From NCBI GenBank assembly GCA_026874595.1, contig CM049316.1, forward strand, positions 48,238,695 through 48,302,694: DNA of 64,000 bases, written 5' to 3'. Source of the stretch: Sipunculus nudus. Taxonomy: Eukaryota > Annelida > Sipuncula > Golfingiida > Sipunculidae. Position numbers and translations under genes: made by a program. The notes beneath the pieces are model-generated. The model was not told the DNA's origin, did no database searches, and was given only the letters and a program-made list of their open reading frames with translations. Numbering within the stretch: the stretch's first letter is position 1; every line of letters begins with the position of its first letter. Shown one piece after another: positions 1 through 64,000 of the stretch.

Positions 1-1286
1 CATCATCATAAATCTCAATCTTGTCAGATAACACCACATCATGCATACAAATGTTTATTTATTTTTTAACACAAAAAATATATCTTTTAAATCTGCAAAA
101 CAATAAATATCTAAAAAAATAATACTTGATTTAGATTTCAAAATTTTTAATTGTGTCTTTATTTATCCATAATGTGCTTCATATTTTATAATAATTTAAG
201 CATACTGATGGGTTCATTTATATTTGTTAAAATCATTTAAAAGAAAATTGATTTCTTTAAAAATGCTACATTACACAACATTGCATCTTCTGGATTACAC
301 CTTGAATTATTTTTTCAAGGAAAGTTTTTGCATATTGGAGTGGAAACAGCATTACAATTAAGGAGATACAGTGAAAACAATAACAATTACTGCATAACAC
401 TTGGTGGGTTGGGTTTGTGGGGGGGGGGTGATTGGGGTGGTGATATGAGAATAACTGTACACCTGTCACAGCAGGGGATCTCCCCCAGTGACTGTAACAA
501 ATCAGAAACCCTGGCATAGCTGACTTCCAGTGACCTGGAGTGGGACCTTGCATCTGTAATCAAAGCAAGTGACTACAGAAAAAAAAAAATCAATAACTAG
601 CTTAATTTTCAAGCTTTTATTTTCAAATTTCAGATTTCGACAAACTAAATATTTATGTTTACATGCTGTGAAAATTAAATCAATGGTGCTTACAGGAAAA
701 AAAGTGCCATGGTCAAAGTTGGGCAAAATTTAAGGTACTGATTTTTTTTTATGCTAATAACTTAAAAAATTTACAAAATTCAGATCTAATTTTGGGTAAA
801 CAATTGAATCTTGATTAAATAAAGTTATATTCCTGAAAAAAAAGTCTCCAGCTTCAGCAATTCTCATGTTAAGTGAGCAAATATATTTCCTGATTTTTAA
901 AAAATTGCATTATATTTGGGCCTATAACTTCAAAATAATACCCAATACTGACCTAATTTTTGGTATGTGCACAGAAAATGTATGGAAGAATATGAATACT
1001 AAATCTGATCAAAAACAGATTAGTGGTCTTGATATTAGGCAGCCTTAAAGTGTAACAATGGCTTTTTTATGGAAAACAGAGGTTTTTCCTTAATATCTCG
1101 AAGGAACAAAGTTCTAATGACCCAATTTTTGGTATGGAAGGAGATTTTGGGGACATCTAATGGTATGCAGAATTTTGGATTCGTAGGTCCAACAGTTTTA
1201 AAACGTACCCTGTTAACGGACGGCCGGACGACGGACAAAGGACCACGACTATAGCTCAGATGACTTATAGTCAGCTGAGCTAAAAA
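1..1286 (+). repeat. Interspersed repeat, body B, 5' part cut by the window edge
   Basis: Matches the inner and 3' parts of the B copies at 25.1-26.3, 30.1-31.8 and 42.9-44.3 kb. It contains the G-run segment near 420 and the 'ATATTAGGCAGCC' segment near 1034. It ends with the shared 31-bp hairpin (1252-1282: arm TAGCTCAGATGACT, loop TAT, arm AGTCAGCTGAGCTA) followed by AAAA. Confidence 0.75.
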
Positions 1287-2703
1287 TGAGTAACTAAAGT
1301 TTATCGAACATTATTTTTTTATTTATTTTGTTTAAAATATATTCTGAAATTTGTCAAAGCATGATGTCTATCGAGCGGCAAGTCCGACGGCGCCATCTTG
1401 AAAATTGATGACATCGCTCATCCTTCATAAAGAGCAACAGAAACATACTGAGAAAATGTCTTAAGGAATAAAAATTTTCCACATTTTAAGTACAAAATGA
1501 TAATTATTTAGAAAGATACCAATCTTCTGTTGAAGTATGGTATGGTTTATTGTCATAACAACGTTACATGGCACATTCAGTTGAAACATCGCGTTTGTTG
1601 ACATCCTGAGTGTACCTTGCTGGCTCCATTCAACCAATCGATTTTCCAACAAATTCTAAATTAGAATTTTATGAATATTTATGAGAATTTCCCAGGTAAA
1701 TGAATAAAACAATTATCAACTTTACAGTAGGGGTGTCCTAGAACTGTACAGAACCTAAATTAATTGTGTACAACGTTAATTTTACCTCCAAGAAGAGCTA
1801 AAACCAGGAGTTCTTGGTGTCAAATCTGAGGGTGTTTTAGTGTGTTATGAATAGCTGAGAGGATGTCACGTGATATGGCTAATAGTGGCCTTTCAATTGT
1901 TAAAGTGTTAATGTATGAATGACAGATGATGGCTGACATATGAGGCTGCACTGTTGCATAAGCTCATAGATTCGCTCAAAATATAATTGACAGAATAAAA
2001 TGGTTCATCTCAATAAATCATTAGTTTCCAACTGAACTGTAATAATACATGTATGGAGGTAAAACATTTCTATGAGAGGCCCAGTGTGTAAATTCAAGTA
2101 AACGCGGGGCATCCAGTGTAAATCAAGACTGTTTATAATGACCTGTACCTTGGTGGCTAACACACGCTTCTCTCAACACCTGTTACAAGCACATATAGAG
2201 GGAGAAATTTCAGAAAAGCCAACAAGAAAATCCAAACATCATGAAACATTACAGCTATATGAACCATGTTATATTTTAGTTTTGCTGGACAAGGTTCTTG
2301 GACACCTTGGAATCATTGTGACCTTAAGCTGTCACCTTATCACATGGCAAGAAGCAGCTGTAAACAATGCAGGCTCCCCGTTCTTGAGCATCATTCTTCT
2401 AACCTCATCATTTGTCAAACACCGCTTACCTACACAATACACTTGGTATCTATGTTTATCTTATCTTGCATTTCATCCTCAACTGATAACAAGAACCTGA
2501 AAACTGTGGACCAGTTACTTTGATATAATCTAGACAGCAATAATGAAAACAGATGCCTTGATTGTGATCATCTCAAACTGTAAACATAATGGAAGCATAC
2601 TTGTCTGTACAAAACTATCATGAAGTATGTTTACCTAAACATGAACTTGCATGAGCTGAAAGTTATAATTATATAACTCTACGACTAAGACTTATGTATC
2701 CTG
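1287..2703. other. Intronic sequence without a recognised gene
   Basis: Lies in the intron downstream of CMIP exon 4. A 120-codon open frame on the plus strand (2138-2500) has no family resemblance. The minus strand was read for the next CMIP exon without success. Confidence 0.5.
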
Positions 2704-3169
2704 CACACTGCCAAAAATATTTCTTGTTAAGATAAATTTTCTTGGCAAGAAAAATTTTCTTCTGACAAGAAATCTTCAAGAAAATATATCTTAATTTATA
2801 CCTAAGACAAGGTATATTATCTTGTCAGAGGAAATATTTTCTTGACCAAAAAATTCTCATTGACTCCCAAGAGAAATTTTTTTTCATGAGATATTTTTTC
2901 TAATAGAGAGAAATTTATTTTTGGTGGATGCAAGCACATATATTATGTGGATGCGTGATATTATTTCTTGCCATAATATATCTTTTTCTGATAGCAAGAA
3001 AAATTATCTTATCAGAAGAAAAAATATCTTGTTATAGAAAAAAATATTCTTTTCCATAACCAAAAAACTTTTACTACCCCACTCCCAAGAAAAATTTTCT
3101 TGCCACAAGATATTTTTCTTATAGTAGGAGTAGTGCAAGAAAATTTATCTTCTATTTTTTGGCAGTGTG
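2704..3169. mobile_element. Small TIR element (MITE) with CACACTGCC termini, filled with TTTTCTTG/CAAGAAAA motifs
   Basis: The left end reads CACACTGCCAAAAATA. The right end, reverse complemented, reads CACACTGCCAAAAAATA. The inner subterminal motif AAGATAAATTTTCTTG is also mirrored. The 466-bp interior is a mosaic of AAGAAAATTTTCTT-like palindromes in both orientations and has no ORF. CACTG-type termini recall the CMC/Chapaev group, but no clear target duplication could be read, so the superfamily is left open. Confidence 0.7.
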
Positions 3170-3905
3170 TGTATATGTAGACAATGACATTACAGCTAGG
3201 AAATAGTGCTAGTTAAGATGAAGTAGCCTGATATTACTATTATTTCATTCACAGTCAAAGTTTACAAACGAAAATACAAACTGAATGAACATTGAAAATT
3301 TTAGCCACAGCACATGCCGAGCAACACAACACTGGCACTGAACAAGGGACTGTGCATGTCTAAAGTATGTCATGTCATCCAACATTTTATGAGAAGTACT
3401 GGTACTTAAAATAGGGTACTCAGCTGAAGTTATCTACAAGAGCAAGGAATACATTTCCATGAACACTTCCTGCATCGTTTACTGAGAGCAGATAAGTCTA
3501 TAGAGTATAAACAAGATGCATCATTTTCATGTTAACCTGTAAAGAACTGCATGCTTGCATTCAGAAGGAAGAAAACTAATGGCCCATGGGCCATGATGCT
3601 CAGATGAATTTGAAATACAGGTGATGCATACATTAATGACTGTTGTTATTATCTTGTGAAAAATATCTGTTAAAGAACCTTGAACAATTAGTAAAATGAC
3701 TTCAAGAGTGCTTAATTTTATCATGTTGTTTGCCACAATTCTCAGAACACAGATAACTGTGACCTTAATTAGGGTTTCAAAGAAGATTTTACTAAGAACT
3801 CCCCAGATGATGAGTAAGAAGTTTCTACAGCAAACTTCTATAAGTATAACTTGTGTCCATCTGACTTGAAGAGCACTCAAATCATGTTCTTTAACACAGC
3901 TCCTA
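3170..3905. other. Intronic sequence, mostly unassigned
   Basis: No supported gene. A 117-codon minus-strand open frame (3527-3880) shows no recognisable family. Confidence 0.4.
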
Positions 3906-3911
3906 GAATAA

Positions 3912-4460
3912 AGGTCACAGTGACCTAATTTGTAGGTCCATTGAAATGAGGGCGCAACAGTTCACGTGACCCAATCGTTATTCCGAATTTAAAAAAATTC
4001 TGCCTAGTGGTTACGGAGGAGTTCTCCAGAAACCTATGCAGCGGTGGCGAAGGCGGCGTCCGACTGAAAACAAAGTATCCGCAAAACTCTGTTTTGACAG
4101 ATACAATGATTGTAGCTGGCACCACCAGTCTTGTATACAACATAGAGATATATACATATGCCCAATGTCAGGCTGATTTGTCAAACCCCTCCTGTGAAAT
4201 AAGCAGGGACATACACTGTGCAAAAATTATTGTAGGTGGCGCCACCAGTCTTGTACACTATAAAGCTATCCGATATGTATAAACATGCCCAATTTTAGGC
4301 TGATGTATCAAATTCCTCTGTAGAAATAAGCAGGCCCATACACTGCTAAAGTCAATGTAGTAGGCAGCACCTGTCTTGTAAATGAGAATACCATCAAAGA
4401 CGCATAGACAGGTCAAAATATCAGGCCAATACATCAAACTTCCCCAGAGTTTGATGCACT
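3912..4460 (+). repeat. Diverged H-type repeat with about 121-bp tandem units, starting with an ERE palindrome
   Basis: Begins with AGGTCACAGTGACCT (3912-3926). The module that follows resembles 27408-27590 and 46545-46705. Three diverged units then start near 4111, 4231 and 4352, each with a 'GTAGGTGGCRCCACCAG'-type core. One unit holds the perfect palindrome GGTGGCGCCACC (4235-4246). Confidence 0.6.
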
Positions 4461-5023
4461 GGGCTGACATAGACTGGTACCCCCGCTCTATTATGGCACC
4501 GCTGCTCTAGGCCAATCATAGAGATTGGCGTACAACGCCATCTTAAGTACTCCCAGCAGACTGGTCCAACTCCAGTATGTATTATAGTGATAAAAATAAG
4601 CATTTCGTTTGCTATGAGAATTTATTAAAAGTTGGCTGTGCATTATGTGTGACATTTATTATTAGATTAATAGATATTGATAATAGACGTATGCCACGTA
4701 CAGTGGAATATCAAAGATTCAGTATATCATATCATCAATACATCAATCAGTAAATTTTTTGTGCAGTGACTCATTTTTTAATTATCGAAACCTATAATTA
4801 ACTAAAGACTAAAGAAAGTAATTTTATAAGAAATCTTCACGGATAACCAGACAGGATCGTGTGAACGTCCATGACAATCGGTATGAGCGTGCAGTCTGGA
4901 GTTGGAACCAGTCTACAGGTAAGTCAGGAGTTGCAACTGGGAGTACTTAAGATGGCGTTGTACGCCTGTCTCTATGCTTGGCTGAGGGCCATAATAGAGC
5001 AGGGTACCAGTCTATGGGCTGAC
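4461..5023. mobile_element. Long-TIR non-autonomous DNA transposon with 8-bp target duplication
   Basis: The element spans 4469-5015 (547 bp) and is flanked on both sides by GGGCTGAC (4461-4468 and 5016-5023), a perfect 8-bp target-site duplication. Terminal inverted repeats of about 110 bp begin ATAGACTGGTACCC and share the block CGTACAACGCCATCTTAAGT. The middle (about 4576-4889) is AT-rich with no ORF. An 8-bp duplication fits hAT, P or Mutator-like elements, and the long TIRs favour the last, but the assignment is open. Confidence 0.82.
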
Positions 5024-5480
5024 AAGGCTTAGTTGAGTAAGGCAGTTGCCCGAACTGTGACCAATTGCTGCCTCAAGCTACTGCACTGAGTGAACTCTTG
5101 ACCTGCACCTGGCTAGACTGAGTGAATTTTTACCAGTACTTGGCTGTACTGAGGGAACTCTTGACCTGTTGCATAATCTGACACAGTTGGCAGTCTGCCA
5201 AAGCTATAAACAGATCCAGGCTGAATTTTGGTACCACATCTGATGCAGTGGGCAGTCTGCCAATGTTGTAAAAACAATCCAGCTACTGCACAGAGTACAC
5301 TCCTGACCTTTACCTGGCTGCACTGAGTGAACTCTTGACCTGTTGCCTAATCTGATACAGTTGGCAGTCTGCCAAAGCTATAAATAGATCCAGACTGACC
5401 TTTGGCCTGTTGCTAAATCTGAAATAGTAGCCAAACCATTGCATAAGCTCACAGATTGGCTCCACATGCAGCCCTGAGGG
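5024..5480. repeat. Diverged tandem repeat, period about 175 bp
   Basis: The block with GGCAGTCTGCCAAAGCTATAA occurs near 5188 and again near 5363, each preceded by 'CTCTTGACCTGTTGC..AATCTGA'. Shorter versions of 'CTGCACTGAGTGAACTCTTGACC' recur between and after them up to about 5660. Confidence 0.6.
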
Positions 5481-5491
5481 ACATGACACAC

Positions 5492-5593
5492 GAGGTGATC
5501 ACATAATACTCATGAGGTGATCACATGCTTACTATGAGGTGATCACATGGTGCCCATGAGGTGTTCACATGTCATCCATGAGGTGATCACATG
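5492..5593. repeat. 22-bp tandem array, 5 units
   Basis: GAGGTGATCACAT starts at 5492, 5514, 5536, 5558 and 5580, an exact 22-bp period. About 16 bases (ATGAGGTGATCACATG, containing the palindrome TGATCA) are conserved and about 6 vary between units. One unit has a T in place of the central A (GTGTTCAC). Confidence 0.85.
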
Positions 5594-6123
5594 CCTTGTG
5601 CTTGGCTGCACTGATTGAACTCTTTACCTATATCTTGCTGCACTGAATGAACTCTTGATCTTTTGCCAAATCTGAAACAGTTGGCAGTTTCTCAACCTAT
5701 TTAAAGATACAGACACAATCTTGGCCTGCTGGTAAATCTGTTTATAAAACTGAAAGACTTTGGCTAAAATGCTTTTTTTCAAGCTGACATATTCATAAAC
5801 TTTTTATCAAAATATCTAGAAAAACAAAAGATGCAGTCCTTTCATTGTTAAAGGTCCAATAATTCTGCCAAAAACCATTTAAGTAAACTTGAATAAAGGC
5901 CACCTAAGAATAATTTTTGTGCAATGTTACAGAAGTTATAATTGAAACAATAATTTTGTAGAAGAACACTATTGCAGTCCTCAGTTTGAAATAGACTTAA
6001 TAATGGCCATAAGACCAACTTAAGCTTATCACATCTCAAACAAAAATCAACCAACTCAATCTATTCTAATATGATTGAAAGAACCATGTCATAGGATAAT
6101 TCTTTTATAAAAAATTGACAAAT
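5594..6123. other. Intronic sequence, remnants of the preceding repeat, then unassigned
   Basis: Up to about 5720 it still carries copies of the 'CTGCACTGAATGAACTCTTGA' motif; the rest shows no gene or known repeat. Confidence 0.4.
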
Positions 6124-8773
6124 AACAAGGGACCTATGGGTCACGGCGCTCAGCTGTTATATATGATAAAAAAATATGATTTAGAAATGAGGCACATGCT
6201 GGTTTTGTGTGGTAATAAGTATAAGCTGTATTATGAGTTGTTGTTGTTAAGCTTATGTATGATTTTGATAGTACCTTTGGAGACAGAGAAGAGAATAGAT
6301 TTCATTTATTTTATTAACAAATGGAGTACTATTGTCACACAGATTTTGACTTGGCCATATAACTTATAAGCAGAACATATAATATAAGAGTTTAACTATT
6401 TATTAAAAAAATTACAAATATTGTCCCAGATATAATTTTTATTTAAAATAATAAGAGAATCGTATGATTTTTAAAATGAAATATAACTGATATGATTATT
6501 AAAATAATATTAAAGAATATATTCATGAATGCATTCATGAATACATTTGGAAAGTATTTGCACTGGTATTCATATACTTTCATTTTTTCCTGAATTCCCA
6601 TTCTTTATGCAAGAAATTTTATAATGGAGTACATATTCATATTCGTATTTAAATACAATTGCAAAGTATTCCCACCATGTCTGGTATTTATTCAGTTTTC
6701 ACCAAACAATGGTGTTGAGAATCCAGAATGTACAAAATTCACACATTTAAATAATGATCATAAGTACCTGGTTTTATGGCTTTTATTTATATTAAAAAAA
6801 AAATAAATGTGATATATTTATTTGGGACTAATTTCACATCAATGTACACACTAGACACAGTAGGAATCTAGATTAATATTATCAACTGCATCTTTGTCTA
6901 TCATTAATTTCCTTCATATGATCCCTAATGATCAGTAATGAATAATATGATTTATTTTTTTTTATTATTAAAATTGAACTGAAAAATGCCATAGGTGACT
7001 GCATGGTGTTATTTGGAATATGTGACATTCTATCTATCAATACAAGATTCTTATATCATCAGTAACTGCAAGTTATCTCCCTATTAATATAAACTAACAA
7101 ATTCCTTTTCTATTTTTCTTTAATTTGTTATTAAAAACCAATAAAAATTGATTAACTTATTGTTATGTTGTTGGTTAAAACTACTTGATGAGTTGGGTTG
7201 GACACCTGGATCAACTGTGGCTGGCCATAAGCTGCCTTGCTGCCCCGGTATCTGCCTCGCCTCAAGCGTGCATAATTTGCTGAAAGTTCAACAAGGTCAA
7301 CATACAGGTGACTCAAGAGTGGCTGGAGAGAGCCAAGGTCTGACATGGTCTCATAAAAACATTAATAAAAGCTACAATTTTTTGCCAATTTCTTTCAGCT
7401 TTCTAAACTAAAAAGCTGAAATCCATGTGTGTGCATGATATGAAAATTATATAAACAGAGCTCACATTAAACAAAAGTGAAATGGTCAAAGTTGGGCAAA
7501 ATTTAAGGTACTAATTTTATATTTATACTAATAACTTATAAAATTTTAAAAATTCAGAACTAATTTTGGGTATTCAATTGAATCTTGATTAAATAATGTT
7601 ACATCCCTGACAAAAAATCTCTAGCTTCAGCAAGCCCCTTGTTAAGGGAGTAAATATATTTCTTGATTTTTTACAAAGTGCATATTGTTTGGGCCCATAA
7701 CTTAAAACAATTACGCAATACTGACATCATTTCTGGCATGTGCACAGAGAATGTATTGAAAAACATGTATATTATATATGATTAAAGTCAGATCAGTGGT
7801 TTTGATATTAGGCAGTATTGAAGTGTAATAATGGGTTTTTAATTGAAAAATGAAGTTTTTCATTAATATCTCAAAGGTATTAAGTCCTAGTGACCAAATT
7901 CTTGGCATGGTAGGGAATTTTAGAGACATCTAATTGTATGCCAGATTTTAGGAACTGAGAGCTTAAGCTGGGGAGCTGAGCTCTTGCAAACTGCATAACA
8001 CTAGCCTGATGTAAACAATATGTTACATGGTGCTTGAAAACTTGAATAAAATCTACAGTTTTTGATCAACTGGTTTCAAATTTTTGGTGTTAACAGACAA
8101 AATGTTAACAAAAACATGCTGAGAAAATTAAATCCACAGTACTTACAGGAAAAAAACGTGCCATGGTCAAAGTTAGGCAAAATTTAAGGTACCAATTTTT
8201 AGTTTTTGCTAATATTTTAAAAAATTTAAAAGATTTTGATCTAATTTTGGGTATACAATTTAATTTTGATTAATTAAAGTTATATTACTTGAAAAAAAGT
8301 CCATAGCTTTAACAAGTTTTGTGTTAAGTGATCAAATATCTTTCCTGATTTTTTACAAAATGCATTATGTTCTGGCCCATAACTTTCTTAAATTATATAA
8401 TACAGACATAATTTCAGGCATGTACATAGGAACTATATAGAGGAATATTTATGGTAATTATGAGGAAAAACAGATGAGTGGTTTTGATATTAGGCAGCCC
8501 TAAAGTGTGAAAATAGGTTTTTAATAAAAAATTGAGGTTTTTCCTTAATTTCTCAAAGGAACAAAGTCGCAAAGACCCAGTTTTCGGCTTGGTAGGAGAT
8601 CTTGGGGACAGCTAACATTATGCCAAATTTTGGATTCCTAAGTCTTACGGTTTCAAAACGTGCCACATCTACGGACGGACGGACGGACGGACGGACGGAC
8701 GGACAGACGGACGGACGACGGACAATGGACCACGACTATAGCTCAGATGACTTATAGTCAGCTGAGCTAAAAA
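6124..8773 (+). repeat. Interspersed repeat, body A, full-length copy 1
   Basis: Starts ACAAGGGACC, then a variant of the 12-bp palindrome and CGGCGCTCAGCTG. The body matches 16414-19046 and 37607-40223 closely over about 2.6 kb. It ends with a GGAC run (about 8671-8718), the 31-bp hairpin and AAAAA. The body has an 84-codon frame near its 5' end that recurs in other copies, but it shows no coding signature. Confidence 0.8.
8671..8718. repeat. GGAC tetranucleotide run
   Basis: Imperfect (ACGG)n of about 12 units just before the 3' hairpin of an A repeat. Equivalent runs sit at the same place in the copies near 18940, 26176, 40131 and 44166, with different lengths. Confidence 0.9.
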
Positions 8774-9746
8774 TTGACAGTTTCATCATAAACATTTTGA
8801 GCTGAAAAAGGCTAAAATTATGAGGTTTTTGCCCTTAACAATAGGTCAATGAAGGTGGCACCACAAAATGTGCCACTTCAAATATGAGTCGTGTGACCAA
8901 CATTTGCACAATACTTGGTAATGCTAGCTTCTGCCATTTCTGAGATTACTATGTCAGTATGCTTACTTGGCCAAATGACTTAGTTCAAATTTGTGTAACC
9001 CAGCTAAAATTCATCAAATGCAAACCATTTGAACAAACTTGAGAGGGCTTCCCTCTGGGATCATTTCTGTAAAATATTGAACAATTTGGCTGGACCGTTT
9101 ACAAGAAGACTTTTAAAGGTTTTCAGCTTTTTCTCTATAAAATCTAAGTAAATGAAGATAGCAAAAAATTAAGCTGAATCCCACAACAATTGATATGTGA
9201 CAGATTATTGCATAAAATCTGGGGATGGTAGCTCCTGCTATTCCTGAGAAATTATGGGTTAATGTACAGATGACCAATGACCCCTGTACAAAAAAGGTCA
9301 ATGCAGGTGGCGCCACCAATATCTGAATTTCTTATATGACTCACATGACCAACACTGGCATAAAATTTGGTGATGATAGCTCCGGCCGTTTCTGAGATTG
9401 TCATTTAAGTATGCTTTTTTGGACAGAAGACTAAGTTCAACTTCCTGTAACTTGGCAAAAATTCACTGAACTTGAAACCATTCGAACAAACTTGAGAGAG
9501 ATGATATAAAAGTTTATTTCTGAGAACATTGAACAATTCGGCTTGACTGTTTCGTCGGAGAAGTTTAAAAGGTTTTTTTTTAGCTTTTTCTCTATAAAAT
9601 CTTAGAAAATGCAGAGTTTTTGAGATGGCTAATATTTTAAATTAAATTTCATGATGCTAGCTCCAGTCTTTTTCGAGATAGTATGGTTAACGTACATATG
9701 TTGGACGCCGCCACACCATCACAACAGCTCAGAGGTTCGCTAAAAT
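8774..9746 (+). repeat. Interspersed repeat, body D, copy 1
   Basis: Shares with 15978-16413, 19172-20552 and 59210-60234 the segments 'CCATTTGAACAAACTTGA', 'AGCTTTTTCTCTATAAAATCT' and a GGTGGCGCCACC palindrome (9306-9317). D copies end differently from A and B: GGTTCGCTAAAA after a GACGAC-type stretch. Confidence 0.65.
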
Positions 9747-9798
9747 CAGATGAGTGTTTTTGATATTAGGCAGTCCTGAATTATAATAGTTTTTAATG

Positions 9799-11446
9799 AC
9801 AAGTGACCCATGGGTCATGACGCTCAGCTGCCAAGCATGACCTGCGACATCATGGGCTGCAATTCACAACTTCTAGTAAAATTGTTGCAGAACCTATATG
9901 TCAATTTTGTTTAAACTTTCTACATTGCCATAAATTCTTATCATATATGTCTGGTTAAAACATAGTGAATGATGGTCTGAGGCAAAATGTATGGTTGTTG
10001 AGCTATCAGGAACTAATCCCACAGCTTGCTCGATACCTGTCAGTCTCAAAAGGAATACCACACAGGCCACATATAAGATCAAAATATAGCAAAAGATCAA
10101 GGAAATCCATGCAAGAATTATTGAGAAACGGGTGCTTCCATATTAATTTTTATTCAATACAAGCCAACTGTACTGAGCTTTCATAAATGATGGTCATATT
10201 TATTAAGAAATCTTTGACCCAATGCAAGATTACATTAATATACATCCCACTGCATTCACTTTAATAGTTCATGAGATAATATGTTCTAAAGGAATTTAAA
10301 GATGGCGTCCTGGTGGCCATATTGGATTTCTGACAGGTCGGAAATTGAACAACAAACATCCTATAAAAGGGACCAAACATCATAAAAAAATCACAGAAAC
10401 TGTCCTGGCAAAAAGATTTCTAAAATGGCTACCTAGCAGACATAATGGTTTTCTGACAAGTCACACATCCTCCAATAAGACACTAAACTTGTAGCAATTG
10501 CTTCAAAGAATGTAACAGTTATGAATGTCCAAAACAATTCAAAAGGCATGATCAGGTTGGAGAGCTCTCATATCAAATTTATGAACATGCAAATGTAAAA
10601 AGTGCAAGTCCAATTTGTTTTAATTATCAGCTTGCTATTCAATGGGGTCAGCAGGGTAGGTAAACTGCAAAACCTAAAAGAAATGAAATACAGAAAGCAT
10701 CACTAAGAGTCTTGTAATCAAATAAAGCCATCCTAAATGCAGGTACAGACCCACATATTATCAGAACAAACACTTGCTGGTATATCTGATGATTTGTATA
10801 ATAATATTCAGATATCTAGAAAACTAAGTTTATTGCTATGATTCCATGATATAAACTGCAAAATGTTCCCATCATTTTATAAATCAGTAGCTAAACTTAA
10901 CACTTAACTCTCATAGTCTTAATGCCTGGCCAAAGCATTCCGGCAACAGTGTTTTTGTTATGCACTAATGATATATCCTTATCACTCTATGAGCTGATAC
11001 AAAAGGGAGTCATATATCACAAGTGTCACTGACAATTATGGGCACATAGTGAGATGTATCAGTTGTGAGTGCCATATGGTTATATATACAAGAAAACAAG
11101 AAAAATAGAGATGGTCTACAAAATAATTTATTGTGAACATCCCTGATCTATGACCTTGGCCTTTTGCCCACATATCAACTGGATTGTTTCTAAATGATGG
11201 GTAACTACTAACCACTTAACCACATCTGGCCGGGTGTAATTACTTGGCAACTTTCTCAAAAGAACTAAGTCACAGTGACCAAGTTTTCAGTCTTGTGGGG
11301 ATCTAGGTGACATCTAACAGTATGCTGATTTTCGGATTTGAGGGTCTAACAGTTTCAAAACATGCAAGTCTAAAAGACAGATGGATGGATGATGGACAAT
11401 GGACCATTACTATGCTCAGATGACTTATAGTCAACTGAGCTAAAAA
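9799..11446 (+). repeat. Interspersed repeat, body G, copy 1
   Basis: Starts ACAAGTGACCCATGGGTCAT (14-bp palindrome TGACCCATGGGTCA) and ends with the shared hairpin (with one extra mismatch) and AAAAA at 11446. The body is duplicated at 31772-33217, including 'AATGCCTGGC..AAGCATTC' and 'AACAGTGTTTTTGTTATG'. The 3' end lies 24 nt from the CMIP exon 4 donor. Confidence 0.75.
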
Positions 11447-11471
11447 TATGCACTACCAGGATCTGACTCAC

Positions 11472-11543
11472 CTTTATTTCTTTTATTAGCACTTCAGGCC
11501 TCTTAGTGTTTTTTAGCAGTTTTTCATATTTTAACATATGTCT
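11472..11543 (-). CDS. CMIP: CMIP exon 4: 72-bp exon after the PH-like domain
   Basis: 24 codons: RHMLKYEKLLKNTKRPEV, then LIKEIK. The vertebrate protein has KKIYKYKKVLSNPSRWEV, then VLKEIR, directly after the Trp-Lys that ends the previous exon. The acceptor is TTTCTTTTCTTTTCAG (AG at 11545-11544) and the donor is AAG|GTGAGT (GT at 11471-11470). The phase is 0 on both sides, so exons 1-4 join without a shift. The identity is lower than in exons 2 and 3, but position, length, phase and the KYxK...EV..KEI pattern all agree. A repeat 3' hairpin end stops at about 11446, only 24 nt into the downstream intron. The next exon was not found in this window. Confidence 0.88.
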
Positions 11544-11661
11544 CTGAAAAGAAAAGAAACATACTATTAGGTAACAGTGTAAAAGTTTAAATGGCTAAGA
11601 GCTCTCTAACAATAATAACAAAAAAGTACAATTAGATTTTATAAGATCAATAAATACCAAT

Positions 11662-12850
11662 ACAAGGCCTAACCAGGCCTAATGCGAACCTGTGCAAAGT
11701 TTGGGAGTATGAATGGAGGTTTATTTTTAAAATTTAATATTGATCCTTTTAAGTCCTGCATATCTACCTTAGTCATTATGATTTCAGCAAAATGGACGTT
11801 TCTGACCTGCAAGTTTCGGACTAGGACATTTTAAAACTAGAATATGGGTAGTAGACAAGCACCTATGTGTATCCGCAGAAATCAGAGTGGGAGGGTGAAG
11901 TGAGGCATGGATTAAGTGGCAAGGGGAATAGAGTGAGGTGTGTTGCATATTAGCATGGATGTCTGCAGCGTAAACGTGAGTGTAGGTGGTGCCACTTGTC
12001 ATAAAATCGAGAAGGCTATCCAGGATGTATAAACCTGCAAAATTTCAGGTGGATAAGTCAAACCACTGCTGAGATATGAGTGATTTTATCCCAAGGCAGA
12101 TGAACAGATGGATGCTGAGCATAAGTGGTTGCAGGTGGCACCACCAGTTTTGCCTATGATGAAGAGCTATGTGAGATCTATACACATGCAAAATTTTGGC
12201 CCAATCGGTCAAACGGTTCCCGAGATATGAGCTTGGATGTCTGCAGAGTAAACCTGAATGTAGGTGGCGCCACCTGTCATAAATCGAGAAAGCTGTCCAG
12301 GATGTATAAACCTGCAAAATATCAGGTGGATAAGTCAAACTACTGCTGAGATATGAGTGATTTCATCCCAAGGCAGATGAACAGATGGGTGCTGTGCGAA
12401 AATGGTTGCAGGTGGCGCCACCAGTTTTGTCTATGATGAAGAGCTATGTGAGATCTATACACATGCAAAATTTTTGCCCAATCGGTCAAACCGTTCCCGA
12501 GATATGAGCTTGGATGTCTGCAGAGTAAACATGAATGTAGGTGGCGCCACCTGTAATAAATCGAGAAGGCTGTCCAGGATGTATAAACCAGCAAATTTTC
12601 AGGTGGAAAAGTCAAACCACTGCTGAGATATGAGTGATATTACCCAAAGGCAGATGAACAGATGGATGCTGTGCAAAAATGGTGGCAGGTGGCGCCACCA
12701 TTTTTAGTGCAAGTTATCAAGCTATCAAAGGGCTACATTTGTGCAAAATTTTTAGCCTGATTGGTCAAACGGTTCCAGAGATATGCAGGTTTATGTGTGG
12801 AAACAGATGCACAAATGGACACAGGGCAGCAAGGAAAGGTCAGAGGTCAA
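11662..12850 (+). repeat. Interspersed repeat, body H, copy 1, with 277-bp tandem units
   Basis: Matches 57735-58912 along its length (start 'ACAAGGCCT..CAGGCCTAATGCGAACC'). The core is a tandem array with period about 277 bp, each unit holding two GGTGGCGCCACC-type palindromes (perfect at 12416, 12540 and 12691; diverged at others) in half-units of about 140 bp. Each half-unit ends 'GTCAAAC(G/C)G/ACTGCYGAGATATGAG'. Confidence 0.75.
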
Positions 12851-12856
12851 CCAAAA

Positions 12857-15800
12857 ACAAGGGACCCATGGGTCACGGCGCTCAGCTGATCGTGATTGGA
12901 CTATAAATGTTTCTCCAATGTGATACTATATCGAGTCGATAAAGCTTATGAATATCATGTACATGTTTGGCTATTATAAAGGAATGTAATGTAATATGTG
13001 AGTAAATGATAAATGAAATTACCTGACTGATGGATTAATAGAGTCAAATAAAGTGGTTTATTTTCTATTTATTTAGGAGGGGTTGAAAATTGTGATATAT
13101 TTGAGCAAATATGAATGCAATGACAGCAGTAATAAGCAGTAGTAGATGATAAGGCTATTTGAAGGATCTAAAGTGTATGGTAGTCTGCAAGCGTTCAATT
13201 TGACAGATATGATGTTATGATTAACTATGCTGATGAAGTGATTTATGAATATGTGACTGTATGACACAATATCCCATTAGTCTTGACAAGGTACATTATT
13301 GTGATGCCCACTATGTCTACATATTACACAATATTGACATAATTTCTGGCATGTACATAGGTACCTATGGACGAATAGTTATACAAAATATTAAAGTATG
13401 AATATATCTGATTCATCTTGTTCTTGCTTACTGAGGCTGACTTTGGGAAGGGGTTCGGAGAAGGGAAAAGTGAGGGCAGCACGAAGGTGGATGTAGAAAT
13501 ATTCTATGTTTTTCATTTATATAAGAATATGAAAAGCTAAGAGGAAAGGGGCCCTCCTACTTGGTTATAGTAAAGTTCTAAATATATGATTGCAAACTAA
13601 TACTCTGACAAGACTGTCATGAAGAAAAACAGTAAAAGTTTTGAGATACTGTGTTGCATACGAAAATTTACAGTTGGACAGGCAAGTGGACAGAATGGAC
13701 TAATACCTTTATTTCACTTTCAAGAGAATAATGGATTTAAGTTTATATATAATCCTATTTTTTTAAGCAGATCCCCTTTTCCATTAAGAAGTTTTTATCT
13801 GTATCATTTTTTATTTACAGGTTTATAAATTTTTAATTAAAAAACCTGAAAATATAAGTTAAAATATTAGAATTGTTGCAAAAGTTGCAATCATTATATA
13901 TACAGAGTAAAAAAACATTGGGTCATATTATGCATTCACATATATTTTATTATTTTTAAATCATAAATGTTTTAACTGATTTTAAAAGAAAATAATGCCA
14001 CAACATGGCATCTACAAGAATATTCCTTGAATCACTATTAAAAAGTTTTGCATATTGGAGTTTTCAGGACATGCTTAATTTTATTCACCAAAATAAAATA
14101 AAAGTAAATTTGACAAAATAAAACATCTTTTCAAATAAAATATACACACTGTTATTTGAATGAGGGACAAACAATATCATTGTGCTAATTACTATCCCAG
14201 TTTTAATTAATTACTGGAATTAATAGTCAATTTCACACCTGGTGAAGTTTTTACTCTTCTGAAGTAAGGAATTACTTATCTCATGAACATCCAGACTTTC
14301 ACAGCAATACACCACTTTGTGGACACAATTAAATGTACACTTTAATCATTGTAACCCTGGTGGTTCAATACAAAATCTAAAATATAGCATGTCCAAGAAT
14401 AAAATAAAATACAGAAAAATTATAACATTCATCTAGTTTATGCACCAGCTAGGGGGGGGGGATGAGTGCAGGGCGAGGGGAAGCCCACTAGTAGTGGCCA
14501 AGCTGGGCCAAGGTAAGCTGCCTGGGGTGGGTTACATAATGCAAGTGAAGGCTGTACTACTAGGTGGGCTAGATGTAAACAACACTTGACATGGTGTGTG
14601 AAAACATGAATAAAAGCTATTCATTCCAATCAATTTCTTTTGAAAGTTCAGATTTTAAAAGATTAAATCCTTATGCATATATGCTGGGAAAATTAAATCA
14701 ACAGTGCCAAAGTTGGACAAAATTTAAGGTATTGTTTTTTATTTATGCTAATAACTTGAAAAATTTGCAAAATTCAGATCTAATTTTGGGTAAACAATTG
14801 AATTTTGATTAAATAAAGTTATATTCCTGAAAAAAGGTCTCTAGGTTCAGCAATTCTCATGTGAGTAAATATATTTCCTGATTTTTTTAAAAATTGCATT
14901 ATGTTTTGGCCCATAACTTCAAAATAATACTCAATACTGACCTAATTTTTGGTATGTTCATAGAAAATGTATAAAAGAATGTGAATACTAAATACGATCA
15001 AAAACAGATCAGTGGTTTTGATATTAGGCAGCCTTGAAGTGTAACAATGGCTTTTTTTTATGGAAAACGGAGTTTTTTTCCTTAATATCTCGAAGGAACA
15101 AAGTCCTAATGACCCAATTTTCGGTATGGTAGGAGATTTTGGGGACATCTAAAATTATGTGAACAGCCTGGGGAGCATGGAGATGTGAACAGTGACCACA
15201 GTGGACTGCTTGACAATGTAAGGGAATACAACAAGAGCCTCCCAAAAAATTCAATAACTAGCCTAATTTTGCAGCTTTTATTTTCAAATTTCAGATTTTA
15301 ACAGAATAAATCCTTATTTGTACATGCTGTGAAAATTAGATCCACAGTTCTTACACGAAAAAAACGTGCCATGGTCGAAGTTGGGCAAAATTTAAGGTAC
15401 CAATTTTTTATTTTTGTTAATATTTTAAAAAATTTAAAAGATTTTGATCTTATTTTGGGTATACAATTTAATTTTGATAAAATAAAGTTATATTACTGGA
15501 AGAAAAGTCCATAGCTTTAACATGTTTTGTGTTAAGTGATCAAATATCTTTCCTGATTTTTTCCAAAATGCATTATGTTTGGGTCCATAACTTTTTTAAA
15601 TTATATAATACCGACCTAATTTCTGGCATGTACATAGGAACTATATAGAGGAATATTTATGGTAAATATGAGGAAAAACAGATGAGTGGTTTCAATATTA
15701 GGCAGTCCTGAAGTGTGAAAATTGGTTTTTAATAAAAAATTGAGGTTTTTCCTTAATTTCTCAAAGGAACAAAGTCGCAAAGACCCAGTTTCCAGCTTGG

Positions 15801-15977
15801 TAGGAGATCTTGGGACATCTAACATTATGCCGAATTTTGGATTCCTAGGTCTTACGGTTTCAAAACGTGCCACATCTACGGACGGACAGATGAACGGATG
15901 GACAGACGGACAGACGACGGACGACAGACAATGACCACGACTATAGCTCAGATGACTTATAGTCAGCTGAGCTAAAA
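12857..15977 (+). repeat. Interspersed repeat, body C, copy 1 (possibly two fused parts)
   Basis: Starts ACAAGGGACCCATGGGTCAC with the full 12-bp palindrome and ends with the GACGGAC stretch, hairpin and AAAA (15947-15977). The segment 13506-15150 matches 53450-54890 and 60235-61260. The last 800 bp use the same 3' module as A and B. A G-run lies at about 14452-14461. No coding capacity was recognised. Confidence 0.7.
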
Positions 15978-16413
15978 TAGCTGAATCCCACAACATTTGA
16001 TATGTGACCGATTATTGCATAAAATCTAGGGATGGAAGCCCCTGCTATTCCTGAGAAATTATGGGTTAATGTACAGATGACCAATGACCCCCGTACAAAA
16101 AAAGGTCATTGCGGGTGGCGCCACCAATACCTGAATTTCATAAATGACTCATGTGACCAACACTGGCATAAAATATGGTGATGATAGCTCTGGCCATTTC
16201 TGAGATTGTCATTTTAGTATGCTTTTTTGAAGAGTTAGCTGAGTTTAACTTCCTGTAACTCGGCCAAAATTCACCGAACTTGAACCATTAGAACAAACTT
16301 GAGAGAGATGGTATAAAAGATTATTTCTGTGAAATATTGAACAATTTGGCTGGACTGTTTTGGAGGAGAAGATTTTCAAAGGTTTTTTTAGCTTTTTCTC
16401 TATAAAATCTAAA
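15978..16413 (+). repeat. Interspersed repeat, body D, copy 2, left part
   Basis: Continues at 19047-19169 after an A-repeat insertion: the left part stops at 'CTATAAAATCT' and the right part resumes 'ATGCAGAGTTGG', where D copy 1 reads straight through. Contains GGTGGCGCCACC at about 16116. Confidence 0.7.
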
Positions 16414-19046
16414 ACAAGGGACCTATGGGTCACGACGCTCAGCTGTTATATATGATAAAAAAATATTTTTTTAGAAATGAGGCACATGCTGGTTTTGTGT
16501 GGTAATAAATATAAGCTGTATTATGAGTTGTGGGTGTTTAGCTTATGTATGATTTTGATAGTATCTTTGGAGACAGGGAAGAGGATTGATTTCATTTATT
16601 TTATTAACAAATGGAGTGCTATTGTCACACAGATTTTGACTTGGCCATATAACTTATAAGCAGAACATATAATATAAGAGTTTAACTATTTATTAAAAAA
16701 ATTACAAATATTGTCCCAAATATAATTTTTATTAAAAATAATAAGAGAATCATATGATTTTTTAAAATGAAATATAACTGATATGATTATTAAAATAATA
16801 TTAAAGAATATATTCATGAATGCATTCATGAATACATTTTGAAAGTATTTGCACAAGTATTCATATACTTTTATTTTTACCTGAATTCTCATTCATTATG
16901 CAAGAAATTTTATAATGGAGTACATAATCATATTCGTATTTAAATACAATTACAAAGTATTTGTCTGGTATTTATTCAGTTTTCACCAAACAATGATTTT
17001 GAGAATCCAGAATATACAAAATTCACACATTTAAATAATGATCATAAGTACCTGGTTTTATGGCTTTTATTTATATTAAAAAATAACTGTAAAAAATTCA
17101 TTTTGGACTAATTTCACATCAATGTACACACTAGACACAGTAAGAATCTACTAGTAGATTAATATTATCAACTGCATCTTTGTCTATCATTAATTTCCTT
17201 CATATAATCCCTAATGATTAGTAATGAATAATATGATTTACTTCTTTATCATTAAAAATGAACTGAAAAATGCCATAGGTGACTGCATGGTGTTATTTGG
17301 AATATGTGACATTCTACCCATCGATACAAGATTCTTATATCATCAGTAACTGCAAGTTAATTTCCTGTTATTATAAACTAACAAATTCCTTTTCTATTTT
17401 TCTTTAATTTGTTATTAAAAACCAAGAAAAATTTATTAATTTATTGTTTATTGTTATGTTGTTGGTTAAAACTACTAGATGAGTTGGGTTGGACACCTGG
17501 ATCAACTGTGGCTGGCCATAAGCTGCCTGGATTCTCGCCTCAAGCGTGCATAATTTGATGAAAGGTCAACAAGGTCAACATACAGGTGACTCAAGAGGGG
17601 CTGGAGAGAGCCAAAGTCTGACAGGGTCTCATAAAAAACATTAATAAAAGCTACAATATTTGGCCAATTTCTTTCAGCTTTCTAAACTAAAAAGCTGAAA
17701 TCCTTATGTGTGCATGTTATGAAAATTATATCAACAGTGCTCTCAGGAAACAAACGTGCCATGGTCACAGTTGGGCAAAATTTAAGGTACTAATTTTATA
17801 TTTATACTAATAACTTATAAAATTTGAAAAATTCAGAACTAATTTTGGGTATTCAATTGAATCTTGATTAAATAATGTTACATCCCTGACAATAAAATCT
17901 CTAGCTTCAGCAATGCCCTTGTTAAGGGAGTAAATATATTTCTTGATTTTTTACAAAGTGCATTATGTTTGGGCCCATAACTTAAAAAAAATACACAATA
18001 CTGACATCATTTCTGGCATGTGCATAGCGAATGTATAGAAAAATATGTATATTATACATGATCAAAGTCAGATCAGTGGTTTTGATATTAGGCAGTCTTA
18101 AAGTGTAACAATGGGTTTTTAATGGAAAAATGAAGTTTTTCATTGATATCTCGAAGGAATTAAGTCCTAGTGACCAAATTCTTGGCATGGTAGGGGATTT
18201 TGGAGAAATCTAACTGTATGCCAAATTTAAGGAACTTAGAGCTGAAGCTCGGGAGCTGAGCTCTAGCAAACTGCATAACACTAGCAATATGTGACATGGT
18301 GCTTGAAAACTTGAATAAAATCTACAGTTTTTGATCAACTGGTTTCAAATTTTTTGTGTTAACAGTTGAAATGCTACCAAAAACATGCTGTGAAAATTAA
18401 ATCCACAGCAGTTACAGCAAAAAAACGTGCCATGGTCAAAGTTGGGCAAAATTTAAGGTACCAATTTTTTATTTTTGCTAATATTTTAAAAAATTTAAAA
18501 GATTTTGATCTAATTTTGGGTATACAATTTAATTTTGATTAATAAAAGTAATATTACTAGAAAAAAAGTGCTTAGCTTTAACAAGTTTTGTGTTAAGTGA
18601 TAAAATTTCTTTCCTGATTATTTACAAAATGCATTATGTTTGGGCCCATAACTTTTTTAAATTATATAATACAGACCTAATTTCTGGCATGTACATAGGA
18701 ATTATATAGAGGATTATTTATAGGAAATATGAGGAAAAACAGATGAGTGGTTTTGATATTAGGCAGTCCTGAAGTGTGAAAATAGGTTTTTAATAAAAAA
18801 GTGAGGTTTTTCCTTAATTTCTCAAAGGAATGAAGTCGCAAAGACCCAGTTTTCGGCTTGGTAGGAGATCTTGGGGACATCTAACATTATGCTGAATTTT
18901 GGATTCCTAGGTCTTACGGTTTCAAAACGTGCCACATCTACGGACGGACGGACGGACGGACGGACGGACGGACGGACAGACGGACGGACGACGGACAATG
19001 GACCACGACTATAGCTCAGATGACTTATAGTCAGCTGAGCTAAAAA
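16414..19046 (+). repeat. Interspersed repeat, body A, full-length copy 2 (inserted in a D repeat)
   Basis: Nearly identical to 37607-40223 over about 2.6 kb, which implies recent activity or duplication. It starts ACAAGGGACC, has the GGAC run at about 18940-18993 and ends with the hairpin and AAAAA. One T insertion relative to the 37.6-kb copy breaks the short frame near its 5' end. Confidence 0.8.
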
Positions 19047-19169
19047 TGCAGAGTTGGGTAATTTTTTGCATTAAATTTCATGATACTAGCTCCACTTGTT
19101 TTCGAAATAGTATGGGTTAACAACGACGACAGACGATGCCAAACCATCGCATTAGCTCACAGGTTCGCT
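19047..19169 (+). repeat. Body D, copy 2, right part
   Basis: The continuation of 15978-16413. It ends CATTAGCTCACAGGTTCGCTAAAA, the terminus typical of D repeats (quoted in part: AGGTTCGCTAAAA). Confidence 0.65.
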
Positions 19170-19171
19170 AA

Positions 19172-20552
19172 AAATTACTACAGATGCATATTGAATGCAA
19201 AATTATAATACAGATACATTTCACTGATGGCAAAATCTTGAATAAAGTTGAGTATGGATACCAATTATTTATAATCCATGTACAGCAGCTTTATATACCC
19301 ACAGAGAGCTGTATACCTGTAATTGTAAACATTGCCTGGCATGAGGAATATCTAAAATCATAAATCTACATTTTTTAAAGCTTTAAAAAACATTCTTGTC
19401 AATATTAACCATAGATAATCTGAAATCTAAATGTCTAGAGGCATGATGTAACGGATGCTGATAAACTGGTGCCAGGTTAGATGTATCTGCTTCAAACAGC
19501 TAACATATATGGTTAAATGACTCAATTCAATCTTTGTAATTCAGCCAAAATTCATTCTTTGGAACCATAAAAGACAATTATTATAAGAATTATTCAGGGG
19601 ATTATTCCTGTAAAATATTAAACAAATTTGCTTCAGTGGCATCAGTCAAAAAAACGTTTTGCAGGTTTATAACTCATATGGGAAAATACAGCAAAATGGC
19701 TAAGTTAAGCTTCCCATAACTCAGCCAAAAATCACTAAACCAAAACCATTTGAACAAACTTGAATAATCAACATCTAAGGATGATTTATGTAGGAGATTT
19801 AAGAATTTGGCCCAGTGGTTTTTGAGAAGAAGATCTTTGAAGCCACTGACCTAAAATGGGCTGTTATGGCATATGACTAAATTCAGCTTTCCATAACTCA
19901 GCCAAAAGTCACTGAACTTAGACCATTTGAACAAACTTCAGAAAGCACTACCCTGGGTTCATTTCTGTGCGATATTAAACAATTTGGCCATATGGTTTCA
20001 GAGAAGAAGTTTTTTTTGTAGCAGTCAGTATGATACGGGCACTGATGACCCCCGTACAAAAGGCCGATGCAGGTGGCGTCACCAATACCTCAATTTCAGA
20101 TATGACTCATGTGACCAACATTGGCATAAAATTTGGTGATGATAGCTCTAGCCATTTCTGAGATTGTAATTTTAGTGTGCTTTTTTGGACAGATGACCTT
20201 CCTGTAACCTGGCCAAAAATCACCGAACTTAAACCAATCGAACAAACTTGAGAGAGATTGTTCCAGGAATCATTTCTGTGAAATATTGGACAATTTGGCT
20301 GAACAGTTTCGGAGAAGAAGATTTTTAAAGCTGTTTTAGCTTTTTCCCAATAAAATCTAAGAAAATGCAGTTAGCCAAAAAATAAACAAAATCCGATAGA
20401 GTTTCTTAGATGACTAATGTTTTGCATAAAATTTCGTTATGCTAACTCTAGCCGTTTTCAAGATAGTATATGTTAACGTACAGACGACGGACAACAGACA
20501 AGGGACGCCGGACACCGCCACACCATCGCATAAGCTCACAGGTTCGCTAAAA
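19172..20552 (+). repeat. Interspersed repeat, extended D body, copy 3
   Basis: Matches 58913-60234 from 'ATTATAATACAGATA' through 'CCGATGCAGGTGGCGYCACC' to the GGTTCGCTAAAA end. It contains three diverged tandem segments built around 'CAGCCAAAA..CACTGAAC' and 'CCATTTGAACAAACTT'. Confidence 0.65.
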
Positions 20553-21289
20553 ATAAATGTAATATATTCACTTTGGACTACTTTCACATCAATCTACACA
20601 CTAGACACAATAGGAATCTAGATTAATATTATCAACTGCATCTTTGTCTATCATTAATTTCCTTCATATGATCCCTGATGATTTGTAATGAATAATATGA
20701 TTTATTTTTTTATCATTAAAATTTCACTGAAAAATACCATAGGTGACTGCATGGTGTTATTTGGAATAACATTGACATTGACATTCTATCCATCCATACA
20801 AGATTCTTACATCATCAGTAACTCTAAGTTAATTTTCTGTTACTCATCAACTAACAAATTCCTTTTCTATTAATTTTTCTTTAATTTGTTATAAAAAAAA
20901 CCAATACAAAATTATTAATTTATTGTTTATTGTTATGTTGTTTTTCAAAACAACTACTAGATGAGTTGGGTTGGACACCTGGATCAACTGTGGCTGGGCA
21001 TTAGCTGCCTGGCTGCCCCAGTGTATGCTTTGCTCAAGCATGCATAATCTGATGAAAGGTCAACAAGGTCAACATACAGGTGACTGAAGAGGGGCTGGAT
21101 TAAGCCTGGGTCTGACATGGACTCATATAAACATTAATAAAAGCTACAATATTTGGCCAATTTCTTTCAGCTTTCTAAACTACAAAAATGAAATCCTTAT
21201 GTGTGCATGATATGAAAATTATATCAACAGTGCTCTCAGGAAACAAACATGCCATGGTCATTTAAGGTACTAATTTTATATTTATACTA
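20553..21289 (+). repeat. Body A fragment, left half (split by a TA-flanked transposon)
   Basis: Corresponds to the middle of body A (as at 17.1-17.8 and 38.3-39.0 kb). It resumes at 26500-26680 with 'TAATAACTTATAAAATTTT', so the intervening 5.2 kb is a later insertion. Confidence 0.75.
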
Positions 21290-22849
21290 CCGTAAAAAAC
21301 CGCATATATGTCGAGAAATTTGTTCCCAAAAAATTAATTCAAGAAAGGGGAGTCGACTTATGTGCAGGTCTAAGCCTGAGAGGCAAAATTTTGCACGAAC
21401 TTAGTCAAACTGCCGGCCTGAATGTCTTAACTGATCGACAACTAGATATCCGTTTCCGGTGAAGTCAGGTACACAAGTCCCCCTTTCGGTCCAAAAATAC
21501 AGTCTAATAAGGTTTCCGAATATTTTTTTTTTTCAAATTTTGACCATTTACGCTGTTCTTTCATTTGATAATGCAGTATATTAAAATGTTTGCAATTTAC
21601 ATGGTTGATGACGACCAGGAAATGACCCGCTTCTAGCTATAATGAGCTTCATTCACGGCGATTAAGTACGAGTGCAAGAGGCACAGGTATTGCGTAATCA
21701 GTTGGGATTTTATCCAGGGCATCAGCCCCTGTGAATTTGACAGCCAATTATGTTACAGTATTTCCCCACAAAAACATTTGGTGCTTGCGTAAGTTTGCAA
21801 ACATGTAAACGGTAAAAGCCTGTGGGCCGTGGTATCTGAACTACAGACATGTGACAGATGGCTGATTACAGCACCGATTTGCGCTCACTCGGTACGGGGA
21901 TGGCTGCCTGTCCCAAGAAGCCCAAAACTAGGTCACGCTGTTCACCTGTGTACTTACACGCGGGGGAAATTATCACTCCGTTCGGAAGTTCCTACTTAAA
22001 AATCACCCCAAATCGTAGTGAATGACTGCGGCACTGAGCAAAGCTCGGGTAAAAAAATAGACCGAAGTTCAACCTGACATCGATATCGCTATGAACAAAC
22101 GAACACAAAACCTGCAAGACTTAGTCAAAATTAGTACTCCACAGAATGTGAAATATATGATTCATTCACGAAAACTTTCATCAAAAAGATAGGAAAACGG
22201 AGTTTGATCAAAGAACGACTGACGTGTTGTCCACATGTTGCCCTGGCTTCCATGCTCTCACTCTGCAGTTCGCTATGCTGGATAACTACGCTGCATATAT
22301 GCAGTTATATCGCATGTAATTGTTCATTAGTGCTTCCGTCTGTGGAGGCAAGGAAGACCGGAGTTAATTAAAACTTGAATAAAACTGGAGTTACGGCCTT
22401 GTGTTTTCTCAGAATGTATAATAAAAATCATAAAATTCCTGCCCTTGATCCACAGATATGACCAAGCTGAGGACAGCTTACACTGTCACGCGGCCTTATC
22501 AGGCGACTCGCTTGGTCGCGCGTTCTTTTCAATTTAGATTTTATAAAATGTAGAGAAGTCAGCGACAATCCTGTTTTAATAACACGCTTAAATAATCATG
22601 TTTTTATTGATATCTGACACAAACAATCATTAGAAGTTTAAAATAAATGAGCAATGACGGAAGGTGTGAGAAATCCTTGGCTGTTCTATTATCGCCCACC
22701 TGCCGATTCTGGGTGTCAGACGATCTTCATTTCTGCAAAATACCTAAAGTATCGACCTGTTATATTTATTATTCTTAGAGTCTTTATGATGCCCAATAAC
22801 TTTTAAATAGATTGCACAACAAAACAATTGACATTTTTACAGTTTAAAA

Positions 22850-24530
22850 ACAAGGGACCTATGGGTCACGACGCTCAGCTGTTATATATGATAAAAAAAT
22901 ATTATTTAGAAATGAGGTACATGCTGGTTTTGTGTGGTAATAAATATAAGCTGTATTATGAGTTGTTGTTGTTTAGCTTATGTATGATTTTGATAGTTCC
23001 TTTGGAGACAGGGAAGAGCATTGATTTCATTTATTTTATTAACAAATGGAGTACTATTGTCACACAGATTTTGACTTGGCCAAATAACTTATAAGCAGAA
23101 CATATAATATGAGTTTAACTATTTATTAAAAAAAAATTACAAATATTGTCTCAAATATAATTTTTATTAAAAATAATAAGAGAATCATATGATTTTGTAA
23201 AATGAAATATAACTGAAATGATTATTAAAATAATATTAAAGAATATATTCATGAATGCATTCATGAATACATTTTGAAAGTATTTGCACGAGTATTCATA
23301 TACTTTCATTTTTACCTGAATTCCCATTCTTTATGCAAGAAATTTTATTCATTTTGGACTAATTTCACATCAATGTACACACTAGACACAGTAGGATTCT
23401 AGATTAATATTATCAACTGCATCTTTGTCTGTCATTAATTTCCTTCATATGATCCCTAATGATTAGTAATGAATAATATGATTTACTTCTTTATCATTAA
23501 AATTGAACTGAAAAATGCCATAGGTGACTGCATGGTGTTATTTGGAATACGTGACATTCTACCCATCCATACAAGATTCTTATATCATAAGTAACTGCAA
23601 GTTAATTTCCTGTTATTATAAACTAACAAATTCCTTTTCTATTTTTCTTTAATTTGTTATTAAAAACCAATAAAAATTTATTAATTTATTGTTTATTGTT
23701 ATGTTGTTGGTTAAAACTACTAGATGAGTTGGGTTGGACACCTGGATCAACTGTGGCTGGCCATAAGCTGCCTGGATTCCATGTATGCCTCGCCTCAAGC
23801 ATGCATAATACAGGTGATTCAAGAGGGGCTGGAAAGAGCCAAAGTCTGACAGGGTCTCATAAAAAAAATTAATAAAAGCTACAATTTTTGCCCAATTTCT
23901 TTCAGCTTTCTATGCTGAAATCCTTATGTGTGCATGATATGAAAATTATATCAACAGTGCTCACGGGAAAAAAACGTGCCATGGTCACAGTTGGGCAAAA
24001 TTTAAGGTACTAATTTTTTATTTATACTAATAACTTATAAAATTTGAAAAATTAAGAACTAATTTTGGGTATTCAATTGAATCTTGATTAAATAATGTTA
24101 CATCCCTGACAAAAAAATCTCTAGCTTCAGCAATGCCCTTGTTAAGGGAGTAAATATATTTCTTGATTTTTTACAAAGTGTATTATGTTTGGGCCCATAA
24201 CTTAAAACAATTACGCAATACTGACATCATTCTGGCATGTGCATAGAGATTGAAAAATATGTATATTATTTATGATTAAAGTCAGATCAGTGATTTTGAT
24301 ATTTGGCAGTCTTGAAGTTAACAATGGGTTTTTAATGGAAAAATGAAGTTTTTCATTAATATCTCGAAGGTATTAAGTCCTAGTGACCAAATTCTTGGCA
24401 TGGTGGGGGTTTTTGGAGACATCTAACTGTATGCCGAATTTAAGGAACTTAGAGCTGAAGCTGGGGAGCTGAGCTCTTGCAAACTGCATAACACTAGCTT
24501 GATGTAAACAATATGTTTCATGGTGCTTGA
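22850..24530 (+). repeat. Body A, 5' part of a chimeric A/B repeat
   Basis: Begins ACAAGGGACC as other A copies and follows body A up to 'CATGGTGCTTGA'. There it switches at 24530/24531 to body B 'GTCACTGTGCTCAGCTGACG'. Intact A copies instead continue 'GCTTGAAAACTTGAATAAAA'. Confidence 0.75.
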
Positions 24531-26290
24531 GTCACTGTGCTCAGCTGACGTTAACCTTGAAGGTAAAAATCTAAAATAATATCAAATGGAGATAAAGTGT
24601 AAGAGGAAGAGGTAATAAAGGCCATGGTTGGTTTATATGATTGGTTTGTATTGATGAGCAAGAAATTGTTGCAAATAATATTTTGTGACATGACCATGTA
24701 TTCCTAATGTTGAAACTGAAGCATGTGAGCAGTTTGTGAACAAATGATCTGTACAATTACCATGATCATTAGTTGGCTTTTTGATTAACTGTTGACTTTT
24801 CAGTAGTTTACACATTTGTTCAATCGAATCTTTTTTTTGTATAATATATATTATTAAATATATGTTTTTTTTTATGAAATGTATACAGTTGAAATATAAC
24901 TAATTAACAACATAAAACATGGTAAACAAAGCCTATCTCAAATTCTGCTGATGCAGGAAAATAATGAACAAATGTTTGTAATAAATCCTCATTTTTTATC
25001 ACATTAATTTTTTTTTAATTTTAGTTTATATTTCTATACATTTTCAATATAACATATATATCTGAATATAAAAGTTGATTCATAATTCTCAATTGCATCA
25101 TCATAAATCCAATCTTGTCAGATAACACCATATCATGCATACAAATGTTTATTTATTTTTTACCACAAAAATATATCTTTTAAATCTGCAAAACAATAAA
25201 TATCTAAAAAAATACTTGATTTAGACTTCTCAATTTTTAATTGTGTCTTTATTTATCCATAATGTGCTTCATATTTTATCATAATTTAAGCACACTGATG
25301 GGTTCCATTATGATTGGTAAAATCATTTAAAAGAAAAATGATTCTTTAAAAATGGTACATTACACAACATTGCATCTTCTGGATTACACCTTGAATTACT
25401 TTTTCAAGGAAAGTTTTTGCATATCAGAGTGGAAACAGCATTACAATTAAGGAGATACAGTGAACACTTGGTGGGTTGGGTTTGGGGGGGGGGGTGGGGT
25501 TGGGGGGGGGGGGGGTGATTGGGGTGGTGATATGAGAATAACTGTACACCTGTCACAGCAGGGGATCTCCCCCAGTGACTGTAACAAATCAGAAATCCTG
25601 GCATTGCTGACTTCCAGTGACCTGGAGTGGGACCCTGCATCTGTAATCTGTAATCAAAGCAAATGACTACAATAGAGCCTCAAGAAAAAAATCAATAACT
25701 AGCTTAATTTTCAAGCTTTTACTTCCAAATTTCAGATTTAAACAAATTAAATATTTATGTTTACATGCTGTGAAAATTAAATCAATGGTACTTACAGAAA
25801 AAAAACGTGCCATGGTCAAAGTTGGGCAAAATTTAAGGTACTGATTTTATTTTTATGCTAAATACTTAAAAAATTTACAAAATTCAGATCTAATTTTGGG
25901 TAAACAATTGAATCTTAATTAAACATAGTTATATACTTGGGAAAATAGACTCTAGTTTCAAAATTGTTCATGTTAAGTGAGTAAATATTTTTCCTGATTT
26001 TTTACAAAGTCCATTATGTTTGGGCCCATAACTTAAAGAATTTATACTTAACAGACTTAATTTCTGGCAAGTCGCAAAGACCCAGTTTTCGGCTTGGTAG
26101 GAGATCTTGGGGACATCTAACATTATGCTGAATTTTGGATTCCTAGGTCTTACGGTTTCAAAACGTGCCACATCTACGGACGGACGGACGGACGGACGGA
26201 CGGACGGACGGACGGACGGACAGACGGACGGACGACGGACAATGGACCACGACTATAGCTCAGATGACTTATAGTCAGCTGAGCTAAAAA
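24531..26290 (+). repeat. Body B, 3' part of the chimeric repeat
   Basis: Lacks the first bases of the 5' end but otherwise follows 29458-31771 and 42344-44276. About 150 bp are deleted near 26070 relative to those copies ('TTTCTGGCA' joins 'AGTCGCAAAGACCC'). The GGAC run at 26176-26238 is the longest in the window. It ends with the hairpin and AAAAA. Confidence 0.75.
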
Positions 26291-26499
26291 TTGGAGTGGT
26301 ATGAATGTCAAAAACGAGTGGCAAGCCATACAATTCACCTTTCCCCAGTGGCCTGTCACACTACTATCGATGGTCATGTATGCTGCTTTAGACCGGTTTT
26401 AACCTCCAGAATGGCTTGAAAAAATTTTTACCTGATATCTACCCTGAAAATTCATACTCGACTTATATGCGAGATCGACTGATATGCGAGTTTTTACGG

Positions 26500-26680
26500 T
26501 AATAACTTATAAAATTTTAAAAATTCAGAACTAATTTTGGGTATTCAATTGAATCTTGATTAAATAATGTTACATCCCTGACAAAAAATCTCTAGCTTCA
26601 GCAATCCTCTTGTTAAGGGAGTAAATATATTTCTTGATTTTTTAAAAAGTGCATTATGTTTGGGCCCATAACTTAAAACA
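26500..26680 (+). repeat. Body A fragment, right half
   Basis: Continues 20553-21289 after the TA-flanked element and breaks off at 'CCCATAACTTAAAACA', where H-type sequence begins. Confidence 0.7.
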
Positions 26681-27420
26681 ACTAGAATACGGGTAGTCCA
26701 CAAGCGACTACGTGTATCCGCCAAAATCAGAGAAGGACGGGTGAAGTGAGGCATGGATTGAGTGGCAAGGGGATATAGAGTTACATATGTAAAATATTAG
26801 TATTGGATCTCTGCCACATAAACATGATTGTAGGTGGCGCCACCTGTTATTTGAACGAGAAACTATCCAAGATATATACACATGCAAAATTTCAAGTGGA
26901 AAAGTCAAACCACTGCAGAGATATGAGTGATTTTATCCCACAGCAGACAAACAGATGGACGCTGTGCAAACATGGTTGCAGGTGGCGCCACCTTTTGTTG
27001 TGTATGTTATAAAGCTATCCCAGGGCTACATTTGTGTAAAATTTTTTTCCGGATCGGTCAAACGGTTCCCGAGATATGAGCTTGGATGTCTGCAGCGTTA
27101 ACGTGAAGGTAGGTGGCGCCACCTGTCATGAAATCAAGAAAGCTATCTAGGATGTATACGCATGCGGAATTTTAGGTGAATTAGTCAAACCACTGCAGAG
27201 ATATGAGTGATTTTAACCCAAGGCAGACAAACAGATGGACACTGTGCAAACATGGTTGCAGGTGGCGCCACCTTTTTTTGTGTATGTTATAAAGCTATCC
27301 CAGGGCTACATTTGAGTAAAATTTTTTTCCTGATTGGTCAAATGGTTCCCAAGATATGTGGGTTTATGTGTGGAAAGGTCAGAGGTCAAGGTCACTTGGT
27401 TAGGCACCAGTTCACATGTG
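26681..27420 (+). repeat. Body H fragment with GGTGGCGCCACC tandem units
   Basis: Perfect palindromes at about 26834, 26981, 27115 and 27261, i.e. half-units of about 134-147 bp in a 280-bp unit, with the same spacer words as at 12.1-12.8 and 58.0-58.9 kb. Confidence 0.7.
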
Positions 27421-27660
27421 ACCCGATAATTTGTGTAAGTTTCGGAAAAATCCATCCAGTAGTCTCAGAGGTGTTCTCTGGAAATGAACACAGCGGTGGG
27501 GACGGCGGAACCCGGTCAAAAACATAGGATCCGCAAAACTTTGTTTTGGCGGATACAAATATCTGATCCAAACCAAAACAAACAGCAAGGGCCCCATGGG
27601 TCACAGTGCCAAGCTGAAGCTGATCATGATAATGTTTGTCAAATACTGCTAGTGTATGGA
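27408..27660 (+). repeat. Repeat module shared with 3930-4100 and 46545-46705, plus a worn 5' end
   Basis: Contains 'CATGTGACCCGATAAT', 'ACACAGCGGTGG' and 'ATCCGCAAAACTTTGTTTTG'. A diverged 5' end (CAAGGGCCCCATGGGTCAC) follows at about 27586. Confidence 0.6.
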
Positions 27661-28842
27661 ACAAGTGACCCACGGGTCATGACGCTCAGCTGACCAGGAA
27701 GACATTGACAAAAGTAATTTTATCATCTGAATGTCAAATTTGAATGAAATACTTTTTCCAAACTTGACCTTTTGTATAAAATTATCCAATATTCATTGGG
27801 GTACTATGGAGCTCTGTAGCATGAAGGATATGGGTAACAGACACCTATTTTCAAGGTTTACAAGATGACTTTTCAGGGGTCTCCCAGCATGTCAAAAAAT
27901 AAAATTCTAGGTCCAGTTATTATGATTTGTGCCCTGTTAACAGATGACCAAATGTTTATTCTGGGGGGTATTTCAAAGCCGCATAGGATGAAGGATATGG
28001 GTAACAGAGATGTAATTTCAGGTGCACAAGGAGACTTTTCAGGGGCCTCCCAGCATATCAAGAAAGGAGATTCTAGGTCAAGTCATTATAATTTGTGCTC
28101 TGTTAACAGATGACCAAATCTTTATTCTGGGGAGTACTTCGGAGCCCCAGAGCATGAAGGATATGGGTAACAGAGACCTAATTTCAGGTTTCCAAGATAA
28201 TTCATGGACCTCCCTGCATGTCAAGAAAGAAGTTTCTAGGTCCAGTCATTATGATTTGTGCCCTGTTAATATATGACCAAATCTTTATTCTGGGGGGTAC
28301 TTCAGAGCCCCATAGCTCACAGAATATGGGTAACAGGGACCTTATTTTGGGTTTCCATGTAGACCTTTTATGGGCTTCCCTGGAGGTGAGGACAGAAGAT
28401 TCTAGGTCCAGTCATTATGATTTGTGCCCTGTTTACAGATGACCAAATGTTTAAAGATCACAAAAGTAGAGAAAAAAAATCGTAAAAAATAAAAAAAATA
28501 TAGGTGGCGCCACCAATCTTCAGAAATTGATGAAACACTCCATGATCAATATCCATGCAAAGAATCATGGTGATTAATGCATTAGTTGTTCAGATACTTG
28601 AGCTTCTGTATTAAATTTTGCATTATTCTGGGGGGGGGTACTTCAGAACCCCATAGCTCGAAGAATATAGGTCACAGTGACCTAATTTCAGGTTTACAAG
28701 GAGAATTTCCATAGACCTCCCAGGATGTCAAGTAAGAAGATTCCAGTTCTAGCGGTTATGTTTTGTGCCCTGTTAACGGACAGACGACGGACAAAAGGTG
28801 ATCCCTATAGCTCAGATGACTTACAGTCAGCTGAGCTAAAAA
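27661..28842 (+). repeat. Interspersed repeat, body E, with about 163-bp tandem units
   Basis: Starts ACAAGTGACCCACGGGTCAT. Four units (about 27800-28455) repeat 'ATGAAGGATATGGGTAACAG' and 'ATTATGATTTGTGCCCTGTT' every 160-165 bp. A fifth diverged unit carries AGGTCACAGTGACCT (28669-28683) and GGTGGCGCCACC (28503). It ends with the GACGGAC stretch, hairpin and AAAAA. Related to 51330-53280 and 56830-57735. Confidence 0.7.
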
Positions 28843-29457
28843 GGCAACCGTTTTTTATATCACTGTTAGAGCTAGTGATTTTCCATTTCAAATCTGGCTA
28901 AATTCCGTTATCAAAACATTCCAATTCCATTTTATTCCATTTTGCTTTTTTTCACTATTTTTTATATCTTTATATTTTTATATATCTTTATAATTTTATA
29001 TTTTTTATATGTGTTAATGGAAGCTCAGAGAAAACAGTTTTAAAATCATAAACAAGAATACATAGTTTCACAAGCTGATTTTAATATTTGTATCATTCAC
29101 CCATGGAAACAGTCAACCAGAGACAAACAAATAAAACTGTTTTGTATTTTATGAACATTAAACTGTATGCAATTTCAATGCTATCATATAGAAGGCAGGT
29201 TTTTCATTGGGTTGATAATTGATAAATTATTTCACATGAGGGTGAAAGCAAACAAGGCCTACAGGCCTAATGTGTACCTTTGAATTGGGATATACATCAG
29301 GTATAATGCTTCCATGATAACATGATTGAACATTTTTTGAAAAGTTCTTGATAACATGTACATGTACAATGCAAGTACTAAATATTTTGGACCTGAGTAC
29401 AAGCACCAATTACACAAACGTCACTCTTGAAAAACTGACATGGATGGATATAACACA
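28843..29457. other. AT-rich intronic sequence, no gene seen
   Basis: Contains a short TATATCTTTATA-type low-complexity stretch (about 28961-29010) and a fragment of the H start motif CAAGGCCTACAGGCCTAATG (about 29252). Confidence 0.5.
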
Positions 29458-30005
29458 ACAAGGGACCTATGGGTCACTGTGCTCAGCTGACGTTAACCTT
29501 GAAGGTAAAAATCTAAAATAATATCAAAAGGAGATAAAGTGTGAGAGAAAGAGGTAATATAGGCCATGGTTGATTTATATAATTGGTTTGTATTTATGAG
29601 CGAGAAATTGTGCAAATAATATTTTGTGACTTGACCATGTGTTTCCTAATGTTTAAACTGAAGCATGTGAGCAGTTTGTGAACAAATGATCTGTACTATT
29701 ACCATGATCATTAGTTGGCCATTATGATTAACTGTTGACATTTCAGTAGTTTACACATTTGTTCAATTGAATCTATTTTTTTTTGTATAATATATATTAT
29801 TAAATATATATGTATTTTTTATTTTATGAAATGTGTTAAGTTAAAATATAACTAATTAACAACATACATACAGGGCAAACAAAGCCTGATCTCGAATTCT
29901 GCTGAGGCAGGAAAATAATGAACAAATGTTTGTATTAGATCCTCCTTTTTTTATCACATCAATTTGTTTTTATTATAAGTTTATATTTCTATACATTTAA
30001 AAAAA

Positions 30006-30008
<3 letters not shown>

Positions 30009-30084
<76 letters not shown>
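30009..30084. repeat. AT dinucleotide microsatellite, about 38 units
   Basis: Pure AT alternation. Other B copies have only CATATATATCTG-like short stretches here, so this one has expanded. Confidence 0.95.
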
Positions 30085-30086
<2 letters not shown>

Positions 30087-30563
30087 GAATATAAAAGTTG
30101 ATTCATAATTCTCAATTGCATCATCATAAATCTCAATCTTGTCAGATAACACCACATCTTGCATACAAATGTTTATTTATTTTTTACCACAAAAACATAT
30201 CTTTTAAATCTGCAAAACAATAAATATCTATAAATATAATACTTGATTTAGATTTCAAAAATTTTAAATTGTGTCTTTATTTATCCAAAATGTGCTTCAT
30301 ATTTTATAATTTAAGCATACTGATGGGTTTAATTATATTTGTTAAAATTATTTAAAAGAAAATTGATTTCTTTAAAAATGCTACATTAACACAACATGGC
30401 ATCTTCTGGATTACACCTTGAATTACTTTTTCAAGGAAAGTTTTTGTATATTGGTCTGGAAACAGCATTACAATTAAGGAGATATAGTGAAAACAATAAC
30501 AATTACTGTAAAACACTAGGTGGGTTGGGTTTCGGGGAGGGGATTGGGGTGGTGATATGAGAA

Positions 30564-30945
30564 TAAAGCTGTGTTTCCATGTATCCGTAAAAATCGTATC
30601 CGCAAAAGACGTACATACGCTCCCTAGTGCGCAGTCCGTCAAAACTGTTTCCATTAGTACGTGCGTTTTTCTTGCGGATACCCCTTCACGTGCCTCTTTT
30701 GAAACTGCAAGGACGGCAGGAAGAAGGTCAATATGTCAGGGCACTGTTGGGAAATGTAGGCATTTTTGCCATTAGCAAAACGGATGAATCGCTCACCGAT
30801 CCGTTTTCGATGCTGTCCGTTTTTGCGGATACGCATGCGGAGCACGTTAAAACATACATATGGAAACAGTTCATCTTAAAAAGAGGGATCCGATTTTTTG
30901 CGTACAAGACGACGAGATTTACGGATGAATGGAAACACAGCTTAA
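30564..30945. mobile_element. PIF/Harbinger-like MITE, copy 1, TSD TAA
   Basis: The element spans 30567-30942 (376 bp), flanked by TAA on each side. TIRs are AGCTGTGTTTCCAT, with further matching ATCCGTAAA. The uninterrupted sequence is visible in other B copies (GAGAATAACTGTAC). The interior is rich in CG and in GCGGATAC/GTATCCGC words and has no transposase. A 3-bp TWA duplication is typical of PIF/Harbinger. Confidence 0.85.
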
Positions 30946-31771
30946 CTGTACACCTGTCACAGCAGGGGATCTCTCCCAGTGACTGTAACAAATCAGAAAC
31001 CCTGGCATAGCTGACTTCCAGTGCCCGGGAGTGGGCTGCGGGCATCTGGTCCAAATGACTACAATAGAGCCTCAAGAAAAAATTCAATGCCTAGCCTAAT
31101 TTTCAAGCTTTCAATTTCAAATTTAAACAGATTAACTACTTAAATGTACATGCTGTGAAAAGTAAAACAACAGTACTCACAGGAAAAAAATGTGCCATGG
31201 TCAAATTTGGGCAAATCTAAGGTAAGTTGATTTTATTTTTATGTTAATAACTAAAAATATTTACAAAATTTAGATCTTATTTTGGGTATACAACTAAATA
31301 TGAATTAAACAAAGTTATATACCTGGAAAAAATGTCTATATCTTTAAAAATTTTCAAATTAGGTGATTAAATATTTTTTCCTGATTTTTTACAGTGTCTA
31401 TTATGTTCAGGCCTGTAACTTAAAGAAATTATGCATGACAGACTTAATTCCTGGCATGTGTAAAGGAAATACATGAGAGAATACTTCAGGTATATATAAA
31501 GAAAAACTGATCAGTGGGATTTGATATTAGGCAGTCCTGAAATGTGTAAATATGATTTTAATTTTTTGAAGGAACGAAGTCACAGTGACCCAGTTTTCGG
31601 TTTGGTAGGAGATTTTGGGGACACCTAACAATATGCTGAATTTCGGATTTGTAGGTCTAACGGTTTCAAAACATGCCAGTCTAAAGGACGGACGGCACGA
31701 AGGAGAGATGGACTGACAAAAGACAATGGACCACAACTATAGCTCAGATGACTTACAGTCAGCTGAGCTAA

Positions 31772-33217
31772 ACAAGTGACCCATGGGTCATGACGCTCAG
31801 CTGCCAAGCATGACCTGTGACATCATGGACTGAGATTCACAACTTCCAGTCAAATTTTGAAGAACCAATTTGCCAATTTGTTGAAAATTTTCTATGACAA
31901 CAGAAATATATATCACCTATGTCTGGTTAAAACACAGTGAATTGATGGTCTGAGGAAAATGCATGATTGTTAAGCTATCAGGAACTATTCCTACAGCTTG
32001 CTTGAAACCTGTCAGTCTCAAAAGGAACACCACAAAGGGCAAATATAAGATCAAAATATATAGCAAAATTCAAGGAAATACATGCAAGAATTATTGAGAA
32101 ACAGGTGCTTCTGTATGAATTTTTATTCAATACAAGCCAACTGTACTGCACTTTTATAAATGATGGTAATATTTATTCAGAAATATTTGACCCAATCCTT
32201 TACAAGATTACATAAATATACATCCAACTGCATTCACTTTAACTGTTCTTGAGATAATATGATCAAAAGGAATTAAAAGATGGTTGCCTGGTGGCCATAA
32301 GGACTTCTGACAAGTCTGAAATCAGACAACAAACATTCTCTAAATCGGACTAAACATTAAAGAAAAATTGCTGAAACTGCACTGAAGAAAGAATTTCTAA
32401 GGTGGCTAACTGGCAGACATAATGGATTTCTGACAAGTATGACATTTGATATCCCACATTCTCCAATAAGAGACCAAACTAGGGGCAAATTATCCAGTGA
32501 TGAATGCCCAAAATAATTCAAAAGGCATGTCCAGGCCCTCATATCAGATTTATAGATATGCAATTGTAAAAAGTGTAAGTCAAATTTTTTTTTATTATCA
32601 CTCTGCTTTTCAATGGGGTCAGCAGGGTAGGTAAACTGCCAAACCTGAAAGAAAAGAAATGCAGAAAGCATGACTAAGAGTCTTGAAATAAAACAAAAAG
32701 CCATCCTAAATCAAGGTACACATCCACATATTATGAGAACAAACACTTGCTTTTATATGTGGTGATATATATTAAAATATTCAGATATCTAGGAAACTAA
32801 GTTTATTGCTAGGATTCCATAAAATAAACTGCAAAATGTTCCCATCATCTTATAAATCAGTAGCTAAACCTTAATACTATACTCTCATGGTCTTAATGCC
32901 TGGCTGAAGCATTCTGACAACAGTGTTTTTGTTATGAAGTAAGGAGGTACTTATCACTGAGCCTTATCACTTAATAGGCTGATACAAAAGGGAGTCATAT
33001 GTCACCAGTGTCACTCACAATTACAGCTACACAGGGAGATGTACCAGCTGGAGTGGGATGGTTATATATACAAGAAAAATAGAGAAGGTCTATAAAATAA
33101 GTAATTGTGAACATCCCTGACCTATGACCTTGGCCTTTTGCCCATATATCAACTGGATTCTTTCTAAATGATGGGTAACTACTAACCACTTAAATCTGGT
33201 GTAATTATTTGGCAACC
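31772..33217 (+). repeat. Interspersed repeat, body G, copy 2
   Basis: Starts ACAAGTGACCCATGGGTCAT directly after the preceding B repeat's end. Parallel to 9799-11240 throughout, then diverges into TGACCT-rich sequence at about 33218 instead of the usual 3' module. Confidence 0.75.
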
Positions 33218-33961
33218 AATGGGTGAATAACTTTGACCTGCAACCTTTAACCTGCTGACCAGCTGACCCCAAAATCAATAAGTTATTTATTCAAGCAAAA
33301 AGACCCATAAATATGAAGTTTGAGTCAAACTGAGTTATGCATAGATGTGGCATATGTGAAAGAATGAAGGTTTGGGTTGAACAGTTACACTTGAAATATG
33401 CTCACAAGCATTAAGAACAATTAAATATTGTGACCTTGACCTTCGACTTTTTGACCTCAACATCAATAGGCTTCTTCTCTTATTGGTAGGTAAGCCATAT
33501 ATGACAGATGGAAGGTACAGATTGAAAAGTTTGCCTGAAAATGACTCCACGCAAGAAGTGGGTGCTGTGAACTTGACCTTTGACCTCAAAATCAACAGGT
33601 CTTTTCCCCTGTTGGCAGAGAAGCGATATCAGTGCTGGAAGGTTTGGAATGAAAAGTCTAGCTTGAAATGTGTCCACAAACTTTTCAAAGAAGTGGATCC
33701 TGTGACCCTGACCTTTGACCTTGTGACCTCAAAATCTATAGGATTTTTCTCCAACTTAGTAGGTGAGCTATATGTGAAAGATCAAAGAACTGGGATGAAA
33801 GGGTTGGCTTAAAATGCATCCACAGGCTTTTCAAAGAAGAGGCTCCTGTGACCTTGACCTTTGACCTTTTGACCTCCAAAAAATTATGGTTCTTCACCTG
33901 TTGGTAGGTGAGCTGTATGTGAAAGATGGAAGGTTTGGGATGAAAATTTTGTCTTAAAGAG
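33218..33961 (+). repeat. Body F: about 140-bp tandem units with nuclear-receptor DR1 motifs, copy 1
   Basis: Units contain 'GTGACC(Y)TGACCTTTGACCT', 'CAAAATC(A/T)A(C/T)AGG', 'GTAGGTGAGCTATATGTGAAAG' and 'AAATGCATCCACA'. Perfect TGACCTTTGACCT at 33574-33586, 33709-33721 and 33855-33867. Related to 55010-56060. Confidence 0.7.
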
Positions 33962-35247
33962 TTATTTCTGGGGGGTGCAAACACACCCCACAACTTCGAG
34001 AATATAGGTCGCAGTGACCTAATTTCAGGTTTGCAAGGAGATCTTTTTATAACCTCTAAGACTGCTTAGGGTTCATGGCCCTATCCCCTACGGTTACGAT
34101 TTGTGCCCTGCTAACGGACGGACGGCCGGCCGGACGGCCAGACGGACGGCCGGCCGGACGGACAGACGGAAGGACGACGGACAAAGACCCATCACTATAG
34201 CCCAGCATGACTGAAAGTCAGCTGAGCTAAAAACTTATTGAGCTCAAAAAAATTATGGTTCTTCCCCTGTTGGTAGGTGAGCTGTATGTGAAAGATGGAA
34301 GGTTTGGGATGAAAATTTTGTCTTAAAGAGTTATTTCTGGGGGGTGCAAACACACCCCACAACTTCGAGAATATAGGTCGCAGTGACCTAATTTCAGGTT
34401 TGCAAGGAGATCTTTTTATAACCTCTAAGACTGCATAGGGTTCAAGACCCATCACTATAGCCCAGCATGACTGAAAGTCAGCTGAGCTAAAAACTTATTT
34501 GACCTCAAAAAAATTATGGTTCTTCCCCTGTTGGTAGGTGAGCTGTATGTGAAAGATGGAAGGTTTGGGATGAAAATTTTGTCTTAAAGAGTTATTTCTG
34601 GGGGGTGCAAACACACCCCACAACTTCGAGAATATAGGTCGCAGTGACCTAATTTCAGGTTTGCAAGGAGATCTTTTTATAACCTCTAAGACTGCATAGG
34701 GTTCATGGCCCTAGCCATGAAAATTTTGTCTTAAAGAGTTATTTCTGGGGGGTGCAAACACACCCCACAACTTCGAGAATATAGGTCGCAGTGACCTAAT
34801 TTCAGGTTTGCAAGGAGATCTTTTTATAACCTCTAAGACTGCATAGGGTTCAAGACCCATCACTATAGCCCAGCATGACTGAAAGTCAGCTGAGCTAAAA
34901 ACTTATTTGACCTCAAAAAAATTATGGTTCTTCCCCTGTTGGTAGGTGAGCTGTATGTGAAAGATGGAAGGTTTGGGATGAAAATTTTGTCTTAAAGAGT
35001 TATTTCTGGGGGGTGCAAACACACCCCACAACTTCGAGAATATAGGTCGCAGTGACCTAATTTCAGGTTTGCAAGGAGATCTTTTTATAACCTCTAAGAC
35101 TGCATAGGGTTCATGGCCCTAGCCCCTACGGTTACGATTTGTGCCCTGCTAACGGACGGACGGCCGGCCGGCCGGACAGACGGAAGGACGACGGACAAAG
35201 ACCCATCACTATAGCCCAGCATGACTGAAAGTCAGCTGAGCTAAAAC
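33962..35247 (+). repeat. Recent tandem amplification of a repeat 3' part, five copies
   Basis: TTATTTCTGGGGGGTGCAAA starts at 33962, 34331, 34592, 34739 and 35000 (spacings 369, 261, 147 and 261). The copies are nearly identical. Four end with a variant hairpin (AGCCCAGCATGACTGAAAGT, then CAGCTGAGCTAAAA). Only the first and last keep the GGCCGGCC/GGAC run. Each copy carries AGGTCGCAGTGACCT. Unit-length differences arise from internal deletions. Confidence 0.85.
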
Positions 35248-35533
35248 CTTATTGAGATATTGGGCCGTTTAAAATTGTTTAAGGACTGACAGGCGAACAA
35301 AGCTGATCGTTATTTCCCCTGCTGCGCTGAGGCTGGGGATATATATGCAACTTGGCCAAATCAGTAAGATTTATTACAGTATTTATTAACCTTCTGCTGG
35401 TCCTTAATGGCTTGTCTGGCTTGACTAGAAATCTATCATATTTATTACCTGCCTGCTGACTTAAATCCCTACAAAGAAGGAACTGTACAATGTGCCATAT
35501 TTTAAATATTATATATCACTAGACTTAACTCAC
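35248..35533. other. Intron 3 start next to CMIP exon 3, single copy
   Basis: No repeat recognised; contains the exon 3 donor at its right edge. Confidence 0.5.
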
Positions 35534-35584
35534 CTTCCACTGTACTGAATGAAGCCACTGGTCTCTTAAATAAGAATTACTGGC
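35534..35584 (-). CDS. CMIP: CMIP exon 3: 51-bp exon, C-terminal helix of the PH-like domain
   Basis: Only 17 codons: ASNSYLRDQWLHSVQWK. The vertebrate equivalent is AANSYLRDQWFHSLQWK, so the match is nearly complete. The Trp in RDQW is the conserved tryptophan of the last PH-domain helix. The acceptor is preceded by the tract TTTTTCCTTTCAG (AG at 35586-35585), with a branch-point-like TTTAACT about 30 nt upstream. The donor is AAG|GTGAGT (GT at 35533-35532). The phase is 0 on both sides. A LINE poly-A tail and its target duplication lie only about 40 nt upstream of the acceptor. The exon is too short for ordinary ORF calling and was found by reading the strand. Confidence 0.93.
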
Positions 35585-35633
35585 CTGAAAGGAAAAACAA
35601 AACACATCAGTTAAAATAAAACTATCAAATATT

Positions 35634-36549
35634 TTTTTTTTTTATTGACAAAACAATTTATATACATGAACTTACAAAACAACATAATACATTACAAACA
35701 AGACATCAATTCACGTTACAAAGTCACACAACTACACAAAACCATAACAAAAAATGGTACGAATCTATAAAAGCGAATGAATTATAAATACAGATCTAGT
35801 GCTAATTTAATCTATTTTTAATGTAGGTATCAACTCTTTGTATTATGTTACCCCACTTTTCTTTATGTACCTGACTCTTTCCACTTTTCTTGGCTATCCT
35901 TTTTTCTATAACTTCAATAGACTTAATATAATACAAACAGCTTAATATATTTGGTTCCTGATGCTGGCACCTGCATACATATATATATCTTTTAACTGAC
36001 AAAACCACCATATTCACTCTGTGATTCGTATTGATTAAATATAATACCTTTTAAATCAAATTTTTTCCCTTCACAAAATTCTTGTTCACCTTCTAGACTC
36101 TTCCATAAACTTGACTCTTTTTGCAAAGCCAGAACAAATGACCAATTGTTTCAGATTCTGTCTTACAAAAGGAACATGAAGCATCTGTCTGTTTTTAATT
36201 TTAACCAGGAAAGGATTTAGAGTCAATGTTCTGTGTAAAACTCTGAACTGAAAGTATCTGAGCTTGCTATTAATTGTAATTGTATATATCTCCTTAAAGG
36301 ACTGCATTATATTTCATCTGACACACTAAGTTCTGCCTTCCATTTATTGCATATATTACAAGGTTCAGCAGATATAGTTTTCAGAACCTTCTCATAAATT
36401 TGCTTCGAAAAATTTTGCTTATTTAATATTTGAAGAAAAGCTACTTTATCTGAATTGTTTATATATTCAATCTTTTGAATATGTTCCTACCAGGCTAGTG
36501 GTATTGGGCTCACTAATCCATAATACTCTAAAATATTTGGTTTACAGTC
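35634..36549 (-). pseudogene. LINE ORF2 C-terminal remnant with zf-RVT motif (3' segment of a split LINE)
   Basis: The minus strand reads '...SKLRYFQFRVLHRTLTLN', then in a shifted frame C-S-F-C ... H-L-F-W-L-C, the CxxC...HxxxxC zinc motif (zf-RVT) that follows reverse transcriptase in L1/Tx1-type LINEs. The tail is YIYVCRCQHQEPNI...KRIAKKSGK, also typical. A run of 12 T at 35632-35643 is the poly-A tail. At least one frameshift and a stop make it non-functional. ATCAAATATT (35624-35633) is repeated at 44861-44870 as a 10-bp target duplication. The body is interrupted at 36549 by a TIR element and continues at 44397. Confidence 0.82.
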
Positions 36550-36703
36550 GGGTCATTCCATATGAAATCAACAAATTATGGGAACAGTTCCAGCACCATC
36601 TCAGATTTTCTTCATATTTTCCTGATATGTGCATTTGGACCCTCTGGTCACTAAAACATCACCACTTGGTAGAAAACACCAATTTTTTCATGATTTGAGC
36701 CCT

Positions 36704-37606
36704 TATTAAGGGGCAGAGGTGGCAGATAAATAGAACCAGTCTAATTCTGTAAGGTACTTTGGAGGCTCATATCTTTTACATAAAGCTTGCTAGAGCCATA
36801 AAACTTACAAAATATACAAAACTTTTGATGGTGATTGTAATGTCAAAATTATTTTAAGTTAAAATTAAATATTGATCTCCTACAGCAAGATGAAAATTGG
36901 ACAAAAACTCATAATTATAATTTTCCGTCTGGCAATAAAGATACTTATGCAGGCTGAAAAATGAGGCTATAAATACAAATTTGTTTTAGATGACATCTAG
37001 GGGACTATCTCGGGTGAAAAAAATTATATTTTCCTTAAGCTGATGTTTATCTTCTATAATAATTACAAATAAAAACACCTGACTTTAATTTTTTGGCCAT
37101 TTTCAGCCCAAGTTTTGTCAGTGTGGGTAAGAAAATAAAATTAATATTAGGGCACCAGCATATCAACCTATTTATGTTCTACAAAATAACTCAAAATTAT
37201 AATGGTGTTCCTCTCATTTCTTGTAGAAAAAAAATGCCTAAAAATGGTTAAAAATTCACTCGTCCTGCTCTAATAATCATGTATCTGTTGTAAAAAACAA
37301 CTGAGTATGACTATATATTCCACTTGTAATGGAAATTAATAAATATTATCAACATCCAGTTTCATATGCCAAAGAGTTTTATGATTTTAAAGTTTTTCCT
37401 GAATTTTATAGATTTTTATTATATTAAAATACTATGAAATTAAGGTGCTGCTAAGTAGTGCACGTGCTTAGCATACAGTGTTCTCCTGCCTGAAATATCT
37501 ATATATTAAAGTTACAGCAATTGATACAATGATGGGGCCACAGGGTCAACTCTGCTGATTTGCTAATCATAAATCAGTACGTGATAGTTACAGAAATACA
37601 ATTAAA
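36704..37606. other. Left interior of the 4-bp-TSD element, no ORF
   Basis: AT-rich and non-repetitive within this window, with no coding signature. Confidence 0.4.
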
Positions 37607-40223
37607 ACAAGGGACCTATGGGTCACGACGCTCAGCTGTAATATATGATAAAAAAATATTTTTTAGAAATGAGGCACATGCTGGTTTTGTGTGGTAATAA
37701 ATATAAGCTGTATTATGAGTTGTGGGTGTTTAGCTTATGTATGATTTTGATAGGATCTTTGGAGACAGGGAAGAGGATTGATTTCATTTATTTTATTAAC
37801 AAATGGAGTGCTATTGTCACACAGATTTTGACTTGGCCATATAACTTATAAGCAGAACATATAATATAAGAGTTTAACTATTTATTAAAAAAATTACAAA
37901 TATTGTCCCAAATATAATTTTTATTAAAAATAATAGGAGAATCATATGATTTTTTAAAATGAAATATAACTGATATGATTATTAAAATAATATTAAAGAA
38001 TATATTCATGAATGCATTCATGAATACATTTTGAAAGTATTTTCACGAGTATTCATATACTTTCATTTTTACCTGAATTCCCATTCTTTATGCAAGAAAT
38101 TTTATAATGGAGTACATAATCATATTCGTATTTAAATACAATTACAAAGTATTTCCACCATGTCTGGTATTTATTCAGTTTTCACCAAACAATGATTTTG
38201 AGAATCCAGAATATACAGAATTCACACATTTAAATAATGATCATAAGTACCTGGTTTTATGGCTTTTATTTATATTAAAAAATAACTGTAAAAAATTCAT
38301 TTTGGACTAATTTCACATCAATGTACACACTAGACACAGTAGGAATCTAGATTAATATTATCAACTGCATCTTTGTCTATCATTAATTTCCTTCATATAA
38401 TCCCTAATGATTAGTAATGAATAATATGATTTACTTCTTTATCATTAAAAATGAACTGAAAAATGCCATAGGTGACTGCATGGTGTTATTTGGAATATGT
38501 GACATTCTACCCATCAATACAAGATTCTTATATCATCAGTAACTTATCATCAGCAAGTTAATTTCCTGTTATTATAAACTAACAAATTCCTTTTCTATTT
38601 TTCTTTAATTTGTTATTAAAAACCAAGAAAAATTTATTAATTTATTGTTAATTGTTATGTTGTTGGTTAAAACTACTAGATGAGTTGGGTTGGACACCTG
38701 GATCAACTGTGGCTGGCCATAAGCTGCCTGGATTCTCGCCTCAAGCGTGCATAATTTGATGAAAGGTCAACAAGGTCAACATACAGGTGACTCAAGAGGG
38801 GCTGGAGAGAGCCAAAGTCTGACAGGGCCTCATAAAAAACATTAATAAAAGCTACAATATTTGGCCAATTTCTTTCAGCTTTCTAAACTAAAAAGCTGAA
38901 ATCCTTATGTGTGCATGATATGAAAATTATATCAACAGTGCTCTCAGGAAACAAACGTGCCATGGTCACAGTTGGGCAAAATTTAAGGTACTAATTTTAT
39001 ATTTATACTAATAACTTATAAAATTTGAAAAATTCAGAACTAATTTTGGGTATTCAATTGAATCTTGATTAAATAATGTTACATCCCTGACAATAAAATC
39101 TCTAGCTTCAGCAATGCCCTTGTTAAGGGAGTAAATATATTTCTTGATTTTTTACAAAGTGCATTATGTTTGGGCCCATAACTTAAAAAAAATACACAAT
39201 ACTGACATCATTTCTGGCATGTGCATAGCGAATGTATAGAAAAATATGTATATTATATATGATCAAAGTCAGATCAGTGGTTTTGATATTAGGCAGTCTT
39301 AAAGTGTAACAATGGGTTTTTAATGGAAAAATGAAGTTTTTCATTGATATCTCGAAGGAATTAAGTCCTAGTGACCAAATTCTTGGCATGGTAGGGGATT
39401 TTGGAGAAATCTAACTGTATGCCAAATTTAAGGAACTTAGAGCTGAAGCTCGGGAGCTGAGCTCTGGCAAACTGCATAACACTAGCAATATGTGACATGG
39501 TGCTTGAAAACTTGAATAAAATCTACAGTTTTTGATCAACTGGTTTCAAATTTTTGGTGTTAACAGTTGAAATGCTAACAAAAACATGCTGTGAAAATTA
39601 AATCCACAGCAGTTACAGCAAAAAAACGTGCCATGGTCAAAGTTGGGTAAAATTTAAGGTACCAATTTTTTATTTTTGCTAATATTTTAAAAAATTTAAA
39701 AGATTTTGATCTAATTTTGGGTATACAATTTAATTTTGATTAATAAAAGTAATATTACTGGAAAAAAAGTGCTTAGCTTTAACAAGTTTGGTGTTAAGTG
39801 ATAAAATTTCTTTCCTGATTATTTACAAAATGCATTATGTTTGGGCCCATAACTTTTTTAAATTATATAATACAGACCTAATTTCTGGCATGTACATAGG
39901 AATTATATAGAGGAAATATGAGGAAAAACAGATGAGTGGTTTTGATATTAGGCAGTCCTGAAGTGTGAAAATAGGTTTTTAATAAAAAATTGAGGTTTTT
40001 CCTTAATTTCTCAAAGGAATGAAGTCGCAAAGACCCAGTTTTCGGCTTGGTAGGAGATCTTGGGGACATCTAACATTATGCTGAATTTTGGATCCCTAGG
40101 TCTTACGGTTTCAAAACGTGCCACATCTACGGACGGACGGACGGACGGACGGACAGACGGACGGACGACGGACAATGGACCACGACTATAGCTCAGATGA
40201 CTTATAGTCAGCTGAGCTAAAAA
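37607..40223 (+). repeat. Interspersed repeat, body A, full-length copy 3
   Basis: Nearly identical to 16414-19046. Starts ACAAGGGACC; the GGAC run is at 40131-40171, shorter than in copy 2. Ends with the hairpin and AAAAA. Confidence 0.8.
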
Positions 40224-42343
40224 TGTGGACTAATCTAAAATGATAGCTTGAACTGTTGAGGAACTATAGAGCTTAAACTCACAAGAGCATGGATCATTAT
40301 TAATACCATCCCTGAGTGTACCATATGCCTAAGTCACAAAATTTTTGTTGACAAATTCGAATTAAAAAAAAAAATCCATGAGATTCATTTAGTATTTTAA
40401 AATACCCTGTGGCGAGATCCCTCTGCAGCAATGACAAAGCTAGAACTCTTTCTCCTTACAGGTAAAATTGAAAAACAAGTACTGGTAATACCAGGACAGA
40501 TATATCACCCTCACTGCAGGAAGCAAGCCATTACAATATGCCCAGAAAAAGAAATGTACATTGAACTATCCCTATAAAATCATGTATGATCTGCCATCAG
40601 ATCCTAAACTGATTCTGCGTTCATTAGTCTTGGAATTGCCCCCTAAGAGTCTTATTTAGAGAAATTTGACCACGTTTCCTATGGCAAAATGGTTAGTAGC
40701 AGAAGTTACATCAGTAATGCAATAAGAGCTTTGTATTGAATGTTCTGGATGTTAAAACATCATTCAACTGCACTGAAGACTAGTTTAACAGTGTCTTGAT
40801 TGTAGAGAGATGAACAACCTGTTCAGCCTTCAAAGATAAATGCAAAACTGTAATAACCTGGAAGAAAAGAAGCAACTTAATACTGGTGCCAAAATCTTGA
40901 TCAATTGAGAAAAAAAAAATTCCAGTGAATTCAGTGTTTTAAATAATTGGTAAGAAAGAAAGTAAACTAAAACAAATAGAATACATAATGGCAGAAACCC
41001 CACCTCCGAACTCGTCATTGTCTTAAGCTTCAGGTAGCTGAACAGTTTCTACAAAAGTGACAAACTGATGTTCTGTTTAGCCAATCAAAGTAAAGACCAA
41101 AAGTTTTGTAAGTTAATCTCCATATGTTCAGGGTTTTACACTGTAAGAAACAAAACGTTCCAGCATTAATACCAGGGCTTTTTCAAGGAAAATGTGATCA
41201 AATTCACTTTATGAATGGGCTGCATGCATGAAACTTGTTCAGTTTTTTTCAAATTTCAAGTGCCTATCAATGTTCTATGACATGTAATTTTCCATACTGG
41301 TTTGTATTCTTTACATTTTCATTGAATTTAATCTGAAATAGAGGCTATGCTGGAAAGATCAAGTTTTTTATAAGAGTATTAAAGGAAACACATTCTTATT
41401 ATTTTCAAAATATTATTTTCAAAATTACAGTATTAAAATAAAAAAAATATTTTCTCATCATTTTCAAGTTGGCATTGATATGGCTGCAGGGCATTTGAAA
41501 AAAAAAAACATCTGGCTCAAACTGAAAAGCTAAGTTTCTTTTTGACAGAATGTGTAAGAAGAGTAACTGCTATCATCACACTTCTTACTCTCAAGACAGG
41601 AGGTTCAACAATACTGACACATCCTATTGTGACCATGTACTTGTACCTGTACCTAGGTGCACCATGAAAGTCCTGAACCTAGATTTATACAACTGCATAA
41701 CCATCTCACAACTATCTCTACCTGTTCTTGGGTACTGTCACATGTACCTGGCCTCCAAACCTGCTTAGTTCATAACATAATGTCCATTAGGTCAACCTGT
41801 TTTCAGACCAGAAGTGAAACACCATTCTGATATTCAGTGATTTTGTAGACCAATAGTAGTTGATTATACTGGTAGCATTAAAAATCTGATTTATTCTGAC
41901 CCACATAGTGAAAAATTTGGTCAAATATGACCAAAATGCAAAATTTAATGCTTTTAACTTCACCACTGCTGGCAAAAAAATGACTAGACTTGGAACAATA
42001 TTATCCACTTTACCCAGGCAGGTCATTTAGATATCATTTGTAACATATTTGCCTGTTATAATCTCATTTCTAATTTGTAAAAGCATCTTTATACCAGGCG
42101 GAAATCAATTTTTACAATTTTTTCACAATTTTTAGCAGGCTCCAGATGCTAAACATTCAATTTTTACCCAAATTTAAATTTTGCTTCACAACCACTATTG
42201 AAAGTTATGTAAATTCTGTAAGTTTCATTGCTCTAACAATAATCTCTCAGAAGATATAACTCTAAAAAGTACCGTCCAGAATTAGTGGGGTTCAATTTAA
42301 CAAGTACCCCCACCCCCATATATGGACTCCAGGAAGGATTCCA
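40224..42343. other. Middle of the 4-bp-TSD element, no recognised gene
   Basis: 2.1 kb present once in the window. Short open frames on both strands (e.g. 40830-41018 minus, 41550-41768 plus, 41787-42026 minus) show no transposase or other family. A splice-acceptor-like TTTTCTTCCAG (minus, near 40860) has no CMIP-like continuation. Confidence 0.4.
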
Positions 42344-44276
42344 ACAAGGGACCTATGGGTCACTATGCTCAGCTGACGTTAACCTTGAAGGTAAAAATCT
42401 AAAATAATATCAAATGGAGATAAAGTGTAAGAGGAAGAGGTAATAAAGGCCATGGTTGGTTTATATGATTGGTTTGTATTGATGAGCAAGAAATTGTTGC
42501 AAATAATATTTTGTGACCTGACCATGTGTTCCCTAATGTTGAAACTGAAGCATGTGAGCAGTTTGTGAACAAATGATCTGTAAAATTACCATGATCATTA
42601 GTTGGCTTTTCGATTAACTGTTGACATTTCAGTAGTTTACACATTTGTTCAATCAAATCTTTTTTTTGTATAATATAAATTATTAAATATTTTTTTTTTA
42701 TGAAATGTATACAGTTGAAATATAACTAATTAACAACATAAAACATGGCAAACAAAGCCTGATCTCAAATTCTGCTGATGCAGGAAAATAATGAACAAAT
42801 GTTTGTAACAAATCCTCATTTTTTTATCACATCAATTTTTTTTTTAATTTAAGTTTATATTTCTATACATTTCAATATAACATATATATCTGAATATTAA
42901 AGTTGATTCATAATTCTCAATTGCATCATCATAAATCTCAATCTTGTCAGATAACACCACATCATGCATACAAATGTTTATTTATTTTTTACCACAAAAA
43001 TATATCTTTTAAATCTGCAAAACAATAAATGTCTAAAAAAAATACTTGATTTAGATTTCACAATTTTGAATTGTGTCTTTATTTATCCATAATGTGCTTC
43101 ATATTTTATCATAATTCAAGCATACTGATGGGTTCCATTATGATTGGTAAAATCATTTAAAAGAAAAATGATTTCTTTAAAAATGTTACATTAAACAACA
43201 TTGCATCTTCTGGATTATACCTTGAATTACTTTTTTAAGGAAAGTTTTTGCATATCAGAGTGGAAACAGCATTACAATTAAGGAGATACAGTGAAAACAA
43301 TAATACTGCATAACATTTGGTGGGTTGGGTTTGCGGGGGGGGGGGGGGGGGGGGGGGGGGGGAATGGGGTGGTGATATCAGAATAACTGTACACCTGTCA
43401 CAGCAGGGGATCTCCCCCCAGTGACTGTAACAAATCAGAAACCCTGGCATAGCTGACTTCCAGTGACCTGGAGTGGGACCCTGCATCTGTAATCTGTAAT
43501 CAAAGCAAATGACTACAATAGAGCCTCAAGAAAAATATCAATAACTAGCTTAATTTTCAAGCTTTTACTTCCAAATTTCAGATTTAAACAAATTAAATAT
43601 TTATGTTTACATGCTGTGAAAATTAAATCAATAGTACTTACAGGAAAAAAACGTGCCATGGTCAAAGTTGGGCAAAATTTAAGGTACTGATTTTATTTTT
43701 ATGCTAATTACTTAAAAAATTTACAAAATTCAGATCTAATTTTGGGTAAACAATTGAATCTTAATTAAACATAGTTATATACTTGGGAAAATAGACTCTA
43801 GTTTCAAAATTTTTCATGTTAAGTGAGTAAATATTTTTCCTGATTTTTTACAAAGTCCATTATGTTTGGGCCCATAACTTAAAGAATTTATACTTAACAG
43901 ACTTAATTTCTGGCATGTACATAGGAACTATATAGAAGAATATTTATGGTTAATATGAGGAAAAACAGATGAGTGGTTTTGAAATTAGGCAGTCCTGAAG
44001 TGTGAAAATAGGATTTAAATAAAAAATTGAGGTTTTTCCTTAATTTCTCAAAGGAACGAAGTCGCAAAGACCCAGTTTTCGGCTTGGTAGGAGATCTTGT
44101 GGACATCTAACATTATGCTGAATTTTGGATTCCTAGGTCTTACGGTTTCAAAACGTGCCACATCTACGGACGGACGGACGGACGGACGGACGGACGGACG
44201 GACGGACAGACGGACGGACGACGGACAATGGACCACGACTATAGCTCAGATGACTTATAGTCAGCTGAGCTAAAAA
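42344..44276 (+). repeat. Interspersed repeat, body B, copy 3
   Basis: Starts ACAAGGGACC. G-run of 28 at 43335-43362, GGAC run at 44166-44222, then the hairpin and AAAAA. Confidence 0.8.
43335..43362 (+). repeat. Poly-G run (28 G)
   Basis: An uninterrupted G tract in the B body. Homologous positions in other B copies have about 8-15 G (420-428, 25483-25515). Confidence 0.9.
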
Positions 44277-44396
44277 TGTTTTCAACCAAATGATGGTGTT
44301 TTAGTGCTAAGAGGGTTCAAATGCACATATCAGGAAAATATTATTTTCTGAGATGGTTGTGCTGGAGGCACTTGTTGAGTTCACATGGAATGACCC

Positions 44397-44860
44397 AGTC
44401 AAATATTTTGCAACATTCATCAAAATTGCGATATCTAGTTTTATCTTTATCATTAATTACAATATCTCTTATAAATTTTATTCCTTTCTCTGCCATTGTC
44501 TTATGTAAACCATTTTGTGGTCAATTTTAATATAAGAATTGAACCATATTGGCTGATCTAACAGATTGCTTATTTTATCCTCTGGTTCGAAATGGTATAT
44601 TGCCCAACTTGAAAAAACCTCGCACCAAAAAAGGACTACATTTTTACATAACTTTCTGAATATCCTGGGTATTAATATTCCCTTCTAGTATATATTCAAT
44701 TTTTTCCTTCATATCATTTAAAACTAATTCTGTCCAAGGTTTCAGTTCATTTCCTACAAACAACCTTTTTATCCAATTTATTTTTAGTGAAATATTTTTA
44801 CTCTCAAGGTGAACCATAGCCAATCCACCTCTATCTTTCAAGTTATACATTATACAAACC
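44397..44860 (-). pseudogene. LINE ORF2 remnant (5' segment of the same split LINE)
   Basis: The minus strand reads 'DRGGLAMVHLESKNISLKIN' followed by WIKRLF, the family's characteristic block downstream of the RT core, then a shifted frame with DQPIWFNSYIKI and RKGIKFIRDIV-like text. It is 5'-truncated at 44860 next to the 10-bp duplication. Across the 36550-44396 insertion the reading frame resumes in step in 36549-36500 (NILEYYGL), which shows that both segments are one element of about 1.38 kb. Confidence 0.82.
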
Positions 44861-44870
44861 ATCAAATATT

Positions 44871-45340
44871 AATGCAGTTATTCATGCAGTAATTCCCTGG
44901 AAGGTTTTTACCAAATCACAACAAACCACAACACTCAGTTGGTCAGGTGTCTGAGCATGACATATTGGATAAGTCAAACTACTGCTGAGATATGAGTGAT
45001 TTATACCCTAGGCAGATGAACAAATGGACACCATGCAAAAATGGTTGTATGTTGGGCCACCAAATTAAGATATGCTGTAGAGCTATGTTGGATCTTTATT
45101 CTTCATTCAAAATTTCAGGCTGATACATCCTACGAGTCCTGAGATGTTAGCATGGATGTCTGCAGCATTAACCTAAATGCAGGTGGTGCCACCTACCATA
45201 AAATCAAGAAAGCTTCCAAAATGTATACACATGCAAAGTTTTAGACAGATAAGTCAAACCCACTGCAGAGATAGGAGTGATTTTATCCAACGGCAGACTC
45301 TGTGATCCCCCTGGGATTTGAAAAATATATTCTACTTTAT
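44871..45340 (+). repeat. Worn H-type fragment
   Basis: From about 44955 it follows the H unit ('GATAAGTCAAACTACTGCTG', 'AGGCAGATGAACA', 'GGATGTCTGCAGCATTAACC'), but all its palindromes have decayed (e.g. GGTGGTGCCACC). Confidence 0.55.
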
Positions 45341-45379
45341 TCTGAAGAAAATAACAACATCCAGACATTCTTCACAAGA

Positions 45380-45540
45380 TATAAACCCTAATGAGAATTC
45401 TCATTCTTCCTGGGACAAATGAGAATTCCAGTCTCTCCCGGGAAAATTGAGAATTCTCATTTTTCCCGGGAAAGATTGGAATTCAGTTTTGAAATTCAAA
45501 CCTTGGAAAAATGAGAATTCTCAATTCTCATGCCAAATTA
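45380..45540. repeat. Cryptic palindromic repeat rich in GAGAATTCTC and TCCCGGGA
   Basis: Several copies of the 10-bp palindrome GAGAATTCTC or its halves alternate with TTCCCGGGAA and similar words within 160 bp. A related TTCCTGGGAAAGAT-type piece recurs near 46055. Confidence 0.7.
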
Positions 45541-46074
45541 AATCTTTTAATTTTTTTTCATACTTATTTCTCTTTTTCAGAAAGCAACTTTGATCATCTT
45601 TCTTTCACATTAATTCTGAACTGTTCAAGTGTTAAAAAAGAAATAAATAGTACACTCACAAAAATAGAAATATGTGAATAAAATATTAAGCTGACAAAAA
45701 GTGTTTTATATATTTATCATAATAATAATAAGTTCCTTCATTTTTTGTTATGATATTATAATAATAGCTAAGTCAGGTTTCTGAATTGAGGTTCCCAGAG
45801 AATAAAAAAAAAATTTTGTTTGAAGGGCTTAGGAACAACTACACTTGTTGACACAAAGTATTATGATGCTGTTTGTGTGTTTGTTGATCTGACCCCTTTG
45901 ATCAATAACTATCAATCAGTATTGATTGTGATGCAGATAACATTAAAGATTGGTTATAATACCGTAGTAAAATATGCAAACTTAACCCACCTTAACTATT
46001 AAAAGGATATCATTTAACAAAATGGAGCTGGCTGGGAAAAATAAGAATTCTGGTTTTTCCTGGGAAAGATATAA
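45541..46074. other. AT-rich intronic sequence, no gene seen
   Basis: No repeat family or coding match recognised. Confidence 0.4.
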
Positions 46075-46720
46075 ATGGGTCAAACGGTTCCCGAGATATG
46101 AGCTTGGATGTCTGCAGCATAAACAAGAATGTAGGTGGAGCCACCTGTCATAAAATCAAGAAAGCTGTCCAGGATGTATAAAACTGCAAAATTTTAGGCA
46201 GATATTTCAAACCACTGCCGAGATTCTGAGTGATTTTATCCCACGGCAGACAAACAGATGGACGCTGTGCAAAAATGGTTGTAGGTGGCACCATTAGTTT
46301 TGTGCATAATAAAGGGCTATGTGAGATCTATACACAGGCAGAATTTTGGCCCAATAGGTCAAACAGTTCCCGAGATATGAGCTTGGAGGTCTGCAGCATA
46401 AACCAGAATGTATGTGGCACCACCTGTCATAAAATCAAGAAAGCTGTCCAAGATGTATAAACCTGCAAAATTTTATGTGTGGAAACAGACGCACAAATGA
46501 ACGCTGGGCAGAGAGGAAAGGTCAGAGGTCAACGCCAACTGGTTAGGCACCAGTTCACATGTGACCCAATAATTGGTGTAAGTTTTGGAAAAATCAGTCC
46601 AGTAGTCTCAGAGGAGTTAGAACTCCAGAAACAAACGCCGCAGCGGTGGAACCCAGTCAAAAACATAATAACAGCAAAACTTCGTTTTGGCGGATACAAT
46701 AATTGGACATCCTTCCGTGA
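46075..46720 (+). repeat. H-type fragment followed by the 27.4-kb-type module
   Basis: Half-units near 46075-46470 with diverged palindromes (GGTGGAGCCACC, GGTGGCACCATT), then 'GTTCACATGTGACCC' and 'ACAGCAAAACTTCGTTTTGG' as at 27408-27590. Confidence 0.6.
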
Positions 46721-48016
46721 AGGTATTAGACTTACTGGTAGTTTTGCAAGCAGAACACAACATGACACTTTTGAATCATCGTAGACGAGCCATGGATAAA
46801 CAGTTTTCCATGCAGCCTTAAAATTAGCTTCTTTTAGTTGTTTTTTGCAGCATTTTGCAGTGTCACTGTGTCAAATACATTCTTTTCTTGACTGTATCAG
46901 CTGACATATACGTATTTACCTCATGAGGTAGATTACAGTAGGGAACTAGTCTATGCCAATCTCGGACATCCAATCATTTGAATGTAGGTCAATGAAGGCA
47001 GACCCAGTTGCACCATAACAAATCCGACAAAGCTGATTTGCTAAATGTTCAGAAAGATCTCAGCCAGGAAACACATGCAATGAATAAGTAGCAGTAAAGA
47101 AGGGAAAAGAAGCGACGGAACACAAATGTCTGATTTAGCAATATTTTATTTTAACCGTCTCTGAAATACTCTCACAAAATTGACAACTGCAAGTAATTTT
47201 CATTTTGTCACAACGCCAATTCTCTCAGCAATGACGATCGTAATGGGCGGCAGCGGGAACAATGAACGGTTGCCATGGCGATGATCTGTCAATCCAAATG
47301 AAATGTAATAACTTTGGCTCTGTGCATTATTCGCCTGGCTGGTATCTGCTTTGTGTCACATTTCAGGCAATGTTTACACACAGACAAGAGAACCACAAAT
47401 ATTTATGGAATCAGTTTCTGGTCTAGCTCATACACAATGGCCTCTTCCACCCCTAAAAATATTTTGCCAACAGCATTTATATTTGATATAAGTCATTTGA
47501 CCATTTCAGCCAATCATAGAGGATGTTACTTCCAGGACAGGGTCTCATCTGATTGGCCCAACATACAATGCTCCCCTCTCATTTAGGGACCCAGGCCAAA
47601 ACAAACACTGCATCAGATATAGGTAGTAGGCCTAAAGGTAAAGCACTGTGTAAAGAGCATATTAGCTCTCAAACACAGGGTGCACATGTGTAACACCAGC
47701 TTGCCCGATTGCAAATTTCAGTGCCCAAGGTGTTACTTAGTATCAAACAAACATTCAGGTTCAGGCACACCTTACACTGACAGAGATCTTGATTATTTAC
47801 TGCTGATCAGCTGGCATTTCCAACACTTAATGTCCATCCAGGAATCATATCTTAGTCATGTGATATTACAGGTGCTCTTCTTAAACACAAACATTCCATT
47901 TTGAAATCCTCAAGTGTAATTACATTACAAAGTACAGAGAATATTATCTTTTCTTTACTGCCTTTTGAATTTACCAGATAGAAGACACACATCAAGTCAA
48001 CTGAGACGATACTTAC
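46721..48016. other. Single-copy part of intron 2 next to exon 2
   Basis: Mostly non-repetitive. Contains the X-box-like site and CCAAT pair listed separately. No exon recognised on either strand. Confidence 0.5.
47269..47556. promoter_or_regulatory. Candidate intronic regulatory cluster: X-box-like site and two opposed CCAAT boxes
   Basis: GTTGCCATGGCGAT (47269-47282) is close to the RFX X-box inverted repeat. CCAATCA (47510-47516) and TGATTGG (47550-47556) face each other 40 bp apart. The area is more GC-rich than the intron average and free of repeats. Function is inferred only. Confidence 0.35.
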
Positions 48017-48145
48017 CTGCAGTAACACTGACCCATCAGGGATGGTGATTCGGATGCAGAATTTATGTCCCGCATCCCAGCGCGAGATGATATTGACATC
48101 TTCTACACTGGAGTATGCTATTGATTGTTCCATAAAACCAACCGG
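48017..48145 (-). CDS. CMIP: CMIP exon 2: PH-like domain core
   Basis: 129 bp, 43 codons, phase 0 at both ends. The acceptor is a pyrimidine tract ending TTTCAG (AG at 48147-48146) and the donor is CAG|GTAAGT (GT at 48016-48015). It encodes PVGFMEQSIAYSSVEDV, then IISRWDAGHKFCIRITIP and ends DGSVLLQ. The vertebrate protein has PTGYMENSVSYSAIEDV, then a stretch ending IPGGTVLLQ, so similarity runs end to end with no gap. This segment supplies middle beta strands of the PH fold. Open frame continues a little past both splice sites, but the extra residues do not match the family. Intron 1 upstream is about 14.7 kb. Confidence 0.94.
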
Positions 48146-48202
48146 CTGAAACAGACAGATAGATCTGTTCAGTGAAACAGGAAAAACAAATGTATACATA
48201 CA

Positions 48203-48300
48203 CAATCAAATGCTTATTGGTGATGACCACAATTTACAGAGATCCAATCAAATGCTTAATGGTTTATTGGTGATGACAACAATATATACAGATCCAGTCA
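48203..48300. repeat. Two-copy tandem duplication, about 50 bp
   Basis: 'ATCAAATGCTTA(ATGGTTT)ATTGGTGATGAC.ACAAT' followed by 'ACAGATCCA' occurs twice side by side just upstream of the exon 2 acceptor in gene orientation. Confidence 0.8.
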
Positions 48301-48818
48301 TGAATATGCTTTATGGGTTATAGGTGTGTCACCAGACAACTGTGACTTTGTTTTTTTATTGCAAATTCAAGCAAGGTTAGTATAACCAGATGACTGTTTC
48401 TATAATTAAGGCCTCAAATTTCATTTTTGGAAATGACCAGCTACTGCTGCTTGGCAAATTTTAACTTGACAGGCAATTTTCTTGTTTTTCATTTGTTTGC
48501 ATAATCAGTTTGCAAAAAGCTTAATTCAGGCTGAAAATTGGTACTGTCTGGAATTTTCAAGGAAATATCAGGACATTTCTTAAATATTGCACCAATTACC
48601 TGTGTTCATATATGGCCTAAATCTATTTGACACATCATTAATGCACAGGCACTTGAATTGCTATATATTCATAAATTAAATGTTAATTTCAGTTTAATTT
48701 GTTACTTTCTGGGTCATTTTCTTATAACTATTACTCATCTGACATTTTCCTTCAGTTTTTTTTAAATGCATGGTCCATCCTTTTATTATTTACTTCATGT
48801 TTGGGTATAAAGTAAATA
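48301..48818. other. Intron 1 sequence, no gene seen
   Basis: Non-repetitive within this window. Confidence 0.4.
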
Positions 48819-49205
48819 ACAAGGGACCCATAATCACTGTGCTCAGCTGAAGTTGACCTTAAGGTAAAAAATCTTAAATAATATCAAATGGAGATAAAGT
48901 CTGAGAGTAACAGGTAATAAAGGCCATGGATGGTTGATATGATTGAAGATATTGTTGCAAATAATATTTTATGATCTGACTATATGTTTCCTAATGTTGA
49001 AACTGAAGCATTTAGGCATTTTTTGAGTACAGGATCTTTACCATTTCCATACTCATTGATTTTTTTTTTATTTGCTGTTGACAATTCAGCAGTATACAAA
49101 TTGTTCAATTAGATCCTATATTTCTTTTTTTATTAAACCAATTTTTTTTTCCATTTTATAGAATGTGAACAGTTGCAATAAAGTTACCAGACCACAGGTG
49201 GAAGG
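48819..49205 (+). repeat. Body B fragment, older copy
   Basis: Starts ACAAGGGACC, then TGTGCTCAGCTGAAGTTGACC and 'ATATCAAATGGAGATAAAGT'. More diverged than the other B copies and truncated before the 3' module. Confidence 0.65.
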
Positions 49206-49783
49206 ACTTGACATTGGGTGCATGGGGGGGGGGGGGGGAGTTACACAGATGGGAGTTACAACACCTCTGAACCTTTGTTAATGTCACAGGTCAAATTAGA
49301 ATCAAGGCGAGATTGAAATTTTGTTTTCCATGGCGAAATCAGTATTTCAATCTTGCCAAGGAGGATTTTAAATCTGCCTAGGTGAGATTGAAATTCTAAT
49401 TTCGCCTGGCCAGATTAAAATCCTAGCTATTACTCTGATTCGTTCAGTTCTTTGGTTTAATCATGCTGAATGTTTCATATTAAAGATTGCAGTTTGTTCT
49501 CACAATCCACATGGAGAGATTTTCTGTTGAGAATTGTATATCTGAACATCTTAATGAAGGACCATTTTAGAAATCTGAGATCTGCCCCGGCCAACAAGAC
49601 TTAAGCATTTGCTTTAAGTGAAAGTCTTACAGAAACTATAGATTTTGAAAGATCAGTTTATTTAGAACACTTTATTTTAATGAACATTTAAAATAATTTT
49701 TTTTTTCATAATCACTGATGCTAAAGAATTGTTTATAGAAGAGATGGAGTCTTTTCTAAAAAGGTGGGAGAAATTATCAAAAC
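49206..49783. repeat. G-run and a cryptic palindromic block, then unassigned sequence
   Basis: Poly-G at about 49225-49238. Between 49290 and 49430, 'GGCGAGATTGAAATT', 'ATTTCAATCTTGCC' and related words alternate in both orientations, like the GAATTC block near 45.4 kb. The remainder shows nothing recognisable. Confidence 0.5.
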
Positions 49784-50746
49784 AACAAGACCCATGGGTC
49801 ACATTGCTCAGCTGAATTTTGGAAAATATTAGTAACTGCTAAATATTTTTAAATGAAACCCTGTAAATTATAGAATAATGGACATGAGCTTAACCATTTA
49901 GTGATGCACCTAGGGAAAAAATGGGCCTACATTAAGTGTTATATAAAAGTAATATTTCATAAACAAATAATGTGTGAAGGTAACTAAGTTTTCAAAAGTT
50001 AAATATATGGCCATATGAGTTAAAAATTAATCCCACAAAGTTTGTCCAATATTCCCTAATTTTAATACTAAGTTAACAGTGTTATTCACACCTAGGCCCC
50101 GCAAACTTTAAGAGATATGAATGAAATGCTACAAAGTATTTATATCTTCTTAAACCCAGTCAGCACTTACATTAGATCCTAATATTTTATCTCATTTGAA
50201 TATAAGGATTAAATTCCTGAACATTTTTTTCTTTAAAAAATCAAAATTGTCCAAGTCTCAACAAAAAGAATTAATTTAACATTAAAATTATAAGATTCAT
50301 CTTGTTTATTAGTCATGTTTATTGAAGGGGTGGGTGGGGGGAGGGGTCTCTGTTGTTACTGCTCGTTGCTGAAAAAAATGTTAATTATACGATTCATCTA
50401 GTTCATTGTACAGGTCCGTCAACTGAATGGGGGGGGGGGGGGGGAGAGAAAAAGGCTCCCTGTGGGATTAACTGCAGACAAACTGATCTAGCTCAACTCA
50501 GCAGAGAGAGGGCTTGCCCTAGTGATGGGATTACATCACAGCCTGGGGAGCATAGAGAGCTGCATTGAATGACCTAAAGTGACCAAAGTGGACTCTTTGA
50601 CAATTTAAGGGAATACAACAAGAGCCTCCAAAAAAATTCAATTACTAGCCTAATTGTGCAGCTTTTATTTTCAAATTTCAGATTTTAACAGATTAAATCC
50701 TTTTGTGTACATGCTGTGAAAATTAAATCCACAGTACTTGAAGTAA
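49784..50746 (+). repeat. C-related repeat, 3' end lost
   Basis: Starts ACAAGACCCATGGGTCACA, with a different body and G-runs near 50326-50345 and 50430. The part 50530-50740 matches 15160-15360 ('GGGGAGCAT', 'GGGAATACAACAAGAGCCTCC'). Confidence 0.55.
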
Positions 50747-51337
50747 CAAGTGACTAGTGGTGGGCCGATCATCCAGTTTTATCGAAAGTCAGTCAGTTTG
50801 CTGTCACTTTCAAGCACTCAATTACCAAAGGCAACTATCGATTACATCATAATCATGGTAATGAGTCTTTGTTCCCAAATAACTTCTGTATGTAACTGAG
50901 TTTACCACAGTAGATGCAAGAACAAAGAATGTAATAAACCTCTGTGAACTGGCAGGGAGCTGCAGAATAAGTGGGGAGTTTTGTAACGAGATGTACATTG
51001 CACAATATGGGCAGTATAGCATTACAATGCTCCATAAATTCTCATAGTCTATGAAGCAAATAGATGTCCTGGATTGTGGTTTAATTCTTGAATATAACAA
51101 ATAATAAAAATGAAACTTTTAAAAGCATATTTTACTAATAATAGGAAAATATAAAAAAGGCAAAAACTTCTTTTCTTTATTAAAACATGCGGGCTTGGTT
51201 AAGAATGTACAGTTTCACAGAAAACTGCAGGTTTCTTTATAATTTGCCTGAACAGATTATTAATTGATCATTGATCAGTTTGCTCAAACCGATGATCGAT
51301 TGTGAAATAGGAACCGACTCCCACCACTACAAGTGGC
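50747..51337. mobile_element. hAT-like MITE with 8-bp target duplication
   Basis: The element spans 50755-51329 (575 bp). The left end is TAGTGGTGGGCCGATCATCC; the right end, reverse complemented, is TAGTGGTGGGAGTCGGTTCC. Flanks are CAAGTGAC and CAAGTGGC, an 8-bp duplication with one mismatch. 'CCGATGATCGAT' and 'CCGATCATCC' are subterminal matches. The TAGTGGTGGG terminus and 8-bp duplication fit hAT. No transposase frame. Confidence 0.8.
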
Positions 51338-51412
51338 CCATGGGTCATGATGCTCAGCCGACTGACATGATGACAATATGTCCTTGCACAGGAAGATATT
51401 ATAGGTGGCATC

Positions 51413-52135
51413 AAATATGCAGAGGACATAAAATATAAAATTATCAAATATGCAGACGACACTGTCATTCTAGGCCTGATACACAAGAATGATGAATCGC
51501 TCTACAGGAAAACCATTCAATATGTGACTGGTTGGTGTGAGGAACACTACCTTCAGTTAAATGTAAAGAAGACTAAAGAAGTAGTATTTGATTTTAGGAG
51601 ATCAAAATCTGTAATTACCCCAGTTGCTATCAAAAATGAAGATGTTGATATTGTAGAAAATTATAAATACTTAGGATGTATTATTGACAGAAATCTGAAT
51701 TGGAAAGAACATGTGTTGAATCAATCCAAGAAAGCAAACAAAAGATTATATTACCTTTATTATCTAAGAAAGCTTAATATTGACAAAACCATAATTACCA
51801 TGTTTTATAATTCAGTAATTTCCAGTGTCCTTACTTATTCACTGGAGTGCTGGTTTACAAATATATCTGATAAGTTAAAGAAACAGTTGAATAATACCAG
51901 GAAGAGAAGTAGCAGAATAACTGGTACTTCTCTTGCCACACACCAGGAAATCTGTGAAACCAAAACAATGGCCTTCATATCTAAGGTCATGAATGACAAA
52001 ACACATCCCCTATATTCAGAGTTCCGTTTTTTACCTTCAGGTAAACGCCTAGATACAATATTCTGCAGAACAACTCGTTTTAAAAAATCTCTCGTACCAC
52101 ACAGTATTAAACACTTTAACTCACAACCCTCTTAG
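51413..52135 (+). pseudogene. Reverse transcriptase C-terminal fragment (Rex1/CR1-like LINE)
   Basis: An open frame of 240 codons to a TAG at 52133-52135. It contains the RT catalytic motif Y-A-D-D (codons from 51449), then WCEEHYLQLNVKKTKEVVFD, YKYLG near 51662 and the family's C-terminal block HPLYSEFRFLPSGKRLD. The frame is intact, but the endonuclease and most RT motifs are missing because of the usual 5' truncation, so it is a dead insertion. The first codons contain a repeated KYA.D sequence, perhaps from a template switch at insertion. Confidence 0.85.
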
Positions 52136-52348
52136 AAATTTAATGTTTTGAATTATGTGTTTTACCTGCAGAATTATCTGTTTTATCATTTTTACATGCT
52201 TAATTTTACATGCATCAATATGTTATGTGTGATTTTTATGTATTTTTGTATTATTTTTATGTATTTATCTATCTATTTACTTATTTATTTTTTTTATGTA
52301 ATGAATTGCAAGTCAACAACAAATTCCTGGAACTGAAGGCTAATAAAT

Positions 52349-52394
52349 GTTATCTTATCTTATCTTATCTTATCTTATCTTATCTTATCTTATC
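52349..52394 (+). repeat. TTATC pentanucleotide run, about 9 units
   Basis: The 3' tail of the Rex1-like LINE. Confidence 0.95.
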
Positions 52395-53370
52395 ATCATT
52401 CATGCATATTAGCTCAAGTTCATCAAGACCCATTAGCACACCAAATTTGATGACAATCCAACCAGCCTTTCCTGAGGAACCTGGCAATTTTTGTGTATTA
52501 TTCATTACATCTGGGATGGTCAAACATACCCCATAATCTGAGAATATAGGTCACAGTGATCCAATTTTAGGTTTTAAGGGTAGAACTTTTGAGGAACTCT
52601 CAGGATGCCAAGTGAAGAGATTCTGGGTCCAATGGTTATGATTTGTGCCCTACTTTGGTATCAAATTTTCAAATATTCTGGGGTGTGCTTATAAGCCCCA
52701 TTGCTCATAGAATATTGGTAACAGAGATCTAATTTCATGTTTCCAAGGAGACTTTTCATGGACCTCCCTGGATTTTAAGTTAGAAGATTCTTGGTCCAAT
52801 GGTTATAATTTGTGCCCTGCTTTGGTAAAGTTCTATCAAATGTTCAATTCAATAGGGGTGCTTATAAGCCCGATAGTTCAAGGAATATGGGTAACAAAGA
52901 CCTAATTTCAGGTTTCCATGGATATTATTCACTAATCTCCCTGCCCTGTTAACAGACCACTGCATATTTGAAGGTCTATAAAATAGAGAGAAAATGCATA
53001 AAAATACAGGTGGCGCCACCAGTCTGCAAGAACTGATGAAACACTCCATAATGAATATGCATGCAAAGAATCATGGCAATCAATGCACAATTTGTTGAGA
53101 TACTTGAGCTTTGGTATCAAATTTTAAGTTATTCTTGGGGGTCTACTGAGCCACATAGATCAAGAGGATATGGGTGACAGAGACCTAATTCCAGGTTTCC
53201 AAGAAGAATTTTTACAAGTTTGTGTGGATGGACGGATGAACAGACAGACAGACAGACAGGGTGATAACTATATGGCATCCACTTGTGTTCAATAAACACA
53301 CCAGGTTTTGGGACACTAGATGTAATTACAGCTGAGAAACTGACATGATTGTTGTCATTTTATAGTAAAA

Positions 53371-54900
53371 ACAAGGGACCCATGGGTCACGGCGCTCATC
53401 TTAAGTTTGAAAATTTTGCAAATGCAAAATATGCAAAAAAAATCTATTGCAATGTTTTTCATTTATATAAGCATATGAGAAGCTAAGAGGAAAGGGGTCC
53501 TCCTACTTGGTTGTAGTAAAGTTCTAAATATATGATTGTAAACTAATACTCTGACAAGACTGTCATGAAGAAAAACAGTAAAAGTTTGGAGATACTGTGA
53601 TGCATATGAAAAATTTACAGATGGACAGGCAAGTGGACAGAATGGACTAATACCTTTATTTCACTTTCAAGGGAATAATGCATTTAAGTTTATATATAAG
53701 CCTTTTTTTTAGCATATCCACTTTTTCCATTAATAGTTTTTATCTGATTCATTTTTTTTATTTACAAGTTTTATAAATTTGTAATAAAAATTATGAAAAT
53801 ATAAGTTAAAATATTATAATTCTAAGTAGCAATCATAATATATCCAGAGTGTAGCTCATATTGGGTCATATTATGCATACACATATATTTTATTATTTTT
53901 AAATCATAATTGTTTAAACTGAATTTAAAAGAAAATAATGCCACAACATGGCATCTTCAAGAGTATTCCTTGAACCACTATTAAAAATTTTGCACATTGG
54001 AGTTTTCAGTACATGCTTAATTTTATTCACCGAAACAAAATAAAAGATTCAGTTAATTTGATAAAATAAAAGCATCTTTTCAAATAAAGTATACACACTG
54101 TTGGTTGAATGAGGGACAAACAATATCATTATGCTAAATACGATCTCTGCCCTAAAATTATTACTGGAATTAATAGTCAATTTCACACCTGGTGAAGTTT
54201 TTACTCTTCTGAAGTAAAGATTTACTGATGAACATCCACACTTTTTATAGCAATACACCACTTTGTGGACACAATTAACAGTGCAATTTAATCATTGTAA
54301 CCCTGGTGGTACAACACAAAATCTAAAATGTAGCGTAGCCAAGAATTAAATAAATACAGAAAATTATAACATTCATCTAGTGCACCATCTGGGGGGGGGG
54401 GGGGAAGGGAAAGCCTGCTAGTAGTGGCCAAGCTGAGCCAAGGCAAGCTGCCTGGGGTTGGTTACACAATGCAAGTGAAGGCTGTACTACTAGGTGGGCT
54501 AGATGTAAACAACACTTGACATGGTGTATGAAAACTTGAATAAAAGCTACTCTCTTCAATCAATTCCTTTGAAATTTCAGATTTTAAAAAATTAAATTCT
54601 TCTGTATGTATGCTGTGCAAATTAAATCAACAGTGCTTACAGGGAAAAGATGTGCCCTAGCCAAAGTTGGACAAAATTTAAGGTGTTAATTTTTTATTTA
54701 TGCTTATAACTTGAAAAATTTGCAAAATTCAGATCTAATTTTGGGTAAACAATTGAATCTTGATTAAATAAAGTTATAATCCTGAAAAAAAGTCTCCAGC
54801 TTCAGCAATTCTCATGTTAGGTGAATAAATATATTATCTGATTTTTTAAAATTGCATATATTTGGGCCCATAACTTCAAAACTAGACATTTCTTGGCACC
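53371..54900 (+). repeat. Interspersed repeat, body C, copy 2, 3' end missing
   Basis: Starts ACAAGGGACCCATGGGTCAC and CGGCGCTCATC. Then it parallels 13506-14930 including a G-run (about 54391-54402), and breaks off at 'CCCATAACTTCAAAAC'. Confidence 0.75.
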
Positions 54901-55009
54901 GCAGGTGCCAGAGTATCTCCAGACATAGTACAGCCCCCCTTTAAGAATAAGCCCCCATTTTTAGCACCATATACTGACACTTGGCAAGCAATTATTGGTT
55001 TTTTTTCCA

Positions 55010-56060
55010 TCTATCAATCCACAATCTTTTTGAAGATGTTGGTCCTGTGACCTTGACCTTTTGGCACATCACAAGGCTATCCAAGATCTTCTGTAACCTT
55101 GATTTTGGGACCAATCCATGCAAACAATCTTGAGATATTTAAGAGTTTGTGTAATTTTCAGCTGAAATGGACCTATTCAAGGTCAAGGTCTTGGCAGGTA
55201 ATATCATCTCAGGAACTAATTTTTGGACAGATGGCTCCTGTGACCTTCACCTTTGACCTTGTGACCTCAAAATTGATAGGGGTCTTCCACTCTTGGCATG
55301 TGAACTATATGTGCAAGATGAAAGATCTGAGATGAATTGTTTGGCTGAAAATGCATCTACAATCTTTTTAAAGATGTGTCTTGTGACCTTGACCTTTGAC
55401 CTCATGACCCCAAAATCAATTTGGGTCCTGCTTTTCCAATGGGTCATATACAAGTCAAGTTTGAAATCCATACATCAATAAAAGCAGGAATTATTATCCA
55501 GAAACCAATTTTTGACAGATGGCTCCTGTGACCTTCACCTTTGACCTCAAAATTGATAGGGGCCTTCCTCTATTGGCAGATGAACTATATGTGCAAGATG
55601 AAAGGACTGAGATGAAATGTTTGGCTGAAAATGCATCCACAACCTTTTTAAAGATGTGTCCTGAGACATTGACCTTTGACCTCATGACCCCAAAATCAAT
55701 TGGAGTCTTTTTTTTCAATGGGACATATATAAGTCAGGGTTGAAATCAATCCATCAATAAAAGCAGAAATTATCATCCAGAAACTAATTTTTTGACAGAT
55801 AGCTCCTGTGGCCTTGACCTTTGACCTTGTGACCCCAAAATTGATATGGATCATCCACTATTGGCAAGTGAACTATATGTTTAAGATGGAAGATCTGAGA
55901 TGAAAAGTTTGGGTTAAAATGCATCCACAGTATCTTTTAAGATGCGAGTCCAGTGACCTTGACCTTTGACCTCATGACCCTAGAACCTATAGGGTTCTTA
56001 CTTTAGTGGTGGGCCATACATAAGTCATGTTTGAAATCCATATGGCTATGGAAACTGGAG
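55010..56060 (+). repeat. Body F: about 145 or 290-bp tandem units with DR1 motifs, copy 2
   Basis: Perfect TGACCTTTGACCT at 55390-55402, 55670-55682, 55815-55827 and 55960-55972. Unit words are 'GATGGCTCCTGTGACCTT', 'GAACTATATGTGCAAGATGA', 'AAAATGCATC.ACA' and 'CTCATGACCCCAAAATCAAT'. Confidence 0.75.
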
Positions 56061-56829
56061 ATATCATAAGACAGGGATAGAAATAACTGGAAAAAGTTAC
56101 ATTCCCCTGAGGGAATGCTGTGCAGTGCTGTTACATTCCCCATTCAAAAGTTACATTCCCTCATACAGAAATGGTTTATACTGGTAAAATGAACAACACA
56201 ACTTGTCCTTTAAAGAGCCTTTATTTTCATGATCTGTTTTTCATGAATCTGCATAACAACACCTATTTTTAATTATTTTGTTTTCTTAAACCTATTAATG
56301 GGGCAGAGAAACCATATACAATATTTATTTACAAAGCACGCCATGGATTATTAAGTCATTCCTATTATGACTGATTTTGTTACTTAAAAATTAGAACAAG
56401 AGCCAATTTTCCATTTCAAAAACAAGGCTTTTCATTCATAAATTACAAAATATCCCTATCAATTTCGTCACATATTATTGGCAGCCAGGTCCATTATTTC
56501 TGCTCACAGTATGGCCTATTTCTTGCATTTACAGAATATGAAAAGGAAAGTTAACTTTAGAAAAGTTTTGCACTGGGCTTGTGATGAAAAGCTGACCCTT
56601 AAGCTTTTCCAAATAACAGATGGGAGCCCTTGGTCTTAAGATCAACAGTATAAAATGAAGTACAGATTGGAAAATGCCGACATACAATCATATTTGTTCC
56701 TTAATCAGGAAGTTCAAAAGTGGCAAATTAATTATTGAAACTTATTGTTATGTTATGAAAAACTGAACTTACGAAAAAAACATAGCATATATATTTATGT
56801 CAGCTTCAATTCACCTATGATTAATTAAA
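56061..56829. other. Intronic sequence, no gene seen
   Basis: Contains a small repeat of 'AAGTTACATTCCC' (three times between 56092 and 56160); otherwise single copy. Confidence 0.45.
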
Positions 56830-57735
56830 ACAAGTGACCCGTGGGTCATGACGCTCAGTCGACTGACATGTTGATGATATGTCCTTGCACAGATAACCAA
56901 TTAAGATAGGTGGCATCATTGTTCATGCATATTGGCGTAAGTTCATCAAGACCCATAAGCACAACAAACTGATGACAATCCAACCATCCTTTCATGAGGA
57001 ATCTGGCAATTTGTGTGTATTTGGCATTATTTCTGGGGTACTCAAACATATCCCAAAACTCTGAGAATATTGGTCACTGTGACCCAATTTCAGGTTCCGG
57101 TGAGAACTTTTTAGGAACTCTCAGGATGTTAATTTAGAAGATTCTGGGCACCATGGTTATGATTTGTGCCCTACTTTGGTATCAAATTTTTTTAATTATT
57201 CTGGGGGGTACTTCTGAGCCTCATAGCTCGGACAATATTGGTGACAGAGACCTTATTTCAGGTTTCCAAGGAGATTTTTCATGGGCCTCCCAGCATGTCA
57301 AGCAAGAAGATACTAGGTCTAGTCATTACGATTTGTGCCCTACTATCAGATGACAGCATCTTTTAAGGTCTCAAAATTGAGAAAAAAATCGTGAAAAATG
57401 CAAAAAAAATACAGGCCACCAGTCAGCAAAAACTGATGTAACACCCCATGATCAATATCCATGCAAAGAATCATGGTGATCAATGCATTAGTTGTTCAGA
57501 TACTTGAGCTGTTGTATCAAATTTTTCTTATTCTGGGGTAAACTTCAGAGCCCCATAGCTTGAAGAATATGGGTAACAGAGAGCTAATTCTAGGTTTTCA
57601 AGGAGACATTTCATGGACCTATCTGGATGTACAGTTAGAAGATTCCAGGTCCAGCGGTTATGATTTGTGCCCTGTTAACAGATGACGGCAACTTTTAATA
57701 TCTAAAATAGAGAAAAAAGAATCAGAAAGAATAAA
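56830..57735 (+). repeat. Interspersed repeat, body E, copy 3 (uninterrupted reference for the LINE insertion)
   Basis: Starts ACAAGTGACCCGTGGGTCAT and reads through 'GGTGGCATCATTGTTCATGC', showing the empty site of the LINE at 51413. It contains three or four 'GATTTGTGCCCT' units and joins an H repeat without a hairpin. Confidence 0.7.
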
Positions 57736-58912
57736 ACAAGGCCTACAGGCCTAATGCGAACCTGTGCAAAGTTTGGAAGTATGAATGGAGGTTTATTTTT
57801 AAGATTAGATATTGATCCTCTTAAGTCCTGCATATCTACCCTTTTTAATTATGATTTCAGCAAAACAGACTTTTCGGACCTGCAAGTTTCAGACTAGGAC
57901 ATTTTAAAACTAGAATATGGATAGTCGACAAGCGACTATGTGTATCCGCAGAAATCAGAGTGGGACAGGTGAAGTGAGGCATGGATTAAGTGACAAGGGG
58001 AATAGAGTGAGGTGTGTTGCATATTAGCATGGATGTCTGCAGAGTAAACATGAATGTAGGTTGCGCCACCTGTCTTAAAATCGAGAAAGCTGTCCGGGAT
58101 GTATAAACATGCAAGATTTCAGGTGGATAAGTCAAACCACTTCTGAGATATGAGTGATTTTTTTCCTAAGGCAGATGAACAGATGGACTGTGTGCATAAG
58201 TGGTTGCAGGTGGCGCAACCAGTTTTGCCCATGATGAAGAGCTATGTGAGATCTATACACAAGCAAAATTTTGGCCCAATCAGTCAAACGGTTCCCAGGA
58301 TATGAGCTTGGATGTCTGCAGAGTAACAATGAATGTAGGTGTCGCCACCTGTCATAAAAATCAAGAAAGCTGTCCAGGGTGTATAAACCTGCAAAATTTC
58401 AGGTGGATAAGTCAAACCACTTCTGAGATATAAGTGATTTTATCCCAAGGCAGATGAATAGATGGAAGCTGTGCATAAGTGGTTGCAGGTGGCGCCACCA
58501 GTTTTGCCTGTGATGATAAGCTATATGAGATCTTTACACAAGCAAAATGTTGGCCCAATCGGTCAAACGGTTCCCGAGATATGAGCTTGGATGTCTGCAG
58601 AGTAAATGTGAATGTAGGTGGTGCCACCTGTCATAAAATAGAGAAAGCTGTCCAGGATGTATAAACCTGCAAAATTTCAGGTGGATAAGTCAAACCACTG
58701 CTGAGAAATGAGCGATTTTATCCCTAGGCAGATGAACAGATGGACCCTGTGCAAAAATGGTTGCAGGTGGCGCCACCATTTTAAGTGTATGTTATAAAGC
58801 TATCAAAGGGCTACATTTGTGCAAAATTTTTAGCCTGATCGGTCTAACTGTTCCCGAGATATGTGGGTTTATGTGTGGAAATAGACGCACAAATGGATGC
58901 TGGGCAGAGGAA
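57735..58912 (+). repeat. Interspersed repeat, body H, copy 2, with 278-bp tandem units
   Basis: Units with the start 'GTGGTTGCAGGTGGCGC' lie at about 58200, 58479 and 58757 (spacings 279 and 278). Perfect GGTGGCGCCACC occurs at about 58491 and 58767; the others carry one or two changes. Ends like copy 1 in 'GTGTGGAAA.AGACGCACAAAT'. Confidence 0.75.
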
Positions 58913-60234
58913 TGCAAAATTAAAATACAGATATATCTCATTGATAGCAAATTCTTGAATTCAGTAGGGATACCAATAATTTATAATCCACGTACAGTTG
59001 TCTTTATATAGCCACAGAGAACTGAATATCCATGATTGTAACATTGCCTGGTATAATGAATAACTTAAATCATAAATCTAAATTTTTTAAAAGCTTTAAA
59101 AAAACTTGTTTGTCAATATTAACCAAAGATAACCTGAAATCTAAATGTCTAGTGGCATGATGTAATAGATGCATTGCTGATTAACTGGTGCCAGGCTAGA
59201 TGTAACAGCATAACACAGCTAACATATATGGTAAAATGACTCAATTCAATCTCCATAATTCAGCCAAGAATCATTCATCTGGAACCATTAATGACAATTA
59301 TTATAAGAATTATTGTAGGGATTATTCTTGTAAAATATTAATCAAAGTGGCTTCAGTGGCAACAGTCGAAAAATGTTTCGCAGGTTTGTAACTCATATGG
59401 GAAGACACAGCTAACTGGCTAAGTTCAGCTTCCCGTAACTCAGCCAAAAAGCACTGAACCAAAACCATTTGAACAAACTTGAATTATCAACATCTGAGGA
59501 TAATTAATGTGTAAGATTTAAGAATTTGGTCCAGTGGTTTTTGAGAAGAAGATCTTTTAGCCACTGAGCTAAAATCGGCTGTTATGGCATATGACTAAAT
59601 TCAGCTTCCCATAACTTAGCCAAAAGTCACTGAAAAGAGACCATTTGAACAAACTTCAGAAAGCACTACCCTAGGATCATTTCTGTGCAATATTAAATAT
59701 TTTGGCCATATAGTTTCAGAGAAGAAGTTTTTTGTAGCCCTCAGTGTGATACAGGCACTGATGACCCCGTACAAAAAAGGCCGATGCAGGTGGCGCCACC
59801 AATACCTCAATTTCAGATATGACCTATGTGACAAACATTGATGATAGCTCCAGCCGTTTCTGAGATTTCAATATGCTTTTTTGCACAGTTAACAAAGTTC
59901 AACCTCCTGTAACTCGGCCAAAAATCTTCGAACTGGAACCACTCGAACAAACTTGAGAAAGATTGTTCCAGGGATCATTTCTGTGAAATATTGCACAATT
60001 TGGCTGAACAGTTTCGGAGAAGAAAATTTTTAAAGCTTTTTAAGTATTTTCCCTATAAAATCTAAGAAAATGCAGTTAGAAAATAATAAACAAAATCCGA
60101 TATAGTTTTTTGGATGACTGATTATTTGCAAAAAATTTGGTGATGCTAGCTCCTGCCGTTTTTGAGATAGCTATGGTTAACGTACAGACGACGCACGACG
60201 ACGCACCATGGCATAAGGTCACAGGTTCGCTAAA
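58913..60234 (+). repeat. Interspersed repeat, extended D body, copy 4
   Basis: Parallels 19172-20552 to the end GGTTCGCTAAAAA. Contains GGTGGCGCCACC at about 59790. Confidence 0.65.
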
Positions 60235-60558
60235 AACATCTTTTCAAAAAAGTATACACACTGTTGGTTGAATGAGGGACAAACATTGACAAAATCATTG
60301 TGCTTATAAGTATCTCAGCTATAATTTATTTTTAGAATTAATAGTCAATTTCACACCTGGTGAAGTTTTTACTCTTCTGAAGTAAGGAATTCCTTATCTG
60401 ATGAACATCCACACTTGCATAGCAATACACCACATTGTGGACACAATTAAATGTGAACTTTAATCACTGTAACCCTGGAGGTACAATACAAAATGTGAAA
60501 TGTAGCATAGCCTAAAAGAAGAAAGAAAATTATAACATTCATCTAGTTTATGCACCAT

Positions 60559-60592
<34 letters not shown>

Positions 60593-61406
60593 AAAAAGGG
60601 GGATCCAGGGCAGAGGGGAAGCCTGCTTGTAGTGCTCAAGCTGAGCCAAGGCAAGCTGCCTGGAGTGGGTGTTACATAACACAAGTGAAGGCTGTACTAG
60701 GTGAGCTTGATGTTAACAACATTTGACATGGTGTATGAAAGCTTAAATAAAGCTGCTCTTTTCAATCGATTCCTTTGAAATTTGAAATTTTAAAAAATTA
60801 AATCATTATGTTTATAAGCTGTGAAAATTAAATCATGAGTCCTTACAGGGAAAAAACATGCTGTTGCCAAAGTTTGACAAAATTTAAGGTATTATTTTTT
60901 TATTTATGCTAAAAACTTTAAAAAATTTGCAAAATTCAGATCTAATTATGGGTAAACAACTGAATCTTGATTAAATAATGTTATATACCTGAAAAAGTAT
61001 CTAGCTTCAGCAATTTTCATCTTTAGAGAATAAATATATTTCTTGATTTTTTTTGCATTATGTTTGGGCCAATAACTTCAAAACATTATGCAATACTGAC
61101 CTACATTTTGGTATGTTCATAGAAAATGTATGTGAGAATATGCATACTAAATAGGATCAAAAACAGATCAGTGGTTTTGATATTTTGAAGCCTTGAAGTG
61201 TAACAATGGCTTTTTTATGGAAAACTGAGGTTTTTCTTAATCTGTATGGTAGGAGATTTAGGGGACATCTAACTGTATGCAAAATTTTGGATTTGTAGGT
61301 CCAATGATTCCATAACTGTGCCCTGTTAACGAACAGATGGTCGGCCGAACAATGGACAAAGGACCATGACTATAGCTCAGATGACTCATAGTCAGCTTAG
61401 CTAAAA
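60235..61406 (+). repeat. Body C fragment, copy 3, with a 32-G run
   Basis: Begins inside body C ('ACATCTTTTCAAA.AAAGTATA'), joined directly to the D end. Poly-G at 60560-60591. It keeps the 3' module and a slightly decayed hairpin (CATAGTCAGCTTAGCTAAAAA). Confidence 0.7.
60560..60591 (+). repeat. Poly-G run (32 G)
   Basis: The longest homopolymer in the window. Homologous C copies have about 10 (14452) and 12 (54391) G. Confidence 0.9.
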
Positions 61407-61514
61407 ATGTTTAAATGTACTAAATAATTCTGAATACAGTTTAAAGTATAGCCAACTGAGCTACAATTAAATTCCAGGGAAGTATGCCCAAATTCTTGAT
61501 TGAGTTTACCAGCG

Positions 61515-61907
61515 TTAAGCTATGTTTCCATTCATCCATAAATCTTGTACTTCTCGTACACAAAAAATCTGATCCCTCTTTTTAAGATGAACTGTTTCCA
61601 TATGTATGTTTTAACCTGCTCTGCATGCATATCCGCAAAAACGGACACTTTCAAAACTGATCGGTGAGTGATTCATCCATTTTGCAGATGGCAAAAAATG
61701 CCTACATTTCCCAACAGTGCCCCGGCGCCAGGTGAGATGATTGAGACATGTTGACCTTCTTCCTGCCTGTCACCCTTGCAGTTTCAAAAGAGGCACATGA
61801 AAGGGTATCCACAAGGAAAACGTACGTACTTATGGAAACAGTTTTTGCAGACTGCACACTATGGAATGTACATACATTTTTTGGGGATACATGGAAACAC
61901 AGCTTTA
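61515..61907. mobile_element. PIF/Harbinger-like MITE, copy 2 (opposite orientation), TSD TTA
   Basis: The element spans 61518-61904 (387 bp) with TTA on both sides. TIRs are AGCTATGTTTCCAT on the left and AGCTGTGTTTCCAT on the right (reverse complement). Its sequence is the reverse complement of 30567-30942 with many CG-to-TG/CA changes, so it is older. No transposase. Confidence 0.85.
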
Positions 61908-63560
<1,653 letters not shown>

Positions 63561-64000
63561 GCTCTTTATTATCTTAATATAAAACAATTCGCGTTAGTTC
63601 CCTAAACCCTGAATACCGTTTTATTCGCTCACTGGATTCAACATTAAAAGTTGCCCGGGCAAGCAAAAGGGTAGTCTATTGCAGTGAAGGTAACAATTTG
63701 AAGTAATTAAAACAAATTAGCTTTAGAAGGAGTACTCTTAATGGAATTTAGTGTCAGAATATATGTTCAGTGTTTACAAATAACAGTGTAATACATAACA
63801 TAAACACCTGGTAATCTAGCATGCAGAGGAGACTTTTCTATTCAGATCACAACAAGAATTGGGTAACAAATCATTAAGTGAGGAGCTGTGAAATGGAACA
63901 GGCTTATTGAACATGTGAGAAATGCTAAAAATTTGGAGTACCGGTAATTTAGTGTATTTAACAGGTAAGAATATTTTTAGAAGCGGGATTAATGTTTTAT
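63561..64000. other. Single-copy sequence upstream of CMIP, no gene seen
   Basis: AT-rich, without recognisable repeats, long ORFs or splice-bounded family matches. Probably intergenic or far upstream promoter sequence. Confidence 0.5.

What the first reader, a model, noticed from the sequence alone, without database searches (positions are those of the whole stretch)
6124..8773. Modular repeat superfamily with palindromic 5' end and hairpin 3' end but unrelated bodies
At least 15 insertions start with the same 5' end (ACAAG, then GACCCATGGGTC or a one-base variant, then GCTCAGCTG: at 6124, 9799, 12857, 16414, 22850, 27661, 29458, 31772, 37607, 42344, 48819, 49784, 51330, 53371 and 56830). 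About 15 end in a GGAC run plus a 31-bp hairpin closing with CAGCTGAGCTAAAA. Between these ends lie several bodies (A, B, C, E, G) with little mutual similarity. The 5' GCTCAGCTG is the complement of the 3' CAGCTGAGC, an asymmetric inverted repeat. Hairpin end, no clear target duplication and swapped bodies recall Helitron/Helentron biology, yet the 5' end is not TC and no Rep/helicase is seen. It could be an undescribed class of end-defined, cargo-swapping elements.
Basis: partly seen in the sequence, partly recalled or inferred. Interest (0 to 1): 0.75.

Follow-up and report, generated by a model that had tools for sequence, protein, structure and literature searches.

The report
Helentron-type rolling-circle transposons, all one orientation
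The shared-end repeats are non-autonomous rolling-circle transposons of a known kind (HINEs, moved by Helentrons), with matching helper elements in the same genome; what is unusual is that nearby copies mostly point the same way.

Summary
In detail: all 15 listed 5' ends and 15 places with the 3' hairpin end are present, beyond chance. Read on the minus strand, the elements have the anatomy of Helentron-associated interspersed elements (HINEs): subTIR with complementary IR, GTCC microsatellite, body often with tandem arrays, 3' subTIR, palindrome, CTTGT end, T|T insertion, no target duplication. Three of ten RepHel loci fetched from the same genome match the HINE 3' terminus with 0 mismatches. 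One has a 2342-codon open frame with Rep, PIF1 helicase and a sub-threshold endonuclease match, and HINE 5' ends upstream. So these are new HINE families of a known kind; same ends with different bodies is already described (PMC7492417, PMC4067079). About 17,500 exact 3' termini occur genome-wide. The unexplained part is orientation: copies are co-oriented locally (64 of 66 along 1.1 Mb of contig C1; every detected end in this window, which lies in introns of a co-directional host gene), whereas poly-T tracts on C1 show no significant coherence. Replication-coupled, transcription-coupled and duplication explanations remain open.

The parts
6125..8772 (-). HINE a (body type shared with d and i), nested in an older related repeat
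   Evidence: ends; two paralogous empty sites in L041 and L042; body:
9799..11445 (-). HINE b (CACTTGT-type 3' end; 92% of it covered by h)
12857..15977 (-). HINE c
16414..19045 (-). HINE d (body as a)
22850..26289 (-). HINE e; no match to its 200-bp flank in the sequence in hand
27661..28841 (-). HINE f: 166-bp array body; 3' end type and 5' array match the RepHel element L029/30
29458..31772 (-). HINE g, carrying a nested TIR transposon; joined head-to-tail to h
31772..35246 (-). HINE h with the 5' end amplified in a 261/408-bp tandem array
37607..40222 (-). HINE i (body as a), inside a TIR transposon
42344..44275 (-). HINE j, inserted in the right TIR of the same transposon
48820..49785 (-). 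HINE 3' end k; extent of the element uncertain (range given runs to the next start)
49786..51328 (-). HINE 3' end l; extent uncertain
51329..53370 (-). HINE 3' end m; extent uncertain; contains a LINE fragment on + (51374-52135)
53371..56829 (-). HINE 3' end n; extent uncertain
56830..61406 (-). HINE o or a nested composite; ends at the recognisable HINE 5' end 61370-61406
1..1285 (-). 5' part of a HINE cut by the window edge

Best explanation
These are HINEs: non-autonomous derivatives of Helentrons (rolling-circle transposons encoding Rep, helicase and endonuclease), lying on the minus strand. Shown: the terminal anatomy, T|T insertion without target duplication, and RepHel loci in the same genome that end in the same 3' terminus, one of them also with HINE 5' ends upstream. 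Inferred from the family: the helper protein acts in trans at the 5' subTIR/IR end, a single strand is displaced and copied up to the 3' subTIR plus palindrome, which acts as the stop signal, and the strand is joined into a T-T site. Because only short ends are recognised, whatever lies between them is carried along; internal deletion, capture and recombination between elements with the same ends would give different bodies with the same ends, and repeat expansion gives the central arrays.
For: Anatomy as in PMC4067079 and PMC7492417. 5' subTIR/IR hairpin folds far better than shuffles in both copies tested (z -4.7 and -4.4). GTCC microsatellite and central arrays. Flanking base A on the + strand, i.e. 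T on the HINE strand, in 28 of 31 copies examined. Two paralogous empty sites without target duplication and an uninterrupted TIR counterpart. 143 PF14214 matches in the genome, 0 in 14 control genomes. 3 of 10 RepHel loci match the 32-position 3'-terminus pattern with 0 mismatches. Two of these, 98% identical over 7 kb on different contigs, lose homology 2 bp after that terminus. Rep motif 2 in the Helentron form in all three. Rep, PIF1 and Exo_endo_phos on one frame.
Against: 7 of the 10 RepHel loci fetched lack these ends. The endonuclease match in L029 is below Pfam's cut-off (21.4 against 24.5 bits) and none was found in the shorter frames of the other two loci with the HINE terminus. The 5' end of L029/30 is ambiguous (35 or 759) and no HINE 5' end was found near L033 or L037. 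The 3' palindrome of two diverged copies does not fold better than shuffles (z -0.57 and 0.15). No RPA domain appeared in the scanned frames. No transposition was observed.
Confidence: 0.93

Rival explanations
1. An undescribed class of end-defined, cargo-swapping elements.
For: Several bodies share only the ends.
Against: All the structural features tested fit Helentron/HINE and RepHel partners with the same terminus exist; same ends with different central parts is already described.
Confidence: 0.03
2. Canonical Helitron, SINE or TIR element.
For: Hairpin near an end; inverted repeats at both ends.
Against: No TC start or CTRR end, T|T and not A|T insertion, no target duplication, inverted repeats at unequal depth, 0 tRNA genes found in the window.
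Confidence: 0.02
3. Co-orientation, model 1: insertion strand is coupled to the replication fork (single strand inserted into one template strand, as reported for IS200/IS605), so HINE strand records fork direction.
For: Strand domains up to about 1.1 Mb with sharp switches, shown by both termini; 230 of 230 alignments of 20 kb of a minus domain to window repeats are reversed; bacterial precedent (PMC5371812, passages).
Against: In the interior of C1 coherence fades within about 100 kb; Rep-bearing copies within 300 kb agree in only 13 of 23 neighbour pairs; no fork data; the only host gene seen is co-directional, which fits model 2.
Confidence: 0.3
4. Co-orientation, model 2: insertion (or survival) strand follows transcription of the host gene.
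For: The window lies in introns of a CMIP-like gene on the minus strand and the HINEs are on the same strand; coherence of tens of kilobases is the size of long genes. Poly-A signals are nearly balanced on the two HINE strands (94 and 101), so selection against poly-A signals is not an obvious cause.
Against: One gene only; the 1.1-Mb domain would need a very long gene or a run of co-directional genes; gene strand in the C1 domains could not be determined.
Confidence: 0.3
5. Co-orientation, model 3: local duplication and nesting of already inserted elements.
For: Some spacers in the window are related to each other (8838-9748, 15978-16412, 19051-20553, 58910-60236); nesting is frequent.
Against: Copies whose 200-bp flank matches nothing else in hand still agree: window 7 of 7 +, C1 + domain 4 of 4 +, C1 - domain 2 of 2 - (unmatched only against the sequence in hand, copies with a shorter flank dropped).
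Confidence: 0.32

Closest known systems
Cg_HINE elements of Crassostrea gigas (PMC7492417; abstract, two sections and passages read)
   Same: 5' subTIR, complementary IR, GTCC-type microsatellite, central tandem repeats, 3' subTIR, palindrome, TT insertion, no target duplication; similar flanks with unrelated central repeats
   Different: Different terminal sequences as far as the text shows; RepHel elements with the same 3' terminus found here; orientation domains not reported in the parts read (that paper states integration in both orientations)
DINE-1/HINE and Helentrons (PMC4067079; abstract and two of three parts of the Results read)
   Same: SubTIRs near the 5' end and deeper at the 3' end, 3' palindrome, TT target, RepHel-endonuclease protein, Rep motif 2 signature
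   Different: No RPA domain found in the frames scanned; a DUF6570 domain and a protease-like domain (Herpes_teg_N or OTU match) precede Rep in the frames scanned here
IS200/IS605 insertion sequences (as described in the review PMC5371812, passages)
   Same: Single-strand transposition; insertion strand there follows replication direction
   Different: Bacterial, different enzyme; coupling is established there and only a hypothesis here

Membership tests
Helentron/HINE | Inverted subTIRs, close to the 5' end and deeper at the 3' end (11 bp or more identical defines a family) | tested here: met
   GCTCAGCTG/CAGCTGAGC, 9 bp, in window elements; GCTCAGCTGAC/GTCAGCTGAGC, 11 bp, in L029/30, read by eye. 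Window elements with 9 bp fall short of the 11-bp family rule.
Helentron/HINE | IR complementary to the 5' subTIR | tested here: met
   Hairpin -10.6 kcal/mol, z -4.7 and -4.4 in the two copies folded
Helentron/HINE | Palindrome near the 3' end | tested here: met
   GACCCATGGGTC ends 6 bp before the end; as single strands the two diverged copies folded are no better than shuffles
Helentron/HINE | TT target, no target duplication | tested here: met
   Flank T on the HINE strand 28 of 31; two empty sites for one element
Helentron/HINE | Autonomous partner with the same ends encoding Rep/helicase/endonuclease | tested here: met
   3 of 10 RepHel loci have the 3' terminus, 1 also HINE 5' ends upstream; endonuclease match sub-threshold in that one
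Helentron/HINE | Rep motif 2 with S between G and P and F/Y-x-R just before it | tested here: met
   FFYRVEFQQRGSPHIH and variants in L029, L033 and L037
Helentron/HINE | RPA-encoding frame | tested here: inconclusive
   Not seen in the 8 frame pieces scanned; the rest of the elements was not scanned; not present in all described Helentrons
Canonical Helitron | 5' TC, 3' CTRR, insertion between A and T | tested here: not met
   5' TTTTAGC, 3' CTTGT, T|T
TIR (cut-and-paste) transposon | Target duplication and terminal inverted repeats at equal depth | tested here: not met
   No duplication at the empty sites; inverted repeats at unequal depth

The most novel reading that the evidence does not exclude
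In this genome the strand of Helentron/HINE insertion is not random but is set locally by a directional host process (replication fork or transcription), so that thousands of copies form strand domains of tens of kilobases up to about a megabase: a fossil map of that process in a eukaryote, written by a single-strand transposon.
Probability: 0.4. Interest if true: 0.78.

Novelty: new member of a known kind. Interest (0 to 1): 0.45.

Why it matters
As a classification it is ordinary: abundant HINE families with RepHel partners in the same genome. The orientation domains would matter more: if insertion strand follows fork or transcription direction, static assemblies rich in Helentrons would carry a readable record of that polarity, and how single-strand eukaryotic transposons choose their target strand could be tested by comparing copies with annotation and replication data.

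Tried and rejected
Rejected: SINE, TIR element or canonical Helitron for the repeats (no target duplication, unequal inverted repeats, other termini). Rfam at gathering thresholds: 0 matches; tRNA genes: 0. Target-tract asymmetry as the sole cause of co-orientation is unlikely: T5 against A5 runs are 56 and 60 in 15.0 kb of unmatched window sequence, and poly-T14 tracts on C1 show no significant strand coherence (runs 38 against 42.2, p 0.21). One detail goes the other way: between 0.06 and 1.17 Mb of C1, 10 of 11 listed poly-T14 tracts lie on the HINE (minus) strand, 7 of them in one 25-kb cluster.

Controls that failed: a LINE tail (548 and 387 copies) and a TIR-transposon motif (340 copies) were too sparse to compare at tens of kilobases; a SINE motif recalled from memory had 0 matches; a third repeat proved to be mostly the inverted ends of one transposon family (40 matches). 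So there is no dense transposon control, only poly-T tracts. IMG/VR exact scan for the 3' terminus: 0. Gene strand in the C1 domains could not be found: six read-through frames of 3.9 kb of L042 gave only one sub-threshold match (19.3 bits against a cut-off of 60), and five open frames from the C1 loci gave only two weak ones (E 0.037 and 0.093). The first-pass fuzzy search timed out.

Full report
Observation. The 5' motif is present at all 15 listed positions. A 32-position pattern scan recovers 14 of them with 0-4 mismatches, misses 48819 (deletion) and adds diverged copies at 3575 and 27585; 20 Markov shuffles of the window gave none at that threshold. The 3' hairpin end occurs at 15 places, four of them in one tandem amplification. 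Nine elements pair cleanly: 6125-8772, 9799-11445, 12857-15977, 16414-19045, 22850-26289, 27661-28841, 29458-31772, 37607-40222 and 42344-44275 (21,532 bp). A tenth, 31772-35246, has an amplified end. Bodies are mosaics more than unrelated.

Orientation and identity. Read on the minus strand the order is TTTTAGCTCAGCTGACT (5' subTIR), complementary IR, GTCC microsatellite, body often with arrays, CAGCTGAGC (3' subTIR), GACCCATGGGTC palindrome, CTTGT. This is the anatomy given for HINEs in PMC4067079 (abstract and parts 1-2 of 3 of the Results read) and PMC7492417 (abstract, two sections and passages read). The 5' end folds into a hairpin better than shuffles in both copies tested; the 3' palindromes of two diverged copies do not. 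The 3' terminus has 8698 + 8823 exact copies in the 1.43-Gb genome, reversed-pattern control 0; the 5' terminus 10,139 + 9,795, control 0.

Boundaries. L041 and L042 hold the sequence flanking HINE a without the element and show no target duplication. HINEs i and j sit in a TIR transposon. Removing them brings its two terminal tags to 3153 bp apart, near four of 12 other tag pairs (3221-3329 bp; the other eight lie at 1711, 4243, 4574, 5989, 8648, 11627, 11943 and 27803 bp; pairs picked by eye from 40 matches). The left TIR is the uninterrupted counterpart of the right TIR broken by j (diverged, so base-level junctions are uncertain).

RepHel partners. PF14214 gives 143 matches in the genome (150 of 195 candidates scored, so a lower bound) and 0 in 14 control genomes. 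I fetched 20 kb around ten of them. Three match the 3'-terminus pattern (32 positions, a few degenerate) with 0 mismatches; seven do not. The L029 and L037 copies (98% identical over 7 kb, different contigs) lose homology 2 bp after that terminus. L029/30 has a 2342-codon open frame, scanned in two pieces: DUF6570, Helitron_like_N, PIF1 and a sub-threshold Exo_endo_phos match, with candidate 5' ends upstream at 35 and 759. All three carry the Helentron form of Rep motif 2. Their terminus variants, CACTTGT and CCCTTGT, are the two main HINE end types of the window. A 277-bp array dispersed in the window matches DNA upstream of the RepHel frame in L029, L037 and also L039, which lacks the HINE terminus.

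How it works. Best reading: the RepHel protein acts in trans on short ends, as proposed for other Helentrons, and the body is passenger sequence. This is inferred from the family, not shown here. HINE f shares the 3' end and 5' array of L029, and its 5' end reads the same as that at L029 position 759 over about 40 bases by eye; it looks like an internal-deletion derivative of that family.

Co-orientation. In the window, self-comparison gives 358 same-strand alignments (127,459 bp) against 3 opposite (629 bp); two of those three involve TIR transposons. The C1 lists are unselected (the tool lists places from the start of C1), but they are one chromosome. The 3'-terminus list of 100 forms 14 runs and the 5'-terminus list of 100 forms 13, against about 30.5 expected with strand composition kept (minimum of 20,000 shuffles 18 and 13) and about 50 for independent strands. 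The two lists merged and collapsed (139 of 200 places) read 64 + and 2 - from 0.06 to 1.17 Mb, then 11 -, 4 +, 4 -, 11 +, then a mixed stretch near 2.06-2.24 Mb, 24 + to 3.13 Mb, and mixed beyond. In 20 kb of the minus domain all 230 alignments to window repeats are reversed. Further along C1 (86 copies of one subtype, 3.9-19.1 Mb) same-strand pairs are 15 of 18 below 20 kb, 14 of 20 at 20-50 kb, 12 of 20 at 50-100 kb, 27 of 57 at 100-200 kb, 93 of 149 at 200-500 kb and about half beyond. Control: poly-T14 tracts on C1 (100 listed, 83 after collapsing) give 8 of 15, 15 of 24 and 31 of 55 at 5-20, 20-50 and 50-100 kb, runs p 0.21, against 40 of 45, 57 of 62 and 67 of 79 for HINEs (82 after collapsing; beyond 1.2 Mb 21 of 26, 24 of 29 and 16 of 23). 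Against: Rep-bearing copies of mixed families within 300 kb agree in only 13 of 23 neighbour pairs; in the 0.06-1.17 Mb domain 10 of 11 listed poly-T tracts lie on the HINE strand, 7 in one cluster; no dense transposon control could be built.

Which process. The window lies in introns of a CMIP-like gene on the minus strand (PF23066, E 1.6e-21 and 3.8e-15; four exons placed by tblastn with a recalled human sequence, the fourth weak), so the HINEs here are sense to the gene. That favours a transcription link or is coincidence. The 1.1-Mb domain favours replication. Related spacers and nesting favour duplication, but copies whose flank matches nothing in hand still agree, 7 of 7, 4 of 4 and 2 of 2. 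I cannot decide between these. In eight library searches (open-licence papers only) and in the passages I read I saw no report of Helitron or Helentron orientation domains; subscription papers are mostly not in that library.

Verdict.

Noticed in passing
63007-62858, 48169-48011, 35590-35534, 11549-11469 (weak): Exons of a host gene like C-Maf-inducing protein (CMIP) on the minus strand; most of the window is its introns.
   Followed up: partly
30566-30943 (+) and 61514-61908 (-): Two copies, in opposite orientation, of a small transposon with inverted ends AAGCTGTGTTTCCAT; one lies inside HINE g. About 340 copies of an internal motif genome-wide.
   Followed up: partly
36550-44396: A TIR transposon of about 3.3 kb enlarged by two HINEs; its tag occurs 40 times in the genome, 26 of them in 13 facing pairs 1.7-28 kb apart. 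Superfamily not determined.
   Followed up: partly
51374-52394: 3' end of a non-LTR retrotransposon with an RT remnant and a (TTATC)n tail, on the + strand.
   Followed up: no
L030 and L022 (RepHel frames): A Herpes_teg_N-type match (L030) and an OTU protease match (L022), with DUF6570, precede Rep in Helentron frames.
   Followed up: no
L002:819-1055: An open frame beginning like histone H3 next to a HINE in the C1 domain, apparently truncated.
   Followed up: no
G000:C1:3110-12885: Poly-T tracts spaced about 3.25 kb apart near the start of contig C1, suggesting a tandem array there.
   Followed up: no
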